Source: Caldinitratiruptor microaerophilus (lineage in GTDB: Bacteria; Bacillota; Sulfobacillia; Symbiobacteriales; ZC4RG38). From it: a DNA stretch of 64,000 bases. This document shows, one piece after another, positions 1-64,000 of the stretch. The notes below the pieces were generated by a model. That model worked only from the letters and a program-made list of their open reading frames with translations. It ran no database searches and was not told where the DNA came from. The DNA lies in contig NZ_AP025628.1 in NCBI RefSeq assembly GCF_025999835.1, positions 1,550,001-1,614,000 of the forward strand, in the 5' to 3' direction. How positions within the stretch are numbered: position 1 is the stretch's first letter; each line of letters starts with the position of its first letter. Both the position numbers and the translations under genes were made by a program.

Positions 1-94
1 GGAGGCCGCCCGGCTCCTGGGGATCAGCCGGCCCACCCTGTACCGGAAGATCCGCAGCTACGGCATCCGCCTCCCCCGTCCGCTCCGCGCGTGA
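1..94 (+). CDS. C-terminal end of a Fis-type (sigma-54 activator) regulator, partial
   Basis: Reading from base 2, the frame encodes a helix-turn-helix with the motif AARLLGISRPTLYRKI and ends at TGA 92-94. This is the usual C-terminal Fis-like DNA-binding helix of NtrC-type enhancer-binding proteins, so the rest of the gene lies upstream of the window. Only about 30 residues are visible, so the signal sensed and the target genes are unknown. It ends 18 bases before pabB and faces away from the H4MPT operon, whose other end carries a sigma-54-like promoter. A link between the two is only a guess. Confidence 0.75.
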   Translation, partial: EAARLLGISRPTLYRKIRSYGIRLPRPLRA

Positions 95-112
95 CCGCCG
101 GCAGGAGGCCCC

Positions 113-1654
113 ATGACCGACCTGATCTTCCTGCCCGTGCCGCTGCCCCCTACGCCCGAGGCGGCGCTCGACGCGCTGCCGGAAGGGCCGGGGCGCGTGC
201 TGCTGGAGAGCGCCGGCGGCCCCCCGGACATCTGTCGCCACTCCTTCGTCGCCGCCGCTCCGTTCGCGATCCTGCGGGGGCGCGGGCAGCGGTACACGCT
301 GGCGACCGCCCGCCGGAGCCGGCGCATCGCCGGCCACCCCTTCCGCATCGTCGAGAGCCTCCTGGCCGAGCTCGCGGGAGATCCCGGGCACCGCTCCTGC
401 GGGCTCGCCCCGCCCCTGGCCGCCGTCGCCCCGGGCGAACCCGTCCCGCCCTTCGCCGGCGGGGCGATCGGCTACCTGGCCTACGACCTGGGCCGTCAGG
501 TGGAGCGCATCCCGGTGCAGGCCCGGGACGACCTCGGGCTCCCCGAGCTGTGGCTGGCATGGTACGACGCGGTGCTGGTGGTCGACCACGTCCGCCGGGA
601 GGCGGCGGTCGTCGCCCGCCCCGTGCCCGGCCGCCCCGGGGCCGCGGTGCGGGCCGCCCGCCACCTGCGCGACCGGATCGAGCGCGCGGCCGCCGCCGGA
701 TGGCCACAGGCCGGACGGCCGGCGCCGAGGTCCGGAGAAGTGTCGCCCGGCCCGCCCGCGTCCGGCGTGGCCACGCCGTGCGTGCGCTCCACCTTCACCC
801 GGGCAGGCTTCGAGGCGGCCGTCCGCCGGGCCCGGGAGTACATCGCCGCCGGCGACATCTTCCAGGTGAACCTCGCCCAGCGCTTCTCCGCCCCGTGGGC
901 CGCCGGCGCCCGGGCGCTGTACCGGCGGCTGCGGGCGGTGAATCCCGCCCCGTTCTCCGCCTACCTGGACTGCGGCGACCTCGCCGTCGTGAGCGCCTCC
1001 CCGGAGCGGTTCCTGCGGGTCGACCCGGCCACCCGCCGGGTGGAGACCCGGCCCATCAAGGGGACGCGCCGCCGCAGCCCCGTGCCCGCCGAGGACCAGC
1101 GCCTGGCCGCCGAGCTCCTCGCCAGCGAGAAGGACCGGGCCGAACTGGTGATGATCGTCGACCTCGAGCGCAACGACCTCGGGCGCGTGTGCGAGTACGG
1201 CAGCGTGCGGGTGCCGGACCTCCGGCGCCTGGAGGGCTACCCCACGGTCTGGCACACCGTGGCCACCGTCGAAGGCCGCCTCCTCCCCGGCGCCGGGCCG
1301 GCCGCCCTGCTGGCCGCCACGTTTCCCGGGGGCTCGATCACCGGGGCGCCCAAGGTGCGGGCGATGGAGATCATCGAGGAGCTCGAGCCCGTCCGGCGGG
1401 GCGTGTACACCGGGGCGATCGGCTGGTTCGGGTGGGACGGCGCGCTCGACCTGAACATCGCCATCCGCACCTTCACCGTGGTGCGGGGGGAGGCGCACTT
1501 CCACGCCGGGGGCGGCATCGTGGCCGACTCCGACCCGGCGGCGGAGTACGAGGAGACGCTGGCCAAGGCGCTCGGGCTCCTGCGGGCGCTGAGCGCCACC
1601 GGGCCGGCCGGAAGCGAGGTGGGCGGCGACGAGCCGGTTCGTCTGGCTGAGTAG
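113..1654 (+). CDS. pabB: Aminodeoxychorismate synthase component I (PabB)
   Basis: Chorismate-utilising enzyme of 513 residues that aminates chorismate on the way to p-aminobenzoate. The C-terminal catalytic domain carries the family motifs in order: IFQVNLAQRF, ETRPIKGTRRR, VDLERNDLGRV, GGSITGAPK and AIGWFGWDG. The PIKGT motif fits PabB better than TrpE. The start ATG follows an AGGAGG site by 5 bases. The next gene resembles aminodeoxychorismate lyase, which supports PabB over anthranilate synthase. In this context p-aminobenzoate may feed both folate and methanopterin, because the beta-RFAP synthase encoded convergently at 2471-3460 uses it as a substrate. The glutaminase partner PabA is not in the window. 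Confidence 0.9.
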   Translation: MTDLIFLPVPLPPTPEAALDALPEGPGRVLLESAGGPPDICRHSFVAAAPFAILRGRGQRYTLATARRSRRIAGHPFRIVESLLAELAGDPGHRSCGLAPPLAAVAPGEPVPPFAGGAIGYLAYDLGRQVERIPVQARDDLGLPELWLAWYDAVLVVDHVRREAAVVARPVPGRPGAAVRAARHLRDRIERAAAAGWPQAGRPAPRSGEVSPGPPASGVATPCVRSTFTRAGFEAAVRRAREYIAAGDIFQVNLAQRFSAPWAAGARALYRRLRAVNPAPFSAYLDCGDLAVVSASPERFLRVDPATRRVETRPIKGTRRRSPVPAEDQRLAAELLASEKDRAELVMIVDLERNDLGRVCEYGSVRVPDLRRLEGYPTVWHTVATVEGRLLPGAGPAALLAATFPGGSITGAPKVRAMEIIEELEPVRRGVYTGAIGWFGWDGALDLNIAIRTFTVVRGEAHFHAGGGIVADSDPAAEYEETLAKALGLLRALSATGPAGSEVGGDEPVRLAE

Positions 1655-1694
1655 CGCCGGCGGCCTCGTCCCGGCGGAGGAGGCCGCGGTCTCC

Positions 1695-2501
1695 GTGCGG
1701 GACCGCGGCCTCCTCCTCGGCGACGGCCTGTTCGAGACGGCGCGGATCTACGCCGGCCGCGTGCCGCTCCTGGAGCGGCACCTGCAGCGCCTCCGCGAAG
1801 GGGCGGCCGTCCTGGGGATACCCGTCCCACGCGGGATCGAGGAGGCAGCCCTGCGAACCGTCGCCGCCTGCGCGGTGCGCGACGGGGTCCTGCGCGTCAC
1901 GCTCACCCGGGGACCGGGCCCCCGGGGCCTCGACCTGCCCCCGGAGCCCGCTCCCACCCTGCTCGTGCAGGTCGAACCCTTCGCCGGCCGGGCCCCAGAG
2001 CCCCTGCGCGCGGCCCTCGTCTCCCTGCGCCGGGACAGCCGCTCGCCCCTCACCCGCCTGAAGACGACGAGCAGTCTCGCCTCGGTGCTGGCCCGGGCCG
2101 AGGCGCGGGCGGCCGGCGCCGGAGAAGCCCTGCTCCTGAACACCGACGGCTTTGTGGCCGAGGGAGCGGCCACCAACCTCTTCTGGGTGCGGGACGGGGT
2201 CCTGCGCACGCCCGCCACCGCCGCAGGCTGCCTGCCGGGGATCGCCCGGGGGCTCGTCCTCGAGCTGGCCCGGGCTCTCGGCCTGCCGGTGGCCGAGGGG
2301 CTGTTTCCGCCGGACGACCTGGCCGCCGCGGACGAGGCCTTCCTCACCAGCGCCCTCCTCGAGTTGGCCCCCCTGGCCGGGGTCACCACGGCCCCGTCCG
2401 TGAGCGCCCCGTGGGAACGGGCGCCGCGCTGGCCGGCGCCCGGGCCCGTGACCGCCCGGCTGGCCGCGGCCTACCGGGAGTACACGACGTCCGTGGCCTG
2501 A
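1695..2501 (+). CDS. pabC: Aminodeoxychorismate lyase (PabC), fold-type IV PLP enzyme
   Basis: Converts aminodeoxychorismate to p-aminobenzoate and pyruvate. The product belongs to the branched-chain aminotransferase/PabC family: the motifs RDRGLLLGDGLFET near the N-terminus, RLKTTSSLASVL with the PLP lysine, and EGAATNLFWV are visible. The start is uncertain. GTG 1695 is the first standard start in frame, but the frame upstream (from about 1629) still encodes family-like sequence (FVWLSSAGGLVPAEEAAVSV). Translation may therefore begin at a non-standard codon such as CTG 1644, overlapping the end of pabB. The 3' end overlaps the convergent beta-RFAP synthase gene by 31 bases. Confidence 0.85.
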   Translation: MRDRGLLLGDGLFETARIYAGRVPLLERHLQRLREGAAVLGIPVPRGIEEAALRTVAACAVRDGVLRVTLTRGPGPRGLDLPPEPAPTLLVQVEPFAGRAPEPLRAALVSLRRDSRSPLTRLKTTSSLASVLARAEARAAGAGEALLLNTDGFVAEGAATNLFWVRDGVLRTPATAAGCLPGIARGLVLELARALGLPVAEGLFPPDDLAAADEAFLTSALLELAPLAGVTTAPSVSAPWERAPRWPAPGPVTARLAAAYREYTTSVA

Positions 2502-3460
2502 GGCCATCGCTCGACCACCACGGCGGCCCCGCCGGGGCTCACGGCAGTGACGAACGCCCAACCGCCCTGCGGCCAGGCCTCAAGCACCCGCCGGGCGGCT
2601 GCGGCGATGCGGCGGGCGGCCCCGGGGCTCTCCGCCAGCCCGAACAAGGCCGGCCCCCAGGAACTCTGGCCGGCGGCCCACGCCCCGGCGGCGCGCATCG
2701 CCCGCGCCAGGCGCTCGCCCAGCGGATGGCGGTAGCGGCCGCCCTGGACGGGGGCGAAGTAGTCGCCCACCCGGGCCTGGATCACCTCCAGGGCGGCCCC
2801 CACCCCGGCGACGTCGCCCGCCCGGAGGGAGGGCAGGAGGAGGCGGTCGATGGCCGCGGTGATCGCCTCGACGTCCGCCCGCTCCATCGGGGGCAGGTCG
2901 GCGAAGGCGCGCGCCTCGTCCGGTCCGGCGAAGCCCGAGGCGCCGCCCGGGATGGCGACCACGAACCGCCAGCGGGCCGGCACGTCGAGCCGGACGGCCG
3001 GCGGCTCGGCCCCGGCGCGGTAGAGCACCAGGCCGCCCCCGGCGAAGGTCTCGGTGCCGACGCGGGTCCGCTGCGCCCGCCCGACGAGCGGCGCCAGTTC
3101 CCGCGGCCCGGCGCCCACCCCCCAGAGGCGGGCCACTGCCACGGCGGCGGCGAGGTCGATCTGCGTGCCCGACCCCAGCCCGACGTGGGACGGGATGTCC
3201 CGCACCACGGCGAGCGCCGCGCCCGCCCCGGGCGCACACCGCTCCGCTACCGCGCGCGCCGCCCCCAGCGCCCGCTCCGCCTGCGGCCCCGAGGCGGTGA
3301 GGTCTCGCGCCGGACGGGCCACCACCTCGGCCACCGGCCGGCGCAGGGCGACCCCCAGCCCCCCGAAGCCGCCCCCCGGCAGCGGGAAGATCCCGAGGTG
3401 CAGGCGGGCCGGCGCCCGCACCCGCACGGAGGCCGCGCCGGCAGCTGCCCCGGGCCTCAC
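2471..3460 (-). CDS. mptG: Beta-ribofuranosylaminobenzene 5'-phosphate synthase (methanopterin biosynthesis)
   Basis: GHMP-kinase-fold enzyme, 329 residues, that joins p-aminobenzoate to phosphoribosyl pyrophosphate with loss of CO2, the first committed step to the aryl side of H4MPT. Visible family features are APARLHLGIF at the N-terminus, IPSHVGLGSGTQIDLA (the GHMP loop), RTRVGTETFAGGGLVLY and GQSSWGPALFG near the C-terminus. GTG 3460 overlaps the stop of mfnB in a GTGA arrangement, which implies translational coupling and fixes this start. It is the last gene of the H4MPT operon. The pabBC genes running toward it supply its substrate. Confidence 0.9.
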   Translation of the reverse strand: MRPGAAAGAASVRVRAPARLHLGIFPLPGGGFGGLGVALRRPVAEVVARPARDLTASGPQAERALGAARAVAERCAPGAGAALAVVRDIPSHVGLGSGTQIDLAAAVAVARLWGVGAGPRELAPLVGRAQRTRVGTETFAGGGLVLYRAGAEPPAVRLDVPARWRFVVAIPGGASGFAGPDEARAFADLPPMERADVEAITAAIDRLLLPSLRAGDVAGVGAALEVIQARVGDYFAPVQGGRYRHPLGERLARAMRAAGAWAAGQSSWGPALFGLAESPGAARRIAAAARRVLEAWPQGGWAFVTAVSPGGAAVVVERWPQATDVVYSR

Positions 3461-4212
3461 CGGCGGACCCCGGAGACAGTCCCCCCGGCCCCGGAGACCA
3501 CCCCTGCCAGCGCCGAGACGAGCGCCCGGACCCGGCCCGGGTCGATCCGGCCGCCCAGGCGGTCCCCGCCCGTGCAGGCGGCTCCCCGCACGCCGGCGAT
3601 GTCCGGACCCAGCGCCGCGACGCGGGGAAGGTCGGCCGGCGTGAGCGAGCCGGCCAGGGCGCTCGTGAGCCCGTGCCGCCGGCACGCCTCGACGAAGGCC
3701 CGCGCGCGGGCATCCGTCATGTGGGCGAAGAGGCCGCCGGCGCCCTTGTGCAGGGTGTCGACCATGGCGCCCGCGCAGCCGGCGGCGGCCGCGGCGGCCG
3801 GCACGTCGAGGGGGTCGACCGCCCCTACCCGCGGGCCGTCGGCGTACGCGCACGCGATGAGGCGCACCCCGGGGGCCAGGTCCCGCAGCGCGGCCGCCAC
3901 GGCCGCCAGGAGCCGCCCGGCCGCCTCCGCATCTCCCGGGCCCCGGAGGCCGACCTTCACGTAGTCGGCGCCGAGGCTCGCCGCCCCCACCGCCGCCAGG
4001 GCGGCGGTCCCGGGGAGGTCGGGGAGGTCGCCCAAGGCGACGCTCAGGGCGACCCTTCCGGGCAGGGCCCGGCGGATCGCCCGCACGACCGCCGGCGCGG
4101 GGGCCCCCAGGGCGCCTTCGGCCGGGTTCTTGACGTCGACGATGTGGGCGCCGCCGGCGAGGGCCGCCGCCGCCTCCTCCGCATCCACCACGCTGACCAG
4201 AAGCCGGACCAA
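3457..4212 (-). CDS. mfnB: (5-formylfuran-3-yl)methyl phosphate synthase (methanofuran biosynthesis)
   Basis: DUF556/MfnB family, 251 residues, predicted to make the furan ring precursor of methanofuran from two triose phosphates. The TIM-barrel motifs LLVSVVDAEEAAAA, IVDVKNPAEGALG, ADYVKVGL and GAMVDTLHKG with the catalytic lysines are all visible. The start is TTG 4212, preceded by a GAGGAGGGGG stretch. The gene sits between the RimK-like ligase (15-base gap) and mptG (GTGA overlap). Its presence means this bacterium probably builds a genuine methanofuran-type carrier for the Fhc/Ftr complex encoded upstream. Confidence 0.88.
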   Translation of the reverse strand: MVRLLVSVVDAEEAAAALAGGAHIVDVKNPAEGALGAPAPAVVRAIRRALPGRVALSVALGDLPDLPGTAALAAVGAASLGADYVKVGLRGPGDAEAAGRLLAAVAAALRDLAPGVRLIACAYADGPRVGAVDPLDVPAAAAAAGCAGAMVDTLHKGAGGLFAHMTDARARAFVEACRRHGLTSALAGSLTPADLPRVAALGPDIAGVRGAACTGGDRLGGRIDPGRVRALVSALAGVVSGAGGTVSGVRR

Positions 4213-4227
4213 GCCCGTTCCCCCTCC

Positions 4228-5115
4228 TCACACGGCCCGCCGCCGGCCGAGCACGTGCCCGACCAGCACGTCCGCCACGTCCACCCCGGTCGCCTGCTGG
4301 AGCCCGCGCCACCCGGGGATGCCGTTCACCTCGTGCACCAGGACCCGGCCGCCCGGGGCCGGCAGGAGGTCGACCCCGGCGTGCTCGGCGCCGACGGCGG
4401 CCGCCGCCCGCACGGCCAGGTCGGCCCAGCCGGCGGGCAGGGCGAAGGGCACCGCCCGGCCGCCGGCGGCCACGTTGGTCTTCCAGCCCTCGGCCCGCCG
4501 CTCGATCGCCGCCACGACCTCGCCCCCCACCACCAGCGCCCGCACGTCCCGCCCGCCGTGCGGGACGAACTCCTGCATGTAGAAGACCGCCCCGATCCCC
4601 TCCCAGGCCCGCAGCACGCGGTACGCCGTGTCGGGGTCGGCGAGGCGCACCATGCCCCGGCCCTCCGACCCGAAGAGGGGCTTGAGGACCACGTCCCCCA
4701 TGGCGAGGAACGCCTCCATCGCCTCTGCGAAGCCCTGCACGACGCGGGTGGCCGGGGTCGGGATCCCCGCCTCCTCGAGGAGCGCCGAGGTGTAGAACTT
4801 GTCCACCGTCCGCTCCAGCGCGGCGGGGTGGTTCACCACCCGCACGCCGTGGCGCGCGAGCCGGTGCAGGGCGTCCATCCGGAAGACCACCTGCTCGAGC
4901 GACCCGGCGGGCAGTGCCCGCACCAGCACGGCGTCGTACGCGTCGAGCGGCGTCCCGCCCGCGCGCACCCCGGAGCTCCGGCCGCCGTCCCCCACGGCAG
5001 CGGCGATCGCCTGCACCGGCAGCACGTCGCACTCGACGCCGCGCCGCCCGCACGCGAGGGCGATCTGCGCGACGTGCCAGCTCGCCCTGCGGCCCAGGAC
5101 CGCCAGCCGGGCCAT
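4228..5115 (-). CDS. RimK-like ATP-grasp ligase of the H4MPT operon
   Basis: ATP-grasp protein of 295 residues related to RimK and to archaeal MptN, which add glutamate to peptide-like acceptors. Visible features are VDKFYTSALLEEAGIPTP (start of the ATP-grasp fold), VLKPLFGSEGRGM (nucleotide-binding loop), WKTNVAAGG and VHEVNGIPGWRGLQ, the Mg-binding end with the E-x-N pair. RimK-like genes are regular members of bacterial H4MPT clusters. Glutamylation of H4MPT or methanofuran is therefore the likely role, but which carrier it modifies cannot be read from sequence. The gene lies 12 bases after mch and 15 before mfnB. Confidence 0.8.
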   Translation of the reverse strand: MARLAVLGRRASWHVAQIALACGRRGVECDVLPVQAIAAAVGDGGRSSGVRAGGTPLDAYDAVLVRALPAGSLEQVVFRMDALHRLARHGVRVVNHPAALERTVDKFYTSALLEEAGIPTPATRVVQGFAEAMEAFLAMGDVVLKPLFGSEGRGMVRLADPDTAYRVLRAWEGIGAVFYMQEFVPHGGRDVRALVVGGEVVAAIERRAEGWKTNVAAGGRAVPFALPAGWADLAVRAAAAVGAEHAGVDLLPAPGGRVLVHEVNGIPGWRGLQQATGVDVADVLVGHVLGRRRAV

Positions 5116-5127
5116 GGCCCACGCCCC

Positions 5128-6096
5128 CTACCCGGCCCCGGCGGCGCCGAAGAGCGAGCGCCGCAGCAGGTCGGGGTCGGTGGCGCCCGCCGCGAACGTG
5201 CGCCCCGTGCGCGTGCTGGTGAGGGCCACGGCGGCGGGGCTGAAGAGGAAGGGGTCGACCCGGTAGAAATCGCCCCGCTCCCGGAAGATCTCGGCGAAGG
5301 GGCGGCCGTGGTCGGGCGAGGCGCCGGAGGGGAGGCGTGCGGCAAGGCGGGCGAGGTCCTCGTCGGGGGCGTCGACCAGGAGGGCCACGCGGCCGCCGTA
5401 GAGGAGGCAGTCGTTCGTGCGCCCCATGGCGGTGAGGTCGTCCGCCGCCACGGGGGCCACGGGGGCGGTGCCCCAGGCCGCGCGCACGCGGGCCGGGTCG
5501 AGGCCGAGGACGCCCAGCTTGTGGAGCGCGGTCTCCACCACCCGGGCGGCCACCTGGACGGCTCCGGCGGCGCTGGCCGTGCGGGCCACCAGGATGGTCA
5601 GCGCGCCCGGCTCCACCCCGCAGCGGCGGGCGATGGCCGCCACCGCCGCCGGGGGCGGCAGCGCCGGCGCCTCCAGGGCGATGAGCGCCTCGCCGGGCGC
5701 CTCGGCGACGGGATACCGGTCAAACAGCGCCTCCACCCGCGCGAGCGCACGGCCGGGTCCCGACGCCATGGCGGAGAACCCCGCCTCCCGCAGCGCCCAA
5801 CCGGCGTACTGCGCCAGGAGGCAGGCCTCGAGGGGGCGGTCGGTCACGACCTGTACCCCGGGCAGGTGGAGGCCGCCCTCGGCCCACGGCACCAGGGTCA
5901 CGGAGCCGAGCCCGGCCATGGTGGCCTCGGCGAAGAGGCGGCCGGCCTCGAACCCGCCCGGGGCCCGCACGCCGCAGTCGAGCACCTCGGCGCCGGCCAC
6001 CTCGTGGCGCTCCACCCCCAGGGCCTCGGCCCGCTCCGCCAGCGCCGCCGCCCGGGCGCGGGCGCGCCGGTTCAGGTTCAGCCCTCCCCCGCCCAC
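5128..6096 (-). CDS. mch: Methenyl-H4MPT cyclohydrolase
   Basis: Cytoplasmic enzyme (322 residues) that interconverts methenyl-H4MPT and formyl-H4MPT. Recognisable stretches are LNLNRRARARAAALAERAE at the N-terminus, AQYAGWALREAGFSAMASGPGRAL, and MGRTNDCLLYGGRVAL near residue 230, a strong Mch signature, followed by PFAEIFRERGDFYRVDPFLFSPA. GTG 6096 is chosen because GGAGGT lies exactly 6 bases upstream; it overlaps fhcC by 19 bases. Together with mtdB, ftr and fhcAC this completes the H4MPT arm from methylene to formate. Confidence 0.92.
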   Translation of the reverse strand: MGGGGLNLNRRARARAAALAERAEALGVERHEVAGAEVLDCGVRAPGGFEAGRLFAEATMAGLGSVTLVPWAEGGLHLPGVQVVTDRPLEACLLAQYAGWALREAGFSAMASGPGRALARVEALFDRYPVAEAPGEALIALEAPALPPPAAVAAIARRCGVEPGALTILVARTASAAGAVQVAARVVETALHKLGVLGLDPARVRAAWGTAPVAPVAADDLTAMGRTNDCLLYGGRVALLVDAPDEDLARLAARLPSGASPDHGRPFAEIFRERGDFYRVDPFLFSPAAVALTSTRTGRTFAAGATDPDLLRRSLFGAAGAG

Positions 6097-6896
6097 ACGA
6101 GTACCTCCCCCCGGCCCCCGACGGCCTCGTCGCCGCTGTACAGGTGGTACGGACCTTCCGTTCGGCCCGGGGGCAGGGTCACGCCCAGCCCGGCCAGGTG
6201 CCGGAGGTAGAGCGGAACCCAGGGGGGCCGGAAGGTGCAGGCGTACCGCTGGGTCGGCAGCAGCTCGGCCTCGCCCGAGAGCACCACCACGCTGCCCCTG
6301 TGCATCCAGGCGCCGCTGCGGAGGCCGGGCCGGCCCCCGACGATCACCGTCCCCGCCGCCATGGCGAGCCCGGCGAAGTCGCCGGCGTCCCCCAGGACGG
6401 CGATGAGCCCCCGCGCCATGAAGGCGCCCACCTCGTTGCCCGCCCGGCCCCCGACGACGATGACGCCCCCCGTCATCCCCGTCGCCCCGCCGCGGTAGGC
6501 CGCCCCGACCAGGTGCCCCGCGTCGCCCCGCACCCGGATGAGGCCCCCGGCCATCTCGGCGCCCAGCCAGTCCCCGGCAGAGCCCTCCACGAGGATCTCC
6601 CCGCCCGCCATCCGGCTGCCGAGGTGCATCCCCGCGCCGCCGCAGATCTCGATCCGGCCCCGGGTCATGCCGGCGCCGATCCACTTCACGTGCGAGACGT
6701 CGCCCTCGATCCGCAGGACCCCGTCGCCGGCGTCCCCCTCGGCGGCGAAGAAGTCGCCCAGGCGGGCCGGCCGGTTCCCGTGCCAGACGGGGAGGGCCCG
6801 GACCGCGTCGGGGGAGAGCCCGGCGAGCCGCTCCGGAACGAGGCACTCGGCCTCGACGGGGACGGCCGTCCGGCCCAGGGGGGTGAGCGTCAGCAC
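6078..6896 (-). CDS. fhcC: Formyltransferase/hydrolase complex subunit C (FwdC-like)
   Basis: Structural subunit, 272 residues, of the complex that moves formyl from H4MPT to methanofuran and releases formate. Residues about 70-200 form the glycine-rich right-handed beta-helix typical of FwdC and the GltB C-terminal domain, with repeats such as MAGGEILVEGSAGDWLG, MAGGLIRVRGDAGHLVG and MTGGVIVVGGRAGNEVG. It overlaps ftr by 7 bases at its start and mch by 19 at its end, so the order is ftr-fhcC-mch with coupled translation. Length and fold match the bacterial FhcC family. Confidence 0.92.
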   Translation of the reverse strand: MLTLTPLGRTAVPVEAECLVPERLAGLSPDAVRALPVWHGNRPARLGDFFAAEGDAGDGVLRIEGDVSHVKWIGAGMTRGRIEICGGAGMHLGSRMAGGEILVEGSAGDWLGAEMAGGLIRVRGDAGHLVGAAYRGGATGMTGGVIVVGGRAGNEVGAFMARGLIAVLGDAGDFAGLAMAAGTVIVGGRPGLRSGAWMHRGSVVVLSGEAELLPTQRYACTFRPPWVPLYLRHLAGLGVTLPPGRTEGPYHLYSGDEAVGGRGEVLVWAGEG

Positions 6897-7843
6897 GGCA
6901 CCTCACCTGCCACGGCGGCGCGCAGGTCGATGCGGTACGGCCCCAGCTTCCCGCCGTAATTGCCGGCGGTGATGCGGAGCACCCCCGGCCGGCAGGCGGC
7001 CCGCACCCCCACCCGGACGGCGGCGGTCACCGCCTCCAGGGTGAGGCCGTCGACCACCACCTCGTACACCGCTCCCACCCCTTCCGGCAGGGCGGTGTCC
7101 TCCACCCGGGCCCGCAGGGTGGGGCAGAACCGGTGGTTCGTGGAGGCGGGCACGTGCCTGTAGCGGGAGCCGACCTTCGACCCGGCGCGGACGATCCCGC
7201 CCGGGAAAGGCAGGATCACCCCCGGCACCTGCTCCCGGATGGCCCGGACCGCCGCCGCGGCCGCCTCCAGCGCCGCCCCCTCGTCGGCCCCCAGCACGAG
7301 GAAGTTGCCGCCGCCGACGGCCGGCACCGCCCGGACCGCGTCCTCCACCAGGAACTCCCCGTCCATCACCGGGATGCGGTTGTACCGCCGCCCGCCGAGC
7401 TGCTTGGCGCTCTGGTACCCGTCGCCGAAGAGGCGCAGCGCCCGGCCGAGGGGCACGCGGCTGCTCCCGGCCGCGCCGCCGGCGTCCGCCGCGGGGCCGT
7501 CCCGGGCCGCCTCGCCGTCGCCGGCGAGGCCGTCGAAGCACGCCGTAGTCGGGCAGGTCATGATCGCCTGCCCCACCCGGCGGACGAGCTCCCGGGCCAG
7601 CGCCTCGCGGGTCGGGGCGAACACCAGGAAGCTCACCCCCGGGCGGCCGTCCGGGGTTTCCTCCACGGGCCCCTCCACCCCTGCCTCGGCTCCGCAACCG
7701 ATCACCGACGTGGCCATGCCGGTCGCCACCCGGGCGGCCGTCATCGCCCACTCCAGGTCCCGTGCGGTCACGACGAGCCGGGCCGCCCACATCGGGAACG
7801 CCTCGGCGAAGGTGTCCTCGACGGTCACGCCCTCGAGCTGCAT
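6890..7843 (-). CDS. fhcD: Formylmethanofuran:H4MPT formyltransferase (FhcD)
   Basis: Ftr-family enzyme of 317 residues that transfers the formyl group between H4MPT and methanofuran. Recognisable features are the N-terminal VEDTFAEAFPMWAARLVVTA, the segment VGQAIMTCPTTACFDGL, the middle LFGDGYQSAKQLGGRRYNRIPVMDGEF and the C-terminal ITAGNYGGKLGPYRIDL. There is a roughly 20-residue alanine- and glycine-rich insertion near residue 115 that I do not associate with archaeal Ftr. The gene overlaps fhcA by 19 bases upstream and fhcC by 7 downstream, matching the known fhc gene order. Confidence 0.93.
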   Translation of the reverse strand: MQLEGVTVEDTFAEAFPMWAARLVVTARDLEWAMTAARVATGMATSVIGCGAEAGVEGPVEETPDGRPGVSFLVFAPTREALARELVRRVGQAIMTCPTTACFDGLAGDGEAARDGPAADAGGAAGSSRVPLGRALRLFGDGYQSAKQLGGRRYNRIPVMDGEFLVEDAVRAVPAVGGGNFLVLGADEGAALEAAAAAVRAIREQVPGVILPFPGGIVRAGSKVGSRYRHVPASTNHRFCPTLRARVEDTALPEGVGAVYEVVVDGLTLEAVTAAVRVGVRAACRPGVLRITAGNYGGKLGPYRIDLRAAVAGEVPC

Positions 7844-9480
7844 GGGATCACCTCGGGCCGGGGAAGGGTGTGGAGGTCGACGGGGTAGTTCTCGAACCGG
7901 ACGGTGTAGTAACGGTCGAAGTGCTCACGGATCTCCGCCAGGACCTCCGGGTCGTAGGAGGGGGCAACGTAGAACGTCCGGCCCTGCGGGCTCGCCCGGA
8001 TCTCGCCGTCCTCCACCACCACCTCCCCGTCCTTGATCACGTAGCGCGGGTTGGCGAACATCGCCTCGATGTCCGGGTTCCGGGCGTAGATGGCGACGTC
8101 GGCGTCCGCCCCGGGGCCCAGGTGGCCCTTGCGGGTGAGGCCCAGGAGCCGGGCCGGCGCCGCCCGGGTGATGATCGCGATCTCGTACAGGCTGTACTCC
8201 CGGTCGAGCTCCGGCAGGTGCGAGCGCCGCAGCGCCCTCGGGTTCACCTGCCGCATCGCCTCCCGGCGGGCCTCCCGGTCCATGAGGAGGCGGATGATCT
8301 GCGGATAGGCGGTGAAGGCGCCGCCGTTGGGGTGGTCGGTGGTGAGGGCGATCCGCCAGGGGTCCCTGGCCAGGAGCAGCCACTCCAGGCCGATCGCCCA
8401 CTGCAGGGTGTTGACGTAGCTCTTGTCCTTGTACTCGTAGGGGACCACCCCGCAGCCCGACTCGACCTCCACGTCCTCGTTCGACCACTTGTGCCCGGTG
8501 AGCCGGTACAGGAGGTACTGCCAGGGGCTGTCCGCCGTCATCGTGGCCGCCGGGCCGAAGACCACCTGCCCCACGTCCACCGAGAGCTCAGGGTGGGTAT
8601 CGACGTACTCGACCAGCCTCGGGACCGCCGAGGCCATGTCGTGGTAGTCCGTGCCGCCGTAGCTGTGGAACTGGACGTGGGTCAGGTGGGCCCGGAGGCC
8701 GGAGAGTGCCTCCATCGTGGCCAGGGTGGTCTCCCAGTTGCCGGGCACGCCGAGGTTGTTCGCGTGCACGTGCACCGGATGGGGCAGGCCCAGCTCGTTG
8801 CCCGCCCGGGCCAGGCCGGTCAGGATCTGCCGGGCGCTCACCCCGTAGGGCGCCAGGGGCTCGTCGAGGACCTTCACGTTGCCGCCGAACTTCCACGCCT
8901 CGGTGCCGCCGGGGTTGACGATCTTGATCGCCGCCCCCTTCGCCGCCCCGAGCAGCCAGGCGGCGAAGTCCCGGACCCGGTCGTGCCGGCCCTCCGCCAG
9001 GCGGTCGAGCACGAACTCGTTGTTGCCCATGAGGATGAAGCCGAGCTTGTCGATCACCGGGGTGTCGGCGAACTCCTCGTGCGTGTGCCGGGCGCCCATC
9101 GGGATCACGGCGGCGTCCACGGCCGTGGTGTACCCGAGCCCCGCGTAGAGGTAGCCCGTGGCGAAGGTGGGCGGCACCACGCTGGCGATCCCGGAGCGGG
9201 TGCACGCCGTCCGGGGCATCGGCCGGCCGCGGCGGTGGTACTCGGGGAACATCTTGCGGGCGAGGTTCACCTTGGGCCCGGCGATGTGCGCGTGCATGTC
9301 CACCCCGCCCGGCATCACCACCATGCCCCGGGCGTCGATGGTCCGCACCGGCTCTTCCCGTGCTCCGGGCGGACCCGGCGGGGGATCGACCACCCGCCCG
9401 TCCCGGATCCAGATGTCCCGGATCTCCCCGTTGACGCCGTTCATCGGGTCATATACCTCGCCGCCGGCAATTCGTAGCAT
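7825..9480 (-). CDS. fhcA: Formyltransferase/hydrolase complex subunit A (formylmethanofuran hydrolase)
   Basis: Amidohydrolase-fold subunit (551 residues) that hydrolyses formylmethanofuran to formate and methanofuran. Visible features: GGEVYDPMNGVNGEIRDIWI at the N-terminus, GGVDMHAHIAGPKVNLARKMFPE carrying the H-x-H metal pair, HVHANNLGVPGNWETTL, and THVQFHSYGG. Near the C-terminus is a typical LGLTRKGHLGPGADADVAIYA segment. A GGAGG site lies 9 bases before ATG 9480, and the start overlaps folB by 40 bases. The match to FwdA/FhcA is unambiguous over the full length. Confidence 0.95.
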   Translation of the reverse strand: MLRIAGGEVYDPMNGVNGEIRDIWIRDGRVVDPPPGPPGAREEPVRTIDARGMVVMPGGVDMHAHIAGPKVNLARKMFPEYHRRGRPMPRTACTRSGIASVVPPTFATGYLYAGLGYTTAVDAAVIPMGARHTHEEFADTPVIDKLGFILMGNNEFVLDRLAEGRHDRVRDFAAWLLGAAKGAAIKIVNPGGTEAWKFGGNVKVLDEPLAPYGVSARQILTGLARAGNELGLPHPVHVHANNLGVPGNWETTLATMEALSGLRAHLTHVQFHSYGGTDYHDMASAVPRLVEYVDTHPELSVDVGQVVFGPAATMTADSPWQYLLYRLTGHKWSNEDVEVESGCGVVPYEYKDKSYVNTLQWAIGLEWLLLARDPWRIALTTDHPNGGAFTAYPQIIRLLMDREARREAMRQVNPRALRRSHLPELDREYSLYEIAIITRAAPARLLGLTRKGHLGPGADADVAIYARNPDIEAMFANPRYVIKDGEVVVEDGEIRASPQGRTFYVAPSYDPEVLAEIREHFDRYYTVRFENYPVDLHTLPRPEVIPCSSRA

Positions 9481-9875
9481 GGACCCTGGCCTCCAGTAGG
9501 GTGCTGCCTCGGGCGCGCCGCCTGCCGCCGGTGGATCTCCACGCAGACGTCGGCGAAGGTCCCCGGGATCGGCGCCCGGGGCTTGTGGACGCGGACGGTC
9601 ACGGCGTCCACGGGGAAACGCTCCAGCAGCCGGCCGGCGATCGCCTCGGCCAGCGCCTCGACCAGGCGCACCCGGGGCCCCTCGACCACCGACCGCACCT
9701 CGGCGAAGACGGCCCCGTAGTCCACGGTCCGGCCGGGGTCGTCGGCCACCCCGCCGGCGGCCAGGTCGAGGTGGAGTTCCACGTCGACGCCGAAGACCTG
9801 GCCGTGCGCCGCCTCGTGCGCGTGCACGCCGTGCCGGCCGAAGAACTGCATTCCGCTGATCACGATGCGGTCCAC
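9441..9875 (-). CDS. folB: Dihydroneopterin aldolase family protein (FolB)
   Basis: Small pterin enzyme, 144 residues, expected to cleave dihydroneopterin to 6-hydroxymethyl-dihydropterin. Visible motifs are the N-terminal ISGMQFFGRHGVHAHEA, TVDYGAVFAEVRSVVEG and VEALAEAIAGRLLERFPVDAVTVRVHKP, which define the family. Bacterial C1 clusters often hold such a gene for the pterin half of H4MPT, so here it probably serves methanopterin rather than or as well as folate. Its last 13 codons overlap fhcA, and the extra C-terminal tail is longer than usual for FolB. The start is GTG 9875. Confidence 0.85.
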   Translation of the reverse strand: MDRIVISGMQFFGRHGVHAHEAAHGQVFGVDVELHLDLAAGGVADDPGRTVDYGAVFAEVRSVVEGPRVRLVEALAEAIAGRLLERFPVDAVTVRVHKPRAPIPGTFADVCVEIHRRQAARPRQHPTGGQGPCYELPAARYMTR

Positions 9876-9912
9876 GTCCCGTCCCTCCCCGGCCCGGCCG
9901 CGCTGCGGGCCG

Positions 9913-10260
9913 TCAGCGGGCCGCCGGCTCGAGCCAGACCGGGATCCCCTTCGAGTCCGGCATCCCGGTGCCGTGGGTCTCGCCGCCCATCAGGCGGCTG
10001 GACGGCGTGCCGTAGGCCACGAAGGCGAGCCCCGGCGGCAGGTCGGCCGGCGGCCGGGCGCGGGCCACGAGGACCACGGAGCCGTGGGCGGAGGTCACCC
10101 GCACCTGGTCCCCGTCTCTGCACCCGATCGCCTCCAGGTCCTCCGCGCAGACCTCAACCGTCTCCGTCGCCTCCCGGTACTCGGCCGTGTCCTTGCCCAG
10201 GTTGGCCGCCACGCCCTGGCGAGAGGTGCGGCCCGGAACGAGCAAGAGCGCGCGGCGCAA
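9913..10260 (-). CDS. FwdD/FmdD-like molybdopterin-dinucleotide-binding protein
   Basis: Protein of 115 residues that looks like subunit D of archaeal formylmethanofuran dehydrogenase. The features are GRTSRQGVAANLGKDTAEYREA at the start, the double-psi barrel segment GCRDGDQVRVTSAHGSVVL, and ETHGTGMPDSKGIPVWLEP at the end. In archaea this domain completes the Mo/W-bis-MGD site with FwdB. Methylotrophic bacteria are known to use FhcABCD without an active molybdenum site, so a free FwdD is unexpected. No fwdB/fhcB-like gene is visible next to it. TTG 10260 follows GGGGGGAG by 4 bases. The reading overlaps the end of the ATP-grasp gene by 107 bases. Confidence 0.8.
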   Translation of the reverse strand: MRRALLLVPGRTSRQGVAANLGKDTAEYREATETVEVCAEDLEAIGCRDGDQVRVTSAHGSVVLVARARPPADLPPGLAFVAYGTPSSRLMGGETHGTGMPDSKGIPVWLEPAAR

Positions 10261-11371
10261 TGAGCTCCCCCCTCACCGCCTGCACCCGGCGCACCAGGTC
10301 GGTCAGGCACGTTTCCCGGTCCCCGGCGGCGGCGAGCACCGTGCAGACGGGGTGTCCCCTGCGGACGGGGGCGCCGCCGGACGGGACGTCCCGGAGCCCC
10401 GCCGCCGCCCAGTCCCCGTCCAGCCGCCAGACCCCGTCCTCGGTCGCGTAGACGACCGCCTTCCCGAAGTAGCCCTCCCACCGGGGCCGGCTCGCCGGCA
10501 GCCGGCCTTCGAGGGCGGCCAGGTGGGCCGGGAACAGGCTCTGGCCGGTGGCCTGCTCCAGCAGCTCGACCGCCGCCGTGTACCGGGGGTTGACCTCGAT
10601 CGGCACCGGGCCGTCCGCCGTCAGGACCAGGTCGACCCCGCCGATCCCGGCGAGCCCGGACGAGCGGGCGAGCCAGCGGACGAGGCGGGTCAGCTCGCCC
10701 TCGACGGACGGGCTCACGCGGGGCAGGAGGATGTTGCCCGCGTACGCGAATCCCGGCGCGCCCAGGGCCTCGCGCCCGGCGAGCTGCTCCGTGACCGCCA
10801 GGAGCACCGCGTCGCCCCCGCCGGCCAGGTACAGCGCCGAGGCGGGCGTGCCCGGCACGTACTCCTGGGCGATCCGGCCCCGTGGCACCGCCTCCCCCGG
10901 TTCGGCGAACCGGATCCCGGCGCCACCCGCGCCCCGGAGCGGCTTCAGCAGCCACCGGCCCCGGAGCGGGACCCGGTCGCCGGCCGGGAGAGAGCGGGGC
11001 ACCCGGAAGCCCTCCCCGGCCAGCCCGGACGCGAGGGCCGGCCAGTTCCGGACCGCCCGCAGGGCCGCCGGCGGGTTGCCGAGGAGCGCCCCCGTCCGGG
11101 CCAGCCGCCCCACCACGTGGGGAGCGTTCTCGAGGCTCCCCGTGTAGGCCACGGCGTCCCAGGCGACGCCCCGCGCCCGCAGGCGGGCGGCTGCCACGGC
11201 GAAGGCGGCGTGCCGCGTCGGGAGGCCCAGGTCCGGACCCAGCGCGTAGGCCTCGCACGTCTCGCGCAGGTCCCGGTCCCCGAAGTAGTCGACCGCCACC
11301 GGCTCGTGACCGGCCGCCCGGACCGACTGCGCGAGCGCCCGGACCGAGGCGCCCACCACCAGGACCTTCAC
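10154..11371 (-). CDS. ATP-grasp protein of the H4MPT/methanofuran cluster
   Basis: Protein of about 405 residues with an N-terminal Rossmann-like segment (VLVVGASVRALAQSVRAAGHEPVAVDYFGD), a central ATP-grasp core (GRWLLKPLRGAGGAGI, AQEYVPGTPASALYLA), and the Mg-binding IGGVDLVLTADGPVPIEVNPRYT. Proteins of this type accompany fhc/H4MPT genes in bacteria and may ligate an amino acid during methanofuran or H4MPT synthesis; the substrate is not known to me. GTG 11371 follows GGGGAGGG. The last 35 codons run through the fwdD-like gene in another frame and are low in conserved character, so the functional domain probably ends near 10260. Confidence 0.75.
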   Translation of the reverse strand: MKVLVVGASVRALAQSVRAAGHEPVAVDYFGDRDLRETCEAYALGPDLGLPTRHAAFAVAAARLRARGVAWDAVAYTGSLENAPHVVGRLARTGALLGNPPAALRAVRNWPALASGLAGEGFRVPRSLPAGDRVPLRGRWLLKPLRGAGGAGIRFAEPGEAVPRGRIAQEYVPGTPASALYLAGGGDAVLLAVTEQLAGREALGAPGFAYAGNILLPRVSPSVEGELTRLVRWLARSSGLAGIGGVDLVLTADGPVPIEVNPRYTAAVELLEQATGQSLFPAHLAALEGRLPASRPRWEGYFGKAVVYATEDGVWRLDGDWAAAGLRDVPSGGAPVRRGHPVCTVLAAAGDRETCLTDLVRRVQAVRGELIAPRALARSGPHLSPGRGGQPGQGHGRVPGGDGDG

Positions 11372-11411
11372 GGCGCCCTCCCCCGCCCCCGGCCGGGCTG
11401 CCCTCCCGGTT

Positions 11412-12275
11412 TCACGCCACTTCCCTGGCGATGGCGTAGACCGCCTCCGCCTCCAGCACCTGGTCCTTGCGCTCGAAGAGGGCCGCCACCGCGGCGCGGT
11501 GGACCTTCATCTTGAAGTTGCCGATCCCGATCGGCCCGAAGCACCGCTTGCCGTGGCGCAGGGCGCCGTCGTCCCCCAGTTCGATCCCCTCGATGCCGGA
11601 GGGCGGCGCCGCGTTCAGGTCGGCCACGACCTCCAGCGTCGGGTTGTCCTGCCAGGCGGCCAGCGGCAGGAGGCGAACCCCGGCCGCGGCCGCCCCGAAC
11701 GCCACCTTGGCCCCCTCCAGGGCCTCGCGCCAGGCCGGCACGTCCTCGTTGGGGACGAGGCGGCCCCGCACGGTCACCCCGAACCGCTCCCGGACGTGCT
11801 CCAGCGCAGCGTCCAGCCAGTCCTGACGGATGGTGGTGATCGTCACGTCCGCGCCTTCCCGGGCGAAGAGCGCGGCCACGCGCTGGCCCACCGGGCCCGC
11901 CCCGCCGACGACCACGACTTTCTCCCCCCGCACGGAGGTCGCCCGGGTGACCTTGGCGACGGCCGCGGCCGCCGTCGTGTTGCAGCCGTTGCAGTCGAGG
12001 ATCGCCGAGACGCGAAACCCGCCGAAGAACGTTTTCTGGACGGTCGCCAGGACGCGCTCGCCCAGCGCGACGTCCCTGCCGCCGATCCAGATGGCCGTGT
12101 TCCTGAGGTCCTCCCCGCCCCGGGTGAAGATCGCCCCGTAGACGATCTCCCGGACGCTGTCCGGTGTGACCCCGCCGTAACTCAGCACCACGTCGGCTCC
12201 GGCGTCCAGCGCCGCGATGGCGTCGAAGGAACTGTAATGGGGATCCGTGTCGACCTGGATCAGCACCCGCCGCAT
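11412..12275 (-). CDS. mtdB: NAD(P)-dependent methylene-H4MPT dehydrogenase
   Basis: Oxidises methylene-H4MPT to methenyl-H4MPT with NAD(P), 287 residues. The N-terminal domain shows VDTDPHYSSFDAIAALDAGADV, ILDCNGCNTTAAAAVAKV and the Rossmann loop VVVGGAGPVGQRVA; the C-terminus has VADLNAAPPSGIEGIE and IGIGNFKMKVHRAAV. This matches the MtdA/MtdB family; full H4MPT context favours MtdB. It is the first recognised catalytic gene of the pathway and follows the SDR gene by 46 bases. ATG 12275 is preceded by GGGAGGGGGG. Confidence 0.92.
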   Translation of the reverse strand: MRRVLIQVDTDPHYSSFDAIAALDAGADVVLSYGGVTPDSVREIVYGAIFTRGGEDLRNTAIWIGGRDVALGERVLATVQKTFFGGFRVSAILDCNGCNTTAAAAVAKVTRATSVRGEKVVVVGGAGPVGQRVAALFAREGADVTITTIRQDWLDAALEHVRERFGVTVRGRLVPNEDVPAWREALEGAKVAFGAAAAGVRLLPLAAWQDNPTLEVVADLNAAPPSGIEGIELGDDGALRHGKRCFGPIGIGNFKMKVHRAAVAALFERKDQVLEAEAVYAIAREVA

Positions 12276-12321
12276 GTTCGCCCCCCTCCCGCGCCCCTGG
12301 GATACTCGCCCCGCGCCCGAG

Positions 12322-13038
12322 TCAGATCCCCTTGCCGGCCACCTGCAGGACCTGCCCCGTGATGCCGGCCGACTCGTCCGAAGCCAGGAACAGGACCACC
12401 GCCGCGATGTCCTCCTTGCGGGCCCAGCGGGACGTGTCCTTGGGCTTCATCTGCTCCAGGTTCTGCTCGGTGTCCGTCAGTCCCGGCCCGACGGCGTTCA
12501 CGCGGATGTTGTGGTCGCGCCCTTCCAGGGCGAAGGTGCGGGTGAGGGCCTCCACGCCCGCCTTGGCGCAGTTGTAGGCGACCATGTTCGCCTGCGGGAG
12601 GCCCGCCCGGGTGAAGTTGATCACCGAGCCGCCGCCCCCCTCCCGCATGAGCGGGAACAGCGCCCGGGTCGTCAGGAAGGCCGTGGTCAGGTTGTTCTGC
12701 AGTTCCTTCTGCCAGTCGGCCAGCGTGTGGTCGACCGCCGGCCGGTACACGGTGAGGCCGCCCGCCAGGTTGACCAGCACCTGCGGGGACCCGAAACGGC
12801 TCTGCACCTCCCGGGCCAGCGCCGCGGCGCCCGCCTCGGTGGCGAGGTCGACCGCCACCCCGACCGCCTCGGCGCCAAGCTCGCGGCACTCCCGCGCCCG
12901 GGCCTCCACGTTGGCGGCCGTGCGGGCCGCCAGCACCAGCCGTGCGCCCGCGCGGGCGAAGGCCAGCGCCACCGCCTGGCCGATCTGCCCCGGCCGGCTC
13001 ACGCCGGTGATCACCACCACCCGGTCCTTCAGGCTCAT
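12322..13038 (-). CDS. Short-chain dehydrogenase/reductase at the head of the H4MPT operon
   Basis: Classical SDR, 238 residues: cofactor loop VITGVSRPGQIGQAVA, NLAGG after strand 4, catalytic serine region SVINFTRAG, and the Y-x3-K motif in MVAYNCAKAGVEALT. The substrate is unknown. Location suggests a role in C1 or aldehyde/alcohol metabolism, or in pterin reduction (several pteridine reductases are SDRs), but neither can be shown. ATG 13038 has GGAGGTG 5 bases upstream. A sigma-54-like element lies about 50 bases upstream, so this is probably the first gene of the long operon ending with mptG. Confidence 0.8.
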   Translation of the reverse strand: MSLKDRVVVITGVSRPGQIGQAVALAFARAGARLVLAARTAANVEARARECRELGAEAVGVAVDLATEAGAAALAREVQSRFGSPQVLVNLAGGLTVYRPAVDHTLADWQKELQNNLTTAFLTTRALFPLMREGGGGSVINFTRAGLPQANMVAYNCAKAGVEALTRTFALEGRDHNIRVNAVGPGLTDTEQNLEQMKPKDTSRWARKEDIAAVVLFLASDESAGITGQVLQVAGKGI

Positions 13039-13089
13039 TCACTTCACCTCCGGGGTTCCCGCATCCCACCGGCATGCGATGCGAGACCT

Positions 13090-13104
13090 ACAAGAACCGT
13101 GCCA
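13090..13104 (-). promoter_or_regulatory. Candidate sigma-54 promoter for the SDR-mtdB-fhc operon
   Basis: On the minus strand the sequence reads TGGCACG-GTTC-TTGT, a match to the -24/-12 consensus TGGCACG-N4-TTGC except that the -12 C is a T. The GG to GT spacing is exactly 10 bases. It lies about 52 bases before the SDR start. The -12 mismatch is at an important base, so activity is uncertain. A 10-bp inverted repeat lies just upstream. Confidence 0.4.
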
Positions 13105-13115
13105 GCGCGCGGACA

Positions 13116-13160
13116 CGCCCGGCAGGGCGGCGGGGCGTTTCCGCACCGCGCTGCCGGGCG
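13116..13160. repeat. Inverted repeat CGCCCGGCAG / CTGCCGGGCG upstream of the SDR gene
   Basis: Two perfect 10-base arms at 13116-13125 and 13151-13160 are separated by 25 bases. It could be a hairpin ending the zinc-ribbon transcript or a divided operator for the promoter at 13090-13104. On the minus strand it has no T-run after it, which weakens the terminator reading. Confidence 0.5.
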
Positions 13161-13274
13161 TTTGTCTGTTACAACCGGTCGCACTGATCCCGCCGATCTG
13201 TTAACGTTCATGCCAGGGGGCGGGCCACCACGGCCAACGAAGTGTAATAATCCGATACACAGCGGTCCCGGCCC

Positions 13275-13439
13275 CTACGGATCCTCGCAGCACCGGGGCG
13301 GCAGCCGGCCGCCGCACTCGGGGCAGTGCAGCACCCCCTTCCCCGCCCGGGTACCGGCCACCGGGACGAGGAGCATCGCCCCGCACCAGGGGCATTCCTC
13401 CACGTCTCCCGGCGGAGGGCGGCGGCTGGAAACCCCCAT
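13275..13439 (-). CDS. Small zinc-ribbon protein
   Basis: A 54-residue frame with ATG 13439 and a GGAGGT site 6 bases upstream. It contains CPWCG, then about 20 residues later CPECGG, followed by a CC pair near the end, the layout of a treble-clef or zinc-ribbon fold. No function can be assigned. It stands alone between the Uma2-type gene and the SDR promoter region on the same strand as both. The cysteine spacing and the good ribosome site make it a likely real gene despite its size. Confidence 0.65.
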   Translation of the reverse strand: MGVSSRRPPPGDVEECPWCGAMLLVPVAGTRAGKGVLHCPECGGRLPPRCCEDP

Positions 13440-13548
13440 CCTCGGCACCTCCCCGTGCTCAGTCCCCGGGCCTCCCCGTCATGGGTGGTGTCGGGCCCGC
13501 TCCTTCCGGGTGAGCGAAGACTTGCGGTAAGCTTCCACGCGTGGCGCT

Positions 13549-14094
13549 TCACTCTACCGCGAAGAAGTCCGCGGCCGCCACGTCCAGGCCCGGAAGCTGG
13601 GGGTCGGCTACGGTTTGGTCTCGCTCGAAGACGCGGGGTCTGTCCAAGGCCGTGTAGACCGTCACCCGCTGGCGGCCAGGCTCAACGATCCACACGCTCT
13701 TGCTCCCGGCCCCCAGCCACTCCTCGATGCGGCCGTGCACATCGAGATACGTGTCGTTGGGCGAGATCACCTCGACCGCTACATCCGGGGCACCGTCGAA
13801 GTAGCCCTTCGGGCGGGGCTTGGCGAGTCGTTCCCTGGAGACGAAGGCCACGTCAGGCGCCCGAACGGTGTCTGGATCCCGGCCGAGCAGGAACCCCGCT
13901 TCGGTCACCACGGAGCCGGACTTCCGGGTCACGACGAAGTTGCCCAGAATACGGGCAATGTTGGCCACGATTTCCCCGTGCTCGAAGCCCGGCGGCGTCA
14001 TGCGGACGAGTTCCCCCTTGACGAGTTCGTACCGCTGGCCACTCCGGGGGAGCTTCAGCAAATCGTCTGCGGTGAGGACCGTCCGCGTGGCCAT
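13549..14094 (-). CDS. Uma2 family (DUF820) PD-(D/E)XK nuclease-like protein
   Basis: Protein of 181 residues. Visible features are ADDLLKLPRSGQRYELVKGEL at the start, APDVAFVSRERL, and VAVEVISPNDTYLDVHGRIEEWLGAGSKSVWIVEP, which contains the D...E-x-[IV] nuclease-like core of the family. Uma2 proteins are often found near mobile elements and in many copies per genome; their biological role is unclear. ATG 14094 is chosen because a GGAGGGAT site lies just upstream. The frame extends further 5' but without family similarity. Confidence 0.85.
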   Translation of the reverse strand: MATRTVLTADDLLKLPRSGQRYELVKGELVRMTPPGFEHGEIVANIARILGNFVVTRKSGSVVTEAGFLLGRDPDTVRAPDVAFVSRERLAKPRPKGYFDGAPDVAVEVISPNDTYLDVHGRIEEWLGAGSKSVWIVEPGRQRVTVYTALDRPRVFERDQTVADPQLPGLDVAAADFFAVE

Positions 14095-14140
14095 CCCGAT
14101 CCCTCCGGGCCCATTGTACCATTGACGCCGGCGGCCGCCG

Positions 14141-15433
14141 TCACCGGACCGGGGAAACCCGGCAGAACACCTCCAGCGCCCGCAGCATGGCGCGCCCCAC
14201 GGACTCCGGGTACGGGCAGATGCCCGCCCGGCGGGTGAGCAGGTGCGCCTGGTGCCGGGCATAGGCCAGGAGCTCTGCGGGGTCCGCGAAGGCCGGCAGA
14301 GCCGCCGGGGCGCCGCCCTCCGTGCCGCCGGCCAGACCCGCCAGGGCGGCCAGGTAGCCGGCGAGGGCCCGGGTTCCGTTCGCGCAGCCCTGGCACTGGC
14401 CGCACGACCCCTCCGCGAGGACCTGCATGATCTCGGCGAACTGGACCGGGAGCGACGCCTCCGGCCCCAGGACGATCACGGTCCGGTTCCCCAGGACGGA
14501 CCCGGCCCGGCCGAGATCCGCCCACGACAGGGGCACATCGAGCTCCTGCGGCCACAGCGGCGGCGACGCCAGCCCCCCCGGCAACACCGCCCGCACCGCA
14601 GCCGGGTCGGCCCCGGCGAGCCGCAGGAGGTCAGCGAGGCGGGTGCCCAGCGGCAGTTCGTACACGCCGGGCCGCCGGACGGCGCCGGTCACGGTGAACA
14701 GCGCGCTGCCGGGCTCGTCCGCCGTCCCGAGCGCCAAGTGGCGGTCGAGCCCCTCCCGGAACACGGCCGCGACCGCAGCGAGGGTCTCCACGTTCTGCAC
14801 CAGGGTCGGCTGCCCGAAGAGCCCGCTCGCCTCGGGGTCCGGGGGCCGGATCTGGGGCCGCCCCTCCAGCCCTTCCAGGGCGTCGATGACCGCCGTCTCC
14901 TCCCCCGACACGGGCCCGGTGGCCGACGGCTGGAGGCGGACCTGCACCCCGGTGACGCTCGCCTCCCCGACGAGGCCGGCGCGCGCCGCCTCCTCGAGGG
15001 CCGACCGGAGGCCGGCGAGCGACTCCGGGGAGTCCCCCCGGACGTAGAGGTAGGCTTCCCGGGCCCCCACCGCACGGGCCGCGATCAGAAGCCCCTCCAG
15101 CACCCGGTGCGGGTGGTTGGCCATCAGGTAGCGGTCCTTCCGACTGATCGAGAGGCTCTCGGCCCCGTTGCCGATCACGTAGCGCGCGGCCGACGGGCCG
15201 GCGGCGACCCGCCGCCAGCGCTCGGCGACGGGCCGGCCCAAGGGGCCCCGGCCCCGCAGGCGGGCCCGGGCCACGACCTCCGCCGCCCAGCCGGCCCCCC
15301 GGGCCAGGACCTGCTCGAGCCCGGTGTACCCGCCCCGGGAGCGATACTCCTCCAGGCCCTCGGGGGTGCTCCGGCCCGGGTCGATCAGGAGCCCCGCCGT
15401 GCCGGGGCTCGCCGCGCAGACTCCGGCGCTCAA
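14141..15433 (-). CDS. NuoF-like NADH/FMN/4Fe-4S flavoprotein next to fdhE
   Basis: 430-residue protein of the NuoF/HoxF/FdsB family. It shows the FMN/NADH region (SRGGYTGLEQ, then YVIGNGAESLSISRKDRYLMANHPHRVLEGLLIAARAVGA), LFGQPTLVQNVETLA, the SLBB-like segment VTGAVRRPGVYELPLGT, and the N3 cluster ligands SCGQCQGC with a later Cys in AGICPYPESVG. The G-rich FMN loop is less perfect than in NuoF. TTG 15433 overlaps the fdhE stop (TTGA), so the pair is coupled. No NuoE or NuoG partner lies beside it. It may be the NAD-linked diaphorase of a formate dehydrogenase; this is inferred from the fdhE neighbour. Confidence 0.82.
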   Translation of the reverse strand: MSAGVCAASPGTAGLLIDPGRSTPEGLEEYRSRGGYTGLEQVLARGAGWAAEVVARARLRGRGPLGRPVAERWRRVAAGPSAARYVIGNGAESLSISRKDRYLMANHPHRVLEGLLIAARAVGAREAYLYVRGDSPESLAGLRSALEEAARAGLVGEASVTGVQVRLQPSATGPVSGEETAVIDALEGLEGRPQIRPPDPEASGLFGQPTLVQNVETLAAVAAVFREGLDRHLALGTADEPGSALFTVTGAVRRPGVYELPLGTRLADLLRLAGADPAAVRAVLPGGLASPPLWPQELDVPLSWADLGRAGSVLGNRTVIVLGPEASLPVQFAEIMQVLAEGSCGQCQGCANGTRALAGYLAALAGLAGGTEGGAPAALPAFADPAELLAYARHQAHLLTRRAGICPYPESVGRAMLRALEVFCRVSPVR

Positions 15434-16230
15434 TGCGCCCGCCCCCCTCGCCGGAAGCCCTCCCGCTGGGCCAGGAGATCGAGCTGGAGGGTGCGGGCGT
15501 CCTCCACGAAGAGGTCGACCCCCGGCATGGCGAGCGGGCCGCCGCTGCGCTGGTCGAGGGTCTTCATGTACCCGCCGCAGACCTCGCACGTGTCGACCCG
15601 CCAGGGTTCCAGTACCTCGAGGGTGAAGAACTGCACCTTCTTCGGGTCGTCCGCCCCGCACCAGACGCAGGACAGACGGGTCACCGGCCACTCGGTGTCG
15701 CACACGGGGCAGTGGAGGAAGCGGAGGTTGTCCGGGCGGATCCGGGCCACGTCGGCCTCCCGGCCGCAGACAGGACAGAAGGGCCGGCGCCACGCCGCCA
15801 GGCTTCGCCCCGCCACCAGGGTGGCCGCGAAGGGCCGGAGGACCGGCTGCAGGGCCAGCTCGGCGAGGGTGAGGAAGGTCTCCCCTTCGCCGTCCACCTG
15901 CGCCCACTCCAGCAACTCGGGCACCTGCCGGAGGACGGCCGCGGAGTAGAGGCGCTCGCGCTCTGCCTCACGGGCCGCCTCCACGCGGGGCTTCAGGCGC
16001 TCCCAGGTGGGCCCGAACCGGGGCTGTAGCGAGGCGAGGAGGTCACCGGCAGAGCGGAGGGCAGCGGTGAACTCGTCCGCCCCCGGCGGGGGCGGGACAG
16101 TGAGGATGAGCGGCTGCTCCAGGGGCGCATCGTCATCGCCGGCGGGCGGGCGCTCCGGCGCCGCGCTCGGGACGGGCGCCCGGCCGTCGACGTAGCGCCG
16201 CCACGCCTTGACGAAATCCATCCAGGACAA
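15430..16230 (-). CDS. fdhE: Formate dehydrogenase accessory protein FdhE
   Basis: About 266 residues with the four CxxC pairs typical of FdhE (CPVC, CPVC, CVWC, CEVC) in the C-terminal half, plus RFLHCPVCDTEW and VDTCEVCGGYMKT. FdhE is needed for maturation of respiratory formate dehydrogenase. The start is either TTG 16230, with GAGAGGTGG 5 bases upstream, or ATG 16221; the ribosome site favours TTG. A transposon-like hairpin lies 46 bases upstream, so the original promoter may have been displaced. The structural FDH genes are a few kilobases away on the same strand. Confidence 0.88.
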   Translation of the reverse strand: MSWMDFVKAWRRYVDGRAPVPSAAPERPPAGDDDAPLEQPLILTVPPPPGADEFTAALRSAGDLLASLQPRFGPTWERLKPRVEAAREAERERLYSAAVLRQVPELLEWAQVDGEGETFLTLAELALQPVLRPFAATLVAGRSLAAWRRPFCPVCGREADVARIRPDNLRFLHCPVCDTEWPVTRLSCVWCGADDPKKVQFFTLEVLEPWRVDTCEVCGGYMKTLDQRSGGPLAMPGVDLFVEDARTLQLDLLAQREGFRRGGRAH

Positions 16231-16275
16231 CGGCGCCACCTCTCGCACGGAAGACGGCCGGCCGTTCCTGAAAAC

Positions 16276-16325
16276 GTAAGCATTCGTGGGTAAAACGCCG
16301 TACTGATGGGAGAGTGAATGCTTAC
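16276..16325. repeat. Inverted repeat GTAAGCATTC / GAATGCTTAC
   Basis: Perfect 10-base arms at 16276-16285 and 16316-16325 with a 30-base spacer, lying immediately after the TnpB-related stop codon. Position and form suit the right-end hairpin of an IS605-type element. In related systems this region can also overlap the guide RNA of TnpB, which cannot be judged here. Confidence 0.7.
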
Positions 16326-17925
16326 TTACGCCGGGCGAACAGCGCTCCCGACGGTTCGCGCCGGGGGGTCGCACCCCGGGACCCAAGCCAGACCATCCCG
16401 CTCCGGGCCGTGCGAGCCTACACCCGCCGGTACCGTGGCGGATAGGGGTACCCCCCTGCCTGGGCCTCCCTCGGAGGGACGCTCGTATAAAGCGTGCGTC
16501 AGCTTCCGCCCCCGCACGCCGGGGAGAATCCGGCGCCAGTCGCTCCAGACGTGCCGCCCGCGATTCCTTGCAGGTAGCGGACGGGCGTTTCCGGACCGGA
16601 GCCGCTCCCCAAACCTCAGGCCCCGCCGGGCGATCGCCACCGCCGCCGCAGCGTGCGGCGACAGCCCGTACCGGGCCATGAACTTGACCTTTCCGATCAC
16701 GCTGGTGAACGCCGGGTTGACGGTGATCACTTCCACGCCCTCCCGTTCCGCACGGGACAGGAGCAAGGCGTGGAAGCAGGCGTAGGCGAAGTGCGACAAC
16801 CGCCGGGCGTGCCGGTCGGAGACCTCCCGCAGCCGGGCCTTCTTCGTCCGGAAGTCCAGGCGTTCCACCACCACGGGCTTTCCGGCGGCCTTCGCCCAGG
16901 CCACCACGTCCGCCACAGCCTCTCCCAGTGTGGCCAGGACCTGTTCCCTGCGCCGGCCCTGGATCTGCAGCGGAATGTGCCGGGTTCCCACCGGGTTGCC
17001 GGAGCGGTCGATCTCCGCCACCGCCACCAGGCCGGGGTTCAGGTCCACCCCGACGGCCCCCGCCTGCCGGTGCGTCACCACCGGTGCAGGCATCCGCTCC
17101 GTGGTGGCGTAGAGGTACCAGGTACCGTCCTTACGCACGAACCGGTACGAGATGGCCTGCCCGGCCGCCAGGGCGGCGCCCAGCACGTCCTGGCCGTAGG
17201 CGAAGCGCACGCCCCGGATCAGCACGTGGGTGCCGTACTCGCCGGCCAGGGCGTTCGGGACCCGCAGCCGCAGGGTCCCGTCCGGAAAGAGGGTGCAGGT
17301 CTGGTTGCCGCCCGCCTCGTCCTTCGACCCGAGGCAGAAGAACGAGTCGCTGCGGGCCTTCCGCCAGGCCTGAAGCCACTCGTCGTGGGAGGCATAGCCA
17401 TTCTCCGCCAGGTGGAACTGGGCACGGAACAGCTTGCGGGAGCCGAAGCAAAGGGAAGGCGGTCCCTGGTGGTTTTCCGCCGCCTCCAGCCGGGCCCGGA
17501 GCATGGCCAGGCGCCGGTTTTTTTGATGCAGGCGGAACCGGACCCGCTGGCGGCGCTCTACCCGCTCGTGGGGCGGCAGCTTGCGCGCCTGCCCGCTCCC
17601 CTTGGCCAGGGCCACATCCTCCCGCTGCAGCTTACGGATGGCCTTCTCCGTGGACTCGATCTGCCCTTGCAGGGTGCGGGTCCGCTGCTGCCGGGTCTCC
17701 TCGGCGGCCCGGACCTTGCCCTTCAACTTAGGCCATGGCGTTGAACTGGCGGGCCGTGAGGCCATGCCGGGCGATGTACTCCCGCTTGCATTCCTCTACA
17801 GGGCGGCGGCGGAAGTAGAGGTCCACGAACAGAAGCCGCTGCAGGCGCTGGTAGAGAGCGGCGATGGCGTCCAGGAGCGGGTACAGGGCCTCCTCCCGCA
17901 GGCGGGTCTGAAACGTGACCTGCAC
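16326..17925 (-). pseudogene. TnpB-related protein, split by a +1 frameshift
   Basis: The N-terminal part starts at GTG 17925 (VQVTFQTRL ... FVDLYFRRRP ... KREYIARHGLTARQFNAMA) and stops at TAA 17730-17728. The sequence LKGKVRAAEE continues in the +1 frame to 16326. RuvC-like motifs are visible: GVDLNPGLVAVAE, VVERLDF, and the late YGLSPHAAAAVAIARRGL, which replaces the usual TnpB Asp region; the zinc-finger CxxC pairs of canonical TnpB are absent. This fits the accessory TnpB-related subgroup. Either one base was gained or the ribosome shifts at GCC-TAA-G. Confidence 0.75.
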
Positions 17926-18117
17926 CTGACACCACGCTCCTGGAGGGCAGAATGGTAGTGTGCGCCAGACACGGAATAGCTTACCATAGCACACACGTTT
18001 GGGTCAAGAGGGATCTCGATTCAGAGGGGCCCCGATTCAACCTGTGTGGGGACCCCTCAAGAAAACTGACCTATACTGGCCTTTACTTATGAAAACAGCG
18101 AAAGGTTACAAACCCAA

Positions 18118-18561
18118 TCACTCTCCGAACTGGACTTCGAGGTTGAGGGCCGGTAGCCCGAGCGGCTGCACGGCGAGGAGCCGCAGCGTCCGGGGCCCGT
18201 CGAGGCGGTAGACCGCTCCGTGCACCGACTGCTCGACCGAGAAGCCCGCCGGCAGCTTCAGAAGGCCGAAGCGAGAGGCGGGGACGAGGACGATCCACTC
18301 CGTCCCCTCTGCCGCCTCCAGCCGGCTCCGCACCGCGATCTGGAACCGGTCGGAACCGGCAGGCCGCTGAAAGCGCACCTCCACCGCGCCGGGACAGAGG
18401 ATGTGGGCCACGCCGCTCCCGGCTTCATCGCCCCAGTCCGGCTCCCAGGCGACCGGCTCGTATTCGGGCGTCACGAGCCTTCCCGGGGCGTAGCGCCCCC
18501 GGCGGGCCGTGATGCCCGTGAGGTCCGGGCCCACCGTGCCGGGCGGACGGGCGGGCACCAT
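18118..18561 (-). CDS. Hypothetical protein downstream of the FDH gamma subunit
   Basis: 147 residues, start ATG 18561 overlapping the gamma-subunit stop in a TGATG arrangement, so it is co-translated with the formate dehydrogenase. I do not recognise the family. The sequence is soluble-looking with no membrane segment, and contains YEPVAWEPDWGDEAGSGVAHI and an end rich in alternating hydrophobics. It is not FdhE, FdhD or a ferredoxin. An accessory role for the enzyme is possible from context only. Confidence 0.6.
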   Translation of the reverse strand: MVPARPPGTVGPDLTGITARRGRYAPGRLVTPEYEPVAWEPDWGDEAGSGVAHILCPGAVEVRFQRPAGSDRFQIAVRSRLEAAEGTEWIVLVPASRFGLLKLPAGFSVEQSVHGAVYRLDGPRTLRLLAVQPLGLPALNLEVQFGE

Positions 18562-19277
18562 CAGGCGGCCCCGGCTCCGGGCGGGGCCTCGCGGAGCTCG
18601 GCCGTGCCGCGGGCCAGTTCCTCCTCCACCCACTGGCGGTGCTCCATCCGGGCGTAGGACAGTTTCACGTAGCCGCTGATGACGGCCGAGAGCGCCTGCC
18701 GTGTGAACGGGTGCAGGAGCGTCAGGTAAAGATGGATTAACGCCATGGGGACGCCCACGAAGAACGAGAGGCTGTGGATGAGGAGCATCAGCCGGAAGGT
18801 CTGGACGCTGACCGCGCCCCGCAGGAGCCACATGACGGTGCCGGAGACCACGAACCCGATCCACGTCAGGATCACGATCCAGTAGTTCAGCTTGTGGCCC
18901 CCGTTGTACCGGCCCTGGGGGGGCACGTGCCCTTTCCCGGTGGTGTAGAAGACCGGGCCGGTCACGAAGAAGCGCAGGTCGTTCCGGGTGATCGTCACCA
19001 GTTCCTTCAGGTCCCGGAAGAAGCCCCGGGGCTCGAGGACGATGTAGAGCAGCGGCGCCAGCATCAGCCCGACCGCGGCCACCCGGTGGACGGTCCGGAG
19101 GGTCTGCCCGACGCTCCCCTGGAGGTAGACTCCGAGCCCGGTGACCGTTCCGTGCGGGTCCGGGCGCCACAGGAACAGGGCACCGGTCAGCGCCAGCACG
19201 AGCCAGGAGATCCCGAAGAGCCAGTGCACGAAGATCTGCCTGCCGGTGAACTTGCGGATCCACGCCTCGCGGGCCAC
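18561..19277 (-). CDS. fdoI: Formate dehydrogenase gamma subunit, cytochrome b556
   Basis: Membrane subunit of 238 residues passing electrons from the beta subunit to quinone. There are about four hydrophobic helices; histidines in QIFVHWLFGISW, TVHRVAAVGLM, and HSLSFFVGVPMALIHLYLTLLHP are in the positions used for haem b in FdnI-type proteins. The segment GRYNGGHKLNYWIVILTWIGFVVSG is a family hallmark. GTG 19277 has AGGAGGTG 5 bases upstream, and the beta-subunit gene ends 11 bases before. Confidence 0.9.
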   Translation of the reverse strand: MAREAWIRKFTGRQIFVHWLFGISWLVLALTGALFLWRPDPHGTVTGLGVYLQGSVGQTLRTVHRVAAVGLMLAPLLYIVLEPRGFFRDLKELVTITRNDLRFFVTGPVFYTTGKGHVPPQGRYNGGHKLNYWIVILTWIGFVVSGTVMWLLRGAVSVQTFRLMLLIHSLSFFVGVPMALIHLYLTLLHPFTRQALSAVISGYVKLSYARMEHRQWVEEELARGTAELREAPPGAGAA

Positions 19278-19288
19278 GCCGTCACCTC

Positions 19289-20173
19289 CTATTCACCCTC
19301 GTGTCCGGAGTCGCCCTGGCCGGCCCGTGCGCCTGCGGAGGCGAACGCCCGGCGGGCCGCCAGCCAGTTGATGGCCATCCCGAACAGGGCCGCCCCCATC
19401 ACGGCCTTGCCGATGGGCTGCACGGCATACTTCCACGCCTTGACCTTCCAGTCGACCCTGGGGTTCACGGGCAACCCGTAGACCTCGGGGGGCTCCGTCA
19501 GGACGTACAGCTCGTGCAGGCCGCCCAGCTCGTGCTCGCCGTACAGGTTCGCGTTCTTGAACCCCCGCGCCTTGAGTTCCTCGACCCGCTTCCTGCCCCA
19601 CTCGATCAGGGCCTGCCGGTCGCCGTACTTGATGCAGTCGGTGGGGCAGGTCTTCACGCACGCGGGCTGGAGGCCATTCGAGATGCGGTCGTAGCAGAGC
19701 GTGCACTTGCCGGCCTTCTGGGCCTTCTGGTCCCAGGCCGTCCGGTCGACGTGGATGGCGTCGAACGGGCACGCCTGCTCGCAGTACGCGCAGCCGATGC
19801 AGGCGTCCTGGTCGAGCGTGACCACGCCGTAGTCGCCGTACTGCAGGGCGTTCGTCGGGCAGGCGGTCACGCAGCCCGCCTCCGTGCAGTGCATGCAGTT
19901 GTGCTTCTGGAAGAGCCAGCGGATGTCCCCGCTCTCCGGGTCCTCGTACTCCGTGAACTTGATGAGCGTCCACGTCTTGGCGTCGAGGTTCGAGTGGCTC
20001 TGGTAGGACCCGGTGAACCCCTCGATCCGGGCCTCGTTCTGGTTCCAGTGCTTGCAGGCGACCTCGCAGGCCTTGCAGCCGATGCACTCCGAGACGTCGA
20101 CCAGCATGGCCACTTCCTGCTTCGGATTCCGGGGATCCGGCTGCCAGGCCTCCCAGGTTCCGACACGACCCAC
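19289..20173 (-). CDS. fdoH: Formate dehydrogenase beta subunit, four 4Fe-4S ferredoxin
   Basis: 294-residue iron-sulfur subunit of FdnH/FdoH type. Cysteine groups in order: CIGCKACEVACKHW, CMHCTEAGCVTACP, CIGCAYCEQACP, and CTLCYDRISNGLQPACVKTCP. A C-terminal membrane anchor (about residues 250-275, PIGKAVMGAALFGMAINWLAA) fixes it to the outer face of the membrane. It lies 29 bases after the alpha gene and 11 before gamma. Start GTG 20173 follows GGGGAGGG. Confidence 0.93.
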   Translation of the reverse strand: MGRVGTWEAWQPDPRNPKQEVAMLVDVSECIGCKACEVACKHWNQNEARIEGFTGSYQSHSNLDAKTWTLIKFTEYEDPESGDIRWLFQKHNCMHCTEAGCVTACPTNALQYGDYGVVTLDQDACIGCAYCEQACPFDAIHVDRTAWDQKAQKAGKCTLCYDRISNGLQPACVKTCPTDCIKYGDRQALIEWGRKRVEELKARGFKNANLYGEHELGGLHELYVLTEPPEVYGLPVNPRVDWKVKAWKYAVQPIGKAVMGAALFGMAINWLAARRAFASAGARAGQGDSGHEGE

Positions 20174-20202
20174 CGGTCACTCCCTCCCCTGCGCGGCCCC
20201 GA

Positions 20203-23200
20203 TCAGCCCACGGGCGCGAGCTTGCGGACCCGGCCCAGGAACGCCTTCGATTCCTGGATGGCGACGTTGATGTCCGTGGCCTGCGGTGTCAGCGAGTTGA
20301 CGATGTCGCCCTGGACGAACCCGCTCAGGGGCGCCCAGTGGATCGGGAGGCCGATCTCGTGCACGATCCGGTCCCCGAGCCGCAGGGGCCTCAGCCGCGG
20401 CGTCACGATGGCCTGCACCCTGACCTTGCCCCGGGCCGTCTCCACCTCCACCCAGTCGCCGGTCCGGATCCCGAGCTCCTGGCCGAGCTCCCGGGAGATC
20501 TCCACGAACGGCTGGGCGAAGGCCTCGGCCAGCCACGGCAGGTTGCGCGTCATGACCCCGGAGGTCTGGTGCTCGGTGAGCCGGTAGGTGGTCACCACGT
20601 ACGGGAACTCCTCCGGCTTGCCGTAGTGGTCGTAGGGGGACTGGAACACGCGGGCGGTGGGGATGGACTGCTGCTTGTAGAGCCGGTTCTGCACGGGCGA
20701 CTCCCAGGGCTCGTAGTGCACGGGCACCGGCCCGTCGGGGAGCGGCCCCCAGATGCCGCCGAGGCCCCACGGCTTCATGATGAAGGGCGTGTTGCCGGGC
20801 ACGCCGACCGGCGAGACCTCGCCGGGGGCAACCGGGAGCATGTCGGGCACGTCGACGCCCTTCCACTTCTTCTCCGCCTCGTCCCACCACACGAGCGGCA
20901 CCTTCGACCAGGGCCGCCCCTGCGGGTCGGCGGAAGCCCGGTTGTACAGGACCCGCCGGTTGGCCGGCCAGGCGAAGCCCCAGCCCAGGTGCAGGTAATC
21001 GGCCTTCCCGTCCGGACGCGCCTCCGTCCAGCCGTCGGGCCGGTTCGGGGCGGCCGGCTTGCGGCTGTCGGCCCGGTTGCCGGATTCGGGGTAGACGCCC
21101 GAGTAGATCCAGCAGCCGCAGGCGGTCGAGCCGTCGTCCCTGAGCTGCGCGAAAGTGGACAGGCGCTTCCCCGTGGCCACCTCGTACCCGTTGATCTCCG
21201 CCAGGACCTTGAGGTGGTCGATCTCGCCGGGATGCTCCTTCGACTCGTAGTCCCACACCAGGTCGAGGATGGGCCGGTCCTTGGCGGCGGTCGACCCGGC
21301 GTAGAGCTTCTTCAGGCGCAGGCCGATCTGCCAGGCGTACCAGGCGTCGCTCTTCGACTCACCCAGTGGCGCGATGGCCTGGTGCTTCCACTGGATCAGG
21401 CGGTGGCTGTTGGTGAACGAGCCCTCCTTCTCCAGCGGGCCGGCCGCCGGGAGGAGGAAGACCTCGGTCTTCACGTCCGCGGGGTTGTTGCCCTCCATCT
21501 TCCAGAACTCGGCCGTCTCGTTGTCGAAGAGGTCGACGACCACGAGCCAGTCGAGCTTGGGCATCACCTGGGGGATCTTCCGGGCGTTGGCCGAGCCCAC
21601 GGCCGGGTTCTGGCCGAAGTTCAGCAGGCCCTTGATGACGCCCTCGTGGATGCCCTGGAAGATGTCGTAGTGGCTGTAGAAGCCCTTCCCCTTGGGCAGG
21701 TACTGGTAGGCGAACTCGTTCTCCGGCTGCGCGGCGTCCCCCCACCAGGCCTTGAGGAGGCTCACCATGAACTTGGGCTTGTTGACCCAGTAGCTGTCCT
21801 TGGCCGTGGTCCTCTCCAGGAAGTCCTTCAGCGTCTTGTCCTGCACGAGCGGGGTGCCGAGGTACCCGGGCAGGTCGTGGTAGAGCACGGCCAGGTCCGT
21901 GGCACCCTGGACGTTGGCGTGGCCGCGCAGGGCCGCGATGCCGCCGCCCGGCACCCCGATGTTGCCGAGGAGCATCTGCAGGATCGTGGCAGCCCGGATG
22001 TTCTGGACGCCCTTGGTGTGCTGCGTCCACCCCATGGCGTACGCGAACACCGCCGCCTTGCCGGGCTGGCCCGTGGACGTGATGATCTCCGCGATCTCCT
22101 GGAACGTCTCCACGGGAATCCCGGAGATCTCGCTGACCACCTCGGGCGTGTACTGCCCGTAGATGCGCTTGATGTGCTGGAAGACGGTGTTTGGGTCCTC
22201 CAGCGTGTCATCGCGCAGCGGCTTCCCGTCCTCGCCCTTCTGGAAGGCCCACGTGGCCTGGTCGTACTTCTTCTTCTCCGGGTTCCAGCCGCTGAAGAGG
22301 CCCTCCTCGAACCGGAAGTCCGGGTTCACCAGGAGTGGTGCGTTCGTGTAGTTGACGACGTAGTCCCGGTGGAACTTGCCGTGCGTGATCGCGTAGTTGA
22401 TCAGCCCGCCGAGCACGGCGATGTCGGTGCCCGAGCGGAATGGCACCCACTTGTCCGCCTTCGACGCCGTTCGGGTGAAGCGCGGATCGATGACGATGAC
22501 CTTCGCGCCCTTCTCCTTGGCGCGCAGGAACCACTTGAAGGAGATCGGATGATTCTCGGCGGCGTTGGAACCCATGAAGACGACGACGTCCGCGTTCTGG
22601 ATGTCCCAGAACGACGTGGTCATGGCGCCACGCCCGAACCCCGTGCCCAGACCGGGCACCGTGGAGGAGTGTCATATCCGGGCGTGGTGCTCGAGGTACA
22701 CCACGCCGAGGGCACGCATCAGCTTGGTGAGGAGGTACGCCTCTTCGTTGTCGATGCAGGCCGAGCCGATGTGGGCGACGGCCTCCAGCCGGTTGACCGT
22801 GACCCCGTCCTCCGTCTCGATGAAGTACCGGTCACGGGTCTCCTTGATCCGCCGGGCGATCTGGTCGAGGGCCCAGTCGAGCTCGACCTCTTCCCAGCGG
22901 TCGGAGTTCGGCCGGCGATACTTCGCCTTCAGGACCCGCTTCGGGTTCGGCCGGCCCAGAGCCTCGTACGCGAACTGGTACGAGGCGGCGCCCTTCGGGC
23001 ACAGGGACCCCTCGTTGATCGGGCTGTCCGGGTTGCCCTCGAGCTGGAGCAACTGGCCCTCCTTGACGTAAGCGATCATCCCGCACCCGACGGAGCAGTG
23101 CGGGCAGACGGTCGGGACCTCCTTCGCCCGGGCGATGCGCAGCTCCTTGAGGTCCCTGGCCATGGCTCGCGTTTCGTCCGCGAACAGGAGCGCCGCCGTC

Positions 23201-23253
23201 GCAGCCGCCGAGAAACCGCTGATCCGGAGGAAATCTCGCCGGTTCAGTTCCAA
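20203..23253 (-). CDS. fdoG: Selenocysteine-containing formate dehydrogenase alpha subunit
   Basis: Catalytic molybdenum/tungsten bis-MGD subunit, about 1016 residues. An in-frame TGA at 22674-22672 sits exactly where FDH-N has selenocysteine (HHARI-U-HSSTVPG, then FGRGAMT), and the frame continues unbroken to 20203, so it is read as Sec194. The N-terminus has a Tat signal, RRDFLRISGF, so the active site faces outside. A 4Fe-4S motif CPHCSVGCGM follows. TTG 23253 is chosen since GGAGGT lies 7 bases upstream. Later motifs include VVVDLFDNETAEFWK. The enzyme should oxidise formate from the H4MPT pathway and feed the quinone pool. Confidence 0.93.
22643..22674 (-). promoter_or_regulatory. Bacterial SECIS element after the UGA of the FDH alpha gene
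   Basis: Starting 12 bases after the UGA the minus strand folds into GTGCCC-GGTCT-GGGCAC (22659-22643), a 6-bp stem with a GGUCU loop. The loop begins about 18 bases after UGA. A GGUCU loop at this distance is the hallmark of the E. coli fdhF element recognised by SelB. Confidence 0.85.
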
Positions 23254-23333
23254 CCGCCCTACCTCCCCTCCCGGGAATCCTCTCTCTACCCGATCGGCCA
23301 CCGGGCCTGCGCCCGATGGTCACTTTCTCATCC

Positions 23334-23361
23334 GTTATATGTACTCGGCGTCCTCTCTGAA
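23334..23361 (-). promoter_or_regulatory. Weak candidate sigma-A promoter for the FDH operon
   Basis: Minus strand TTCAGA (-35, 23361-23356), 16-base spacer, TATAAC (-10, 23339-23334), about 80 bases before the alpha-subunit start. The match is moderate and was chosen by eye. Confidence 0.35.
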
Positions 23362-23398
23362 TCCTTCTCCATCCGATCGTTTGTCTGAGAAATGACGG

Positions 23399-23430
23399 AA
23401 CGCCCCCCGCCACGCAGGGCGGGGGGCGTT
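23399..23430. terminator. Strong hairpin between fdhD and the FDH operon
   Basis: Perfect 13-base arms AACGCCCCCCGCC (23399-23411) and GGCGGGGGGCGTT (23418-23430) with a 6-base loop. It lies 11 bases beyond the fdhD stop codon and upstream of the FDH promoter region, so it probably ends fdhD transcription. The U-run after it is poor. Confidence 0.7.
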
Positions 23431-23441
23431 CGTGCCGCCCC

Positions 23442-24251
23442 TCAGAGCCATTCCCCGCCGGTGTAGACGACCGGGCGTCGCCGCCCCAGATAGCCCACCA
23501 GGGTGATGCCGAGCCGCGTGGCCAGCCGCACCGCCAGATCCGTGGCGGCGGTGAGCGAGGCGCCCACGGCGACCCCGAAGCGGCCGAGCTTGGCGCACAT
23601 CTCGTAAGAGATGCGCCCCGAGGTGAGGAACACGAGGCCGCCGGGATCCCAACCCCGGCGCAGGGCGGCGCCGATCACCTTGTCGGCGGCGTTGTGCCGC
23701 CCGATGTCCTCCCGCACGACCATGTCGCCGTCCGACAGCCGCACGAGGGCGGCCGAGTGCATCCCGCCGGTGGCCTCGTAGAGCCGCGCGGCCGCCTGCA
23801 TCCGGGCGGCGAACGCGGCGAGGTCGGCCCGGCCGGGGGCGACCTGCCGGCGGACGGGCCGCAGCGACATCGCGTCGAACACCGACGAGAAGGTGACCCC
23901 CCGCCCGCAGCCGCTCGTGAGGTACCGCCGCCCGGCGAGGTCGGGCCGCCACCCGGGAGCCGGCCGGGCCTGCACCCGGACGAGCGCCGCGGAGACCGGG
24001 AACCCGGTGCCGACCACCGGCGGCGCGCCAGCCGGATGTACTGTGAGATGCTCGATCGCCTCGGGGCCGGTCACGATCCCCTCGGCGAAGAGAAAGCCGA
24101 GTGCCCAGTCGTCGAGGGATACCGGCGTGGTCTGAAGGGTCACGAGCGGGCTTCCGTTCAGTTCCAGGACGGTGGGACGCTCCACCGGATTCCCGGGCCG
24201 CCGCCCCGCCGTCCGGCGCCGGAGAAGTTCCGCCCGCAGGGCTCCGGCCAT
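23442..24251 (-). CDS. fdhD: Formate dehydrogenase sulfurtransferase FdhD
   Basis: Carries sulfur from a cysteine desulfurase to the FDH molybdenum cofactor. 269 residues with VTLQTTPVSLDDWALGFLFAEGI, TSGCGRGVTFSSVFDAM, GGMHSAALVRL, REDIGRHNAADKVIGAALRRG and TSGRISYEMCAK. The loop holds a single cysteine (SGCGRG) where E. coli has a CxxC pair. ATG 24251 has GGAGG 8 bases upstream. It is divergent from a second fdhD-like gene across 117 bases and lies just upstream of the FDH genes on the same strand. Confidence 0.9.
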   Translation of the reverse strand: MAGALRAELLRRRTAGRRPGNPVERPTVLELNGSPLVTLQTTPVSLDDWALGFLFAEGIVTGPEAIEHLTVHPAGAPPVVGTGFPVSAALVRVQARPAPGWRPDLAGRRYLTSGCGRGVTFSSVFDAMSLRPVRRQVAPGRADLAAFAARMQAAARLYEATGGMHSAALVRLSDGDMVVREDIGRHNAADKVIGAALRRGWDPGGLVFLTSGRISYEMCAKLGRFGVAVGASLTAATDLAVRLATRLGITLVGYLGRRRPVVYTGGEWL

Positions 24252-24368
24252 GATGCCCGCCTCCGCTGGGATGCTCCGCGTGTCAGGCGACCTCCTCTGT
24301 ACAACCCGGTGGAAGTCGAGTAGCATTTCTGTGCAAAGCCACTTCTCTCCTGCTCGGGGGGGTTCGGC

Positions 24369-25109
24369 ATGCGCACGCCCGGCCCCGACGGGCCCCCCGC
24401 CCCGGTGGAGTACCCGGTGACCCTCTACCTGGACGACGAGGAGCACGTCACCGTCCAGGCCACCCCCCTGGACCTGGAGGACTTCGCCATCGGTTATCTC
24501 TACGCCGAAGGGCTCATCGCGGGGCCGGAGGACATCCGGCGCCTGGCCGCGGATCCCGAGCGAGGCCTGATCTGGGTGGACCTCCGGCACCCCGTCGCCG
24601 GCGCGACGGGCCCCGGCGGCCCCAGGCCGGTGCAGGGCGCCGAGCGCGGCGTCCTGCCCGGCGGACTGGACGCCCTCCGGCCCGTGCCGGAGGGCGTCCG
24701 GGTGGCCCGCCGGGACCTCGTGGAGTGGCTGAAGGTCATGGGCCGCTCCACCCCGCTCTACCGCCGGTCGGGCGGGGTGCACGCCGCGATGCTCGTCCAT
24801 GTCCCCTCCGGCGAGCACGTCATCCGGGAGGACATCGGCCGGCACAACGCGGTCGACAAGGTGATCGGCGCCGCGCTGCGGCGCGGCTGGACCGGCCCGG
24901 AGGCCGTCCTGCTCACCTCCGGCCGCATCTCCTTCGAGATGTGCGCACGCCTCGTCCGGTTCGGCGCCGGGCTGGCGGCCAGCCGCACCACCGCCACCGA
25001 CATGGCGGTGGAACTCGCCGGACGGATGGGGGTCGACCTGATCGGCTACCTGCGCGGCGAGCGCGACCTCGCCCTGTTCACGTCAGGGCGCCGGCTCCTG
25101 GACCCCTGA
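24369..25109 (+). CDS. FdhD-like paralogue lacking the cysteine loop
   Basis: 246 residues, clearly FdhD family (VTVQATPLDLEDFAIGYLYAEGLI, GGVHAAMLVHV, REDIGRHNAVDKVIGAALRRGW, TSGRISFEMCARLVRFG). However the region that should hold the catalytic Cys loop reads PVQGAERGVLPGG with no cysteine. It therefore may bind molybdenum cofactor or a partner without transferring sulfur. It is transcribed divergently from fdhD and its end overlaps motB by 27 bases in convergent orientation. The start ATG follows GGGGGG by 5 bases. Confidence 0.88.
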   Translation: MRTPGPDGPPAPVEYPVTLYLDDEEHVTVQATPLDLEDFAIGYLYAEGLIAGPEDIRRLAADPERGLIWVDLRHPVAGATGPGGPRPVQGAERGVLPGGLDALRPVPEGVRVARRDLVEWLKVMGRSTPLYRRSGGVHAAMLVHVPSGEHVIREDIGRHNAVDKVIGAALRRGWTGPEAVLLTSGRISFEMCARLVRFGAGLAASRTTATDMAVELAGRMGVDLIGYLRGERDLALFTSGRRLLDP

Positions 25110-25955
25110 CGGCGCCGCCGGCTCCTGGATCGCCCCGGGCACCGTCTCCTGGCCGGTGGCGGTGACGTGCGTGTCGAGGCCGACCCGGTAGTGCTCGCGC
25201 AGGATCACGATGTCCACCCGGCGGTTGCGGGCCCGCCCCTCCGGGGTCGAGTTGTCGAAGGCCGGCCGGAACTCGGCGTAGCCCACGGCGATGAAACGCC
25301 GGGGGTCCAGCCCCTCCACCTCGGTGAAGTACCGCACGACCTCGGTGGCCCGGCGGACGGACAGTTCCCAGTTCGACGGGAACATGGGCGTGTTGATCGG
25401 CCGGTCGTCCGCCGACCCCTCCACGCTGACGTCGTTGGGGATGCCGCGTAGCCGGTCGGCGATGGCGTGCAGCAGCGGCCGGGCCTCCGGCCGGATCGAC
25501 ACCTCGCCCGGCCCGAAGAGGGCCGTGCCGACCAGGCTCAGCACCACGCCGCGCTCCGACGTGTAGACGGCGAACCGACCCTCGCCTTTCAGGGTGATCG
25601 CCAGGTCGCGGCCCAGCCGCACCAGGGGGTCCTCCTCAGGCAGCGCGCCCGGGGGGACCGCCGCCCCGGCGGTCGGCGGCGCGGCCGGGCGCCCGGGCAG
25701 GACCGGCAGGTCCGCCGGCATGGGCAGCTCGGCGGTGCCCGTGCCGCTGCCGTCCTGACCCGTGGTACCCGGCAGGATCCCGCTGCCGCCGCTGATGGCA
25801 ATCTGCAGTGACCGGGCCAGGGCCGCGTACTTCTGCTTGTCCACGCTGGCCATGGCGAACAACACGATGAAGAAGACCATCAGGAGCGTGATCATGTCCG
25901 CGTAGGTGAGGAGCCAGCGCATGCTGCCTCCGCCGCCGTGTCCGCCGCCCGCCAC
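25083..25955 (-). CDS. motB: Flagellar motor stator protein MotB
   Basis: 290 residues. One N-terminal membrane helix (WLLTYADMITLLMVFFIVLFAMA) carries the proton-binding aspartate of the YADM motif; the C-terminal OmpA/MotB peptidoglycan-binding domain is seen in VEGSADDRPINTPMFPSNWELSVRRATEVVRYF and AEFRPAFDNSTPEGRARNRRVDI. A proline- and glycine-rich linker lies between. It follows motA by 6 bases. GTG 25955 is taken as the start although the ribosome site is weak. Confidence 0.92.
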   Translation of the reverse strand: MAGGGHGGGGSMRWLLTYADMITLLMVFFIVLFAMASVDKQKYAALARSLQIAISGGSGILPGTTGQDGSGTGTAELPMPADLPVLPGRPAAPPTAGAAVPPGALPEEDPLVRLGRDLAITLKGEGRFAVYTSERGVVLSLVGTALFGPGEVSIRPEARPLLHAIADRLRGIPNDVSVEGSADDRPINTPMFPSNWELSVRRATEVVRYFTEVEGLDPRRFIAVGYAEFRPAFDNSTPEGRARNRRVDIVILREHYRVGLDTHVTATGQETVPGAIQEPAAPSGVQEPAP

Positions 25956-25961
25956 CGCGCA

Positions 25962-26822
25962 TCAGTCCCCCTTCGCCGCCGCGGCCGCCTTCGCCGCCCC
26001 GGGAGCGCCGGCGCGCGCCCCCTTGCGGCCACGGGCGGGAGACCCGGACGTGCCGGACGGGGCGGCCTTGTCCCTGGCGTGGTCGACCAGGAAAACCTCG
26101 AGCTTCTCCCGCAGGGCGCCGGGGTTCTCCCCCGTGTGGATGCCCGCCACCCCGACGAGGATCATCTGCCCGGTCTCGACCGCCCGCTGGGCCTGCGCCT
26201 TCACCTTCGCCCCCAGGGGCAGCCAGAACAGGTTCGCCGTGAAGATGCCGTAGAAGGTCGCCATGAAGGCCACGGCGATCGCAGGGCCCAGCTTCTCCGC
26301 CTCCGAGAGGTTGCCGAGCACGTGCACCAGGCCCATCACCGTGCCGATGATCCCCACGGTGGGCGCGTAGCCGCCCGCCTGCTCCAGGATCGCGGCCATC
26401 TCCTCCACCCGGTGCCGCTCGAGCTCCATCTCCTCGAGCAGGCTCTCCCGCACCTTCTGGGGGTCGTTGCCGTCGATCGCCATCCCCAGGCCCCGCCGCA
26501 GGAGCGGGTGGGCGATGGCCGGCAGGCGCTCCTGCAGGGCGAGCACCCCGTCCTTGCGGGCGATCTCGGCCATCTTCACCATGTCCTGGATGAGCGCCCG
26601 GCGGTCCTCGTCCGGCGGCCGGAACGCCCGGGCGATCGCCCGGGGCAGCTGCGCGAAGCTCTTCAGAGGGAAGGTCGTCATGGTGAAGCCGATCGTCCCG
26701 CCCACGACCAGGATGAAGGCGGAGGTGTTCCAGAGCTGCGACACCTCGCCACCGTCCAAGATGATGGAGGTGACGAGCGCCGCGATGGCGACCAGCATGC
26801 CCGCGGGGGTGGCCCAGTCCAA
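25962..26822 (-). CDS. motA: Flagellar motor stator protein MotA
   Basis: About 286 residues with four membrane helices. Features: ATPAGMLVAIAALVTSIILDGG at the start, ILVVGGTIGFTMTTFPLKSF, EQAGGYAPTVGIIGTVMGLVHVL, and MATFYGIFTANLFWLPLG. TTG 26822 is chosen because GGAGGG lies 7 bases before it. The C-terminus has an unusual alanine-, lysine- and arginine-rich tail of about 40 residues. It forms the ion channel with MotB. No other flagellar genes are in the window. Confidence 0.92.
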   Translation of the reverse strand: MDWATPAGMLVAIAALVTSIILDGGEVSQLWNTSAFILVVGGTIGFTMTTFPLKSFAQLPRAIARAFRPPDEDRRALIQDMVKMAEIARKDGVLALQERLPAIAHPLLRRGLGMAIDGNDPQKVRESLLEEMELERHRVEEMAAILEQAGGYAPTVGIIGTVMGLVHVLGNLSEAEKLGPAIAVAFMATFYGIFTANLFWLPLGAKVKAQAQRAVETGQMILVGVAGIHTGENPGALREKLEVFLVDHARDKAAPSGTSGSPARGRKGARAGAPGAAKAAAAAKGD

Positions 26823-26926
26823 GGGGAGACCCTCCTGGATCGTTACGAAGGTGTGACAGGGAGGCGCTGTCTTTTTTATTGCGCCGGCCATGGCAAAGTT
26901 TCCTGCCTTTGGCGTAGGGAATGGAC

Positions 26927-26957
26927 AAAAAAAGCAGCCCGGGGCTCCCCCCCGGGC
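26927..26957 (-). terminator. Rho-independent terminator after the 4-hydroxybutyryl-CoA dehydratase gene
   Basis: Minus-strand stem GCCCGGGG / CCCCGGGC (26957-26937) followed by TGC and seven T residues (26933-26927). It starts about 20 bases after the stop codon at 26979. Confidence 0.9.
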
Positions 26958-26978
26958 CGCCCCACCGGCGTGGAGCCG

Positions 26979-28427
26979 TCAGCGGCCCTCCTCCGTCCCC
27001 ACCCCGGCGATGCGCTCCGCCAGCCGGCGGCGCTTCACCCAGTCGAACAGGCGCTGCACCACGACCTTCTGGGCCTGCGGCGAGCCGGCACCGTGCATGC
27101 ACTCGATGATCGGCGTGGCCCCCGTCATGTTCTCCACCAGCCGCCCCAGGCGGATGCGATCTTCCGCCGGCACGTCGGCCCGGGTCTGGTAGTACTTGCG
27201 GATGAATTGCCCCACCCGCGGGTTGTCCAGTTCCCGCTCGGAGGGCATCGTCGCCACGAACCCGCCGGCGATGTCCTGCGCCAGCCGGGTCACCTCCGGG
27301 TAGTACCGCGCCGTGTTCAGCTTCGCCGTGTTCGCCAGCAGCGGGTTCACGAACGCCGTCCCGCAGGCCAGCTTCGTGCACTCGTAGCTGCACGCCAGCG
27401 CCCCGCCGTACATCGTCTCCACCATGTGGGCCATCTCGGCCAGCTTGTCCCGCACGTGCGACGCCTTCGCCGTGCCCTGCATCTCCGCCAGCGCCAGCGT
27501 CGCCCCGATCAGCACGTCCAGGTTCCCGCTCTTGCACCCGCCGTAGTTCTGCCGGTGGTAGGCGGTGAACCGCTCCACGATCGTCGACGCGAACTCCCAC
27601 TCCCCCAGCAGGAACACCCGCTCGTACGGCACGAACACGTCGTCGAAGATCACCAGCGCCTCCCCGCCCACCACCCCGTACGTCGGGTTCCCCTGGTCGA
27701 TCTTCCCCTCCCACTTCCGGCTGTCGTTCACCTGCCGGCCGAAGACCTGGATCACCCCGGGGGCGTCGGCCGGCACGGCGAACGCCACCGCGTAGTCCTT
27801 GTCCTCCGGCCCCAGCGACTGCCCCGGCAGCACGATGAACTGGTGCGAGTTCACCGCCCCCGTCTGGTGCATCTTCGCGCCCCGGACCACGATCCCGTCC
27901 GACCGACGCTCCACCACCCGCACGAACAGGTCCGGGTCGTGCTGCTCGTGCGGCCGCTTCGAGCGATCGCCCTTCGGGTCGGTCATGGCGCCGCCCGACA
28001 TCAGGTCCCGGTCCTGCGTCTCGATGAGGAAGCGCTTGAACCGCTCGTGGTAGTCCGTGCCGTACTTCTTGTCGACGTCGTGCGTGACGCTGTAGAGCGT
28101 GATCAGCGCGTCCATCCCCACGCAGCGCTGAAAGCAGGTGCCCGTGATCTGCCCGGCCACCCGCAGCATCTTGACCTTCTTGACCAGGTCCTCCTGGTTC
28201 TGCGGGATGTGGGTCCACCGGTTGATCCGGCGGCCCGTGAGGTGCGAGACCGCGGAGGCCAGGTCGGCGTATTCGGGGTCGTGGGCCAGGTCGTAGGTGA
28301 CGGCGGCCGTGTTGACGTGCGGGCGGATGGCCGGGTGATCCACCACGCTCTCCACCCGCTGCCCCATGAAGTAGACCTCGGTCTTCAGCCGGCGCAGGCT
28401 CTCGATGTACTCCGCTCCGGTCATCAT
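26979..28427 (-). CDS. abfD: 4-hydroxybutyryl-CoA dehydratase / vinylacetyl-CoA isomerase
   Basis: 482 residues of the HpaB/AbfD superfamily. The four iron-sulfur ligands specific to AbfD are present: C98 and C102 in GTCFQRCVGMDA, and the pair in YHRQNYGGCKSG (H-x6-C). This separates it from flavin monooxygenases such as HpaB. The enzyme converts 4-hydroxybutyryl-CoA to crotonyl-CoA through a flavin radical. ATG 28427 has GGAGG about 10 bases upstream. It is the last gene of a unit with a LIV-type transporter and a PaaK-like CoA ligase. The physiological role (4-hydroxybutyrate use or a carbon-fixation branch) is not shown here. Confidence 0.88.
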   Translation of the reverse strand: MMTGAEYIESLRRLKTEVYFMGQRVESVVDHPAIRPHVNTAAVTYDLAHDPEYADLASAVSHLTGRRINRWTHIPQNQEDLVKKVKMLRVAGQITGTCFQRCVGMDALITLYSVTHDVDKKYGTDYHERFKRFLIETQDRDLMSGGAMTDPKGDRSKRPHEQHDPDLFVRVVERRSDGIVVRGAKMHQTGAVNSHQFIVLPGQSLGPEDKDYAVAFAVPADAPGVIQVFGRQVNDSRKWEGKIDQGNPTYGVVGGEALVIFDDVFVPYERVFLLGEWEFASTIVERFTAYHRQNYGGCKSGNLDVLIGATLALAEMQGTAKASHVRDKLAEMAHMVETMYGGALACSYECTKLACGTAFVNPLLANTAKLNTARYYPEVTRLAQDIAGGFVATMPSERELDNPRVGQFIRKYYQTRADVPAEDRIRLGRLVENMTGATPIIECMHGAGSPQAQKVVVQRLFDWVKRRRLAERIAGVGTEEGR

Positions 28428-28468
28428 GCTGCGGGGTCCTCCTCTCTCCGGGCAAGCCCCAGGTGCAC

Positions 28469-29179
28469 TTACACCGCCAGGGCGCGGACGACCTCCTCCG
28501 AGCGCGCGCACACCTCCATGGGTCCTTCCAGGAGCACCTGGCCCTTCTGGAGCACATAGCCCCAGTCGGCCACCTGGTTCGCGAAGCCGAGGTTCTGTTC
28601 GGCGAGGAGCATCGTGACCCCTTCCCGCTTCAGGGCCTGCACGACGTCTGCCACCGCCTTCACCATGACCGGCGCCAGCCCCTCCGTCGGCTCGTCCAGG
28701 AGGAGCACCTCCGGGTTGCCCACCAGCGCCCGGGCCACAGCCAAGAGCTGCTGCTCGCCCCCGGACAGGAGCCCGCCCTTGCGCCCCATGAGCCGGCCCA
28801 GGAGGGGGAACAGCTCGAGCACCTTCTCCACCGTCCAGGTGCGGCGCCCTCCCGGGCCAGGCCGGCTGGCGATGGCCAGGTTCTCCTTCACCGTCAGGTC
28901 CGGGAAGATCCGGCGGTCCTCCGGCACGTAGCCGATCCCCAGGCGCGCCAGGGCGGACGGGCGCCGCCCGGTCACGTCCTGCCCGCGCAGGCGCACCTGA
29001 CCGCCGCGCGGCGGCAGGATCCCCATGGCCGCCTTCATGGTCGTCGTCTTCCCGGCCCCGTTGCGGCCGAGGAGGGCGACCACCTTTCCCTTCGGGACCC
29101 GCACGGTGACCCCGAACAGCACCTGGCTGGGGCCGTAGGCGGCCTGCAGGTCCACGATCTCCAGCACCGGCTGCTCCAA
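28469..29179 (-). CDS. livF: Branched-chain amino acid type ABC transporter ATPase LivF
   Basis: 236-residue ATPase: Walker A GRNGAGKTTTMKA, Q-loop region IGYVPEDRRIFPDLTV, signature LLSGGEQQLLAVARAL and Walker B VLLLDEPTEGLAP. The sequence is typical of LivF, which energises uptake of branched-chain or other carboxylic substrates. TTG 29179 follows GGGAGG by 9 bases. The next gene upstream is livG, 52 bases away; downstream is abfD. Confidence 0.93.
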   Translation of the reverse strand: MEQPVLEIVDLQAAYGPSQVLFGVTVRVPKGKVVALLGRNGAGKTTTMKAAMGILPPRGGQVRLRGQDVTGRRPSALARLGIGYVPEDRRIFPDLTVKENLAIASRPGPGGRRTWTVEKVLELFPLLGRLMGRKGGLLSGGEQQLLAVARALVGNPEVLLLDEPTEGLAPVMVKAVADVVQALKREGVTMLLAEQNLGFANQVADWGYVLQKGQVLLEGPMEVCARSEEVVRALAV

Positions 29180-29231
29180 GCTGCGCGTCCTCCCTTTCCG
29201 GCGGCTGCCCCGTGGGTCCCCTCCGCCGCCG

Positions 29232-29975
29232 TCAGTTCCCCAGGAACGCCGCCCTCACGGCCGCGTTGGCCACGACCTCGGCGGCAGTCCCCTCGGTGAG
29301 CACCTGGCCCTGGTGCAGGACCGTGATGCGGTCCGCCGTGGCCAGGACGGCGTCGACGTCATGTTCGGACAGGATGACCGTCTTCCCCTGGTCGCGGGCC
29401 AGCCAGCGGATGAGGTCGAGGATGCCCGTCCGCTCGGCCGGCGCCAGGCCCGCCAGGGGCTCGTCGAGGATCAGCACGCGGGGCTCCACCGCCAGGGCAA
29501 TGGCGATGTCGAGCCGCTTCTGATCGCCGTAGGGGAGGGTGCGGGCGGGGGCGTCCGCCCACGCCCCGAGGCCGACCGCCTCGAGGACCTCGAGCGCCCG
29601 CCGGCGCTCCGCCGCATAGCCGGCCACGTGCCGCCAGAGCCGCCGCGCGTGGCCGGCCCGGGCCAGCACCGCGGCCAGCACGTTCTCCAGGACGGTGAGC
29701 CCCAGAAAGGCGTTCGAGCGCTGGAACGATCGCCCGAGGCCGGCCCGCGCGAGGCGGGGCGCCGTCCATCCGGTCACGTCGCGGCCCAGGAGGGTGACCG
29801 TGCCCCCGTCAGGCAGGATCCAGCCGCTCAGGAGGTCGAAGCAGGTGCTCTTCCCCGCCCCGTTGGGGCCGATGACGGCGCGGATCTCCCCGTCCTCCAC
29901 GTCCAGGCTCACGCCGCCCACGGCCACCACGCCGCCGAACGCCTTGCGCAGGTCACGCGCGGACAGGACGGTCAT
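29232..29975 (-). CDS. livG: LIV-type ABC transporter ATPase LivG
   Basis: 247 residues: Walker A GPNGAGKSTCFDLLSG, SFQRSNAFLGLTVLENV (LivG-specific), Walker B VLILDEPLAGLAPAER and the H-loop SEHDVDAVL. The signature LPYGDQKRLDIAIAL replaces LSGGQ, as is normal for LivG. It overlaps livM by 23 bases, supporting coupled expression. Confidence 0.93.
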   Translation of the reverse strand: MTVLSARDLRKAFGGVVAVGGVSLDVEDGEIRAVIGPNGAGKSTCFDLLSGWILPDGGTVTLLGRDVTGWTAPRLARAGLGRSFQRSNAFLGLTVLENVLAAVLARAGHARRLWRHVAGYAAERRRALEVLEAVGLGAWADAPARTLPYGDQKRLDIAIALAVEPRVLILDEPLAGLAPAERTGILDLIRWLARDQGKTVILSEHDVDAVLATADRITVLHQGQVLTEGTAAEVVANAAVRAAFLGN

Positions 29976-30924
29976 GGCTCGCCCCCCTTCCGGCCAGCCG
30001 CTCCGCCAGGGCGGCGAGGCCCCCCGTGACCCCTCCGGGGAAGAACACGAGGACGATCAGGATGAGTCCGAGCGTGAGCGACCAGTACTCCCAGATGCGC
30101 CGGATGTACGTCTGCAGCCCCAGGTACACCAGGGCGCCCACGGCCGGCCCGAGGAAGCTGCCGTGGCCGCCGAGGATCGCCACCGCCACCGCGTCCGCCG
30201 ACTGGCCCCAGTGCACCACCGTGGGAAACACGCTGTGCTGGTACCAGGTGCGCATCGCGCCGGCCACCCCGGCGATGGCGGCCGCGATCACGAAAGCGGC
30301 GAGCTGGTGCCGGCGGATCTCGACGCCCAGGAAGGCCGTGCGCTTCGGGTTCTCCCGGATCGCCCGCAGGGCCAGGCCGAAGGGCGAGTTGACCACCCGC
30401 CACAGCACGTAGAGCCCGGCCGCCAGCACGACCAGGGTGAGGCGGTAGAATGCGCCCGGCGAGGCGAAGGAGAGCGGGCCGATCGAGGCGGCGGGCAGCC
30501 CCACGATGCCCGTGTCCCCGTTCGTGAGGCTGTACCAGCGCGCGGCCAGTGCGTAGAGCATCTGGCCGAAGGCGAGCGTCAGCATCGTGAAGTACACCTG
30601 CGACAGGCGCACGACGAAGAACCCGATCACCAGGCCCGCCAGCGCGGCCGCCAGCGCCGCCAGGGCCGTGGTCCCGAGGAAGGAAGCCAGCCCGGCCTTC
30701 TTCACCAAGAGCGCCACGGCATAGCCGCCGACCCCGTAGAACGCGGCGTGCCCGAGCGAGAGCATGCCGCCGTACCCCAGGAGCAGGTTGAAGCTGGTCG
30801 CGTAGAGCGCCAGGATGGCGGCCTCCGTGGCCAGCTGAACCGCGTACGCGGAGCCGAACGCCGGCACGAGCCAGAGGATGGCCAGGGTGGCCGCCCCGAG
30901 GCCGACTTGCACCGCCCGACCCAC
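29953..30924 (-). CDS. livM: LIV-type ABC transporter permease LivM
   Basis: 323-residue inner-membrane permease with about nine hydrophobic helices. Family features include ATSFNLLLGYGGMLSLGHAAFYGVGGYA, the coupling segment RAIRENPKRTAFLGV (EAA-like loop), and GHGSFLGPAVGALVYLGLQTYIR. It pairs with LivH to make the channel. The gap to livH is one base. Confidence 0.92.
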   Translation of the reverse strand: MGRAVQVGLGAATLAILWLVPAFGSAYAVQLATEAAILALYATSFNLLLGYGGMLSLGHAAFYGVGGYAVALLVKKAGLASFLGTTALAALAAALAGLVIGFFVVRLSQVYFTMLTLAFGQMLYALAARWYSLTNGDTGIVGLPAASIGPLSFASPGAFYRLTLVVLAAGLYVLWRVVNSPFGLALRAIRENPKRTAFLGVEIRRHQLAAFVIAAAIAGVAGAMRTWYQHSVFPTVVHWGQSADAVAVAILGGHGSFLGPAVGALVYLGLQTYIRRIWEYWSLTLGLILIVLVFFPGGVTGGLAALAERLAGRGASHDRPVRA

Positions 30925-30925
30925 G

Positions 30926-31798
30926 TCAATTCCTCCCCACCGGCGGCACCCCGAGGAGTCCCCAGGGCCGGACGATCAGGATGACGGCCATGGTCAGGTA
31001 CACGAGCGCCAGCTCGAACACCGGGAAGTAGGCGATCCCGAACGAGCGCAGGAGGCCGATGAACACCGCCCCCACGAGCGCCCCCCAGATGCTGCCGAGC
31101 CCGCCCACCACCACGACGATGAACGCCTCGATCACGACCTCCACCGCGAAGCCGGGCGAGACCGTCTGAATCGGCAGGATCAGGGCCCCGGCGAGGCCGG
31201 CGAGGGCGCTCCCGGCGGCGAACACGGCCGCGCCCAGGGCCGGGACGCTGTACCCCAGCGCCTCGGTCATCTCCCGGTCCGCCGACGCCGCCCGGATCAC
31301 GGCCCCCACCCGGGTGCGGTAGAGCACGACCCACAGCAGCACCGCCACCGCGGCGGCGATCGCCATCAGCGCCAAGTAATAGGAAGGAAAGAGCGCCGAG
31401 CCCACCTGCACCGGCCCGGCGAAAGGGGGCGGGAACGAGAGGGACTTGTAGTCGCGGCCCCAGATGAGCTTGACCGCGTCCTCGGACACCAGGACGAGCC
31501 CGTAGGTCAGGAGGATCTGGTACAGCTCTTCCCGGGCGTAGAGAAAGCGCAGGAGCCCGCGCTCCAGGGCGATGCCCAGGGCTGCGAGCACGGCGAGCGC
31601 CGCCAGCGTGCCCACCCAGAACCTCCCGGTCACCCCGCCGGCCGCCGCGAAGGCCACGTACGCCCCCAGCATGGCCAGGGACCCGTGGGCGAAGTTCACG
31701 ATCCGCATGACCCCGAAGATGAGGTTCAGCCCCGTCGACAGCAGGAACAGGAAGGACGCGAAGGTGAGCCCGTTGAGCACCTGCAAGACGAGTGCCAC
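30926..31798 (-). CDS. livH: LIV-type ABC transporter permease LivH
   Basis: 290-residue permease. Motifs: LLSTGLNLIFGVMRIVNFAHGSLAMLGAY, the coupling loop RTRVGAVIRAASADREMTEALG, and VVVGGLGSIWGALVGAVFIGLL. About eight membrane helices are apparent. It follows the binding-protein gene after a GC-rich hairpin that may reduce expression of the membrane genes. Confidence 0.92.
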   Translation of the reverse strand: MALVLQVLNGLTFASFLFLLSTGLNLIFGVMRIVNFAHGSLAMLGAYVAFAAAGGVTGRFWVGTLAALAVLAALGIALERGLLRFLYAREELYQILLTYGLVLVSEDAVKLIWGRDYKSLSFPPPFAGPVQVGSALFPSYYLALMAIAAAVAVLLWVVLYRTRVGAVIRAASADREMTEALGYSVPALGAAVFAAGSALAGLAGALILPIQTVSPGFAVEVVIEAFIVVVVGGLGSIWGALVGAVFIGLLRSFGIAYFPVFELALVYLTMAVILIVRPWGLLGVPPVGRN

Positions 31799-31824
31799 TG
31801 CGGCACCTCCTGGGACGACGAACC

Positions 31825-31858
31825 GGGGCCGGCACGCGGGCCGGGGACGGCCGGCCCC
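31825..31858 (-). terminator. Hairpin between livJ and livH, probable partial terminator
   Basis: Perfect 9-base arms GGGGCCGGC (31825-31833) and GCCGGCCCC (31850-31858) lie in the 87-base gap after the binding-protein gene. Such hairpins commonly allow more binding protein than permease to be made. No T-run follows. Confidence 0.5.
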
Positions 31859-31885
31859 GCCCCCGGCCCGCGCCCCTCACCCCGT

Positions 31886-33193
31886 TCAGCGCTTGTTCTG
31901 CGGCGGATAGGTCACGTCGGCCGCCGGCACGACGGTGATCCGGTCGAGGATGGCGAACGGGTACTGGTCGGTGTGCTTGGTGTAGCCCCAGACGAGGTCC
32001 TCGAAGACCTGGTGGTCCTCGGGGCGGATCGTCTTCTTGCCCTCCGGAGCGTCGAAGGAGAGGCCCTCGAGCGCCTTGACCACGGCGTCGGCGTCGGTGG
32101 TGCCGGCCTTCTCGACCGCCGCCTTGTACATGTAGAGCGCCGCATAGCCTTCCTGGGCCACGTAATCCGGGTACTCCTTGAAGCGCTCGTAGTACGCCTT
32201 CACGAAGTTCTTGTTCCGCTCGGTCTCCGGGTACAGGAACCAGTAGCGGGTGGAGACCAGCAGGTTCTCGGGCATGTCCTTGCCCAGCGGGACCAGGACC
32301 GAAAGCGAGGCGCCGACGGGGTCGACGAAGAGCTTCACCTTGTCGAAGAAGCCGAAGCCCTTCGCCTGCCGGATGAAGGTCACCAGGTCGCCGCCCCAGA
32401 TCACCGAGAAGACGGCCTCGGGCTGGGCGTTCAGGATGGACGTGATGTGGCTGGTGTAGTCGGGGGCGTTGAAGGGCGGCCAGGCCTCGCCCACGACCTC
32501 CACGTCGGGCTTGAGCTGCTTCAGCCGGGTGATGAAGTCCTGCCATGAGACGCGCCCGAACTCGTAGTCAGGCCCGATGTTGGCCCAGCGCTTGTAAGGC
32601 AGCTTCGCGGCGAGGGCCGCCGCGGCCCATGCGTCCATCCGGGCGTCGTTGTTCACCCGGAACACGTACGGGTTCCAGGCCTCGCCCACCAGCTTCGGGG
32701 TGGCGGCGTGGGTGACCAGCAGGGGCTTCTTCAGCTCGCCGACCACCTGGGCGACGTTGAGGACGCTGGAGCTGGAGTCGACCCCGATGAGGGCGTCCAC
32801 CTTCTCGTCCAGGATGAGGCGCCGGGCCTCCTGGGCCGCCACGTCCGGCTTGCCCTGCTCGTCGATCACCTTCACCTCGACCGGCCGGCCGAGGATGCCG
32901 CCCTGCTTGTTGATCTCTTCGGCGGCGAACTGGAGCCCCTGGCTGCCCGCCTTGCCGTAGAGCGCCAGGCGGCCGGAAAGGATGTACAGGGCGCCGATCT
33001 TGATCGGCTGGGCCTGCTGCTGGCCGCCCCCCGCGCCGCCACCCGACGGCTGGGCGGCCGCCGGCTGCTGCTGTGCACCGCCCGCGGGCTGGGAAGACGT
33101 CCCCGCCCCTTGCCCACCGCAGCCGGCCGCCAGGGCCACCAGCCCCAGCGCCAGCACGAGGGCCAGCCGGCGCGTCAGACCTGTTCGAGACAC
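31886..33193 (-). CDS. livJ: LIV-type substrate-binding lipoprotein
   Basis: 435 residues with a lipoprotein signal (lipobox LAAGC, Cys25) and a proline/glutamine/glycine-rich linker. A periplasmic-binding-protein fold starts at IKIGALYILSGRLALYGKAGSQGL. GTG 33193 has GGGGAGGT 6 bases upstream. The family binds amino acids but also aromatic acids and short amides; the ligand cannot be told from sequence. Being co-transcribed with a CoA ligase and AbfD, it may import a carboxylic acid used by those enzymes. Confidence 0.9.
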   Translation of the reverse strand: MSRTGLTRRLALVLALGLVALAAGCGGQGAGTSSQPAGGAQQQPAAAQPSGGGAGGGQQQAQPIKIGALYILSGRLALYGKAGSQGLQFAAEEINKQGGILGRPVEVKVIDEQGKPDVAAQEARRLILDEKVDALIGVDSSSSVLNVAQVVGELKKPLLVTHAATPKLVGEAWNPYVFRVNNDARMDAWAAAALAAKLPYKRWANIGPDYEFGRVSWQDFITRLKQLKPDVEVVGEAWPPFNAPDYTSHITSILNAQPEAVFSVIWGGDLVTFIRQAKGFGFFDKVKLFVDPVGASLSVLVPLGKDMPENLLVSTRYWFLYPETERNKNFVKAYYERFKEYPDYVAQEGYAALYMYKAAVEKAGTTDADAVVKALEGLSFDAPEGKKTIRPEDHQVFEDLVWGYTKHTDQYPFAILDRITVVPAADVTYPPQNKR

Positions 33194-33242
33194 TTCGCGA
33201 CCTCCCCTTTCTTCGCTGTGCCTGCGCGGGGCGCAGGCCGGT

Positions 33243-34586
33243 CTACGCATCGCCCGCGCCGGCCGCCGGTCCGGCCGCCGCCAGGCGTACGACCCGCTTG
33301 GCCTTGAACTCGGTGCGCTGCAGGGTCCCCGCCGGCACGAGGCGCACGTCGGGGGTGACCAGGCACTCCTGCTTGAGCCGGGCCCGGAGCCTCTCGGACA
33401 CCTGCGCGGGGTCTCCGGCGCCCGGCAGGATCTCGGCCACGACCGTACAGCGCTCCACCATGCCGCCGGAGCCCGCCACCTCGATGCGGTACTCGTCGGT
33501 CAGCTCGGGGAGCGAGCGCACCGCGTTCTCCACGTTGCTGGGGTAGAACTTGGCGCCCCGGTACACGATCATGTCGTCGTGCCGGCCCAGGATCCCGCCG
33601 GGCGAGCGGGCGTGGGTCCGGCCGCAGGCGCACGGCTCGGGGTCGAGCCGGGCGTAGTCGTTCGTCCAGTAGCGGAGCATCGGGGTCGCTTCCCGGGTGA
33701 GGTGGGTGATCACCAGGACCCCGACCTCCCCGGGGCGGACCGGCTCCATCGTGGCGGGGTCGATGACCTCGATCAGGTGGTGGTCCTCGCTCCAGTGCAG
33801 GCCGGCCTGGGCCGTGCACTCGGAGGCGAAGGTCGGCCCGATCTCGGCCAGCCCGTAGTAGTCGTACGCGGCCCCGCCGAGCCGGGCCTCGAGCTTCGCC
33901 CGGGTGGCCGGCGCCTCGGTGCCGGCCTCGCCCCCCAGGGCGACCGCCTTCAGGTGCAGGTCTTCCGGGCCGATCCCGGCCTCGGCCAACTTCTCGGCGA
34001 TGTACAGGCCGTACGAGGGCGTCGCGGTCAGGACCGTCGACCGGGCGCGGGTGAGGAAGTCGATCTGCCGGTCCGTGAGCTGCGCCCCGATCGGGATGAC
34101 CAGCGCCCCCAGCCGCCGGCCGGCGTAGTGGACGGCCATCCCGGCCACCCAGAGGCCGTAGCTGAAGGCGTTCTGGATGACGTCCCCCGGCCGCGTCCCG
34201 AAAGACCAGAGGGTGCGGGCGGTGAACTCGGTGATGTTGCGGATGTCGTTCTCGCTCCAGATCGTCAGGACCGGCGCGCCGGTGGTCCCCGACGAGGGGT
34301 GGATCTCCCGCCACGTCTCCGGGGGCGCCACGGTGAAGCGGCCGTACGGGGGGTGCGCCGCCTGCTCGTCCCGCAGCTCCTGCTTGGTCACGAAGGGGAT
34401 GCGGCGGATGTCGTCCAGGGTGCGGATGTCCTCCGGCCGCACCCCCGCCCGGTCCATCCGCTCGCGGTAGAACGCCGAGCCCTCGTAACAGCGGCGCACC
34501 TGCCACCGCAGGCGCTCGAGCTGGAGCCGGCGCAGCTCCTCCCGCGGCATCGTCTCGATCTCGGGGTGGAGGAAGGCGCGTTCCAC
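33243..34586 (-). CDS. PaaK-type acyl/aryl-CoA ligase
   Basis: 447-residue adenylate-forming enzyme of the phenylacetate-CoA ligase type. The ATP loop SSGTTGAPVLTIW, YDYYGLAEIGPTFASEC, the hinge GRHDDMIVYRGAKFYPSNVE and the C-terminal lysine region RTEFKAKRVVRL are present. GTG 34586 has GGAGGT 9 bases upstream. No other phenylacetate (paa) genes are near, so the true substrate may be another acid, possibly 4-hydroxybutyrate given abfD in the same unit; that is conjecture. Confidence 0.88.
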   Translation of the reverse strand: MERAFLHPEIETMPREELRRLQLERLRWQVRRCYEGSAFYRERMDRAGVRPEDIRTLDDIRRIPFVTKQELRDEQAAHPPYGRFTVAPPETWREIHPSSGTTGAPVLTIWSENDIRNITEFTARTLWSFGTRPGDVIQNAFSYGLWVAGMAVHYAGRRLGALVIPIGAQLTDRQIDFLTRARSTVLTATPSYGLYIAEKLAEAGIGPEDLHLKAVALGGEAGTEAPATRAKLEARLGGAAYDYYGLAEIGPTFASECTAQAGLHWSEDHHLIEVIDPATMEPVRPGEVGVLVITHLTREATPMLRYWTNDYARLDPEPCACGRTHARSPGGILGRHDDMIVYRGAKFYPSNVENAVRSLPELTDEYRIEVAGSGGMVERCTVVAEILPGAGDPAQVSERLRARLKQECLVTPDVRLVPAGTLQRTEFKAKRVVRLAAAGPAAGAGDA

Positions 34587-34605
34587 CCGGCCGACACCTC
34601 CCACA

Positions 34606-35193
34606 TCAGGATCGGAGGCCCTGGAGGATCAGGCTGCTGAACATCTCGCCGACCTGCCGGGGCGTCAGGGGCCCGTCCGGACGCAGCCACTGGTAGGTCC
34701 AGTTGCACATGCCGAAGATGGCGAAGGTGACGATGCGCGGGTCGAGGTCCTGGCGGAACTCGCCGCTCCGCATGCCCTCCTCGACCAGTTCCCGCACCAG
34801 GGCCTCGTACCGGTCGCGCTTCTGCTTCACCAACGCGAACTTTTCCGATGACAGGGAGCGCCTTTCCTCGAAGAAGACGGTGACATGCGGACGGTACAGG
34901 GCGATGCTCTCCACCAGGTCCACGATGACCTGCCGGAGCCGTTCGGCCGCCGGGCCGGGCTGGCTACGGACCGCCTCGCCCCGCTCGAGTTCGTAGGTGA
35001 TGAAGGTCTCGTGGATGAGGTAGAGGAGGTCGTCCTTGCTGGCGAAGTGGTGGTAGAACCCACCCTTGCTGCAGTTGGCGGCGGTGATGATGTCCTGGAG
35101 GGAGGTGGAATGGTACCCCTTCTCGAGGAAGAGCTGGAGGGCTGCGCTCACGATCTGGTTTCGCAGCGACTCGGCAGCCGTCTGCAGACCCAT
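34606..35193 (-). CDS. TetR/AcrR family regulator of the CoA-ligase/LIV/abfD unit
   Basis: 195 residues. The N-terminal helix-turn-helix reads AALQLFLEKGYHSTSLQDIITAANCSKGGFYHHFASKDDLLYLI; the C-terminal half has the ligand domain of the FadR/PaaR type. It is the first gene of the unit and lies about 40 bases from a palindrome that suits it as operator, so autorepression relieved by an acyl-CoA is likely. The Shine-Dalgarno sequence touches ATG 35193, an unusually short spacing. Confidence 0.88.
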   Translation of the reverse strand: MGLQTAAESLRNQIVSAALQLFLEKGYHSTSLQDIITAANCSKGGFYHHFASKDDLLYLIHETFITYELERGEAVRSQPGPAAERLRQVIVDLVESIALYRPHVTVFFEERRSLSSEKFALVKQKRDRYEALVRELVEEGMRSGEFRQDLDPRIVTFAIFGMCNWTYQWLRPDGPLTPRQVGEMFSSLILQGLRS

Positions 35194-35236
35194 ACCTCCC
35201 GCTGCAATCGACTGGGTTCTCCGAATGGGTCCTTCC

Positions 35237-35252
35237 GACCGACCGGTCTGTC
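35237..35252. promoter_or_regulatory. TetR-type operator
   Basis: GACCGACCGGTCTGTC, an inverted repeat with one mismatch per arm around CCGG, 44 bases upstream of the tetR gene. The core ACCGACCGGTC resembles operators of acyl-CoA-responsive TetR repressors. From here to the next promoter (35526) I see no gene. Confidence 0.65.
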
Positions 35253-35525
35253 TTGGGTTTCATTGTAGCGAACGGGCCAAGTCTGACAAGTGCCGGTTGG
35301 CAAGTTACGACGAGAACTATCCGCCCAGTGAATCGACAGACAAGTGAGGCATCCGCACGCGCGGGTCGTGGTGGCCGTCTTCCTGACACACGGTTCGCTG
35401 GAGCCGGGGCGGTGGGTCACACGGGGACTGTGGCCTGGGTGGGCGAGGTGCCTCCCTCGCAGCCGCCGCCGTGGTCATCGGCTCCTTTGGGAATGGCGCG
35501 CACGACGACAGGGTTCGTCTCGTGA

Positions 35526-35554
35526 TTGCCATGAAGCATCGGTCATGGTATTGT
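35526..35554 (+). promoter_or_regulatory. Promoter and inverted repeat for the toxin-antitoxin pair
   Basis: TTGCCA (35526-35531), 17-base spacer, TATTGT (35549-35554), about 50 bases upstream of the antitoxin ATG. Within it the repeat CCATG/CATGG (35529-35533, 35544-35548) could be the antitoxin operator. Confidence 0.6.
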
Positions 35555-35606
35555 AGTCCCGAAGTGGCACCCGTATATTCTTGTACCACGACGGAGGTTC
35601 GGCTCC

Positions 35607-35870
35607 ATGTTGGACAGAGAGCGGAGCGAAGTGCGGACGAAGGTTGCCGACGGAGGCCGTCTCGTCATCCCGGTGGAATACCGAAAGGCTCTGGGAATCC
35701 AGATTGGAGACGACGTGATCCTTCGCCTCGAGAAGGACGAAATCCGCATCATGACCCTCGAGGGAGCCATCCGGCGAGCGCAGGAGGCGGTGCGCCGTTA
35801 CGTCCCCGAAGGGCGGTCGCTCGTCGACGAACTGGCGGCTGAGCGCCGGGTAGAGGCCGCGCATGAGTAA
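35607..35870 (+). CDS. AbrB/MazE-like antitoxin
   Basis: 87 residues with an N-terminal swapped-hairpin DNA-binding fold: KVADGGRLVIPVEYRKALGIQIGDDVILRLEKDEIRI. The C-terminus (AERRVEAAHE) would wrap the toxin. GGAGGT lies 8 bases before the ATG. It overlaps the PIN-domain gene by 8 bases, the classic antitoxin-toxin arrangement. Confidence 0.9.
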   Translation: MLDRERSEVRTKVADGGRLVIPVEYRKALGIQIGDDVILRLEKDEIRIMTLEGAIRRAQEAVRRYVPEGRSLVDELAAERRVEAAHE

Positions 35871-36249
35871 GTGGGTCCTGGACGCCTCCGCCCTGCTCGC
35901 GCTGCTGAACAACGAGCCCGGAGCCGAGCAGGTGATGGCGGCGCTCCTCGAGGGTGCCGTCATCAGCGCAGTCAACCTGTCAGAGGTCACAGCCAAGCTT
36001 GCGGACGTCGGCATGCCGGAAGCGGAGATCCGGCAAGTCCTTGGTCCGCTGCCCATGGATGTGGTCCCTTTCGACGCGGAATCCGCGTACCAAACCGGCC
36101 TCTTGCGAGTCCATACCCGGGAAGCAGGTCTTTCGCTCGGCGACAGGGCTTGCCTCGCGCTGGCGAAACAGCTTGGAAGACCCGCGCTGACCGCAGAACG
36201 AGCATGGGGACAGCTCAAGTCTGACGTCGAGGTCCGCCTGATCCGCTGA
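35863..36249 (+). CDS. vapC: VapC-type PIN-domain toxin
   Basis: 128 residues. The acidic residues of the PIN ribonuclease site are visible: D in WVLDASALLALLNNEPG, E in AVNLSEVTAKL, and D in SLGDRACLALAKQLG. The late TAERAW segment is also typical. It would cleave an RNA (in known cases a tRNA or rRNA) unless bound by the upstream antitoxin. It converges with the membrane-anchored hypothetical gene at 36269. Confidence 0.9.
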   Translation: MSKWVLDASALLALLNNEPGAEQVMAALLEGAVISAVNLSEVTAKLADVGMPEAEIRQVLGPLPMDVVPFDAESAYQTGLLRVHTREAGLSLGDRACLALAKQLGRPALTAERAWGQLKSDVEVRLIR

Positions 36250-36268
36250 TCGGGCCGGGGGATCGCCC

Positions 36269-36988
36269 TCACCGCGCCACGGCGAGGACGGCCAGGTCCC
36301 CGTCTGTCGTGATCTGCTCGCCCAGCTGGGGCTCGTCGAGCCCCTCCACCATCGTCACGCGAAAGGTCAGGGAGGCCTGGACGGCGCGCCCGTCGACCTC
36401 TACCCGCTGCCCGGCGCGCACGCGGGTCGTGAGCGCGCCGCGGCGGAAGTCGCCCGCCGCCCGGCCGTCGACGAGGAGGCGCGCCCCGGGTGCGGACGGC
36501 TGGCTGATGAGCGTCACGGTGATTCGCCCCTCACGGACCGGCCCCAGGGCCGGGGCGACCTCGCCCTGCCCGGCCGCGCTCGCACCGGCCGCCCGCTCCC
36601 GTGCCGGGGAGGTACCGTCCCCGGTTCTCGGCAGGGAGGGGCCGCCCCCGGTGCCCCGCTGGGACGTCCCGCTTGTGGCGCCCTGCGGCGGCGTCCGGCC
36701 CGTGTCCGGCGTCACGGTGGGAATCCCGGCCAGATCGCGGCGCGCCAAGAGAGCCTCCCAATCCACGCCTTCCAGGCGGTCGGCGAAGACCGCCAGCCGG
36801 CGCAGGGGAGGCTGGGTGAGAAGCATCTGGACCAGCACCAGCGTGACCAGGCCGAGGATGGTCAGGTGCAGCAGGAGCCGCTCCACGTGCTCCAGCCACG
36901 ACGGGGCCGGGGAGGGTGGCCCGTCGTCCCACGCGGGCTCCTGCGCGCGGCGGTAGCGCTCCCAGCGGTCGTCCTCCACCGGCGCCAC
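36269..36988 (-). CDS. Hypothetical single-span membrane protein
   Basis: 239 residues. One membrane helix at about residues 37-58 (LLLHLTILGLVTLVLVQMLL), then a low-complexity Gly/Thr/Pro/Ser linker (about 95-150), then a C-terminal domain with VTLISQPSAPGARLLVDGRAAGDF and LTTRVRAGQRVEVDGRAV that looks like a small beta domain. I do not recognise the family. It is the last gene on the minus strand after addA and the 77-residue gene, with 66 bases between. Confidence 0.6.
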   Translation of the reverse strand: MAPVEDDRWERYRRAQEPAWDDGPPSPAPSWLEHVERLLLHLTILGLVTLVLVQMLLTQPPLRRLAVFADRLEGVDWEALLARRDLAGIPTVTPDTGRTPPQGATSGTSQRGTGGGPSLPRTGDGTSPARERAAGASAAGQGEVAPALGPVREGRITVTLISQPSAPGARLLVDGRAAGDFRRGALTTRVRAGQRVEVDGRAVQASLTFRVTMVEGLDEPQLGEQITTDGDLAVLAVAR

Positions 36989-37054
36989 CCCCGCTGTCCA
37001 AGATGTCCCCCGGGTATTCTTATGTCCTGCGGGTCCGTTTATCCCGGACCGGCC

Positions 37055-37288
37055 TCAACCGGCCTGGGCGCCCGCCCGTTCCTCCTCGCGGGAGGGCCAG
37101 CGGTTCAGCTCCTCCAGGGCCTCCTCCTCAGAGGAGAAGATGGCGTCCGTCCCCACCGTCCCGAACCGGTGGATCCCCTTCTTCACGCCCTCCTTCTCGA
37201 AGGGCTCACGCTCGAGGATGTACCAGCGCTGCGCCCCCGGCGCCTTCCAGATGATCAGGTCCTCCCGGTACAGCTTTGCCAACCCCAA
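37055..37288 (-). CDS. Small conserved-looking hypothetical protein
   Basis: 77 residues, rich in charged and aromatic residues (REDLIIWKAPGAQRWYILEREPFEKEG). TTG 37288 follows AGAGGGGTC. No motif is recognised. It is 45 bases downstream of addA in the same direction; codon use (GC at third positions) is like its neighbours, supporting a real gene. Confidence 0.6.
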   Translation of the reverse strand: MGLAKLYREDLIIWKAPGAQRWYILEREPFEKEGVKKGIHRFGTVGTDAIFSSEEEALEELNRWPSREEERAGAQAG

Positions 37289-37333
37289 GACCCCTCTTCC
37301 GTCCCCGCGCAGGTCGGGCGTGTTCCTGGTCCA

Positions 37334-40300
37334 CTACTGTATCAGACCGCCGGCAGCGCCGGCAACGGGCCCGACGGGAACGTTGACGCCCGGGCGCAGG
37401 AAGGCGAGCCATACCTCCCGCACAGGGCGCCGCAGCACCTCGCCCAGCACCCGGGCGTAGGTCAGGACCTGCGGCCGGTGCCGGTCGGCAGCTCGCCCGG
37501 CCTCCTCGGGACCGACGTCATCCGTCTTGAAGTCGATGATCACGAGGCCCCCGTCCGGCTCCTCGAGCACGCAGTCGACCATCCCCTGAAGGGTCACCCG
37601 CTCGCCGGCGGCCTGCTCCGGATCCAGGTCGGGGAAGACCTCGGCGGCCGGCACCCCGGCCGTGAACGCCACCTCCCGCCGCACCCGGTCGGGTGCCGCC
37701 CGGAGGCGCGCGCCGAGGGGGGAGGCGAAGAAGCGGGCGAGGTCGGCGACCGGCACCGCGGCCGCCTGCTCCGCCGTCAGCACTTCCCGCTCCACCAGCA
37801 CCCGCACCTGGCGGGCGATGTCCGCCTCGTCGAGGGCAGCGCCCAGGTCGAGGAGCTGCAGCACGCGGTGGGTCGCGGAGCCCGCCTCGGCCGGGGTGAG
37901 GGTCGCGGGCTGCGCCTGCAGGAAGCGGGGCCGCGCGGGGGTGAGGGCGCGCAGGCGGGCCGGCTCGGGATGGACGGCCCCGGCCCACTCCGGCCCCTCG
38001 GCGTCCTCGTCCGGGCCCGAGGGGCCGGCATCCGGACCCCGGCCCCAGTGGACGAGGTCGGACACCGTGGTCTTCGCGCGCCGGCGAGCCACATCCGCGT
38101 ACGGGTACGTCCAGCGCAGGCGCAGAGCGGCGTCCCGGTGAGGGCCGGGCCCGTCGAGCGTCACCCCGGGCAGCGGCTCGAGGCCGCAGAGGCGCTCCCG
38201 GAGGTCGAGGAGGTCGGACCCCTTGCCCCCGGGCGGCGCCACGACCGGCTCGCGAGGGGCGCCGCCTGCTCCGGCGGCCACCGCCTCGGCCGGCGACAGG
38301 ATCGCCACGTGCCAGCGGGACGGGTCGGCAGCCACGCCGGGGTCGGCGGGAACCCCGGCCGCTTCCGTTCCGGCCGACCCCGCCCCCGCCGCCCACCGCC
38401 GCAGGGGCGCGCCGCCGGCATGGCGGCAAAGGGCCGGCCCCAGCCAGTCCAGGTAGGCGTTGGCGCCGGCGAGGAGCCCGTCGGGCAGCGGCCAGCCCGT
38501 GTGGCACGCGGCTAGGTCCGCCCAGGCCGGGATCGAGCGGGCGGGCGACGCCACCGTGCCGACGAGCACCAGCCGCTCGCGGGCCCGGGTGAGCGCCACG
38601 TACAGGACGCGCATCTCCTCGGCCAGGGCCTCCTGCCGCAGGCGGGCCGCGACCGCGCGGTGGGCGAGCGAGGGGTAGCGCAGGCGGAGGTCCGGGTCCA
38701 CGATCCGGGGCCCCAGTCCCAGGTCCCGGTGCACCAGCAGGTCGCCCTGCGTGTCCTCAAGGTTGAAGCGCCTGCCCAGGCCCAGCACCACCACGACGGG
38801 GAACTCGAGCCCCTTGGCCTTGTGGATGCTGAGGATCCGTACCACGTCCTCCCCCTCGCCCAGCGGCGAGGCCTCCGCCATGTCCTGGCCGCGCTCGCGC
38901 AGCCGCTCGACGAAGCGGAGGAAGCGGAAGAGACCCTGGCGGCTGAACTGGTCGAACTGGCGGGCCCGGTCGTGCAGGGCCAGCAGGTTCGCGTGGCGCT
39001 GCGCGCCCTCCGGCAGGCCGAGGGCGTGGTGCACGAGCCCCGTCTCCTCGTACAGGTGCCACAGGAGGCGGCTCAGCGGGAGCCGCCGGGCCAGGCCCCG
39101 CCACGTCTCCAGGCGCTCCAGGAATCCCCTCAGCCGATCAGCGAGGGCTGCCGGGACGGCCTCACCCCCCTCGCCCGCCGCCGCCGCCCGTACCGCGCCG
39201 TAGAAGTCGGCTCCCGGCGCGGCGAGGCGGATGCGGGCCAGGTCCCCGGCGTCGAGCCCCACCACGCTGGAGCGCAGGACCGCCGCCAGCGGGATGTCCT
39301 GGCGCGGGTTGTCGATGACCGCCAGGAGCGACAGGACGGTCTGCACCTCCACCGTACCGAAGTAGCCCGAGCCGGCGTCGGCGTAGGCGGGGATCCCGGC
39401 GGCCTCCAGGGCGGCCGCCACCACGGCGGCGGCGGGGCGGAGCGACCGCAGGAGGATGACCACGTCCCGGGGCCGGAGCGGCCGGTAGCGCCCCTCCTCG
39501 CGATCCCAGATGAGGGTACCGCCATCGAGGAGGGCCCGGATCCGCCCGGCGGCGAGGGACGCCTCCCGTTCGAGGGCGGTCATCTCCGCCTCCTCGTCCG
39601 CACCGGCTGCAGCGCCCTCCGCCGGCTCACCGCCTGCGGGCTCCGCCCCCTCCGGATCGTCCCCGCCGCCCTCGCCTGCGGACCCCTCCTCGCCGGCGGA
39701 GCCGCCCTCGCCCCGCGTTCCGGCGATGAGGTACATCTCCACCGGCGCCTCGCCGGCGGGCGGACCCGGGGGCCACGGCGCCGGTGCGGCCCCCGGCGGT
39801 GCCGGGGCCGGCCCGTCCGGGCCACCGGAGGGCTCGGAAGTGGCGGGGGGCTCCGGATACTCGGCACCGGGCACGAGCTCGGCGGCCCGGTCGTAGGCGA
39901 CCTCGCCGGCGCCCGGGGTCATGATCTGGCGAAAGAGGAAGTTCACCGCGCGGAGGACGGAGGGACGGCTGCGGAAGTTGGCCTGGAGGTCGATGCGCCG
40001 GCCGGGTCCCTCGCCGTCCCGGGAATACCGGTGGTACTTGTCCAGGAAGAGCCGGGGCTCCGCGTGGCGGAACCGGTAGATGCTCTGCTTGACGTCCCCC
40101 ACCATGAACAGGTTCGGCGGCCCCGCCTCGCCGCCGTCCCGGGAGACGAGCGTCAGGATGGCGTCCTGCAGGGGGTTGATGTCCTGGTACTCGTCCACGA
40201 GGACGGCGGCGTACCGGGCCTGCACCTCCCGGGCGACCGCCGAGGGCGCCAGCGTCCCCTCGGGCGCCCCGGGGTCGAGCAGGACCTGGAGGGCGAGGCG

Positions 40301-41386
40301 CTCGATGTCGTGGAAGTCGACGAGCCCGCGGGCCGACTTGGCCGTCGCGTACTCCCGGTCCAGCTCCCGGACCAGCCCGACCAGCGTCCGCACCAGAGGC
40401 GCCAGGGACCGGAGCTCCGCGAGCAGGTCCCCCAGCGGCCGGCCCGGGACGCCGCCCGCCAGCTCCTGCCGCACGACCTCCTTCACCCGCTCGCGCAGAT
40501 CCGTGACGGTTTTCTTCAGGTCGCCCCGCACCGCATCGGCGCGCAGCCGCGGCAGGGTGCCGAACTCGAACCCCAGAAGCCCCTGCCGGAGGTCCTCCCA
40601 CGTCCCGGATCGGGCCGTGCGGAGGAGCACCTCCAGCCGCGCCAGGTCCCCGGCCAGCACGTCTCCGTAGGCCGCCGGACCCCCGGGCAGGGCGGCGAGA
40701 CGGAGGGCCCGCCGCAGGAGCCACACCGCCTCCTCGAGCCGGCCCGCCACCTCGGCCTGCACCGACGGTACCCACGGCTCTCCGCTCCCGGGCGGGTCCT
40801 CGAAGCGCGCGGCCACCTCCTCCAGCCACCGCCAGGGCCACGGCATCTGGACCGCCTGGGACCAGAGGGCCTCCACCGCCTCGCGGAGGCGCGCGTCGCC
40901 CCGCAGCCCGCCGTACCGGTCCACCAGCGCCAGGAAGGGCTCCGGGTCGGGCGCGGCGTACGCCGCCTCGAAGACGGCGTCCAGCGCCTCCTCCCGCAGG
41001 AGGGCGGCCTCGTGCTCGTCGGCCACCCGCACGCCGGGATCGAGGCCCAGGCGGTAGAAGTGCTGCCGCACGAGCCCGAGGCAGAACGCGTGCAGGGTGC
41101 GGATGGACGCCCGGTCCAGGAGCGAGAGCTGCCGGCGGAGGAAGGCGCTGCCGGGGTCCCGGGCGAGGGCGGCCTTCACCTCCCTCGCGATGCGCTGCCG
41201 CATCTCAGTTGCCGCCGCCTCGGTAAAGGTGACCACCAGGAGCCGGTCCAGGTCGAGCCCGCCCAGCACCCGGCGCAGCACGCGCTCGACCAGCGTGGCC
41301 GTCTTGCCGGCCCCCGCGGCGGCCGCCACCAGGACCCGGGTGCCCTCTGCCTCGATCGCCAGCTCCTGCTCCGGCGTCCAGCCCAT
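37334..41386 (-). CDS. addA: ATP-dependent helicase/nuclease AddA
   Basis: 1350-residue UvrD-like helicase with nuclease, the larger subunit of the AddAB double-strand-break resection enzyme. Motif I AAAAGAGKTATLVERVL near the N-terminus, motif II VLVDEYQDINPLQ, FMVGDVKQSIYRFRHAEP, and motif V HKAKGLEFPVVVVLGL; the C-terminal RecB-type nuclease shows VIIDFKTDDVG. A Gly/Glu/Ala-rich insertion at about residues 515-600 is longer than usual. It follows addB by 6 bases. Confidence 0.95.
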   Translation of the reverse strand: MGWTPEQELAIEAEGTRVLVAAAAGAGKTATLVERVLRRVLGGLDLDRLLVVTFTEAAATEMRQRIAREVKAALARDPGSAFLRRQLSLLDRASIRTLHAFCLGLVRQHFYRLGLDPGVRVADEHEAALLREEALDAVFEAAYAAPDPEPFLALVDRYGGLRGDARLREAVEALWSQAVQMPWPWRWLEEVAARFEDPPGSGEPWVPSVQAEVAGRLEEAVWLLRRALRLAALPGGPAAYGDVLAGDLARLEVLLRTARSGTWEDLRQGLLGFEFGTLPRLRADAVRGDLKKTVTDLRERVKEVVRQELAGGVPGRPLGDLLAELRSLAPLVRTLVGLVRELDREYATAKSARGLVDFHDIERLALQVLLDPGAPEGTLAPSAVAREVQARYAAVLVDEYQDINPLQDAILTLVSRDGGEAGPPNLFMVGDVKQSIYRFRHAEPRLFLDKYHRYSRDGEGPGRRIDLQANFRSRPSVLRAVNFLFRQIMTPGAGEVAYDRAAELVPGAEYPEPPATSEPSGGPDGPAPAPPGAAPAPWPPGPPAGEAPVEMYLIAGTRGEGGSAGEEGSAGEGGGDDPEGAEPAGGEPAEGAAAGADEEAEMTALEREASLAAGRIRALLDGGTLIWDREEGRYRPLRPRDVVILLRSLRPAAAVVAAALEAAGIPAYADAGSGYFGTVEVQTVLSLLAVIDNPRQDIPLAAVLRSSVVGLDAGDLARIRLAAPGADFYGAVRAAAAGEGGEAVPAALADRLRGFLERLETWRGLARRLPLSRLLWHLYEETGLVHHALGLPEGAQRHANLLALHDRARQFDQFSRQGLFRFLRFVERLRERGQDMAEASPLGEGEDVVRILSIHKAKGLEFPVVVVLGLGRRFNLEDTQGDLLVHRDLGLGPRIVDPDLRLRYPSLAHRAVAARLRQEALAEEMRVLYVALTRARERLVLVGTVASPARSIPAWADLAACHTGWPLPDGLLAGANAYLDWLGPALCRHAGGAPLRRWAAGAGSAGTEAAGVPADPGVAADPSRWHVAILSPAEAVAAGAGGAPREPVVAPPGGKGSDLLDLRERLCGLEPLPGVTLDGPGPHRDAALRLRWTYPYADVARRRAKTTVSDLVHWGRGPDAGPSGPDEDAEGPEWAGAVHPEPARLRALTPARPRFLQAQPATLTPAEAGSATHRVLQLLDLGAALDEADIARQVRVLVEREVLTAEQAAAVPVADLARFFASPLGARLRAAPDRVRREVAFTAGVPAAEVFPDLDPEQAAGERVTLQGMVDCVLEEPDGGLVIIDFKTDDVGPEEAGRAADRHRPQVLTYARVLGEVLRRPVREVWLAFLRPGVNVPVGPVAGAAGGLIQ

Positions 41387-41392
41387 CGCCCC

Positions 41393-44300
41393 TCACCCCT
41401 CCTCCGCCGGGTCCGGCCTGCTCGCCGGGTCAGCCCCGTCTGCATCGTCCAGGAGCGCCCACACGTCCCGGTCCCGGGCGCGGGGGAGCGTGCGGAACCG
41501 GTCGCGCTCGGTGCGGGGGTCGAGCCGGCACACCGCACGGTACGCGCAGGTGGCGCACGGGGTGGCATCGCCCAGCCGGTACGGGGCGATCCGCACGTCG
41601 CCGGCGAGCATCTGCCCCACCAGACCGGCCAGGCGCCCCCGCACGTGGCGGAGGAGCCGCCGCAACCTGGCAGGCGGCAGGGCCCCGGAGCGGCTGTCGA
41701 CCTGGCCGTCCTTCTTGATCCGGGCGGGTACCAGCTCCCCGGCCCCCTCGGCCTCCATGAGCCGGACCACGGCCGGGTCCGCCAGCACCACCCCCCGCAT
41801 GCGCAGCGCGCGGCGCCAGGCGGCCAGGGCCTCCTCCGGACTCACCGGGCCCGACCCGGAGAGCGGCGCGGCGGCCAGCGGGAAGTACAGCAGGCCGGCG
41901 GGCTCGGCCGGCGCGCCCACGAGCCGGTCGGCCCCGGCCAGGGCGACCAGCAAGTAGACGGCCAGCTGCAGGGACAGCCCGTGATACAGCTCCGCCGCGC
42001 GCAGCGCGCGGGCGGTGCTCTTGTAGTCGACCACCCGCAGGTACAGGCGCCCGCCCGGCCCCTCGGCGGCGTCGACCCGGTCGATCCGGCCCCGCAGGAC
42101 CACCTGCCGGCCGCCCGGCCCCGCCACCGCGAGCCCCGGCAGTCCGTCCGCCTCCCCGAAGGGCAGCTCGACGGCCACCGGGCGGAAGCGCCCGCGGCGG
42201 GCGTGCTCGGCGAGCACCAGGACGGCCCCGGCGAGCGAGCGGCGCACCTGCCGCATGAGGTAGCGCTCGAGCCCGGTGGGGACGAGCCCCTCCCCCCGCA
42301 GGCGCGGCGCGAGGTCGTCCAGGAGCGCGCCGATCCGGCGCTCCGCCTCCGCCGCATCGAGCCCCTCCCAGCCGGCGGGGTCCCGCTCCAGGTCGTGCGC
42401 CAGGCGCTGCAGCGCCGCGTGCTGCACGAACCCCAGCTGGGGCGGCCCCACCTGGAACACGGCGCGCTCCCGGAGCCCCAGCCCGTGGGCGGCGAAGTGC
42501 TGGAACGGGCAGGCGGCCAGGCTCTCGAGGCGGGTCACGCTGGTGCGGATCACCGGCCCCCCGTACAGGCGCCCGGCCACCTCGGGGTCTACCGGCGGTG
42601 GGTCGTTCCGGTAGGCGAGGCTCGACAGCACCGGGCGCGCGAGGGGCGCCGCGGCCGGGTCCGTGACCAGCCACTGGTACACCTTGAGCCAGGGTTCCAG
42701 GGATTCGCCGGAGACCCCCATCGGGCCCGTCCCGGTTGCCGGAAAGCCTGCGGACGAGGGTTCGAGGGCGCGGCGCAGGCGCGCCGCCACCCGCCCCGCC
42801 AGCTCCGGGATGGTGGCGGCCCCGGCCGGGTCGTCCTCGCCCGCCGCTTCCATGTGGCGGCGCGGGGCCTCCGGCAGGAGTTCCTGCACCCGCACGAACA
42901 CCGACGACGGCCATACCGCGCGGCCCCGGTCATCGGCCAGGGGGCAGCTCAGCCAGAGGCGCTCGCGGGCCCGGGTCAGGGCGAGGTACACCCGGAACTG
43001 TTCCTCCAGCGTCACCTGCCGGGCGGTGGGGCCGAGCTCGAGCCCGAGCTCGGCGAGCCGGTCCCGGTCGGGGTCGCTCAGGATCACGTCCTCCGACCCC
43101 GCCCGGGGGAACACCCCGTCCGCCACGCCGAGGACGAACGCCGCCCGCAGGTCCGGGTGGCGGGACCGCTCCACCGACCCCACGACGACCTGGTCGAGCC
43201 CCGGGGGGATGAGGCCGACCTCCAGCCCCTCCAGGCCCGCCTCCACCACCTCGAGGAACTCCGCGAGGGTCATCGCCTGGTCGCCGAGGCTCTCGACCAC
43301 CTGGTCGAGCAGCTCCAGCACGCCGCCGTACACCTGCATGTGTTCCTGGGCGGCGTCGGGGTCACCGCGGGCGTCGGCCTCGGCACTCCAGTGGAGGAGC
43401 TGCCCGTGGACGCCAAGGGCCTCAAGGAAGCCGTGAAGGGCTTCCGCCAGGGCGCGCACCGGCGCCGGTGCGCGCCGCGCGGGCCCGAGCCGCTCCTGCA
43501 GCTCCCGCAGGGCCGCCGTGGCCCCGTCCCGGATCCGGTTCACCTCGGCCAGCCAGGCCGCCTCCGCCTCGGACGGTCCCCCGTCCTCGTCGAGCGTGAA
43601 GCGGCGCCGGAACCGCCACGGCTCGGGCCGGTACCAGGCCGGCCCGCGGATGCCGTGCTCCAGCACGTAGTTCTCCAGCACGTCCACGTCGGCCCGGGGC
43701 ACGGGGACCAGGTCGGTCTTGAGCAGGCGGAAGACCGGCTCGTAGGCCCAGTCCGAGATCACCACCTCCAGGGCGGAGCGGACGAGTTCCACCAGCGGGT
43801 GGTGAAGCACGGGCCGGCGCCGGTCGACGAAGTGCGGGATGCCTTGGGAGGCGAAGACGGCAGCGACGAGGTCGTGGTACTCCCCCAGGTCCCGGACGAT
43901 GACCGCGATGTCCCGGAAGCGGTACCCTTCCTCCCGGACGAGCCGCAGGATCTCGCGGGCGGCCGCCTCGACCTCGGCACGGCGGTTCCGTGCCGTGACC
44001 AGGGCCACCTCGGGCGCCGGACCGCTGAGCGGCACGGCCCCGGGATCGAAGTACGCGCGCTCGAGGTGGGCCAGGGCCGGGGCGGCCCGGAAGCGCACGG
44101 GAGGGTCACCGCCGTCCAGCACCCGCGGCGGCTCGACCCGGACCCCCTGCTGCCGGGCGATGCGGCGCAGCCGCACGTACGTGGCCGCGGTCGGGTGGAA
44201 GACGTCCTCCGGCGCCGGCTCCACACCGGCGTCGAGCCGGTCCAGCAGGCGCCCGTCCAGCGTGAGGGCGACCTCGACCCGGCGCGCCACCGGCAAGAGC

Positions 44301-44959
44301 GCCTCCAGCACGGCGAACTCCTGGGGGGTGAAGCCCTGAAAACCGTCGACCCGGACCTCGGCGCCCCGGACGAGCGACGAGGAGGGGAGCTGGCGGGCCA
44401 GGAGGGTCAGCGAGTCGTCCGGGTCGGTGAAGCGGCCGGCGAGGTACGCCCGGAAGTCGGCGAAGAGGAGGGCGAGGTCGTGCAGCTTGGCGGCCAGGGG
44501 GCTGTCGCCGGCGCCGGCCTCCTCGAGGGCCCGCCGGGCGGCTTCCAGGCGGTCCGGCGTGACTCCGTACGCGTGCATCTCGCTCAGGCTGCGTGCCAGG
44601 CGGCCCGGGAACCCGGGCCGGCCGGCCACGCGGCGGAAGAGCCGGAGTTCCCCCGCCCGCCGGGCCAGCAGCGCGCGCAGCACCATCCGCCGGCCGAGTT
44701 CGCCGATGGCAGGCCGGGCGGCGCCGCCCACCTCCGTGAGCACACGCCATGCGAGCCGGCGGAAGCTCAGGACGTGTGCGCGCACGAAGCCGGGCACCCG
44801 GGCCAGGAGGGCCTGTTCCATCTGGAAGGTGGCCTGCTCGGGCACCAGCAGGATGAGCGGCGGGCCGTCGGGGGCCCGCTTCAGCTCCGCCTCGATGGCG
44901 TCCAGGAAGAGCCGCGTCTTTCCCGTTCCCGCCCGCCCCACCACGAACCGCAGCGCCAA
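41393..44959 (-). CDS. addB: ATP-dependent helicase/nuclease subunit AddB
   Basis: 1188 residues. Walker A VVGRAGTGKTRLFLDAI at the start, EQATFQMEQALL, and a C-terminal nuclease with an iron-sulfur staple: one Cys in LAACPFQHFAAHGLGLRER and three in CATCAYRAVC (C-x2-C-x5-C). VVDYKSTARAL carries the nuclease D-x-K. TTG 44959 is preceded by AAAGGGGGG, and family similarity begins right there. AddB of this iron-sulfur type is characteristic of Bacillota. Confidence 0.95.
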   Translation of the reverse strand: MALRFVVGRAGTGKTRLFLDAIEAELKRAPDGPPLILLVPEQATFQMEQALLARVPGFVRAHVLSFRRLAWRVLTEVGGAARPAIGELGRRMVLRALLARRAGELRLFRRVAGRPGFPGRLARSLSEMHAYGVTPDRLEAARRALEEAGAGDSPLAAKLHDLALLFADFRAYLAGRFTDPDDSLTLLARQLPSSSLVRGAEVRVDGFQGFTPQEFAVLEALLPVARRVEVALTLDGRLLDRLDAGVEPAPEDVFHPTAATYVRLRRIARQQGVRVEPPRVLDGGDPPVRFRAAPALAHLERAYFDPGAVPLSGPAPEVALVTARNRRAEVEAAAREILRLVREEGYRFRDIAVIVRDLGEYHDLVAAVFASQGIPHFVDRRRPVLHHPLVELVRSALEVVISDWAYEPVFRLLKTDLVPVPRADVDVLENYVLEHGIRGPAWYRPEPWRFRRRFTLDEDGGPSEAEAAWLAEVNRIRDGATAALRELQERLGPARRAPAPVRALAEALHGFLEALGVHGQLLHWSAEADARGDPDAAQEHMQVYGGVLELLDQVVESLGDQAMTLAEFLEVVEAGLEGLEVGLIPPGLDQVVVGSVERSRHPDLRAAFVLGVADGVFPRAGSEDVILSDPDRDRLAELGLELGPTARQVTLEEQFRVYLALTRARERLWLSCPLADDRGRAVWPSSVFVRVQELLPEAPRRHMEAAGEDDPAGAATIPELAGRVAARLRRALEPSSAGFPATGTGPMGVSGESLEPWLKVYQWLVTDPAAAPLARPVLSSLAYRNDPPPVDPEVAGRLYGGPVIRTSVTRLESLAACPFQHFAAHGLGLRERAVFQVGPPQLGFVQHAALQRLAHDLERDPAGWEGLDAAEAERRIGALLDDLAPRLRGEGLVPTGLERYLMRQVRRSLAGAVLVLAEHARRGRFRPVAVELPFGEADGLPGLAVAGPGGRQVVLRGRIDRVDAAEGPGGRLYLRVVDYKSTARALRAAELYHGLSLQLAVYLLVALAGADRLVGAPAEPAGLLYFPLAAAPLSGSGPVSPEEALAAWRRALRMRGVVLADPAVVRLMEAEGAGELVPARIKKDGQVDSRSGALPPARLRRLLRHVRGRLAGLVGQMLAGDVRIAPYRLGDATPCATCAYRAVCRLDPRTERDRFRTLPRARDRDVWALLDDADGADPASRPDPAEEG

Positions 44960-45024
44960 GGCGATCCCCCCTTTCCGCGCGTGCACCGGCGCACCCGGCA
45001 GAGTCGGGTAACAGGGCGCGTCCG

Positions 45025-45588
45025 TCAGAGCGGTTCGTCCGAGGCGTCCGGGTCCGGCGCCGCGAGCACCCGGCGAAGGACGGACGCCACCACCTCCGGC
45101 TCGAAGCCGCGGCGGGCCAGGAGCCCACTCAGCCGCCGCCAGGCCGTGCGGCGGTCGGCACCGCCCATCCGGGCGAGGCGCGACCGGGCCAGGGCCTCCG
45201 CCTGGGCCTCCAGCTCCGCGCTCCCGAGGTCGCCCACGACCTCCGCGACGATGTCCGGCGGCACCCCACGCCGGCGCAGCTCTGCCGCCAGCCGGCGCGG
45301 CCCCTGCAGGGCCCACCCCTGGCGGTGGGCCGCCACGTACTGGCGCGCGTACTCCCGGTCGTCCAGCCAGCCGCGAGCGGCCAGGTGGCTCAGGGCTGCG
45401 GAGACGGCCGCCTCGGAGAACCCACGCCGGGCCAGCCGCCGGCTCAGTTCCTCCGCCGTCAGCGCTCTCCGACCCAGATGGCGGAGTGCGGCCGCCAGGC
45501 AGCGCTCCGCCTCGCCGCCCTCGCCACGGCGGTCCCCGGCTGACCCGGCGTCGGGTTCCTCCGGCTCACTCCGCCACGCCATCCGCAT
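45025..45588 (-). CDS. recX: Regulatory protein RecX
   Basis: 187 residues of repeated three-helix units ([43 protein letters not shown]). RecX binds and limits RecA filaments. It overlaps the end of recA by 23 bases, so its translation is coupled. AddB begins 65 bases further on. The start may be ATG 45588 or ATG 45582. Confidence 0.9.
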
Positions 45589-46606
45589 CCACCGCCGGCT
45601 GGGCCTTGATCGCGCCCGGCAGGAGACGCTCGCGCACCTTCTGCTCGATCTCGTCGGCCAGCTCCGGGTGCTCCTTGAGGTAGATCCGGGCCGCGTCGCG
45701 CCCCTGCCCGATGCGGTGGTCGCCGTACGAGTACCAGGCCCCGCTCTTCTGGATGATGGGCGGGTTCAGCTCGGTCGCCACGTCGAGGAGGCTCCCCTCC
45801 CGGGAGATCCCCTCCCCGTAGATGATGTCGAAGTCGGCCTGGCGGAAGGGCGGCGCCACCTTGTTCTTGACGACCTTCACCCGGGTCCGCGACCCGATGA
45901 CCTCCTGACCGGACTTGAGGGTCTCGATCTTCCGCACGTCCAGCCGCACCGAGGCGTAGAACTTGAGGGCCCGGCCCCCCGGGGTCACCTCCGGGTTCCC
46001 GAACAGGACCCCGACCTTCTCCCGCAGCTGGTTGATGAAGATGGCCACCGTCTTGGACTTGGAGATCGCGCCGGTGAGCTTGCGCAGGGCCTGGGACATG
46101 AGCCGGGCCTGCAGGCCCACCTGCGCCTCCCCCATCTCCCCCTCGATCTCCGCCTTGGGCACCAGGGCCGCCACCGAGTCGACCACGACCACGTCGATCG
46201 CGTTCGACCGCACGAGCGTCTCGCAGATCTCGAGCGCCTGCTCGCCCGTGTCCGGCTGCGAGACCAGGAGGTTGTCGATGTCCACCCCCAGGTTGCGGGC
46301 GTAGACCGGGTCGAGCGCGTGCTCCGCGTCGATGAAGGCGGCCACCCCGCCCCGCTTCTGCGCCTCGGCGATCACATGCAGCGCCACCGTCGTCTTGCCC
46401 GAGGACTCCGGCCCGAAGATCTCGACCACTCGGCCCCGCGGCAGCCCGCCCAGCCCGAGGGCGATGTCCAGGGCGATCGACCCCGTGGGGATGACCTCCA
46501 CCTGGGCCGTGCTGGACTCGCCGAGCTTCATGATGGCGCCCCGGCCGTACTGCTTCTCGATCTGGGCCATGGCCATCTCGAGCGCCTTCTGGCGGTCAAA
46601 GCCCAT
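45566..46606 (-). CDS. recA: Recombinase RecA
   Basis: 346 residues; [22 protein letters not shown] (Walker A), [57 protein letters not shown], all diagnostic. The N-terminal [26 protein letters not shown] is canonical. It has its own promoter 35-63 bases upstream. I see no clear LexA box (GAAC-N4-GTTC). Confidence 0.98.
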
Positions 46607-46640
46607 TGTAAATCCTTCCCTTCAATTCCATCTGATTACC

Positions 46641-46669
46641 ACTATACATCCGGGCCGTTCCGGGGACAA
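46641..46669 (-). promoter_or_regulatory. recA promoter
   Basis: Minus strand TTGTCC (46669-46664), 17-base spacer, TATAGT (46646-46641), followed about 35 bases later by the recA start with a GAAGGGAAGG site. Confidence 0.7.
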
Positions 46670-46677
46670 GCCGGGAG

Positions 46678-47283
46678 CTACAGCGGGAATCGGGACAGCG
46701 GCGTGTACACGGGGCCGTCCGGCCGGAGGTCGCTCCGGTAGAGCACCACCTCGGTCACCGGCTGCCGCCCGAACGACGGCCGGGCGCTCCGGCGCAGGGC
46801 GCCGGCCACCTGCGGGGTGCTGCCACCGGCGGGAAGCCGCCCCAGGGTGAGGTGGGCCGTGAAGGGCCGGGGCTCGGGGGGGAAACCGGCCGCCACCAGG
46901 GCCGACTCGACCCGGAAGGCGAGCTGGATCAGCCGCGCGCCGCCGTCGCCGCAGCCGGCCCACAGCACCCGGGCGGCATCAGGCCGCGGGAAGGCGCCGA
47001 GACCGGCGATCTCCAGGTCAAAGGGCCCCGCTCCCGACACCGCCCGCTCCAGCGCGGCGCGGGCGACCTCAACCTGCGACGCCGGGATCTCGCCGAGGAA
47101 CTTCAGGGTGAAGTGGAACTGCCCGGGCCGGACCCAGCGGGCGCGGACGCCGGCCTGGCGCAGGGTCGCCTGGGCGGATTCGAGCGCCGCCACCAGGGCG
47201 GGCGAGTGGACGGGCACCGCGACGAAGGTGCGGATGGGCTGCGCTTCCTTGTCGGAGATCGCACACATGTTCGCATCAACCAT
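46678..47283 (-). CDS. thpR: RNA 2',3'-cyclic phosphodiesterase ThpR (2H family)
   Basis: About 200 residues with the two H-x-T-x motifs, HFTLKFLGEIP and HLTLGRLP, of the 2H phosphoesterase family, and RTFVAVPVHSPALVAAL at the fold start. The reaction is hydrolysis of 2',3'-cyclic phosphates on RNA or reversible 2'-5' ligation. Start uncertain: ATG 47283, ATG 47268 and TTG 47310 are possible, none with a good ribosome site. It lies between the DEAD-box gene and recA. Confidence 0.88.
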   Translation of the reverse strand: MVDANMCAISDKEAQPIRTFVAVPVHSPALVAALESAQATLRQAGVRARWVRPGQFHFTLKFLGEIPASQVEVARAALERAVSGAGPFDLEIAGLGAFPRPDAARVLWAGCGDGGARLIQLAFRVESALVAAGFPPEPRPFTAHLTLGRLPAGGSTPQVAGALRRSARPSFGRQPVTEVVLYRSDLRPDGPVYTPLSRFPL

Positions 47284-47328
47284 TTTAAGGCAGCCGGGCG
47301 CCCGTCGCAAGAGGGGGCTGCCCGGCCC

Positions 47329-48924
47329 TCACCGCTTCCTGGCCGGCTCGATGTTGATGGTCCGGCCCTTGATCGTCGACTCCTGCATGGCCGCCATGAC
47401 CTGGCCGGCGACCTCCTTGGGCACCTCCACGAAGGTGAACCGGTCGTAGATGTCGATCGTCCCGATGACGTGGCCCGGGATCCCCGCCTGGCCGGCGATG
47501 CTGCGCACGATGTCGGCCGGCTGGACACCCTGGGCGCGGCCGATGTTGATGAAGAAGCGCACGAACCCGGGCTCGGCGCCGGTCTCCCCGAAGTCGGTGG
47601 GCAGCGGCGCCGGCGGAGCCTGGTCGCCCGCCGCGACCTTGAGGGCGGCCGCCAGGAGCTCCTCGGCGGCGTAGTCCTCCTGCAGGAGGTCCCGAGCGAC
47701 CTCCCGGAAGTAGCCCAGGTGGCCCTCCTCCAGGGCCTTCAGGACCCGGGACTTCAGCGTTTCTCTCTGGCGCTCGGCGATGTCGGCCAGGGACGGGAGC
47801 GGGCGCCGCTGGATGCGCTGGCGGATGCCCCGCTCGATCAGCCGCAGCTGCGGGAACTCCCGGGACGTGATGAGGGTGATGGCCGTCCCCGACCGCCCGG
47901 CCCGCCCCGTGCGGCCGATGCGGTGCACGTACGACTCGGGGTCCTGGGGGATGTCGTAGTTGATGACGTGCGTCACGCCCTCGATGTCGAGGCCGCGGGC
48001 GGCCACGTCCGTGGCCACCAGCAGCTCCACCTGACCACCGCGGAAACGCTCCATCACCCGGTTCCGCTGGGCCTGGTTCATGTCGCCGTGGATCCCCTCG
48101 GCGAGGTAGCCCCGCCCCTGCAGGGCCTCCGTGAGCTCGTCGACGCCCTTCTTCGTACGGCAGAAGATGATGGCCCGTTCCACGTTCTCGGCGTCGAGGA
48201 TCCGGGTGAGGGCCTCGGTCTTGAGGGCCTGCCGGACCTCGTAGAAGAACTGCTCGATCTGCGGCACCGTCAGCTGCTGCGGGCTCACCTGCACGAACTC
48301 CGGGTCCCGCATGTACCGCTGCGCCAGCCGGCGGATCTCCTCCGGCATGGTGGCCGAGAAGAGCATGGTCTGCCGGTCCTGCGGCGCCTGCTGGATGATC
48401 CACTCGATGTCCTCGATGAAGCCCATGTCCAGCATCTCGTCGGCCTCATCGAGGACCAGGATCCGCAGCCGGTCGAGGCTCAGGACGCCACGGCGCATGT
48501 GGTCCATGATCCGCCCGGGCGTACCCACCACGACCTCCAGGCCGGCGCGCAGGAGCCGCACCTGCCGCTCGATGCTCTGCCCGCCGTAGATGGGGCCCAC
48601 GCGCACCCGGCTGAACCGCCCGATGCGTCCGATCTCCTCCGCCACCTGGATGGCGAGCTCCCGGGTCGGGGTGAGGACCAGGGCCTGCGTGGCCCGCACC
48701 CGCGGGTCGATCTTCTCGACGATGGGCACGCCGAAGGTTGCCGTCTTGCCCGTGCCGGTCTGGGCCTGGCCGATCAGGTCCTTCCCCGCCAGGAGCAGGG
48801 GGATCGCCCGCGCCTGGATCGGCGAGGGCTCCTCGAAGCCCATCTCCGCCAGGGCGCGCAGCACCCGGTCGGAGATGCCCAGATCCTGAAAGCTCGTCTT
48901 CTCGTAAGATGTAGCCTGGTCCAT
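47329..48924 (-). CDS. DEAD-box RNA helicase (DeaD/CshA type)
   Basis: 531 residues. Q motif FQDLGISDRVLRALAEMGFEEPSPIQ, motif I AQTGTGKTATFGVP, PTRELAIQV, DEADEMLDMGF (II), FSATMP (III), TDVAARGLDIEGVTHVINYDIP, and HRIGRTGRAG (VI). The C-terminus has a DbpA-like RNA-binding domain (VRFFINIGRAQGVQPADIVRSIAG). It probably works in ribosome assembly or RNA decay. It begins the block that continues through recA-addA. Confidence 0.95.
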   Translation of the reverse strand: MDQATSYEKTSFQDLGISDRVLRALAEMGFEEPSPIQARAIPLLLAGKDLIGQAQTGTGKTATFGVPIVEKIDPRVRATQALVLTPTRELAIQVAEEIGRIGRFSRVRVGPIYGGQSIERQVRLLRAGLEVVVGTPGRIMDHMRRGVLSLDRLRILVLDEADEMLDMGFIEDIEWIIQQAPQDRQTMLFSATMPEEIRRLAQRYMRDPEFVQVSPQQLTVPQIEQFFYEVRQALKTEALTRILDAENVERAIIFCRTKKGVDELTEALQGRGYLAEGIHGDMNQAQRNRVMERFRGGQVELLVATDVAARGLDIEGVTHVINYDIPQDPESYVHRIGRTGRAGRSGTAITLITSREFPQLRLIERGIRQRIQRRPLPSLADIAERQRETLKSRVLKALEEGHLGYFREVARDLLQEDYAAEELLAAALKVAAGDQAPPAPLPTDFGETGAEPGFVRFFINIGRAQGVQPADIVRSIAGQAGIPGHVIGTIDIYDRFTFVEVPKEVAGQVMAAMQESTIKGRTINIEPARKR

Positions 48925-49566
48925 GTGCCCTCGAATCGCTCCCGTCGCCGGACCGTGTCTTGCCTTCGCATCCCTCCTAAGTCTAACCCAGCCTTTCTCC
49001 CGCTGTCACCGGCGCGTCGAACGGCGGGTCATGACCCCGCCCGTGCCCTGGCTGTCCCGTGGAACAGGACATCGTTCTGGCGATGAGGAATGCCTTTGCC
49101 CAACTCGCAAAAGTTGCGAGTCAAGATCTGGCAACGAGGTTCAATCTGTGCGACTGGACCGGCCGAAACGGCCTGATACGTTGACATAACACCTTGTTTC
49201 GGCAAACCTGGGCCGCCTCCCGCCCCCCGGACCCCCCTTTCGCCGACCGATGCCACCGCCCCCACCCGCAGATCCTGATACAAAGCGGCAAGCCTCACCT
49301 ATCAAGATGTGCGTTTCGTTCCATCCAGGGTGACGGCGTTTCGGCCAGAGGGCCCGCCTGCCAACGTACACGGGCCACGCCGGCGGGTCCGGCCAGACCC
49401 ACCCCGGTCTCCCCTGCCCGGCAGCACCAAACCACCCGCTCGAACTCTCCCCGGACAACCCGGTCGAGATGGACCTGCGCCGACAGGCGGTCTCGCACGC
49501 TGTCCGAACCGCCGCGGTGCGCTGCGCGGAGACTCATGTGCCCCGTCCGGCCCGGCACACCACGAA
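48925..49566. other. Gene-poor spacer between the CuMMO operon and the DEAD-box gene
   Basis: About 640 bases with no frame I can support on either strand; short frames present lack ribosome sites and family character. The part near 49030-49330 is less GC-rich than its surroundings and could hold the DEAD-box promoter, a long cold-shock-type leader or a decayed sequence. No tRNA-like arms were recognised. Confidence 0.5.
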
Positions 49567-49595
49567 GGACGGCGTCCGTCCGCCGGACGCCGTCC
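49567..49595 (-). terminator. Hairpin terminator after pmoB
   Basis: Perfect 12-base arms GGACGGCGTCCG (49567-49578) and CGGACGCCGTCC (49584-49595) with a 5-base loop, 31 bases beyond the pmoB stop. No T-run follows, but the stem is very stable and well placed to end the operon. Confidence 0.7.
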
Positions 49596-49625
49596 CTGAT
49601 CCTCACCCGCCTGCGCAAGCCGGGC

Positions 49626-50840
49626 TCAGAACCTCGTGGGAACCAGGCTCGACTCGACCGTGATCCGGTTGCGCTGCCCCCCGGCGTCCTGGACCGTGAA
49701 CACCCCGGCCACCGACATCTGCGACTGCTGCACCGGGATGAGCTTCTCGTCCTCCCAGGCCGGGTCCTGGATCGATACCTTGAACCGCTTCGTCTCCCCG
49801 GGTCCCACCGTGCCTTCCGGCTCCACCGCAAACAAGTGCGGGTACCCGGGGTCGGCCGTCGCCCGGTTCACGAAGGTCAGGTTCGATGTGGTGAACTCGA
49901 CCAGACGGACGGGCTCGTTCCCCAGGTTCGTCACCTCAACCTCCATGGCCAGCGTGTCCGTATCGGGATCGTACGTGGCCGCCGTTGCCCTGGCCTCGGC
50001 AAAGCGCAAGGGCTGGGCGATCTCCGGTGGCTCGAACCGGATGACCTGCTGGGGGATCCGCACCGGGAAGGCCCGCTGGATGTACATCCAACCGGCGGCA
50101 AGGAGAACGACCGCCAGGAGAGCCACCACGTTGACGAACCGGTGATCGGCCTTCGTGATGAGGCCGACAGCCGCGCCGTCGTCGTTGATCGGCAGTTGGC
50201 TCGTGACCGCTAGCCGCGTCACCGTCGGCTTCGGCCCGGTCCAGTACCACATCCACCATAGCCCCAGGACGAGGCCGAAGAGGGCCCACCCCACCACGAA
50301 CCCGGTCTGGTAGCGCTCCAGGTCCACGGTCCTGCCGTCGAAGAGCGTCACCAGGTTCCGGAATCCGCCCGCCGCCTCCTGCACCGTGATCCACTGCCCC
50401 GGCCCCAGGAGCGAACCGGCGCCCTCGATGGCAAGCACCGGGTGCACGTGCCACTGGCCCGGCCGGCGCCCTTCGACCGTCATCCGGAACTCGTAGACCC
50501 CACCCTTCCGGACGAAGATCGAGCCGGGCGCCGGCTTGCCGTTCACGATCCTCTCCTTCATCACCACCACCGGACCCGGCGCCACCACGCCCAGGTACGC
50601 CACCTCGGGCTCCGGTAGCGTAGGCGGCCAGGTCTCCAGGATCTTCGCCGTGCCCGTGATGGTCAGGGACTCGCCCTGCTTCACCGTGTCCGCGGAGAAC
50701 CTCACGTCGAAGAAGGCGACGGTCTTCTGCCTCAGGAATGCCTCCTGAGCGCGCTCGCCGTGGGCGAACACGCCCGAGGTCAGTCCCACCGAGAGCCCGA
50801 TGGCCAGGGCGAACGTGAAAAGAAGCCGCTTCATTCTCAT
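49626..50840 (-). CDS. pmoB: Copper membrane monooxygenase subunit B (PmoB/AmoB/HmoB-like)
   Basis: 404 residues: signal peptide cleaved at FA|HG, an N-terminal cupredoxin domain, two membrane helices (about 182-204 and 240-258) and a C-terminal cupredoxin domain ending SSLVPTRF. The CuB ligands are all present: H27 as first residue of the mature protein (HGERAQEAFLRQKTVAFFD), and H131 and H133 in WHVHP. They correspond, six positions earlier, to H33, H137 and H139 of Methylococcus. The start overlaps the stop of the small ORF (ATGA). It is the last gene of the C-A-x-B operon, with a hairpin after it. This order differs from C-A-B by the inserted gene. Confidence 0.95.
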   Translation of the reverse strand: MRMKRLLFTFALAIGLSVGLTSGVFAHGERAQEAFLRQKTVAFFDVRFSADTVKQGESLTITGTAKILETWPPTLPEPEVAYLGVVAPGPVVVMKERIVNGKPAPGSIFVRKGGVYEFRMTVEGRRPGQWHVHPVLAIEGAGSLLGPGQWITVQEAAGGFRNLVTLFDGRTVDLERYQTGFVVGWALFGLVLGLWWMWYWTGPKPTVTRLAVTSQLPINDDGAAVGLITKADHRFVNVVALLAVVLLAAGWMYIQRAFPVRIPQQVIRFEPPEIAQPLRFAEARATAATYDPDTDTLAMEVEVTNLGNEPVRLVEFTTSNLTFVNRATADPGYPHLFAVEPEGTVGPGETKRFKVSIQDPAWEDEKLIPVQQSQMSVAGVFTVQDAGGQRNRITVESSLVPTRF

Positions 50841-51100
50841 TCCCGTTCACTCTCCCTGCCGTTCCGGGGACCGTCCCCGCGCGGCACCACCGGTCCGCCC
50901 CGGATGACCTCCGCCAGTCCCGGCACGACCTCGTCCCACGCCATGACGAGAAACCCTGCAACACCCAGAAGCACCGAGAGAAGGGCCGGGCGGGTGATGT
51001 CGACCTCTGAGTCCGCACCGCCGTGCGCCAGGGCGAGCGGCGCCTGCAGCCACAACGACCCCATGACCGTCAAGACGACGGATACGAACCGGCGCCTCAC
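50837..51100 (-). CDS. Small exported membrane protein inserted between pmoA and pmoB
   Basis: 87 residues of unknown family. It has a signal peptide (RRRFVSVVLTVMGSLWLQAP) with predicted cleavage at LALA|HGG, so the mature protein would begin with histidine just as PmoB does. One membrane helix follows (PALLSVLLGVAGFLVMAW) and then a short polar tail. It starts 16 bases after pmoA and overlaps pmoB by 4 bases, so it is made with the complex. It is not PmoD-like. A small added subunit or copper-delivery factor is inferred only from position and N-terminus. Confidence 0.8.
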   Translation of the reverse strand: MRRRFVSVVLTVMGSLWLQAPLALAHGGADSEVDITRPALLSVLLGVAGFLVMAWDEVVPGLAEVIRGGPVVPRGDGPRNGRESERE

Positions 51101-51116
51101 CGATCACCCCGCCTTT

Positions 51117-51881
51117 CTATACCTGCTTCAGGAACCTGCGGATGGGCCAGACGGCCAGGTAACGGCCGATGAACTGGCCAACCCAGTACCCGGCGATCGC
51201 CAGCGTAGCGCCGAAGGCGAAGGCGACGTACTGGGCCTCCTGCAGGAAGGTGCGCAGCGACCCGTGCTCGATGACGCGCAGGTATTCCGGGGTCTGCATT
51301 CGGAGATAAGCGATGCCCTGGACGTCCGCAAGAGTGACGACGTGCCCCATGAACTGCACGGGTTGCAGGAAGGGCGCCAGCGGAACATAGTTGCCCACCC
51401 ACAGGGCGAGGGTCCACACCATCCCGCCGATCAGGGAGGTGAGCACGAAGCTCCGGGTCTTCAGGAGGATCCAGTCCATCAGGATCCCGGCCAGGATGGT
51501 CGACTGCGGCCACACGAAGTTGAGCGGATAGGAAACGAGGACCTTCCACTGCAGCCACCGGCCGATCCACGAAGCGAGGAACAGGCACACGGACGTATAG
51601 GTGGCGCCCGTGGGGAACCGCCACGCCGCCCACTGGATGTACTGGAGCGCCGACGGAATGATGATCATGGCAAAGGGCGTGATGGTCATCCACCACTGCC
51701 GGTCCTTCCAGTCCGTCCACATGTCCCAGTCGCCCGCGAACAGGAGCTTCGTGATGTCCGCGGCGGCCGCCACCACGAACGCCGCGGTGACCCAGAAGAC
51801 GAGATCCCACTTGCGGTCGATGAACCGGTACTTCTTGTTCACGAGCTGCCGGAGCTCTTCCACCCGCGCGACCGTCGCCAC
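51117..51881 (-). CDS. pmoA: Copper membrane monooxygenase subunit A (PmoA/AmoA/HmoA-like)
   Basis: 254 residues, about seven membrane helices. The universal primer region GDWDMWTDWKDRQWWMTITP is present. Family stretches YPLNFVWPQSTILAGILMDWILL, ADVQGIAYLRMQTPEYLRVIEHGSLRTF and the IGR-containing end also align by eye with PmoA. GTG 51881 is chosen because GGAGGAGG lies 7 bases upstream and the size then equals known PmoA (about 247). The local pattern reminds me of Gram-positive hydrocarbon monooxygenases more than of ammonia monooxygenase, but a tree is needed. Confidence 0.95.
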   Translation of the reverse strand: MATVARVEELRQLVNKKYRFIDRKWDLVFWVTAAFVVAAAADITKLLFAGDWDMWTDWKDRQWWMTITPFAMIIIPSALQYIQWAAWRFPTGATYTSVCLFLASWIGRWLQWKVLVSYPLNFVWPQSTILAGILMDWILLKTRSFVLTSLIGGMVWTLALWVGNYVPLAPFLQPVQFMGHVVTLADVQGIAYLRMQTPEYLRVIEHGSLRTFLQEAQYVAFAFGATLAIAGYWVGQFIGRYLAVWPIRRFLKQV

Positions 51882-51920
51882 ACCGCTCCCTCCTCCACAT
51901 CCAAGACTCATCTTGATCGT

Positions 51921-51959
51921 GCGGCCCTGCCGGCGCCACGCGGACGGCGGCAGGGCCGC
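51921..51959 (-). promoter_or_regulatory. Stable hairpin between pmoC and pmoA
   Basis: Perfect 12-base arms GCGGCCCTGCCG (51921-51932) and CGGCAGGGCCGC (51948-51959) with a 15-base loop, 12 bases after the pmoC stop. There is no T-run, so it more likely protects or processes the pmoC message than terminates it; similar hairpins follow amoC in nitrifiers. Confidence 0.7.
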
Positions 51960-51971
51960 AACCACAGGGGG

Positions 51972-52775
51972 TCAGCTGGCCGCCCCCACCTCAGTGGGCA
52001 TCTCGATCTCCTTCTCGATCTGGTACAGACGGATGATCGTCTCGGCCCACAGGGCGAAGATGCCGCCCGCCAGCCACCCGTACGTCACGAACGGCCAGTG
52101 GAAGGGGGCCGCGAAGAACTCCTCCGCCCACCACAGGCTGTGGCCCCATTCGTTGAACGCCACCTGCAGCATCTCGGTGACCGAGGCGGCGATGAGGAAG
52201 GCGAAGGACCAGGGGAACCCCCTGGACGGGCCGTACACAGCTGGCAGACGCGTACGGCCGTAGAGGTAGGTGCCGATGCTGAACGTGATGCCGAGGGGGA
52301 ATGCCATGTAGAACATCACCACGTGCGGCGGCGTGATTGCCGTGTCACGGACCACGGTCTGGTGCCACGCACCGTCCTGGTTCGGGAAGAAGCTGGCCAT
52401 GAAGTAAAGGATGAGGCTCGTGATCCCCACGAGGCCCCAGAAGGTGGCGATCCGGCGCACCTCCTCCCGGGCGTCGACCTTCTCCGCGGCCAGCGCCCGG
52501 CCCGACTTGACGAGCCACCCCCACCAGAGGCCGGTGAACGCACCCACAGACAGGATCTCCGCGACGAACAGGCTACGCCAGTACAGGGTGAAGTCGTAGC
52601 TGGCGGAGTCGAGCCCGGCGGTCCAGAACCGGAGCACGTACAGCTCGAGCCCCAGGAAGAGCGCCAGCACGGCGGCGTAGCCCCACAGGAGGGTCCGCCA
52701 GCCACCGAGCCAGTCCGTCGGGCCGTATCGCTCGGAAACCACCCGCCGTTCCTTCACGGATGCCAGGGTTGCCAT
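51972..52775 (-). CDS. pmoC: Copper membrane monooxygenase subunit C (PmoC/AmoC/HmoC-like)
   Basis: 267 residues with about six membrane helices. The CuC/CuD ligand pattern is complete: D134, H138 and H151 (D-x3-H-x12-H, in PNQDGAWHQT and TPPHVVMFYMAFPLG) match D156, H160 and H173 of Methylococcus PmoC, and N208 and H212 (FNEWGHSLWWAEE) match N227 and H231. The segment FAAPFHWPFVTYGW is also conserved. A GGAGGAGGAGG site precedes ATG 52775. It is the first of the monooxygenase genes, 157 bases after the alcohol dehydrogenase gene. Confidence 0.95.
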   Translation of the reverse strand: MATLASVKERRVVSERYGPTDWLGGWRTLLWGYAAVLALFLGLELYVLRFWTAGLDSASYDFTLYWRSLFVAEILSVGAFTGLWWGWLVKSGRALAAEKVDAREEVRRIATFWGLVGITSLILYFMASFFPNQDGAWHQTVVRDTAITPPHVVMFYMAFPLGITFSIGTYLYGRTRLPAVYGPSRGFPWSFAFLIAASVTEMLQVAFNEWGHSLWWAEEFFAAPFHWPFVTYGWLAGGIFALWAETIIRLYQIEKEIEMPTEVGAAS

Positions 52776-52813
52776 CGTTCCTCCTCCTCCCGAAATACCG
52801 ATCTGTTCATCAA

Positions 52814-52842
52814 ACGATACGATCGCAGCCCGCCGTTGTCGG
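52814..52842 (-). promoter_or_regulatory. Weak candidate internal promoter before pmoC
   Basis: Minus strand CCGACA (52842-52837), 17-base spacer, TATCGT (52819-52814), about 40 bases upstream of pmoC. Match is 4/6 in each box, so this is tentative. A GG-N10-GC pair further upstream lacks the rest of a sigma-54 site. Confidence 0.3.
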
Positions 52843-52932
52843 TAGTCCGGACCTTCGCCTTTACGGGGTCCTCTGTCCCACCCCCTATGGTCGTGGCGCC
52901 GCGCCCCGGCCAGGCAGAATTCACGGCCTGCG

Positions 52933-53976
52933 TCACGGGACCAGGACCGCCCGTCCCTTGACGCGGCCGCCGTGGAGGTCGGCGATAGCCTGGTTCACCT
53001 GGTCCAGGCGGTAGTGCACCGTAGCAAGACGCACCCGGCCCTCACCCGCCAGGGTCATGAGCTCCACGAGGTCCGTGTAGGTGCCCACCAGGTTCCCGAC
53101 GATGTTCTTCTCGCTGAAGATCATGTCGATCGCGGGCACCCGGATCGTTCCCCCGTACCCGATCACGAAGTAGTAGCCCGCGTTCCTCGTCATGGCGAGC
53201 CCCTGTTCGATGGAGCCTCCCTCCCCCACGAAGTCCAGCACGGCCTGCGCGCCCCTTCCGCCGGTGAGGTCGAGAACCTCGCGGACGGCGTCGTCGCCGC
53301 CCTTGACCCGGTACTCCGCCCCGAGCTCCTGGGCAAGGCTCAGGGCCAGGTCGGAGCGGTCGACCACGATGATCCGGGCGGGCGACAGGGTCCGCAGCAC
53401 CTGGAAGGCGATGTGCCCCAGGCCGCCCATGCCGATGATCACCGCGTGGTCGCCCGGCTCGAGCACCCTCACCGCCTTCTTGGCCGCGTGGTAGGCCGTG
53501 AGGCCGGCGTCGGCGTGCGGGGCGACCTCCCTGGGCTCCACTCCGTCGGGCAGGCGGACGAGGTTGCGCTCCTTGACCAGCAGGTACTGGGCGAAGCCCC
53601 CGTCCCGGTTGATGCCGGGGAACACGCCGTTCTCGCAGTGCATGTCGTTGCCCCGGCGGCAGGCCGGGCAGACGCCGTCGGTGATGAGGGGGTGGACGAT
53701 CACCGGGTCGCCCCGCCGGAAGCGGCGCACCCCGCGCCCCACCTCCTCCACCCAGCCGGCGTTCTCGTGGCCGAGGATGTAGGGCAGGTCGACCTCGACC
53801 TTGCCCCGCCAGATGCCCTCGATGATGTGCAGGTCCGTGCGGCAGAGCCCGGCGCCACCGATGCGGATGATCACGTCGTCGGGCTCCTGGATCTCGGGGT
53901 CGGGCACCTCTTCCACCTTCAGGAACTCGGGCCCCCGGAACTCCGGATCGTATTCGTACAGCCTGGCGGCCTTCAC
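52933..53976 (-). CDS. Zinc-dependent alcohol dehydrogenase of the monooxygenase operon
   Basis: 347-residue medium-chain dehydrogenase. Catalytic-zinc region GGAGLCRTDLHIIEG and GHENAGWVEEVG; structural-zinc lobe CPACRRGNDMHC with the first of four usual Cys replaced by Asp; NAD loop VIIGMGGLGHIAFQVL followed by VVDRSD. It should oxidise the alcohol released by the monooxygenase. The start is 6 bases after the DUF59 gene. In actinobacterial soluble propane monooxygenase clusters a similar gene follows the same two accessory genes (from memory). Confidence 0.92.
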   Translation of the reverse strand: MKAARLYEYDPEFRGPEFLKVEEVPDPEIQEPDDVIIRIGGAGLCRTDLHIIEGIWRGKVEVDLPYILGHENAGWVEEVGRGVRRFRRGDPVIVHPLITDGVCPACRRGNDMHCENGVFPGINRDGGFAQYLLVKERNLVRLPDGVEPREVAPHADAGLTAYHAAKKAVRVLEPGDHAVIIGMGGLGHIAFQVLRTLSPARIIVVDRSDLALSLAQELGAEYRVKGGDDAVREVLDLTGGRGAQAVLDFVGEGGSIEQGLAMTRNAGYYFVIGYGGTIRVPAIDMIFSEKNIVGNLVGTYTDLVELMTLAGEGRVRLATVHYRLDQVNQAIADLHGGRVKGRAVLVP

Positions 53977-53982
53977 GCGGCA

Positions 53983-54699
53983 TCACCTCGGTTGGACAGT
54001 CTCGGGTTCGGCGGACCCGTATCGCGTCCGGAGCAGCCCCTGGCAGAACTGGGCGTTGAACTCCATGCTGATGCGGGTGCGCCGGGCCTCCCGGAGCACA
54101 TCCCGGAGCTGCGCGGGGTTCAGCAGTAGCCCGTTCTCCCGCGTGAAGGCCGGGGCGGTGGGGAGATCCTCCAGGCCCATCTCGCGGCAGATGCCAAGGT
54201 ACCGGTCCACCAGGTCGCCCGCTTCCGCGTCGCTTTCCGCGAGGCGGCGAAGGTCGGCTACGCACATCGCCACGATCTCGTCGTCGGACAGCCCCCGGCG
54301 GATGAGGAGGCGGACAAGGCGCTCCTGGCGGGCGAGGAAGGCCTTGAGGCGGAACAGCCAGCGCAGGTCCTCCAGGTTCCCGTCGGCGAGGCCCGAGAAG
54401 GCGGCGCCAAAAGGTCTGCCGGTCGCCACCCCGGCGTTCACCTCATCGGCTGCGAAGTGGTCCTCCAGCCGGACCTGCACCTCGGATACCCACGGCAGCT
54501 CCCGGACCCGGTCCCGGATATCTTCGGCCATGATGTAAGCGAAGTTCGGCGAGCACCAGTACGTGGGCAGGCGGAACCGGACACGCACCACGGGGCCGTC
54601 GACGTCCACCCCGCTGATGAACCCGAGGTCCGTGACAGGGCGGTCGAGCTCCGGGTCGTAAACCTGCTGGAGCCGGGCGTAGACCTCCTCCACTCGCAT
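53983..54699 (-). CDS. DUF59/MIP18-type metal-sulfur assembly protein
   Basis: 238 residues. An N-terminal DUF59 domain (EEVYARLQQVYDPELDRPVTDLGFI, LPTYWCSPNFAYIMAEDIRDRV) is joined to a helical C-terminal half. DUF59 proteins (SufT, PaaD, Cia2) help load metals or Fe-S clusters. In propane monooxygenase clusters the same fused type occurs, so it probably supports the monooxygenase or dehydrogenase. ATG 54699 has AGGGGGGAC upstream; the longer frame has no matching N-terminus. Confidence 0.85.
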   Translation of the reverse strand: MRVEEVYARLQQVYDPELDRPVTDLGFISGVDVDGPVVRVRFRLPTYWCSPNFAYIMAEDIRDRVRELPWVSEVQVRLEDHFAADEVNAGVATGRPFGAAFSGLADGNLEDLRWLFRLKAFLARQERLVRLLIRRGLSDDEIVAMCVADLRRLAESDAEAGDLVDRYLGICREMGLEDLPTAPAFTRENGLLLNPAQLRDVLREARRTRISMEFNAQFCQGLLRTRYGSAEPETVQPR

Positions 54700-54719
54700 C
54701 CGCGTCCCCCCTGGCGGCC

Positions 54720-55742
54720 TCACGCCATCATGGCGGCGACCGCGTCCCCCTGAAGCCGGGCCCTGTGAGCGGCGATGTCGATCCCGTAGAGTCGGGCGGC
54801 GTTCTCGCCCAGGATCTTCTTCTTCGCGGCGAGGGTCAGGTCGACCCCGGTCTCCTCCCTCAGGTCCTCCGGAAGCTCGAAGGCCATGAACTTCTCGATG
54901 ATCCACCGCGGCGTCCATATCGCGTAGTCGCTGCCGAAGAGGAGCCTGTCCTCGCCCACCCACCACAGTAGCTCGGCCATGACCTCCGCGAAGTACCGCG
55001 GCCGGGCGTGGACGAACGGCATCACGACAGCCAGCCCGCCGTAAACGTTCTTCTCCTGCGTCGCGATCCAGCAGAAGTCTTCGAGCCGCGGCAGACCGCA
55101 GTGGTCGACGATGAAGTTGAGGTCCGGAAAGGCGGTCGCCACCTCGTCCACATCGTGCACGTCGAAGGCGTCCTTGTTGAGCGGCCAGACCGTCGGGCCC
55201 TTGTGCACGTGGATGTTCGTGATGCCAAGCTGGCGGCACTTCTCGAGGTAGCGGATGGCCCAGGGGTCGGTGAGCCGCCAGCCCTTGGAGTCACCGCGCC
55301 ACTCCGCGGTGTAAAGCTTCACGCCCTTGATGTGGTAGCGCGAGGCCAGGAACTCCAGGTACTCCAGCCCCCGCTCCCCGTCCCGGGGGTCCCAGGCACC
55401 GTTGAGGATGAAGCGGTCCGGGTACATCTCCTTCAGGACTGCGTTCTGCTCGGTCGTGTTGAAGCCGCTGCGGAAGAACTCCTTGAGGTACGTCGGCTGG
55501 AAGATCCCGATGTCTACATAGCCCTCCACGAAGAGGTCGTGGACCATCTGCTGCGGTGTGTACTTGCGGAATTTCTCGATGGGCCAGATCGCTTCCCTCG
55601 GGCTGAGGTTGCGATGGTAATCGTAGAAGCAGTTGATCCACCCCGTGCCGTACTGGTTCGCCTGGTTCTCGGGCGAGCCGTCCCACAGATGCACGTGGGC
55701 GTCGATGACGAAGATCTCCCCGCCGTCTGGTGTGCGGAACAC
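54720..55742 (-). CDS. Amidohydrolase-2 family protein of the alkane monooxygenase accessory set
   Basis: 340-residue TIM-barrel hydrolase. FVIDAHVHLWDG (H-x-H), NCFYDYHRNLSPREAIWP, GIFQPTYLKEF, NIHVHKGPTVWPLNKDAFDVHDVDEVA, VDHCGLPRLEDFCWIATQEKNVYGGLAV and FGSDYAIWTPRWIIEKF. Nearly every block matches the metal-dependent hydrolase I remember from mim/prm propane monooxygenase clusters of actinobacteria, where it is thought to help assemble the oxygenase. GTG 55742 has GGGAGGT 7 bases before it; a longer frame to 55805 lacks such support. Confidence 0.9.
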   Translation of the reverse strand: MFRTPDGGEIFVIDAHVHLWDGSPENQANQYGTGWINCFYDYHRNLSPREAIWPIEKFRKYTPQQMVHDLFVEGYVDIGIFQPTYLKEFFRSGFNTTEQNAVLKEMYPDRFILNGAWDPRDGERGLEYLEFLASRYHIKGVKLYTAEWRGDSKGWRLTDPWAIRYLEKCRQLGITNIHVHKGPTVWPLNKDAFDVHDVDEVATAFPDLNFIVDHCGLPRLEDFCWIATQEKNVYGGLAVVMPFVHARPRYFAEVMAELLWWVGEDRLLFGSDYAIWTPRWIIEKFMAFELPEDLREETGVDLTLAAKKKILGENAARLYGIDIAAHRARLQGDAVAAMMA

Positions 55743-55813
55743 GTCAGGCACCTCCCAGCAGAGTAAGACAGGAACCCATGGTCGCCAGGCCGGAAACCGG
55801 GACACCGTCCCCG

Positions 55814-56374
55814 TCAGACCGGCACTCGTTCACCGCGCACCATGCGGACGAACTCGCGCAGGAGCGCGGGATGGTCCGGCCAGGCGCGGGCCGACACCAG
55901 GTTGCCGTCCACGACGGCCTCCTGGTCGACGAACGTACCGCCCGCCGCCTCGACGTCGGGCTTGAGGGCCCAATACGCCGCCATCTTCCTGCCCTTCACC
56001 ACCCCCGCGGCAACGAGTACCAGGGCGGCATGGCAGATCGCGCCGACGGGCTTCTGGTTCTCGAAGAAGTGGCGCACGATCTCCAGGGCACCGGGTTCGT
56101 TGCGGATCCACTCGGGTGCCCTGCCGCCCACCAGGTACAGGGCGTCGTAGTCTGCAGGCCTGACCTCTAAGAAGCCGAGATCGGCCTGCACCCGGTAGCC
56201 GGGCTTCTCCGTGTAGGTCTCCATGTCGGGTTCGAAGTCGTGCACCACCGTTTGCAAAACCTTCTTGCGCGGCGCCGCGACGTGAACCTCGAAGCCCTCC
56301 TCCCTGAGCCGCTGAAGCGGGTACATCGTCTCCAGGGCTTCGGCGCCGTCCCCGGCCATCAGCAGTACCTTCAC
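55814..56374 (-). CDS. DJ-1/PfpI family protein
   Basis: 186 residues. The nucleophile elbow VGAICHAALVLVAAGVVKG carries the catalytic Cys, with the usual upstream Glu likely in GDGAEALETMYPL. LYLVGGRAPEWIRNEPGALEIVRHFF is also typical. Members act as proteases, deglycases or glyoxalases; here protection from reactive aldehydes would make sense, but that is inferred. Its GTG start overlaps the iclR stop (GTGA), so the two are co-translated. Confidence 0.88.
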   Translation of the reverse strand: MKVLLMAGDGAEALETMYPLQRLREEGFEVHVAAPRKKVLQTVVHDFEPDMETYTEKPGYRVQADLGFLEVRPADYDALYLVGGRAPEWIRNEPGALEIVRHFFENQKPVGAICHAALVLVAAGVVKGRKMAAYWALKPDVEAAGGTFVDQEAVVDGNLVSARAWPDHPALLREFVRMVRGERVPV

Positions 56375-57168
56375 GCGACTTCACCTCCGGACGGTCCGAT
56401 GGTCTGGAAAACCACCTTGCGGAGAATCCCCGCAAGCCTTCGTCCCTCGACCTGAAACCGTCTTGGCGTCACCGCGATCCCCATCGCGCCAGCCACTGTC
56501 TCGCCGCCGTCCCGGGCCAGTACAGGCGCCGCCAGGCAGCAGATCCCCTCCTGATACTCCTCCCGGTCCACGGCCAGACCCGTCCGGCGGACCCGTGCCA
56601 GCTCGGCTCGGAGCCGCTCCGGGTCGGTAATGGTGCGCGGCGTGAAGCCCCTCAGGCCCAGGAGGCGTATGTAAGTGTGCAGGGCGGTGTCGGAGAGGTG
56701 CGCCAGCAGGATCTTGCCCACCGCGAGGGCGTGCGCCTCGCCGCGGATTTCACGGCCCATCCGCAGCCCAGGCTGACCTTGGTGCCCCTGCACCGCCTCG
56801 ACCAGCGCCGCCTGTCCGTCGTACACGACGAGGTAGGCCCGGCAGCCGGTGGCTCTGTTGAGGTCCCGCAAAGCGTCGCGGAGGACCGGCAACGGACAGG
56901 AGCCGGATGGCCTGACCGGGGACAGGAGGTCTTCCCGGAACGCGCTGACGTAGTGACGACCGTCTGCGGGGCTCCGGTAAGCGAATCCTTCCTGGCAGAG
57001 GCTGTTCAGGAGGTAATAGGCCGTGTGGGGGCTCTTGCCCAGATGCTGGGCCACCTCGGCAGGGGTGACGCCGGCGGGATGGTCCGCCAGGTAGGAGAGC
57101 ACCCTCAGCACCGCTCTCGCCGTGCTCAGGGCCCGCTGACGCCCCGGATCCGTCGGAACGCGGGGCAC
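56371..57168 (-). CDS. IclR family transcriptional regulator
   Basis: 265 residues with an N-terminal winged helix (TPAEVAQHLGKSPHTAYYLLNSLCQEGFAYR) and a C-terminal effector domain (GEAHALAVGKILLAHLSD, YQEGICCLAAPVLA). GTG 57168 is preferred: GGGAGGT lies 7 bases upstream, whereas GTG 57177 would sit inside that site. A perfect palindrome at 57207-57220 lies about 40 bases upstream and could be its operator. It is the first gene after the sigma-54 promoter, so it may add negative or ligand control to the operon. Confidence 0.88.
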   Translation of the reverse strand: MPRVPTDPGRQRALSTARAVLRVLSYLADHPAGVTPAEVAQHLGKSPHTAYYLLNSLCQEGFAYRSPADGRHYVSAFREDLLSPVRPSGSCPLPVLRDALRDLNRATGCRAYLVVYDGQAALVEAVQGHQGQPGLRMGREIRGEAHALAVGKILLAHLSDTALHTYIRLLGLRGFTPRTITDPERLRAELARVRRTGLAVDREEYQEGICCLAAPVLARDGGETVAGAMGIAVTPRRFQVEGRRLAGILRKVVFQTIGPSGGEVA

Positions 57169-57206
57169 GGTGTCCACCTCCCGAACCCCTCGGGATCGAG
57201 TTCAGT

Positions 57207-57220
57207 GTAGAAAATTCTAC
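57207..57220. promoter_or_regulatory. Palindromic operator GTAGAA-AA-TTCTAC
   Basis: Perfect 6-base arms around AA, in the leader between the sigma-54 promoter and the iclR start. AT-rich palindromes of this size are common IclR-family sites. A second, weaker repeat (TTGCA...TGCAA) lies at 57247-57261. Confidence 0.6.
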
Positions 57221-57372
57221 CCTATCTCTCAACAAAGCCACTTCCGTTGCAACATGTGCAAGGCATGCCGCCGAACCCGGCCCTTGTGCATCACCTCCCG
57301 CGCCGGCGTGCGCGGCGAGGCCGCCCACCGGCCGGCTGCCCGGATCACCCTCGTCGCCGCAAGCCTCCGGAG

Positions 57373-57390
57373 ATGCAAAGCCCGTGCCGG
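57373..57390 (-). promoter_or_regulatory. Sigma-54 (-24/-12) promoter of the alkane monooxygenase operon
   Basis: The minus strand reads CCGGCACGGGCTTTGCAT: GGCACG at -24 and TTTGCA at -12, with exactly 10 bases between GG and GC. Only the first T of TGGCACG differs from consensus. Expected start of transcription is near 57363, about 195 bases before iclR. Half of an 8-bp hairpin (57381-57402) overlaps the -24 box and could also end the activator transcript. Confidence 0.85.
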
Positions 57391-57438
57391 GAGGGGCACG
57401 GGTACACACGCGGTCGGCGGCTCGCGGATGCCCCTGTC

Positions 57439-57496
57439 GGTGTCGCGCCCTGCGACACCGGCCGCCAACAGGCCGCAGTGTCGCAAACGGCGACAC
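57439..57496. promoter_or_regulatory. Paired activator sites TGTCGC-N5-GCGACA
   Basis: Two inverted repeats with the same core and spacer: GGTGTCGC-N5-GCGACACC at 57439-57459 and GTGTCGC-N5-GCGACAC at 57478-57496. Their centres are 38 bases apart and about 86 and 124 bases upstream of the predicted start, the usual placement of enhancer sites. They end 32 bases from the stop of the sigma-54 activator gene. Confidence 0.85.
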
Positions 57497-57528
57497 GTAG
57501 CCGACGAAACCGCGTTCGTCGTGATAGT

Positions 57529-59523
57529 TCATGATAGTTTTCGGTAGATGGTGCTCCGGTGGATGCCCAGTCTCCGGGCGGCAGCCGTCACGTTCCCACC
57601 CGACTCGGAGAGAGCGACCCGGATGAGCTCCCGCTCCTGTTCTTCAAGGGTACCCACATCCGAGCGAACCGGCAGAGACAGGGACCGAGTCCTGCGAACC
57701 GCCGGCCCAGCCGGCGCGGGGTGGGTTGCCGGGGGGCCAGGCGCGGCGAACCGGTCCCGGCTCGCGGCGTATACCTCCGGGGGCAGGTGCTCGGGCCGCA
57801 CGACCGGACCATCGACCTGGAGGGCCAAACGATACGCGACGTTGCGCAGCTCCCGAACGTTGCCCGGCCACGGGTACTCCCAGAGAAGGGCCAGGGCCTC
57901 CGAACTCACGTGGAGCGGCGGCCGGGCCAGCTCCTCGCACGCGCGGCGGAGGAAGTGGTCGAGGAGGAGGGGGATGTCGTCCCGGCGCTCGCGCAAGGGG
58001 GGCAGGGTGAGGCACACCACCGACAGCCGGTAGAACAGGTCTTTCCGGAAAGTACCCTCCCGCATGGCCTTCTCCAGATCCCGGCTCGTCGCTGCGATCA
58101 CCCGGATGTCCAGCCGGATGGGGGCACGCCCGCCGATGCGGACGACCTCGCGTTCCTCCAGCACCCGCAACAGGTGTACCTGGGCGTCGGGCGGCATCTC
58201 GCCGATCTCGTCGAGAAAGATGGTACCGCCACGCGCCAGCTCGAACTTGCCAGGCTTTCCCTCCCGGCTGGCACCCGTGAAGCTGCCGGGATCATACCCG
58301 AAGAACTCGCTGGCAACGAGTTCGCGCGGGATTGCCCCGCAGTTCACGGCCACAAACGGTCCGTGGGCGCGGGAACTCGCCGCGTGAATGGCCTGGGCGA
58401 GCCGCTCCTTGCCGGTTCCGCTTTCCCCGAGAATGAGCACTGGAAGCGAATGGGCGGCAGCCTGTTGCCCGGTCAGGATCACGCGGCGGAATGCCTCGGA
58501 CTGACCCATCAGTTCCTCGAACCGGCACCGGGGCAGAGCCTTGGTCCCGCTGCCGCGCCCACTCACCGCACCTGCCCGCATCAGCGCGCCGACTACCCGG
58601 CCGCCCTGGATGACGGCACGGAGCTCACACCGGTACCGGCCTCGCCGGCCCTCCACATCCCACTCCACTGCCGATCCCAGTTCCAGCCACCGGTTCGCCT
58701 CCGGCAACCCGAACGGTCGGCCGTTCGGATCCAGAAGTCCCTCCTCCATGAGCGCGTCCGAACCGGCGAGGACCCGGCCGCCCCGGTCCAGGGCCGCCAG
58801 CACCTCCTGTGCCTGTCTACGGGCGGAGGAATAGGCCGCGATGACCGCCGCTCGTTCCCACTCGGCTTCCCTGTGCAGTTCGCCTTCGACGGCCCGGGCC
58901 ACGGACGTCACCAGCACCAGGGAGTGGGGATGCACCGCCGCGAACGGCCCCGTGAGATCGATCACGCCGAGCAGAGACCCGGTCACCGGATCGCGCACGG
59001 GGGCGGCCGAACACGTCCAGGAGTGGACGATCTGGCACCAGTGTTCGGCGGCGAAGATCTGCACCGGCAGGCCCGTGGCCAGCGCGGTGCCGATCGCGTT
59101 CGTGCCGGCGGTCGCCTCGGCCCAGCGGGCGCCCGGCACGAAGTTCATCCTCTCAGCCCGCCGGCGGACCAGGCGATCCCCCTCGACCGACAGGAGCAGG
59201 CCGGACGCGTCGGCGATTACCACGAGGTGGCCAGAGTCGGCAGACGCGGCCTTCATCTCATCGAGCCAGGGCTGAGCGACCTGCAGGAGCCTGTCGTACC
59301 GGCAACTCCGGGCGATCTCCTCCTGGGATGCCACAATGGGGGCACGATGGTTCAGTGGGTGCACGCCGCCGCTCCGGCACCGGGTCCACGATGCAGCTAC
59401 GACCTCGCGGACGCGTTCGGCGCCCCCTTCACCTGACACAAATCGCTCCCAGAGACCTTCGAGCACTTTGTTGTGGCGCTTGGGACTGGTGTAGATGTCG
59501 ATGGCGATGTTCGGGTTCCGCAC
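57529..59523 (-). CDS. Sigma-54-dependent activator, AcoR/MimR type
   Basis: 664 residues. N-terminal GAF-type sensor (ATAGTNAIGTALATGLPVQIFAAEHWC, LLGVIDLTGPF), a central AAA+ domain with Walker A GESGTGKERLA, the sigma-contact loop GSFTGA (usually GAFTGA), Walker B GTIFLDEIGEMP and the arginine fingers in FRKDLFYRLSV. A Fis-type helix-turn-helix ends the protein (GGNVTAAARRLGIHRSTIYRKL). It lies directly upstream of paired repeats and a sigma-54 promoter, so it very likely activates the whole iclR-to-pmoB operon when it senses the substrate or its alcohol. Confidence 0.93.
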   Translation of the reverse strand: MRNPNIAIDIYTSPKRHNKVLEGLWERFVSGEGGAERVREVVAASWTRCRSGGVHPLNHRAPIVASQEEIARSCRYDRLLQVAQPWLDEMKAASADSGHLVVIADASGLLLSVEGDRLVRRRAERMNFVPGARWAEATAGTNAIGTALATGLPVQIFAAEHWCQIVHSWTCSAAPVRDPVTGSLLGVIDLTGPFAAVHPHSLVLVTSVARAVEGELHREAEWERAAVIAAYSSARRQAQEVLAALDRGGRVLAGSDALMEEGLLDPNGRPFGLPEANRWLELGSAVEWDVEGRRGRYRCELRAVIQGGRVVGALMRAGAVSGRGSGTKALPRCRFEELMGQSEAFRRVILTGQQAAAHSLPVLILGESGTGKERLAQAIHAASSRAHGPFVAVNCGAIPRELVASEFFGYDPGSFTGASREGKPGKFELARGGTIFLDEIGEMPPDAQVHLLRVLEEREVVRIGGRAPIRLDIRVIAATSRDLEKAMREGTFRKDLFYRLSVVCLTLPPLRERRDDIPLLLDHFLRRACEELARPPLHVSSEALALLWEYPWPGNVRELRNVAYRLALQVDGPVVRPEHLPPEVYAASRDRFAAPGPPATHPAPAGPAVRRTRSLSLPVRSDVGTLEEQERELIRVALSESGGNVTAAARRLGIHRSTIYRKLS

Positions 59524-59713
59524 GCTCCCCCCTCCCCGCCTGCTGGTTGCGGACAGGGTTTCCTGTGTTGTCAGGCAACAATTATTCTACCGAAGTGAGC
59601 AAACTCCTCCGTCCCAAAGCACTTTCCGTCGACCATATCGATCAACGCATGCAATTTGATCAAAACAGTACGTCCCCGTACCCACGCGCAGGCCGCCCGC
59701 ACCCCGACTCCCG

Positions 59714-59743
59714 TTGCCACACGTGCCAGAACGGTGCTATGAT
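59714..59743 (+). promoter_or_regulatory. Promoter of panBC
   Basis: TTGCCA (59714-59719), 18-base spacer, TATGAT (59738-59743), 5 of 6 consensus bases in each box. It gives a leader of about 210 bases before panB. Between it and the divergent activator gene (59524-59713) I find no gene. Confidence 0.75.
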
Positions 59744-59896
59744 GAAGGCGCCGGGCGGCATCCGGAAGAGCCGCACCGTACGTACAATGCATGCGCCGCA
59801 TCCCACGCTTGGACCCTGTCACGGGCCGAGACGAGCGGGCCGTCTGCGGCGTTTCGGAGCCGGGGTCCGCCCCGCCTCCCGGACGCGCACGACCGA

Positions 59897-59929
59897 GGGC
59901 CTCCTGCCGGCCAAGGCAGGGGGCCCTTT
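59897..59929 (+). promoter_or_regulatory. Attenuator-like hairpin in the panBC leader
   Basis: GGGCCTCCTGCC (59897-59908) pairs along all 12 bases (one G-U) with GGCAGGGGGCCC (59915-59926), loop GGCCAA, followed by TTT. It lies 31 bases before the panB start. It may stop transcription in the leader under some condition; the ligand, if any, is unknown. Confidence 0.55.
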
Positions 59930-59959
59930 CCCGTGGGGCGGCGAAGGGAGGGGCTCCGC

Positions 59960-60793
59960 ATGGCCACACGGGTCACCGTCACGCGGCTGCGGGAGATGAA
60001 GCGCAAGGGCCAGAAGATCGTGATGCTCACGGCGTACGACTACCCCACCGCCCGCCTGCTCGACGAGGCGGGGGTGGACGTGCTCCTGGTGGGCGACTCG
60101 CTCGGCATGGTCGTCCTGGGCTACGAGTCAACCCTGCCCGTGACCCTCGCCGACGTCCTCCACCACACCCGCCCGGTGGCCCGGGCGGCCGAGCGGGCCC
60201 TGGTCGTGGCGGACCTGCCTTTCATGACCTTCCAGATCTCACCCGAGGAGGCCCTCCGCAGCGCCGGCCGGCTCATGCAGGAGGGCGGCGCGCACGCCGT
60301 GAAGCTGGAGGGCGGGCGAGAGGTGGCCCCCACGGTCGCCCGGCTGGTGCAGGCCGGCGTCCCGGTCATGGGACACCTGGGCTTCACGCCGCAGTCCGTG
60401 CACGCCCTGGGCGGCTATCGGGTGCAGGGACGCACCGAGGACGCCGCCCGCCGGCTCCTCGACGATGCCGCTGCGCTGGTCGAGGCCGGGGTGTTCGCCA
60501 TCGTCCTGGAGATGGTCCCGCGCCAGGTGGCCCGACTCGTCACCGAGCGGGTCCCCGTGCCGACGATCGGCATCGGGGCGGGGCCCGAGTGCGACGGCCA
60601 GGTCCTGGTCCTGCACGACCTCCTCGGCCTCTACACCCGCCAGTCGCCCCGCTTCGCCCGGCGGTACGCCGACCTGGCCAGCGTCATCCGGACGGCGGTG
60701 GGCGAGTACGCGGACGACGTCCGCGGGGGGGCCTTCCCCGGCCCCGAGCACAGCTTCGACATGGATGACGCCGTCCTGGAGCGCCTGTACTGA
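59960..60793 (+). CDS. panB: 3-methyl-2-oxobutanoate hydroxymethyltransferase
   Basis: 277-residue TIM-barrel enzyme that adds a hydroxymethyl group from methylene-tetrahydrofolate to ketoisovalerate for pantothenate and CoA synthesis. Motifs: KIVMLTAYDYPTARLLDEAGVDVLLVGDSLGMVVLGY, VVADLPFMTF, AVKLEGGREV, VPVMGHLGFTPQS and IGIGAGPECDGQVLVLHDLLG. ATG 59960 follows AAGGGAGGGG. panC begins 13 bases after its stop. Confidence 0.96.
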   Translation: MATRVTVTRLREMKRKGQKIVMLTAYDYPTARLLDEAGVDVLLVGDSLGMVVLGYESTLPVTLADVLHHTRPVARAAERALVVADLPFMTFQISPEEALRSAGRLMQEGGAHAVKLEGGREVAPTVARLVQAGVPVMGHLGFTPQSVHALGGYRVQGRTEDAARRLLDDAAALVEAGVFAIVLEMVPRQVARLVTERVPVPTIGIGAGPECDGQVLVLHDLLGLYTRQSPRFARRYADLASVIRTAVGEYADDVRGGAFPGPEHSFDMDDAVLERLY

Positions 60794-60806
60794 AGGAGGT
60801 CTCGCC

Positions 60807-61664
60807 TTGGAGGTCCTCACCACCGTCGCGACCATGCGTGAGCGGAGCCGGGCCTGGCGCGCGGCGAAGTGCCGCCACGGGTTCGTGCCGACCATGGGCT
60901 ACCTGCACGAAGGCCACATGGCGCTCGTCGAGCGGGCCCGGGCGAACTGCGACGTGGTCACCGTCAGCATCTTCGTCAACCCGCTGCAGTTCGGCCCGCA
61001 GGAGGATTACGCCCGGTACCCCCGCGACCTGGACCGCGACCTGGCGATGCTGCGGGAGGCCAGGGTGGACGCCGTCTTCGCGCCGTCCGTGGCCGAGATG
61101 TACCCGGAGGAGCCCCTCGTCTTCGTCGAGCCCACGCGGCTCTCCGACCACCTCTGCGGAGCCAGCCGGCCGGGACACTTCCGGGGCGTGGCCACGGTGG
61201 TCCTCAAGCTCTTCAACATCGTCCAGCCGGACGTCGCCTACTTCGGCGAGAAGGACGCGCAGCAGCTCGCCATCATCCGCCGCATGGTGCGGGACCTGAA
61301 CGTCCCGGTGGAGATCGTCGGGGTCCCCACCGTGCGGGCGGCCGACGGGCTGGCGCTCTCCAGCCGCAACGCCTACCTGGGGCCCGAGGAGCGGGCCGCC
61401 GCGCCGGTACTGTACCGGGCCCTGCAGCTGGCCCGGGACCGGATCCTGGCCGGCGAGCGCGACCCCGGCCGCGTCAAGGCGGCGATGCGGGAATGCATCG
61501 CCGCCGAGCCCCAAGTCCGGATCGACTACGTCGAGATCGTGGACGCCGGGAGCCTGCAGCCGGTCGAACGCATCGAGGGGCGCGTGCTGGTCGCCGTGGC
61601 GGCCTTCGCCGGCCCGAGCCGGCTCATCGACAACGTCACGGTCGACGTGCCGGCCGAAGACTGA
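60807..61664 (+). CDS. panC: Pantoate-beta-alanine ligase
   Basis: 285 residues. FVPTMGYLHEGHMALVERAR, VSIFVNPLQFGPQEDYARYPRDLDRD, YFGEKDAQQLAIIRRMVRDL and LSSRNAYLGPEER with the KMSKS-like region. TTG 60807 has AAGGAGGT 6 bases upstream. It joins pantoate and beta-alanine using ATP. panD is not next to it. Confidence 0.96.
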   Translation: MEVLTTVATMRERSRAWRAAKCRHGFVPTMGYLHEGHMALVERARANCDVVTVSIFVNPLQFGPQEDYARYPRDLDRDLAMLREARVDAVFAPSVAEMYPEEPLVFVEPTRLSDHLCGASRPGHFRGVATVVLKLFNIVQPDVAYFGEKDAQQLAIIRRMVRDLNVPVEIVGVPTVRAADGLALSSRNAYLGPEERAAAPVLYRALQLARDRILAGERDPGRVKAAMRECIAAEPQVRIDYVEIVDAGSLQPVERIEGRVLVAVAAFAGPSRLIDNVTVDVPAED

Positions 61665-61726
61665 AGCCGCTCCTGTCGTCCCGCGCCTCCTTCTCACCTC
61701 CGGCGGCCTGCTCCCTGGAAACCCGG

Positions 61727-62359
61727 CTACCGCCCGATCCGTGCCGCTTGCAGGCACGCCGTGTCGCGTTCCAGTAGCGCCACCAGAACCTCCAGCAACG
61801 GAAGGTAGGGCCAGGGCACGTTCTCCCGCCTGGCATCCGCCAGGAGTCCCGGCACCCAGTCCAGGTGCTCGGTCAACATGCGAGCCTGGTCCTGTGGAGT
61901 GCCCCACCGGGCCAGAAGAGCCATGAACTCAAGCTCCAGCACCAGGTGGTCTGGGGTGCCCTGAAACTCCGGCGGGACCGTCACACCGGCAGCCCGGTAC
62001 AGTTCGGCCACGTGCAGGGCGTGGTCGCTGAGGAGAAACCCGGTTTCGCCCGCAAGCGAAGCCGCCTCCCCCCTTTGCGTCCATGGCCGGTAGCAGGACT
62101 CGACCGGGACGAGGAGCCCTCCGGGCCGTCCGAAGGTACGCTCCCACGCCTCCCGCAGGGGGAGCCTGTCGGCAGGCGGCTCGGTCAGGTCGGCCGGCGG
62201 CTGCATCCCCACCTCTGCGAGTGCGTCCGTCAGCTCCCGGATCAGGTCTCGAGGCGGCTGGTCGCCGGGCGGTGGGGCCATGAGCGCCGCAATCGCGCTG
62301 TACAGCCGGGCGCGGCTCGCCCTGCGGTCGCCGTGTCTGATCGTTCCCAGCGCCTCCAC
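61727..62359 (-). CDS. TorD/DmsD family molybdoenzyme chaperone
   Basis: 210-residue, all-helical protein. Typical blocks are PVESCYRPWT near residue 88, SDHALHVAELYRAAGV and TPDHLVLELEFMALL. Such chaperones bind the Tat signal of a molybdoenzyme until the cofactor is inserted. It is the last gene of the oxidoreductase operon encoded to the right, 6 bases after the cytochrome gene. GTG 62359 has GGAGG 9 bases upstream. Confidence 0.88.
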   Translation of the reverse strand: MEALGTIRHGDRRASRARLYSAIAALMAPPPGDQPPRDLIRELTDALAEVGMQPPADLTEPPADRLPLREAWERTFGRPGGLLVPVESCYRPWTQRGEAASLAGETGFLLSDHALHVAELYRAAGVTVPPEFQGTPDHLVLELEFMALLARWGTPQDQARMLTEHLDWVPGLLADARRENVPWPYLPLLEVLVALLERDTACLQAARIGR

Positions 62360-62365
62360 CCGGGC

Positions 62366-63064
62366 TCACCTCCCGGGCTCTGGACCGCCCGCGGCCCTTT
62401 CGCCCAACTGGATGAGGCTCTCGTACCACTTGCGGTGGTGGCTCCGGGCGAAATCGCGGCTCACCTTGCCCGTGATGATGCCGGAGAGGGCTGCCCGGCT
62501 CCCGGGGTGGCCGACCGCGAGGTAGATGTGCCCAAGGGCAGCGGCGCCGAGGAGGAAGGCGAACAAGGTGTGAATGGGTTGGGCCCACATGACGATCACC
62601 CTGGGGAGCACATCACGGTAGACGAGCATCCAGCCCGTGATCACCATCACGGGGTAACCGGCGATCTGAAGGAGCGAGTTGACCTTCTCACCGGCGTTGA
62701 ACTTGCCCTGTGGCGGGAGTTCGACGTGAAGACCGAAGAACTCCCGCGGAAAGAGGCGCAGGAACCGGCGGTCGTCGGCGTCCCAGGTGCAGCACTCCCG
62801 GAGCCACTCGCGCACGGCGGGCCGGGCTCCCAGGAGAAGGATGGGGACGGTCAGGAACGTGAAGGGCCACGCGGCCCAGCGGTGGATCTGGCCGAAGAGC
62901 CGAAGCGTGTCGGGACCTAGAAGGCCGGGGAGCCCCGACACCACCAGGGCAGCCCCCGTCACGAGAAGCACCAGGAACGTGATCGCGTGGTTCCAGTGCG
63001 CCAGGCGCTCGGCCAGGCTGAAACGAACCACCTCGTTGGATGCGCTCACCTCAGGCCCCTTCAT
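62366..63064 (-). CDS. Cytochrome b subunit of a molybdopterin oxidoreductase
   Basis: 232 residues, four membrane helices, related to FDH gamma subunits. Haem histidines are likely in RLAHWNHAITFLVLLVTG, FGQIHRWAAWPFTFL and LGHIYLAVGHPGS. GKFNAGEKVNSLLQIAGYPVMVITG matches the usual quinone-side loop. It overlaps the iron-sulfur gene by 14 bases. It should exchange electrons with the quinone pool. Confidence 0.88.
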   Translation of the reverse strand: MKGPEVSASNEVVRFSLAERLAHWNHAITFLVLLVTGAALVVSGLPGLLGPDTLRLFGQIHRWAAWPFTFLTVPILLLGARPAVREWLRECCTWDADDRRFLRLFPREFFGLHVELPPQGKFNAGEKVNSLLQIAGYPVMVITGWMLVYRDVLPRVIVMWAQPIHTLFAFLLGAAALGHIYLAVGHPGSRAALSGIITGKVSRDFARSHHRKWYESLIQLGERAAGGPEPGR

Positions 63065-63764
63065 GCTGCTTCCTCCTTTCCCGCAGGGCCCGGAGCCCGT
63101 GCACGGCGAGGCTCAGCGCCGCTGCCGAGGCCGCACCGGCCAACACGATCTGCCCCAGGGGTTGGATGACGCTCTGCCAAGGGTACAGGTAGCGCGGGGC
63201 CTCGAAGTCTGCAGGCAGGAGGTCGCGTTCCATGCCTTCGGGCAAGCGGTAGTAGAAGCTGGTGCCGGCCACCCGGATCACGTCAGCCTCACGGATCGCC
63301 CTGGCGATGGCACTCTCGGGGTCGTCCAGGTCCCCGAAGAGGCGCGCCCCACCGATGCAGGTGCGCACGCAGGCCGGCTCCCGCCCCTTCTGCAGGTCGG
63401 CATAGCAGAAGGAGCACTTCCGGACGATCTTCCGCTCCTCGTCGTAGGTGCGGGCGTCGTACGGGCAGGCCGTGACGCAGTACCGGCAGCCGATGCAGTC
63501 CTCCTCCCGCACGACCACCGGTCCCTCGGCGGTCTTGTACGTCGCGCCTGTCGGGCAGACCTCGGCGCACGGCGGTGCTTCGCAGTGCATGCACTGCGTG
63601 GTGACGAAGGTGCCCTTCAGGCTGGGGTACTCACCGGCCGTCGTGAGGTTCACCTTGGTGAACCGGTTCTCCGGCGCCAGCCCGTAACTGGCCTGGCAAG
63701 CCACCGTACAGGCGGAGCACCCGACACAGCGTTCGAGGTCGACGAACATGGCGTAGCGGCTCAT
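63051..63764 (-). CDS. 4Fe-4S electron-transfer subunit (PsrB/TtrB-like)
   Basis: 237 residues. Four cysteine groups: CVGCSACTVACQ, CMHCEAPPCAEVCP, CIGCRYCVTACP and CSFCYADLQKGREPACVRTC. A C-terminal membrane helix (PLGQIVLAGAASAAALSLAVHGL) anchors it. It lies 3 bases after the molybdopterin subunit. It resembles the beta subunits of polysulfide, thiosulfate or tetrathionate reductases more than FDH-N beta. Confidence 0.9.
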   Translation of the reverse strand: MSRYAMFVDLERCVGCSACTVACQASYGLAPENRFTKVNLTTAGEYPSLKGTFVTTQCMHCEAPPCAEVCPTGATYKTAEGPVVVREEDCIGCRYCVTACPYDARTYDEERKIVRKCSFCYADLQKGREPACVRTCIGGARLFGDLDDPESAIARAIREADVIRVAGTSFYYRLPEGMERDLLPADFEAPRYLYPWQSVIQPLGQIVLAGAASAAALSLAVHGLRALRERRKQHEGA

Positions 63765-63767
63765 GGA

Positions 63768-64000
63768 TCACCCACCTACCTTCCGGACCGTGACCACAAC
63801 CTCGCACTGGGCGGCAGCGCCAGAGATCGGCGCGACCCGAATGGGCACCAGACCGGAGTCGTTCGCGCCCTTCCCGTACGCGCGGCGCTGCGCCCTGGAG
63901 AGGCAGCCGAACCCGTGGGCCATCCACACGCAGTCCGGCCGGATCCCCGCGGTGACCTTCGCCCTGAGCCGCTCGCTCCCCGTGACCGACGCCACTTCCA
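63768..64000 (-). CDS. Molybdopterin oxidoreductase catalytic subunit, C-terminal fragment
   Basis: About 77 C-terminal residues before the stop at 63768; the rest lies beyond the window. IRPDCVWMAHGFG and RRAYGKGANDSGLVPIRVAPISGAAAQCEVVVTV fit the double-psi barrel end of PsrA/PhsA/TtrA-like enzymes. The substrate cannot be known from this part. With the iron-sulfur, cytochrome b and TorD genes it forms a complete respiratory oxidoreductase operon. Confidence 0.8.
   Translation of the reverse strand, partial: EVASVTGSERLRAKVTAGIRPDCVWMAHGFGCLSRAQRRAYGKGANDSGLVPIRVAPISGAAAQCEVVVTVRKVGG

Follow-up and report, generated by a model that had tools for sequence, protein, structure and literature searches.

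The 64,000 nucleotides of the Caldinitratiruptor microaerophilus genome analyzed here, hereafter the window, carry the genes of a copper membrane monooxygenase (CuMMO), which raises the question of what kind of oxygenase this member of the Bacillota possesses and how it was obtained. CuMMOs govern the escape of methane and light alkanes to the air and may have spread by gene transfer. C. microaerophilus is a cultured, thermophilic and microaerophilic relative of Symbiobacterium, placed by the NCBI taxonomy in the Bacillota, family Symbiobacteriaceae. We consider it likely, with a probability of roughly three in four, that these genes make up a complete cassette for the hydroxylation of C2–C4 alkanes, gained by horizontal transfer.

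The operon, its copper ligands and its clade

Homologues of PmoC, PmoA and PmoB are encoded by intact open reading frames on a single strand, forming one operon with the C/A/B arrangement of the CuMMO superfamily. The Pfam matches of all three subunits (E = 1e-48 to 8e-96) were far over the curated cut-offs. An earlier reading of the letters and their open reading frames, made without database searches (the sequence-only reading), had described the three genes as intact and the operon as complete; it was right on both counts but overlooked an 87-aa protein, here called x, encoded between pmoA and pmoB. The gene order is C-A-x-B:

51972..52775, minus strand: pmoC/bmoC-like subunit C, 267 aa (Pfam AmoC, 1.5e-48)
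51117..51881, minus strand: pmoA/bmoA-like subunit A, about 254 aa (Pfam AMO, 9.3e-57)
50837..51100, minus strand: small protein x, 87 aa (homologues also between pmoA and pmoB in loci of Binatota and Rokubacteria)
49626..50840, minus strand: pmoB/bmoB-like subunit B, 404 aa (Pfam Monooxygenase_B, 7.9e-96)

The start codon of pmoA is GTG, with a purine-rich stretch ahead of it, and the x reading frame overlaps the start of pmoB by 4 bases. The copper ligands in the window sequence are H27, H131 and H133 of PmoB and D134, H138, H151, N208, H212 and H226 of PmoC. All except H226 had been named exactly by the sequence-only reading, and all of them, H226 included, were invariant when 30 diverse CuMMOs were aligned, as befits members of the superfamily. 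By alignment, we take H226 to complete the second PmoC site as its third ligand, with residue roles following the established pMMO structures. An AlphaFold model of PmoB, built from 26 aligned sequences (an alignment without any plasmid rows), had a mean pLDDT of 86.7 and a TM-score of about 0.8 against pMMO and AMO chains in the PDB; pMMOs and AMOs are also the closest solved structures to the window subunits. From the genes and their ligands, PmoCAB is predicted to be a copper-dependent oxygenase.

The type of enzyme is a separate matter. Among the NCBIfam models, those for bacterial AmoA, AmoB and AmoC scored highest, yet all three scores were below the curated cut-offs (NF041557, NF041640, NF041641), and the subunits scored far below the cut-offs of the pMMO equivalogs (TIGR03078-03080). 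Since AMO and pMMO models alike remained under their cut-offs, these searches signal a divergent group. PmoA relatives were gathered by a scan of named genomes. The window PmoA was 64–77% identical to those of metagenome-assembled genomes (MAGs) labelled Binatota, Rokubacteria, Chloroflexi, Acidimicrobiia and Proteobacteria and of Nocardioides luteus BAFB, about 45% identical to mycobacterial and rhodococcal hydrocarbon monooxygenases (HMO), and 46% identical to that of Bu37, a Bacillota MAG. In a concatenated PmoA, PmoB and PmoC tree, an analysis that the sequence-only reading had proposed, the window enzyme fell into a 16-row clade with N. luteus BAFB (support 100/100) and, within it, into a 10-row subset shared with Rokubacteria, Chloroflexi and Binatota (99/98); a tree that joined it to Nocardioides only was not clearly rejected (p = 0.066). 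A larger CuMMO tree was computed as well, and in the trees the enzyme was placed with the Nocardioides and HMO sequences, apart from pMMO and AMO. Judged by its sequence, it is an enzyme of the butane/hydrocarbon monooxygenase (BMO/HMO) clade, neither a pMMO nor an AMO. The comparison with Methylococcus drawn by the sequence-only reading thus stands for the ligands but not for the enzyme type, which is the BMO/HMO of Nocardioides, Rokubacteria and Binatota.

Rarity of the operon and its probable insertion site

Upstream of pmoC, five closely spaced genes follow in the same orientation, and an activator gene stands 351 bp beyond the last of them. The whole cluster lies in one island:

52933..53976, minus strand: zinc-dependent alcohol dehydrogenase, ADH (Pfam ADH_N, ADH_zinc_N)
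53983..54699, minus strand: MIP18/DUF59-type iron-sulfur cluster assembly protein (Pfam FeS_assembly_P, 1.2e-15)
54720..55805, minus strand: amidohydrolase (Pfam Amidohydro_2, 2.3e-52), exact start uncertain
55814..56374, minus strand: DJ-1/PfpI-family protein (TIGR01382, over cut-off)
56371..57177, minus strand: IclR-family regulator (Pfam IclR_C, HTH_IclR)
57529..59523, minus strand: sigma-54-dependent activator with GAF domain (Pfam Sigma54_activat, 3.3e-66)
48925..59959, no strand: inserted island containing all of the cluster, bordered by a DEAD-box helicase gene and panB

In a genome of the sister genus (G399), the distance from the DEAD-box helicase gene to panB is 571 bp, compared with 11,035 bp in the window, where the cassette lies between them; the order of recX, recA, ligT, the helicase gene, panB and panC is common to both. 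The G+C content of the island is 67.5%, as against 72.9% in the remaining window. A repeat search for mobile-element borders found weak imperfect repeats only, without a convincing direct repeat on either flank. Among the Bacillota, CuMMOs are very rare: a Pfam AMO search matched 1 of 398 genomes of the phylum and 1 of 154 of the class, in both cases the window's own genome. In a second phylum sample, drawn around Bu37, only Bu37 itself matched; this sample opens with genomes equal in size to those of the first, as expected for a single phylum, and apparently comprises the same genomes. Because one sister genome has an empty site, and because of the rarity, phylogeny and composition of the genes, the best reading of the sequence data is that the cluster was probably acquired horizontally as a cassette. 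With the empty site in the sister genus, its arrival as one unit can be tested.

Absence in relatives alone cannot tell gain from loss, and the same distribution could have arisen if the operon had been inherited vertically in the class and lost from all other sampled genomes. However, this would have to accommodate a single occurrence among the 154 and 398 genomes, an enzyme that nests among those of Rokubacteria, Chloroflexi and Binatota, an island of differing G+C content, and a whole cassette lying between two genes that are adjacent in the sister genus. We regard vertical inheritance as improbable and retain horizontal acquisition. It appears, moreover, to have happened twice in the phylum. 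Forcing the window enzyme and that of Bu37 together was 118 log units worse and was rejected (p-AU 1.7e-6), and this rejection points to two independent acquisitions in the Bacillota. The Bu37 enzyme (L039, from an Alicyclobacillaceae/Kyrpidiaceae MAG) resembles that of the window in being HMO-like and comes from the other Bacillota genome with a CuMMO, but differs in its distant PmoA and its separate acquisition.

Predicted function of the cassette

As expected of a BMO/HMO-type enzyme, the operon adjoins putative alkane-pathway genes, here the ADH module. The order activator-amidohydrolase-MIP18-ADH-C-A-x-B recurs in a Rokubacteria MAG (L025, AR15), whose ADH, adjoining pmoCAB, is 78% identical to that of the window and whose amidohydrolase and PmoA are 73% and 71% identical; it differs in coming from an uncultured soil lineage and in having no IclR or PfpI homologue within the stretch examined. 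The window amidohydrolase is 58–73% identical to homologues beside CuMMO and soluble di-iron monooxygenase (SDIMO) clusters, and the MIP18 gene occupies an equivalent position in the Rokubacteria locus and in others. The order amidohydrolase-MIP18-ADH-CAB was found in N. luteus BAFB and in Chloroflexi and Acidimicrobiia loci. The butane monooxygenase type of N. luteus BAFB (L038), with which Nocardioides sp. CF8 bmoCAB is counted following the literature, shares this order and the fully supported clade with the window enzyme (PmoA 69%, PmoC 65% and PmoB 49% identical), but has an actinobacterial host, lacks x between A and B, and is accompanied by an ADH only 53% identical to that of the window. 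The Actinobacteria/SAR324-type CuMMOs of Binatota (CAxB, CAxxB) have x between A and B and a PmoA about 70% identical, but they are uncultured and their amidohydrolase-MIP18 pair is mostly not adjoining in the stretches examined. The hydrocarbon monooxygenases of Mycobacterium and Rhodococcus (NBB4 hmo, pRWAY02) belong to the wider HMO group, share the CAB order and are reported to oxidize short-chain alkanes and alkenes; apart from their lower PmoA identity, they differ in the genes that adjoin them, for instance one for an NDMA-dependent methanol dehydrogenase.

The module also occurs without a CuMMO. In Caballeronia, the ADH-MIP18-amidohydrolase genes flank an annotated SDIMO; other such modules were found in Thermomicrobium, Rhodococcus, Halorarius and Peribacillus, the last with a sigma-54 activator and with a PfpI homologue adjoining the amidohydrolase and MIP18 genes. 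A paper on gaseous-alkane degraders likewise marks, in monooxygenase operons, one gene for an amidohydrolase and one for iron-sulfur assembly (PMC9213486). By analogy, we infer that the module may serve short-chain alkane oxidation whichever oxygenase carries out the first step.

The CuMMO of Nocardioides CF8 is reported to oxidize C2–C4 hydrocarbons and not methane, and the wider clade also takes in some Binatota that may use methane or, alternatively, gaseous alkanes (PMC8262859). The host genome had no match over cut-off to the PQQ methanol dehydrogenase model TIGR03075 (MxaF/XoxF), and searches for the HAO family (PF13447) and for SDIMO, both run without a positive control, found no match. 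The clade, the ADH module and the lack of PQQ alcohol dehydrogenase, HAO and SDIMO matches favour C2–C4 alkanes over methane or ammonia; by extension from cultured relatives, the predicted substrates would be C2–C4 alkanes rather than methane. On this reading, C. microaerophilus would have gained by horizontal transfer a catabolic cassette with which to oxidize C2–C4 gaseous hydrocarbons aerobically. PmoCAB, as a BMO/HMO-type enzyme, would hydroxylate the alkane with O2, and the zinc ADH would turn the resulting alcohol into a ketone or aldehyde. The recurrent module also includes MIP18, the amidohydrolase and PfpI, while control of the cassette would fall to the IclR regulator together with the GAF/sigma-54 activator. 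Substrate range, pathway steps, expression and regulation are thus what we infer for the cassette from its genes and relatives. Light alkanes are already tied to the class by another route, since a Symbiobacteriia lineage oxidizes propane anaerobically with nitrate via fumarate addition (PMC9576796).

A pMMO supporting methanotrophy in this Bacillota host would share the superfamily, the ligands and the CAB order seen here, and some Binatota with related enzymes also have methanol dehydrogenases (PMC8262859). This explanation is nevertheless quite improbable: the window enzyme lies outside the pMMO clades and far under the pMMO and AMO equivalog cut-offs, no PQQ methanol dehydrogenase in the genome exceeded the cut-off, and the ADH/amidohydrolase module is common to a soluble monooxygenase cluster. 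An ammonia monooxygenase, to which the top-scoring AmoA, AmoB and AmoC models would point, is very improbable in view of those sub-threshold scores, the phylogeny, the neighbouring genes and the control-free search that found no hydroxylamine-dehydrogenase-family match. C2–C4 alkane hydroxylation remains the preferred reading.

As for regulation, rpoN was found in the host genome, and a consensus search found no good sigma-54 promoter upstream of pmoC. The sole candidate in the cluster (57374-57389) has one mismatch and lies upstream of the IclR gene. The three consensus matches in the window are only slightly above the 0.85 expected by chance, and they were dropped as support for regulation. 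A terminator scan of the window gave results at chance level.

The host genome and protein x

C. microaerophilus JCM16183, isolated from a French hot spring, has a PacBio genome of one closed contig (AP025628; 3,599,694 bp, G+C 71.0%), the announcement of which does not mention the CuMMO operon (PMC9933637). The window spans positions 1,550,001 to 1,614,000 of the host contig. The GC dip over the island does form a composition break of the kind that the sequence-only reading had named as a sign of mis-assembly, but an acquired island explains it better, and with a single closed circular contig from a pure culture and Bacillota core genes in conserved order on both sides, assembly artefact or contamination is the least credible of the explanations.

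The host is indeed one of the Bacillota, as the sequence-only reading supposed, and neither a known methanotroph nor an actinobacterium. The list of host groups against which that reading had set it was out of date, as CuMMOs are also described in Binatota, Rokubacteria and SAR324. Its proposal that the operon would widen the host range is sound in that the Bacillota operon is real, but a 2025 paper had already noted, in one sentence, that MAGs of Bacillota, Bacillota_E and Chloroflexota contain HMO homologues (PMC12533140); its main text does not name Caldinitratiruptor. The kind of enzyme is thus already known, and the host is unusual and cultured. New here are a named cultured host, the empty site, the evidence for two acquisitions in Bacillota and the conserved x. 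A closed genome, a culture-collection strain and an empty site in the sister genus make CuMMO use by Bacillota directly testable, at about 60 °C.

Inspection by eye and hydropathy predicted for protein x a signal peptide ending in ALA, a mature N-terminus HGG and one transmembrane segment. A profile search found x homologues, again placed between pmoA and pmoB, in two dozen further loci; most of these are from Binatota and one is from Rokubacteria, and two have tandem copies. The consensus is AHGGM.GP.E.GPP...S..LG..CYW.V.LWP. Protein x had no match in Pfam, NCBIfam or the PDB, and the same gene was drawn as 'x, hypothetical protein' in the Binatota paper (PMC8262859). A copper role for x may be guessed. 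Conserved in this position, x is a concrete candidate for a missed CuMMO component. More speculatively, and in our view rather unlikely as a whole, x, kept in at least three phyla, could serve the CuMMOs of this clade as an overlooked subunit that binds copper or as a copper donor, and C. microaerophilus could be the first cultured thermophilic member of the Bacillota to use such an enzyme for microoxic growth on short-chain alkanes.

Two smaller observations concern the window. The predicted mature N-terminus of PmoB is likewise AHGE and bears a copper-ligating histidine. The selenocysteine FDH that the sequence-only reading had placed beside the operon looks real, but its in-frame TGA is near 22.7 kb, about 27 kb from the operon.

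Small proteins between pmoA and pmoB

One member of a small-protein family is encoded within the monooxygenase operon:

50837-51100, minus strand: small protein, between pmoA and pmoB

Relatives were found among the comparison CuMMO loci (L009-L040), again between pmoA and pmoB, and in two of these (L023 and L029) the gene is present in two tandem copies. The family combines a signal peptide, a single TM helix and a histidine as the predicted mature N-terminus; it is an undescribed family. Contig L028, whose BMO-type CuMMO is nested among Binatota sequences, bears the record title Klebsiella pneumoniae and is probably a mislabelled or contaminated MAG.

Related gene sets on plasmids

A Bacillota plasmid, pA of Peribacillus sp. 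R9-11 (L102), carries at 6461-11443 an amidohydrolase, MIP18, PfpI and sigma-54 activator set resembling that of the window; no monooxygenase is annotated in this stretch. The Thermomicrobium roseum megaplasmid (L100) has an IclR-MIP18-amidohydrolase-ADH cluster (7373-11153). For about 5 kb beyond it the gene table shows no annotated genes, and this stretch might contain an oxygenase.

Molybdoenzyme genes

Parts of a further molybdoenzyme adjoin panC:

61727-63764, minus strand: TorD/NarJ-like chaperone, cytochrome b561-type subunit and 4Fe-4S subunit

Near 22680 (minus strand), the surroundings of an in-frame TGA resemble formate dehydrogenase alpha (ARIUHSSTVPGLGTGFGRGAMT), consistent with a selenocysteine FDH.

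Follow-up and report, generated by a model that had tools for sequence, protein, structure and literature searches.

The window, a 64,000-nt stretch of DNA, harbours on its minus strand a copper membrane monooxygenase (CuMMO) operon with the gene order C-A-x-B, in which x denotes a small gene located between pmoA and pmoB (Table 1). The matches of subunits A, B and C to PF02461, PF04744 and PF04896, respectively, are all far over the cut-offs and cover nearly the full length of these models. The leader of PmoB ends in VFA|HGE. Its copper-ligand motif is intact (H27, H131 and H133), as are those of PmoC (D134/H138/H151 and N208/H212/H226), and we take these residues to be the counterparts of the copper ligands in M. 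capsulatus numbering. Upstream of the operon are genes for a zinc alcohol dehydrogenase, an Fe-S assembly protein, an amidohydrolase and a sigma-54 activator.

Table 1. Coordinates of gene x, its predicted parts and the neighbouring genes in the window
Feature	Position	Strand	Basis
x, predicted exported single-pass membrane protein of 87 aa (signal peptide, HGG, transmembrane helix)	50837..51100	-	sequence, family, AlphaFold
Predicted signal peptide of x, residues 1-25, ending ALA	51026..51100	-	sequence; AxA/VxA/GxA rule; helix 2-26
His26 codon of x, predicted mature N-terminus, sole invariant family residue	51023..51025	-	alignment
Membrane helix of x, residues 36-58	50927..50995	-	AlphaFold
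pmoB/hmoB-like subunit B, predicted mature N-terminus HGE	49626..50840	-	PF04744 E=7.9e-96
pmoA/hmoA-like subunit A, start inferred	51117..51881	-	PF02461 E=6.5e-57
pmoC/hmoC-like subunit C	51972..52775	-	PF04896 E=1.5e-48
Zinc-type alcohol dehydrogenase, same-strand neighbour upstream of the operon	52933..53976	-	PF08240/PF00107

The x ORF starts with a GTG codon, with a GGCGGGG stretch 6 nt upstream. Its TGA stop codon and the ATG of pmoB overlap as ATGA, as the first-pass annotation of this DNA had reported, and this overlap depends on the choice of the pmoB start, given that a second in-frame ATG is found 6 nt downstream. The G+C content of x by codon position (0.76/0.50/0.82) follows the low-second, high-third pattern of pmoA, pmoB and pmoC, while a competing ORF in another frame (0.84/0.75/0.51) lacks the pattern of a real high-GC gene. 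The leader of the predicted product ends in ALA before HGG (MRRRFVSVVLTVMGSLWLQAPLALA|HGGADSEVDITRPALLSVLLGVAGFLVMAWDEVV...), which obeys the signal peptidase I rule and agrees with the earlier proposal of a cut that leaves a His first, as in PmoB. The single membrane helix proposed to follow the leader is also found in the AlphaFold model (mean pLDDT 73), which comprises only helices 2-26 (leader) and 36-58 (membrane). There is no Cys among the 87 residues. Searches of Pfam, NCBIfam and PDB with x and its relatives gave no credible match.

The same annotation had labelled the enzyme 'pmo'. The Pfam matches confirm a CuMMO with subunits A, B and C, but in a tree of A and B the enzyme groups with that of a Rokubacteria locus (L025) and two from Chloroflexi, within a clade that holds the Nocardioides and Binatota enzymes; this tree was built by a quick method from a 33-row set of the hydrocarbon/butane clade and rooted at the midpoint. 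By sequence, the enzyme thus clusters with the hydrocarbon/butane monooxygenases of Nocardioides, Binatota and Rokubacteria, and not with the methanotroph pMMO clade. The former are regarded as likely oxidisers of short-chain hydrocarbons (PMC8262859, PMC8780371). A search of the window genome for a PQQ methanol dehydrogenase returned only PQQ-repeat matches to TIGR03075 below the cut-off. Based on the clade, the lack of a PQQ methanol dehydrogenase above the cut-off and the set of upstream genes, the enzyme likely oxidises a hydrocarbon rather than methane. The window organism is alone in having PmoB among the 398 genomes sampled in its phylum, and among 61 relatives, and thus the CuMMO operon (49626-52775) was probably acquired horizontally.

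To collect related operons, a search for PmoB relatives starting from the single window protein found nothing, and 80 CuMMO loci were gathered with a PmoA alignment. Of the 32 gathered operons most similar to that of the window (PmoA 64-77% identical), 23 encode a homologue of x between A and B; in L033, L034 and L036, the contig ends within the operon. The first-pass annotation had named a lack of conservation in related operons as the result that would speak against its proposal, and conservation was found. All but one of the x-bearing loci are Binatota-like (22 loci, several of them MAGs under other labels), and the other is the Rokubacteria locus L025. We also noted a Binatota-type CuMMO operon in a MAG titled Klebsiella pneumoniae (L028), probably owing to a wrong title or a mixed bin. 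The Binatota-like proteins are built of a leader followed by A|HGG(M/I)xGPDELGPPVxTSxxLGxxCYWxVxLWPSRR, L025 has a looser version of this pattern, and L023 and L029 each harbour two tandem copies of x.

The window protein has the position between A and B, the leader followed by HGG and the single helix of the Binatota proteins, and it matches their profile. Built from Binatota-like proteins only, with the window and L025 copies left out of the seed, this profile found window x among 17,670 ORFs with 31.5 bits (E=1.1e-7), and the next non-member was a PmoD signal peptide (E=0.017). After removal of the leader, window x remained the best non-seed match, albeit a weak one (13.7 bits, E=0.031). 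When the tail and the helix of the mature part were shuffled separately, none of 5,000 shuffles reached the score of window x, and the same result (0/5,000) was obtained with HGG kept in place.

In an alignment of 19 members the His is the only invariant column, and the residues at -3 and -1 suit signal peptidase I (AxA/VxA/GxA) in 18 of them. The exception is the L025 protein, whose likely cut leaves Asp-His. In most members, conservation of the helix motif CYWxVxLWP comes close to that of the His, and window x retains this motif only in part (CYW..LWP). Thus, based on these sequences, the x family is common to related enzymes of other bacterial phyla, with a His always at or beside the predicted exposed end.

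Pairs of Binatota x genes showed a constrained mature core next to a drifting leader: dS and dN of the core are 1.52 and 0.09 for L011/L040, with a leader dN of 0.50, and 0.66 and 0.11 for L024/L030, values that come from short segments (26 codons), some other pairs being too diverged for dS to be estimated. The mature core of x is under purifying selection. A chance ORF or spurious gene, which the shortness of x and its GTG start might suggest, is refuted by this conservation; together with the codon-position pattern, the homologues at the same place and the shuffling test, it leaves that reading a negligible probability. x is a real gene and belongs to a conserved family.

The first-pass annotation had called the protein unknown. 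It does lack a family match, but its position is already on record in Binatota: the report of Murphy et al. (2021, PMC8262859) lists CAxB and CAxxB CuMMO operons in eight genomes, with x given as a hypothetical protein. Its genes occupy the same position as ours, and the tandem copies of L023 and L029 match the CAxxB order. The Binatota 'x' is thus very probably the same gene as the family described here. In the main text of that report, we saw no mention of a family, a motif, a histidine or an export signal for it, or of its occurrence beyond Binatota, and the open-access literature searched likewise yielded no description of the x family, of its histidine or of members in other phyla.

We then compared the distributions of x and PmoB. 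Of 345 genomes sampled around G447, all from the phylum to which the L012 genome belongs, three encode PmoB, and strong x matches occur in exactly these three, while no strong x match was detected in the other 342, which lack PmoB, with at most 13 candidates scored per genome. As the three positive genomes also supplied seed sequences, the absence in the 342 genomes is the only independent part of this result. Among 95 genomes of the L025 phylum, ten with an NC10-type pMMO (PmoB E about 1e-120) show no strong match to x, and the hydrocarbon-type genome of L025 has it. The Methylomirabilota genomes gave weak profile matches (E 1e-4 to 1e-3), all within long ORFs and seemingly of the leader type, and these were discarded without case-by-case inspection. 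These sequence data indicate that x is very probably exported and linked to hydrocarbon-type CuMMOs.

Nevertheless, the link has exceptions. L008, which has the closest PmoA of all (77%), harbours neither a recognisable copy of x nor a small single-helix protein with a His tail after B, and thus the enzyme can apparently work without x. A 157-aa ORF with one hydrophobic stretch follows pmoB there (L008:5347-5820), but by motif it is not a relative of x. An Alicyclobacillaceae MAG (L039) has a distant CuMMO (PmoA 46%) with two pmoC copies and no x. Conversely, the L012 genome encodes a free x paralogue (L106:6184-6486, minus strand; AHAHRGFGPAELGLPLG...CYWIVMLWP) with no CuMMO gene nearby.

Such a free paralogue, and the tandem copies of L023 and L029, would suit a non-stoichiometric factor that helps to assemble PmoB/PmoC or to insert their copper while the enzyme is being made. 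The place of x between A and B and its overlap with pmoB fit co-translational timing, and the exported tail with a His first fits that role as well. However, the entire outer tail is about 10 residues, which is short for a carrier, and nothing in the sequence tells this role from that of a subunit. We regard it as possible but rather unlikely.

PmoD/AmoD (PMC6189053) also has a signal peptide, a His-first start, a C-terminal membrane helix and an association with CuMMO operons. Unlike x, it has a periplasmic domain of the CuA type and a pair of conserved Cys, neither of which occurs in window x. PmoD is encoded nearby in 13 of the 23 CAxB operons, some of them with two copies, and a PmoD profile found nothing in the window genome. 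Paired pmoD genes occur in the Binatota operons L012, L014, L017, L020, L022, L026, L031 and L032; in those read, one precedes C (start HRDRGP) and the other follows B (start HGGV). As 13 of the 23 operons hold both genes, x is not a stand-in for PmoD, and replacement was ruled out. A PmoD relative that lost the CuA-like domain and kept the leader, HGG start and membrane helix would have its parts in the same order. In a profile comparison (hhalign P 3e-5, probability 73%), the leader and AHGG of the two do align, and the mature His is also invariant in eight aligned PmoD proteins. Yet the match is mainly to the leader and AHGG, window x has none of the PmoD cysteines, and PmoD sits beside x in those 13 operons, which makes this origin very improbable. 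Since PmoB, PmoD and x are all exported proteins of this enzyme's surroundings with a His first, copper handling by the predicted tail of x is plausible.

Small single-helix proteins were also found after B in operons with no gene between A and B. Those of L013, L015, L016, L035, L038 and L047, and of the Mycobacterium/Rhodococcus operons L003, L005-L007, L041 and L044, have a short tail with an Ala-His or Met-His step. L-A-H-G-G-Q-x-T-x-D-E is invariant in six Mycobacterium/Rhodococcus proteins, listed as hypothetical (e.g. WP_014805759.1). They resemble x in the LAHGG-x4-DE tail, the single helix and the CuMMO operon, and H-G-G-x4-D-E is common to post-B proteins and many Binatota x members; they differ from x in their place after B and in having no cleavable leader. 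The AHGG..DE motif aligns with that of x (hhalign P 9.7e-5), but shuffles with AHGG fixed score equally high, and neither profile comparison nor shuffles demonstrated similarity beyond the motif. In Mycobacterium, hmoB is followed by overlapping ORFs for two small membrane proteins (L003:6235-6791, L005:6283-6923); the second, of about 115 aa, had no family match in the single copy tested.

The earlier idea of an N-terminal His holds as a prediction for most relatives, but it is not strict, given the Asp-His of L025 and the leaderless actinobacterial look-alikes; in the latter, the free amine would not be on offer. That they retain LAHGG would agree with x being a purely structural helix that stabilises the trimer, with the His kept for packing or signal peptidase cleavage and not for metal, and so would the near-His-level conservation of CYWxVxLWP in most members. 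However, once the window and Rokubacteria copies are counted in, only the His stays invariant and the helix motif does not, and signal peptidase does not require a His at +1. We consider a solely structural role quite unlikely.

In archaea, A, B and C are accompanied by genes for small helical membrane proteins, namely the AmoX, AmoY and AmoZ subunits of ammonia monooxygenase (PMC10030591) and amoX/pmoX of the Thermoplasmata operons, which read C-A-X-B (PMC9038741). Compared by published description only, AmoX differs from x in its two helices and AmoZ in its outer domain with a predicted disulphide. The archaeal proteins were proposed to substitute for parts missing from AmoB/AmoC (PMC10030591, PMC9038741), whereas A, B and C of the window each match almost the whole of the respective Pfam model.

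Taken together, x probably serves the enzyme as a fourth part or a copper helper that has so far been overlooked. A fourth subunit is the likeliest role and a copper-insertion helper the next; on balance, we favour a small, single-pass accessory subunit of hydrocarbon-type CuMMOs. From the sequences we infer that x belongs to the complex, how it is oriented in the cell, that it binds copper and to what end. As a subunit, x would be exported via its signal peptide, with the predicted cut putting His first in most members, and its helix would anchor it so that the short N-terminal tail is outside, beside PmoB. This tail (H-G-G and a few residues followed by an acidic one; putative copper-binding stretch HGGADSEVDITR) would most likely hold a copper ion through the His imidazole and the free amine, like the N-terminus of PmoB. 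The tail might in this way load or shield a copper site of PmoB/PmoC, or stabilise the complex there. A bolder proposal, that the free N-terminal His of this subunit holds a separate copper near the membrane, as a second His-first site besides that of PmoB, and that Binatota x, window x and the actinobacterial post-B proteins form one family, is unlikely to hold in its entirety.

For this superfamily it has long been asked which copper site is the catalytic one and why pMMO becomes inactive on isolation, and among the explanations put forward is that a component is missing. Tied to the hydrocarbon-oxidising branch, x would be a specific candidate for inclusion in recombinant systems and in structure models. 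Its presence suggests that the bacterial hydrocarbon branch, like the archaeal enzymes, has small extra subunits.

Follow-up and report, generated by a model that had tools for sequence, protein, structure and literature searches.

Organization of the gene cluster

The stretch of DNA analysed here (64,000 nucleotides, contig positions 1550001-1614000, referred to below as the window) is part of the single 3,599,694-base contig of Caldinitratiruptor microaerophilus, of the phylum Bacillota_E; strain JCM16183 is a nitrate-reducing, microaerophilic thermophile from a hot spring in France (PMC9933637). Its minus strand carries, in series, genes for a GAF-sigma54 activator, an IclR-family regulator, a DJ-1/PfpI protein, an amidohydrolase (AMH), a DUF59 protein, a zinc-dependent alcohol dehydrogenase (ADH) and the three subunits of a copper membrane monooxygenase (CuMMO; pmoC, pmoA and pmoB) (Table 1). 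From the IclR gene to pmoB, the intergenic gaps are -4, 71, 20, 6, 157, 6 and 276 bp, so that 20 bp separate AMH from DUF59, 6 bp DUF59 from ADH and 157 bp ADH from pmoC. The order AMH-DUF59-ADH ahead of pmoC, all on the same strand, had been read from the sequence in a first-pass annotation, and both the order and its coordinates proved exact. AMH starts with GTG, with a possible alternative upstream start at 55805, while the true start of CuMMO subunit A, judged from its relatives, probably lies about 27 codons inside the annotated ORF.

Table 1 Features of the cluster, in order of transcription (positions in the window).
Feature	Position	Strand	Domains and evidence
GAF-sigma54-Fis activator (AcoR-like), GTG start	57529..59523	(-)	PF01590, PF00158, PF02954
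sigma54 -24/-12 promoter candidate CGGCACGGGCTTTGCA	57374..57389	(-)	11/12 consensus positions
IclR-family regulator	56371..57177	(-)	PF01614, PF09339
DJ-1/PfpI family protein	55814..56374	(-)	PF01965; TIGR01382 above cut-off
Amidohydrolase (AMH), prm/mim accessory subfamily	54720..55742	(-)	PF04909, E 2.3e-52
Long DUF59 protein	53983..54699	(-)	PF01883, E 1.3e-15
Zn-dependent medium-chain alcohol dehydrogenase (ADH)	52933..53976	(-)	PF08240, PF00107
CuMMO subunit C (pmoC)	51972..52775	(-)	PF04896
CuMMO subunit A (pmoA)	51117..51965	(-)	PF02461
CuMMO subunit B (pmoB)	49626..50840	(-)	PF04744

Predicted enzymes of the cluster

The three subunits, the C-A-B order and the copper ligands of the CuMMO superfamily are present. 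The ligand motifs DGAWH-x12-H and NEWGH-x13-H of PmoC and HGE..Q..F and WHVH of PmoB are conserved in the window and in its relatives, three of which (loci L131, L142 and L143) have an insertion inside the second PmoC motif. All three subunits scored under the NCBIfam AMO/pMMO cut-offs (A, 208.8 vs 290; B, 307.4 vs 336; C, 184.3 vs 319 bits), and a search of the window's genome for PQQ alcohol dehydrogenase (TIGR03075) gave no match above cut-off. The best PDB match of the ADH was the Aeropyrum enzyme 1h2b (1e-102), followed by Rhodococcus ruber ADHs (about 1e-57), and by these matches it resembles the secondary-alcohol type.

The AlphaFold model of AMH (pLDDT 93.8) was nearest in fold to the uncharacterised TIM-barrel protein 3irs (Z 27.3, rmsd 2.8, 272 residues aligned), followed in VIA-align by decarboxylases (Z about 22) and other amidohydrolases, with ARO structures lower; no close relative was found among PDB sequences, nor a characterised one. 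D14 and H16 are invariant in 40 AMH sequences and H18 is not; the three residues after D272 are Y-A-I in the window's AMH and Y-[AG]-[IL] or similar in other AMHs. The DUF59 protein consists of a DUF59 domain and a mostly helical C-terminal part of about 150 residues (model pLDDT 94.3). Its N-terminal part matches 2cu6/1uwd, and its helical tail gave no clear PDB match in the fold search.

The cassette recurs beside copper oxygenases

The attachment of the cassette to a CuMMO was confirmed and recurs in Chloroflexota and Actinomycetota. Within the window's phylum, a search of 398 genomes found CuMMO subunit A in the window's own genome and in no other. Among 301 surveyed Chloroflexota genomes, 3 have it, and all three carry DUF59-ADH-pmoC-A-B in the window's order (loci L130, L131 and L132). 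L132 includes AMH, and the contigs of L130 and L131 stop at the AMH position; genome G217 has AMH at one end of a different contig (L068), with the start of DUF59 running off the edge, and genome G676 has an AMH fragment at a contig edge. A wider search added a complete AMH-DUF59-ADH-C-A-B row (L143), an actinomycetotal AMH-DUF59-C-A-B row (L141) and genome G1143, in which C-A-B runs from a contig end (L142) and sigma54 activator-AMH-DUF59-ADH extends up to where a second contig stops (L165). A further actinomycetotal member of the same pmoC-A-B clade (L140) lies on a contig that begins 125 bp before pmoC. The true exception is L139, also of that clade, from the actinomycetotal genome G785, which has full flanks and no adjoining cassette; this genome carries a separate, more divergent AMH-DUF59-ADH elsewhere (L166). 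Genome G228 has the cassette and an ordinary actinobacterial-type CuMMO, unlinked.

The copper partner is nevertheless rare, since only 2 of the 52 cassette-bearing genomes tested (G217 and G228) have a CuMMO. The CuMMO-linked sample is small and several of its contigs stop within the cluster. Because the copper pairing recurs in two other phyla, the helper genes are probably part of a metabolic pathway and not bound to a single type of oxygenase.

Relationship to diiron monooxygenase clusters

The first-pass annotation had pointed to the same three genes beside the mimABCD/prmABCD diiron monooxygenases (group 5 of the soluble diiron monooxygenases, SDIMOs), and AMH and DUF59 do belong to the same subfamilies. 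A tblastn search gave a DUF59-protein match in 17 plasmid records, every one of which also has a close AMH. Over nearly full length, the window AMH shares 56-69% identity with these 17 AMHs, against 34% for the next amidohydrolases, and the DUF59 protein shares 35-46% with its 17 homologues, several of which adjoin SDIMOs. AMH-DUF59 adjoins prm/mim-type diiron genes in records of Bradyrhizobium, Caballeronia, Ponticoccus, Aminobacter and Rhodococcus; together with the identity gap, this indicates that the arrangement in the window is not due to chance. The first four of these genera have the row SDIMO alpha, reductase, beta, coupling protein, AMH-DUF59 and GroEL, and a Rhodococcus plasmid has a hydroxylase alpha ORF, AMH, DUF59, ADH and GroEL. 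The published layouts of Gordonia and mycobacteria agree (amidohydrolase, unknown protein, ADH, GroEL; PMC6849523), so that the window shares its AMH-DUF59-ADH order with Actinobacteria, and it shares a sigma54 activator and -24/-12 promoter with the proteobacterial mim/prm members. It differs from both in its oxygenase, which is the copper, membrane-bound pmoCAB, and in its additional DJ-1 and IclR genes. Unlike in mim/prm clusters, no GroEL gene was found in the window from 45 kb onward, and a whole-genome PF02332 search found no SDIMO in the window's genome.

Cassettes without a diiron oxygenase

When 85,000 species genomes were scanned with an AMH profile, at least 582 relatives came up, and the best 80 loci were analysed. 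SDIMO genes were present in the examined flank at 44 of these 80 and absent at 36 (tblastn; some flanks end at contig edges). Among the 35 genomes behind the 36 loci without a flanking SDIMO, 23 have none anywhere by whole-genome PF02332 search, which refutes the view that the cassette is specific to diiron oxygenase assembly. This SDIMO-free set includes several isolates, one with a complete chromosome, as well as incomplete MAGs; Paenibacillus validus, Thermogemmatispora carboxidivorans and Bacillus sp. PAMC26568 are among the isolates. AMH-DUF59 is a fixed pair, tied to no oxygenase.

At SDIMO-free loci, protein clustering showed that most of the recurrent neighbours are DUF59, ADH, the sigma54 activator, DJ-1 and IclR. 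In Bacilli, a DJ-1/PfpI gene also flanks AMH-DUF59, and these free-standing cassettes resemble the window in their sigma54 activator, promoter, AMH, DUF59 and DJ-1. They differ from it in having neither SDIMO nor CuMMO and, in some, in the GlcD/GlcF-like genes that follow the cassette (the names GlcD/GlcF and CdaR were assigned from reading of the sequence rather than from a family search).

Phylogeny of the oxygenase and the cassette

Nine CuMMOs, including that of the window, form one clade (100/100), apart from the actinobacterial HMOs and a pxm-like operon; with a small reference set, this clade falls beside the actinobacterial HMOs, as a separate branch. Within it, subunit A of the window is 69-77% identical to its relatives.

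SDIMO-linked, CuMMO-linked and free-standing copies are interleaved in the AMH, DUF59 and ADH trees, the comparison that the first-pass annotation had proposed, and such a lack of sorting by oxygenase type is the pattern that a module moving between oxygenases would produce. The AMH tree (69 rows) requires 10 changes among the three settings, compared with 25.9 with shuffled labels (0 of 200 shuffles as low), and AMH seems to track the host lineage more than the oxygenase. CuMMO-linked AMHs are found at three positions. Some fall in a Chloroflexota clade (100/98), a single row lies in a mostly actinomycetotal clade (99/93), and the AMH of the window is weakly placed (85/78) beside free-standing copies of Chloroflexota and Thermomicrobia and has its top identity, 75%, to a Bacillota MAG. 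A single origin of the CuMMO-linked AMHs was mildly rejected (p-AU 0.026), a value to be taken as a guide only, since the set was named after the first tree had been inspected. In quick trees, the window's DUF59 groups with Bacillota copies of the free-standing kind (93), and the window's ADH belongs to a clade of 18 rows, 16 of them SDIMO-linked (99*).

Since these placements differ, no single history is common to the CuMMO and its helpers. Direct derivation of AMH and DUF59 from a diiron cluster was dropped, their nearest rows being free-standing; the ADH may have been derived in this way. The earlier suggestion that the cassette was swapped between unrelated oxygenases stands as regards sharing and interleaved trees. 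A direct transfer from a diiron cluster is not required, since diiron enzymes are not the only setting in which the cassette occurs.

Predicted sigma54-dependent regulation

A sigma54 activator and a -24/-12 promoter candidate are present in all three settings (SDIMO, CuMMO and free-standing). In the window, the candidate lies in the 351-bp gap before the IclR gene and faces the operon; 0.2% of mononucleotide shuffles of this region, which keep base composition only, reach 11/12. Free-standing cassettes of Peribacillus, Domibacillus and Paenibacillus have an 11/12 site upstream, as do, with scores of 11-12/12, the SDIMO operons of Bradyrhizobium, Caballeronia and an Acetobacteraceae MAG. No clear site was found before AMH in two Chloroflexota relatives and in some other cassettes, nor a good one immediately before the window's pmoC. 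The window-wide count is not above chance (11 vs 7.6), so that the evidence for sigma54 control consists of location and recurrence across loci. Activator homologues with 43-46% identity lie beside free-standing cassettes (L023, L060 and L092), and one with 29% identity lies beside the cassette of a CuMMO-bearing genome (L165). The sigma54 regulator of a butane SDIMO, BmoR, responds to alcohols (PMC8784404).

Discussion

Taken together, these data make it on balance probable that the genes from IclR through pmoB make up a single catabolic module, inducible via sigma54, for a short-chain alkane (about C3) and/or the corresponding alcohol and ketone. In this module, the GAF-sigma54 activator would sense the substrate or a product and fire the -24/-12 promoter, whose site is evident and whose activity is predicted. 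The copper membrane monooxygenase, assigned by family and ligands, would hydroxylate the substrate, putatively turning propane into 2-propanol or acetone into acetol, and the Zn-ADH, assigned by family, would oxidise the resulting alcohol. AMH would most likely be an enzyme that depends on a metal and acts on an intermediate further down the pathway, with DUF59 serving its metal or cofactor, and DJ-1 would handle reactive aldehydes such as methylglyoxal. Since the module accepts diiron monooxygenases or stands without either oxygenase, it would have been assembled more than once. The first-pass annotation, in which a short alkane had been suggested as substrate, was right in kind in regarding the cassette as common to unrelated oxygenases, a claim that is partly supported here; for the window's CuMMO, a short alkane or a ketone is likely. 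A CuMMO with a role in C3 metabolism is known from Methylacidiphilum, whose PMO3 oxidises acetone (PMC8630023).

DUF59 domains classically act as metal-cluster assembly factors, which favours the view that AMH-DUF59 delivers metal to, or matures, whichever oxygenase is present. Consistently with this, the DUF59 fold is near Fe-S assembly proteins (2cu6, 1uwd and FAM96A) and SufT/PaaD models, and in SDIMO operons AMH-DUF59 directly precedes GroEL, a known folding factor for SDIMOs (PMC6849523). However, many genomes have AMH-DUF59 but neither SDIMO nor CuMMO, copper and diiron sites share little assembly chemistry, and the amidohydrolase-like protein of the Mim cluster in an actinobacterium reached 3.2% of the proteome on 2-hydroxyisobutyrate (PMC7176365), which is high for an assembly factor. 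We consequently regard a general assembly function as unlikely, and prefer a metabolic role for AMH-DUF59 over it with a confidence only somewhat above an even balance. The least probable of the readings weighed here is that of AMH as an oxygenase in its own right, O2-dependent and dinuclear, of the ARO type (AibH2, SfbO, PtmU3): AMH belongs to the same Pfam family, its D14/H16 pattern recalls D25/H27 of AibH2 (an equivalence by motif, not structure) and SfbO and DitZ are among its fold matches, but its top matches are not oxygenases, no Rieske gene was found among the operon genes, and it lacks a histidine three residues after D272, where AibH2 uses H340, three after D337 (PMC7782822).

As to the substrate within a C3 module, the CuMMO might be an acetone (ketone) monooxygenase like PMO3 and the module serve 2-propanol and acetone rather than alkanes, a sub-case that we consider possible but somewhat doubtful. 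Characterised HMOs use C2-C4 alkanes, and the cluster is without the GMC oxidoreductase and lactate dehydrogenase found with PMO3, whereas the ADH is of the secondary-alcohol type, and DJ-1 beside the cassette, with the GlcD/GlcF-like genes of Bacilli, could process methylglyoxal further; both PMO3 (PMC8630023) and the Mim diiron enzyme (PMC7176365) turn acetone into acetol. Methanotrophy, with the cassette as an incidental neighbour, is very improbable: complete copper ligands and formate-dehydrogenase-like genes within the same window would agree with it, but the sub-cut-off pMMO scores, the missing PQQ alcohol dehydrogenase match and the recurrence of the cassette-CuMMO linkage argue against it.

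Compared by description only, the PMO3 cluster (pmoCAB3) resembles the window in placing a CuMMO among genes for C3 substrates, and differs in its GMC oxidoreductase, glyoxalase, lactate dehydrogenase and pmoD; AMH-DUF59-ADH is unreported there. HMO homologues in Bacillota_E and Chloroflexota, together with archaeal members, were reported in 2025 (PMC12533140). These share with the window the phyla, C-A-B order and copper ligands, and the main text of that report does not mention an amidohydrolase. Actinobacterial HMOs differ from the window's clade in their plasmid neighbours (mdo, MoxR and an AMP-binding protein). The CuMMOs of the two phyla were thus already known, while no report of their link with the cassette was apparent in the open-access full-text literature on amidohydrolase and particulate methane monooxygenase.

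Building on the C3 module, we tentatively propose, as a possibility well short of probable, that AMH-DUF59 is an uncharacterised, oxygenase-independent enzyme system that performs one common downstream step in the metabolism of short-chain alcohols or ketones, that monooxygenases of both the diiron and the copper type have recruited it with sigma54 control in common, and that the carrier CuMMO clade is C3-specialised in three phyla. To our knowledge, no C3-acting CuMMO of thermophilic Bacillota or Chloroflexota has been characterised, and the cassette is a candidate genomic marker for CuMMOs of these organisms that act on C3 compounds rather than on methane or ammonia. Two unrelated kinds of C-H oxidisers, one copper and membrane-bound, the other diiron and soluble, have an accessory cassette and a kind of promoter in common. 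For two orphan genes known from propane/acetone clusters, this shifts the emphasis away from a part in oxygenase maturation and toward one in metabolism.

Further genes in the window and around the copper membrane monooxygenase (CuMMO) of relatives

Two formate-dehydrogenase-like sets (molybdopterin subunit, 4Fe-4S subunit, cytochrome b) were found in the window; between one of them and the sigma54 activator gene is an interval of ~2 kb with panB/panC-like genes on the opposite strand. In the CuMMO relatives L131, L142 and L143, a conserved ORF resembling a small membrane protein, without match in Pfam or NCBIfam, directly follows pmoB; in a fourth relative (L132) a different small ORF takes this position. 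The CuD-site motif in PmoC of the L131, L142 and L143 branch is interrupted by an insertion (NEWGHSVNLGNAGAEEFFAVWFH).

Coordinates of these features
Feature	Locus	Position
Formate-dehydrogenase-like set 1	window	18561-23301
Formate-dehydrogenase-like set 2	window	61727-64000
Consecutive ABC transporter (branched-chain type), AMP-binding ligase and TetR-like genes	window	28469-35193
~98 aa ORF after pmoB	L131	7490-7786
~98 aa ORF after pmoB	L142	2812-3111
~98 aa ORF after pmoB	L143	6988-7284

Other arrangements of amidohydrolase (AMH) and DUF59 genes

Prauserella aidingensis (L109) carried two AMH-DUF59-alcohol dehydrogenase cassettes on opposite strands within 8 kb, one immediately 3' of soluble diiron monooxygenase genes. 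In three Bacilli loci (L072, L085 and L108), the genes downstream of AMH-DUF59-DJ-1 encode a CdaR-like regulator and GlcD/GlcF-like proteins. The AMH-bearing contig L068 is titled "Proteobacteria bacterium", probably wrongly, since the genome set groups it with the Thermogemmatispora phylum (Chloroflexota). The remote DUF59-AMH pair of two Actinomycetota loci (L153 and L155), with ~35% identity and reversed gene order, is a second, distant cassette family.

Follow-up and report, generated by a model that had tools for sequence, protein, structure and literature searches.

Caldinitratiruptor microaerophilus JCM 16183 (AP025628) is a Gram-positive, microaerophilic hot-spring bacterium related to Symbiobacterium (PMC9933637). 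Its genome consists of a single contig of 3,599,694 bp, of which bases 1,550,001-1,614,000 were analyzed (64,000 nucleotides; hereafter called the window). On the minus strand, a gene for a sigma-54 activator is separated by an intergenic region of 351 bp from a row of genes that begins with iclR and ends with the genes of a copper membrane monooxygenase (CuMMO). The features are listed below in the direction of transcription.

57529..59523, minus strand: sigma-54 activator (bEBP) gene; Pfam domains GAF, Sigma54_activat, AAA lid and Fis-type HTH_8
57479..57495, minus strand: predicted distal upstream activator site TGTCGCCGTTTGCGACA, exact TGTCGC-N5-GCGACA, centred at -124
57441..57457, minus strand: predicted proximal upstream activator site TGTCGCAGGGCGCGACA, exact TGTCGC-N5-GCGACA with arms reaching 9 bp, centred at -86
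57381..57402, minus strand: inverted repeat rich in GC, CCCGTGCC-N6-GGCACGGG, sharing bases with the -24 half of the promoter, possible terminator or operator
57374..57389, minus strand: -24/-12 sigma-54 promoter CGGCACGGGCTTTGCA, one mismatch to TGGCAC-N5-TTGCW
57363, minus strand: predicted transcription start, placed by sequence arithmetic, counting 12 bases onward from the C in the -12 GC
57204..57232, minus strand: sigma-70-like promoter TTGAGA-N17-TACACT, 9 of 12 consensus bases
57207..57220, no strand assigned: AT-rich palindrome GTAGAAAATTCTAC, candidate IclR operator, the only copy in the window
56371..57177, minus strand: iclR-family regulator gene (Pfam IclR_C, HTH_IclR), the first gene of the operon
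55814..56374, minus strand: DJ-1/PfpI family gene (Pfam), also present in the Peribacillus module
54720..55805, minus strand: amidohydrolase-2 family gene (Pfam), an accessory gene of the mim/prm type
53983..54615, minus strand: DUF59/MIP18-type FeS-assembly gene (Pfam FeS_assembly_P), syntenic, start codon uncertain
52933..53976, minus strand: zinc alcohol dehydrogenase (ADH) gene (Pfam), product 62% identical to an ADH of a Binatota CuMMO cluster
51972..52775, minus strand: pmoC-like gene, CuMMO subunit C (Pfam AmoC)
51117..51965, minus strand: pmoA-like gene, CuMMO subunit A (Pfam AMO)
49626..50840, minus strand: pmoB-like gene, CuMMO subunit B (Pfam Monooxygenase_B)

The genes of subunits C, A and B adjoin one another, as Pfam hits revealed, which identifies the enzyme as a CuMMO. 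Its proteins reached none of the cut-offs for bacterial AmoA/AmoB or for the methane/ammonia equivalogs. PmoA is 61-77% identical to proteins from Binatota, Chloroflexi and Acidimicrobiia MAGs, and the amidohydrolase approximately 55-69% to its counterparts in CuMMO clusters and in clusters of soluble di-iron monooxygenases (SDIMO). No further pmoA was found in 154 genomes of the class or in a 398-genome sample of the phylum, and no groEL gene was detected in the window.

The first-pass annotation had proposed that a near-consensus sigma-54 promoter and two enhancer repeats control an alkane operon. The -24/-12 element was borne out on the minus strand (57389->57374). Its sole mismatch is a C instead of T at the first position of the -24 box, while GG, GC and the spacing between the boxes are retained. 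From the spacing of the GC we arrived at the same predicted start, 57363. Both TGTCGC-N5-GCGACA repeats were likewise recovered as exact copies at about -86 and -124, within the interval of some 80-200 bp ahead of the promoter applied to inverted repeats bound by bEBPs; the distal site begins 106 bp before the start of the -24 box. Pattern searches, by which all genome-wide motif work was done, disclosed no other exact copy in the whole 3.6 Mb genome. The degenerate form TGTYGC-N5-GCRACA occurred at three further places, all of the TGTTGC type. A sequence with one mismatch to the repeat, TGTGGCCCACGGCGACA, was encountered at eight places (e.g., C1:45073, 1675134 and 2683100) and probably belongs to a dispersed repeat that has nothing to do with the switch.

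As a chance control, the 351-bp intergenic region was subjected to 20,000 dinucleotide shuffles. A sigma-54 element bearing one mismatch or none appeared in 111 of them (0.6%), at least one exact repeat in two, a pair of identical 6-5-6 palindromes in one, and the palindrome pair together with the sigma-54 element in none. Two features of the region count against its function as a sigma-54 switch. The repeats are 38 bp apart, corresponding to approximately 3.6 helical turns, and thus do not lie on the same face of the DNA. Furthermore, the -24 half is overlapped by the inverted repeat at 57381-57402, whose 8-bp GC arms are followed by CTTT. GGCACGGG could therefore be the 3′ arm of a hairpin that terminates the activator transcript, the match to a -24/-12 element being accidental. 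We regard this as very unlikely, since the structure lacks a T run, was not called as a terminator and folds no better than shuffled sequences (z-score -1.05), and since the placement of the element matches that of seven other activator-promoter pairs in the same genome.

These pairs came to light by a search with YGGCAY-N5-TTGCW, which gave 18 matches in the genome as against seven for the backward control pattern. Eight of the 18, CGGCACGGGCTTTGCA among them, follow an activator AAA+ domain encoded on the same strand at a distance of 535-635 bp from its end, while only 0.045 activator-linked matches would be expected (1.2-kb search window). With about 15 strong activator AAA+ domains encoded in the genome, an activator gene followed by a promoter is thus a recurring layout in C. 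microaerophilus. It has to be weighed against CGGCACGGGCTTTGCA that seven of the 12 TGGCA-type but only one of the six CGGCA-type matches are activator-linked, CGGCACGGGCTTTGCA being the only such element beginning with C rather than T. A perfect sigma-54 element, TGGCACTCGTCTTGCA (31782-31797, minus strand), lies exactly where an ORF (30926-31798) begins and is for this reason probably a coding or internal site; the ORF presumably encodes a membrane protein similar to ABC permeases for branched-chain amino acids.

Sigma-54 control depends on the presence of rpoN. One intact copy (458 aa) was identified in the genome, unlinked to the CuMMO cluster. The activator also possesses the parts that had been ascribed to it. 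Pfam hits and an alignment revealed the AAA+ domain with Walker A (GESGTGKE) and Walker B (GGTIFLDEIGE) motifs, a GSFTGA loop, which is a variant of the GAFTGA type, and a Fis helix with the recognition sequence IHRSTIYRKL. Its gene is linked to the CuMMO cluster in the manner of BmoR/MimR/MmoR-type regulators.

Most of the generic activator homologues in the class have a sigma-54 promoter without a TGTCGC repeat beside them. For this reason, the recognition helices were compared. The sequence LGIHRST[IL]YRK is common to the activators of C. microaerophilus, of the Sulfobacillus-type family and to two Peribacillus activators, that is, to a clade whose promoters are associated with the repeat, while the Binatota activator contains GISRTT and most other activators GISR or GVSR. 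In the activator tree the C. microaerophilus, Sulfobacillus-type and Peribacillus regulators formed a clade of ten members with a support of 100/99. Regulators of proteobacterial SDIMO clusters, 36-39% identical to the C. microaerophilus activator, fell outside this clade. Their clusters have good sigma-54 promoters and differing recognition helices, and only that of Caballeronia showed close matches to the TGTCGC repeat. Regulators of the mycobacterial hmo plasmid (NBB4) were rejected as orthologues because their similarity is confined to the N-terminal GAF region.

The Sulfobacillus-type family (f8) is a sister family at class level, represented by 34 genomes (SDIMO loci L061-L062 and L091-L096). 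In seven of these genomes, genes for an amidohydrolase, a DUF59 protein and an ADH are followed by groEL and an activator gene, the whole being divergent from a di-iron monooxygenase; one genome (G124) contains two clusters, two rpoN and two activator genes. The activators are 39-45% identical to that of C. microaerophilus. All eight divergent intergenic regions have a sigma-54-type element facing either side and, in addition, one or two sites resembling TGTYGC-N5-GCRACA. Some of these sites and elements exhibit one to three mismatches, while G054 harbors an exact TGTCGCATTGTGCGACA. On the accessory-gene side the site begins 109-123 bp before the start of the -24 box, compared with 106 bp for the distal site in C. 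microaerophilus. The two systems therefore share a sister activator, the recognition helix, upstream sites, sigma-54 promoters and the amidohydrolase-DUF59-ADH genes. They differ in that the relatives have a divergent di-iron monooxygenase with its own rpoN and groEL, whereas C. microaerophilus has a CuMMO, IclR and PfpI and an unlinked rpoN. We consider this comparative footprinting the decisive support for the switch.

The distribution of rpoN points in the same direction. The gene scored above the cut-off in all seven f8 genomes with a cluster (the copy of G139 being cut by a contig end) and in none of the 27 without; G131 gave a match of 30 residues, below the cut-off. In six of the seven, rpoN adjoins the monooxygenase genes, while that of G125 was located on a different contig, the assembly of this genome being fragmented. 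Since rpoN is confined to cluster-bearing genomes, the sigma-54 dependence of the activator clade is supported independently of the promoter motif. In six f8 genomes checked, no full-strength activator domain was found outside the SDIMO cluster. The loci (L061/L073, L062/L074 and L091-L096) thus have the appearance of a self-contained, single-locus sigma-54 system.

Similar but weaker resemblances to the C. microaerophilus arrangement were seen in two other lineages. On a Peribacillus plasmid the activator gene is divergent from amidohydrolase, DUF59 and DJ-1/PfpI genes, with perfect TGGCACAGTATTTGCA and TGTCGCTTTATGCACCA ahead of the amidohydrolase. The activator of a Binatota CuMMO cluster (L046) is less closely related (36%), and this locus shows CGGCACGTGTATTGCT together with a degenerate TGTCGCGCATGGCGCGA. 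Outside these lineages, a Thermaerobacter-like genome (G048; L075, ~2235000) contains an amidohydrolase gene whose product is 70-78% identical to that of C. microaerophilus; its frame is broken, it lies beside DUF59 and ADH genes, and the locus looks like a cluster in decay. Amidohydrolases with 58-59% identity are encoded by Halorarius and Halomicrococcus plasmids (H41, H42), indicating that the accessory gene has reached archaea.

Related clusters of Thermomicrobium (L083) and of an Acidimicrobiia MAG (L049) likewise start with an IclR gene. Both lack a -24/-12 element and any close match to the repeat, no activator gene was present in the stretch read, and no CuMMO or SDIMO was detected beside the Thermomicrobium accessory genes and IclR. 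These clusters bear on the question of whether the TGTCGC repeats could be operators of IclR or another repressor instead of activator sites. IclR proteins bind palindromes, and the repeats are located upstream of iclR. The Sulfobacillus-type and Peribacillus clusters, however, possess the repeats and the activator without an IclR gene in the stretch read, while the IclR-led clusters of Thermomicrobium and the Acidimicrobiia do without the repeats, which makes a repressor operator highly improbable. There is even less to be said for RNA hairpins acting as attenuators or transcript stabilizers. Both repeats fold well as RNA (z -3.6 and -3.0), but any perfect palindrome folds, the repeats precede the predicted start, and it is the bases TGTYGC/GCRACA and not merely their pairing that were kept across lineages. 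We give this reading hardly any chance. Interpretations of the TGTCGC repeats as a terminator or as IclR operators were considered and set aside.

A potential second layer of control resides next to iclR and had been missed in the first-pass annotation. The sigma-70-like promoter lies twenty-odd bases upstream of the gene, and its -10 region is overlapped by GTAGAAAATTCTAC. Being nearer to iclR than the sigma-54 promoter, this site could supply transcription, which counts against the sigma-54 switch. Possibly, then, a working sigma-54 promoter is combined with IclR acting at GTAGAAAATTCTAC over the sigma-70-like promoter (57232-57204), so that the operon needs both signals; IclR may set basal expression or block read-through, which would be compatible with the sigma-54 switch. 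This proposal gains from the single occurrence of the palindrome in the window and from the fact that IclR heads homologous clusters without the activator. On the other side, the evidence for the sigma-70-like promoter is weak, as the one site detected in the 10 kb scanned compares with 0.7 expected by chance, and no matching palindrome was found upstream of iclR in two homologous clusters checked. On balance, we favor layered control somewhat less than its absence.

Taken together, the parts of a sigma-54 switch were found in the correct order on the minus strand, the activator gene being followed by TGTCGCCGTTTGCGACA, TGTCGCAGGGCGCGACA and CGGCACGGGCTTTGCA and then by the iclR start at 57177. 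Homologous accessory operons of other lineages are preceded by the same motif, with a promoter of the same type at like spacing and an activator of the same clade, and the intact rpoN and the genome-wide habit of placing promoters after activator genes fit with them. Thus, the intergenic region very probably comprises a sigma-54 promoter and, ahead of it, two activator sites that would form an activator-driven switch of iclR...pmoCAB. It is a real regulatory region, conserved in its parts and their order, that most likely controls a copper monooxygenase operon. While the proposed sigma-54 switch was supported, the terms in which the first-pass annotation had described its target were toned down with respect to "alkane", to the control of the whole operon and to the switch as sole layer. 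Alkanes are putative substrates of the CuMMO. The genes from iclR to pmoB are co-directional across ~7.5 kb, but the gaps between pmoA and pmoB (276 bp) and between adh and pmoC (157 bp) could hold internal promoters, which counts against the proposed switch.

In the mechanism we propose, which follows what is known of bEBPs, BmoR and MmoR among them, the GAF-AAA+-Fis activator would bind TGTCGC-N5-GCGACA via its IHRSTIYRKL helix, while the GAF domain would sense a small-molecule ligand. Alcohols, ketones or similar oxidation products are the probable ligands. The AAA+ ring bound at the repeats would loop to the sigma-54 RNA polymerase at 57389-57374, where ATP hydrolysis and the GSFTGA loop would drive open-complex formation. 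Transcription from ~57363 would then proceed through iclR, pfpI and the amidohydrolase, DUF59 and ADH genes into pmoCAB, control of the whole operon presuming co-transcription as far as pmoB.

Sigma-54 control of soluble di-iron alkane and methane monooxygenases (BmoR, MmoR) is established, while no report on such control of a copper membrane monooxygenase was found among the open-access papers searched. In Thauera butanivorans, the inducers of BmoR/Pbmo are oxidation products, namely C2-C8 n-alkanols (PMC8784404, PMC8899819). This system shares with that of C. microaerophilus a sigma-54 activator of a monooxygenase, there for short-chain alkanes, and a -24/-12 promoter preceded by an inverted repeat. 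To judge by its description, it differs in serving a soluble di-iron enzyme of a Gram-negative bacterium and in the position of its site, 193 bp ahead of the -24/-12 boxes. The sMMO genes have a sigma-54 promoter upstream of mmoX, a cluster-encoded activator and the GroEL-like MmoG, and the MmoR of Methylocella and Methyloferula contains a GAF domain (PMC5874634). Here, promoter, encoded activator and GAF domain are alike, whereas the MmoR/MmoG/RpoN system governs a soluble di-iron enzyme of Proteobacteria instead of a copper enzyme. The actinobacterial Mim clusters (MimABCD, MimG, Adh1, amidohydrolase) encode an acetone-induced monooxygenase (PMC7176365). They have amidohydrolase and ADH accessory genes in common with C. 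microaerophilus but a di-iron enzyme. Sigma-54 is generally not known from Actinobacteria; the regulator of the Mim clusters would therefore have to work otherwise. The acetone monooxygenase of Methylacidiphilum (pmoCAB3; PMO3) is, like the enzyme studied here, a CuMMO and is induced by C3 oxygenates (PMC8630023), but it has predicted sigma-70-type promoters and other accessory genes. CuMMO genes have also been noted in Bacillota-type phyla, in passages that make no mention of their regulation (PMC12533140). Considering the n-alkanols of BmoR and the acetone or C3 oxygenates of Mim and PMO3, alcohols or ketones are the first inducer candidates.

In the trees, the amidohydrolase of C. microaerophilus paired with that of Thermomicrobium (91/96), its ADH grouped with Binatota (93/92), and PmoA was nearest to Chloroflexi and other MAG sequences; apart from the activator clade, these placements are individually only moderately supported. 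The parsimonious reading of the sequences is that the copper monooxygenase cluster may have been gained horizontally and then put under a Bacillota-type activator. As repeats and promoter recur before unrelated SDIMO genes, one control module appears to be used with two different enzymes. There is about an even chance that activator, repeats and sigma-54 promoter constitute a portable module, coupled to the unrelated di-iron SDIMO and copper CuMMO, whose fullest form carries its own sigma-54. If this is true, a sigma factor and a single activator serve one locus in genomes otherwise devoid of both. In C. microaerophilus, the site, promoter and regulator together make up a switch that can be tested in a cultivable thermophile, and knowing the inducer would hint at the substrate of the CuMMO.
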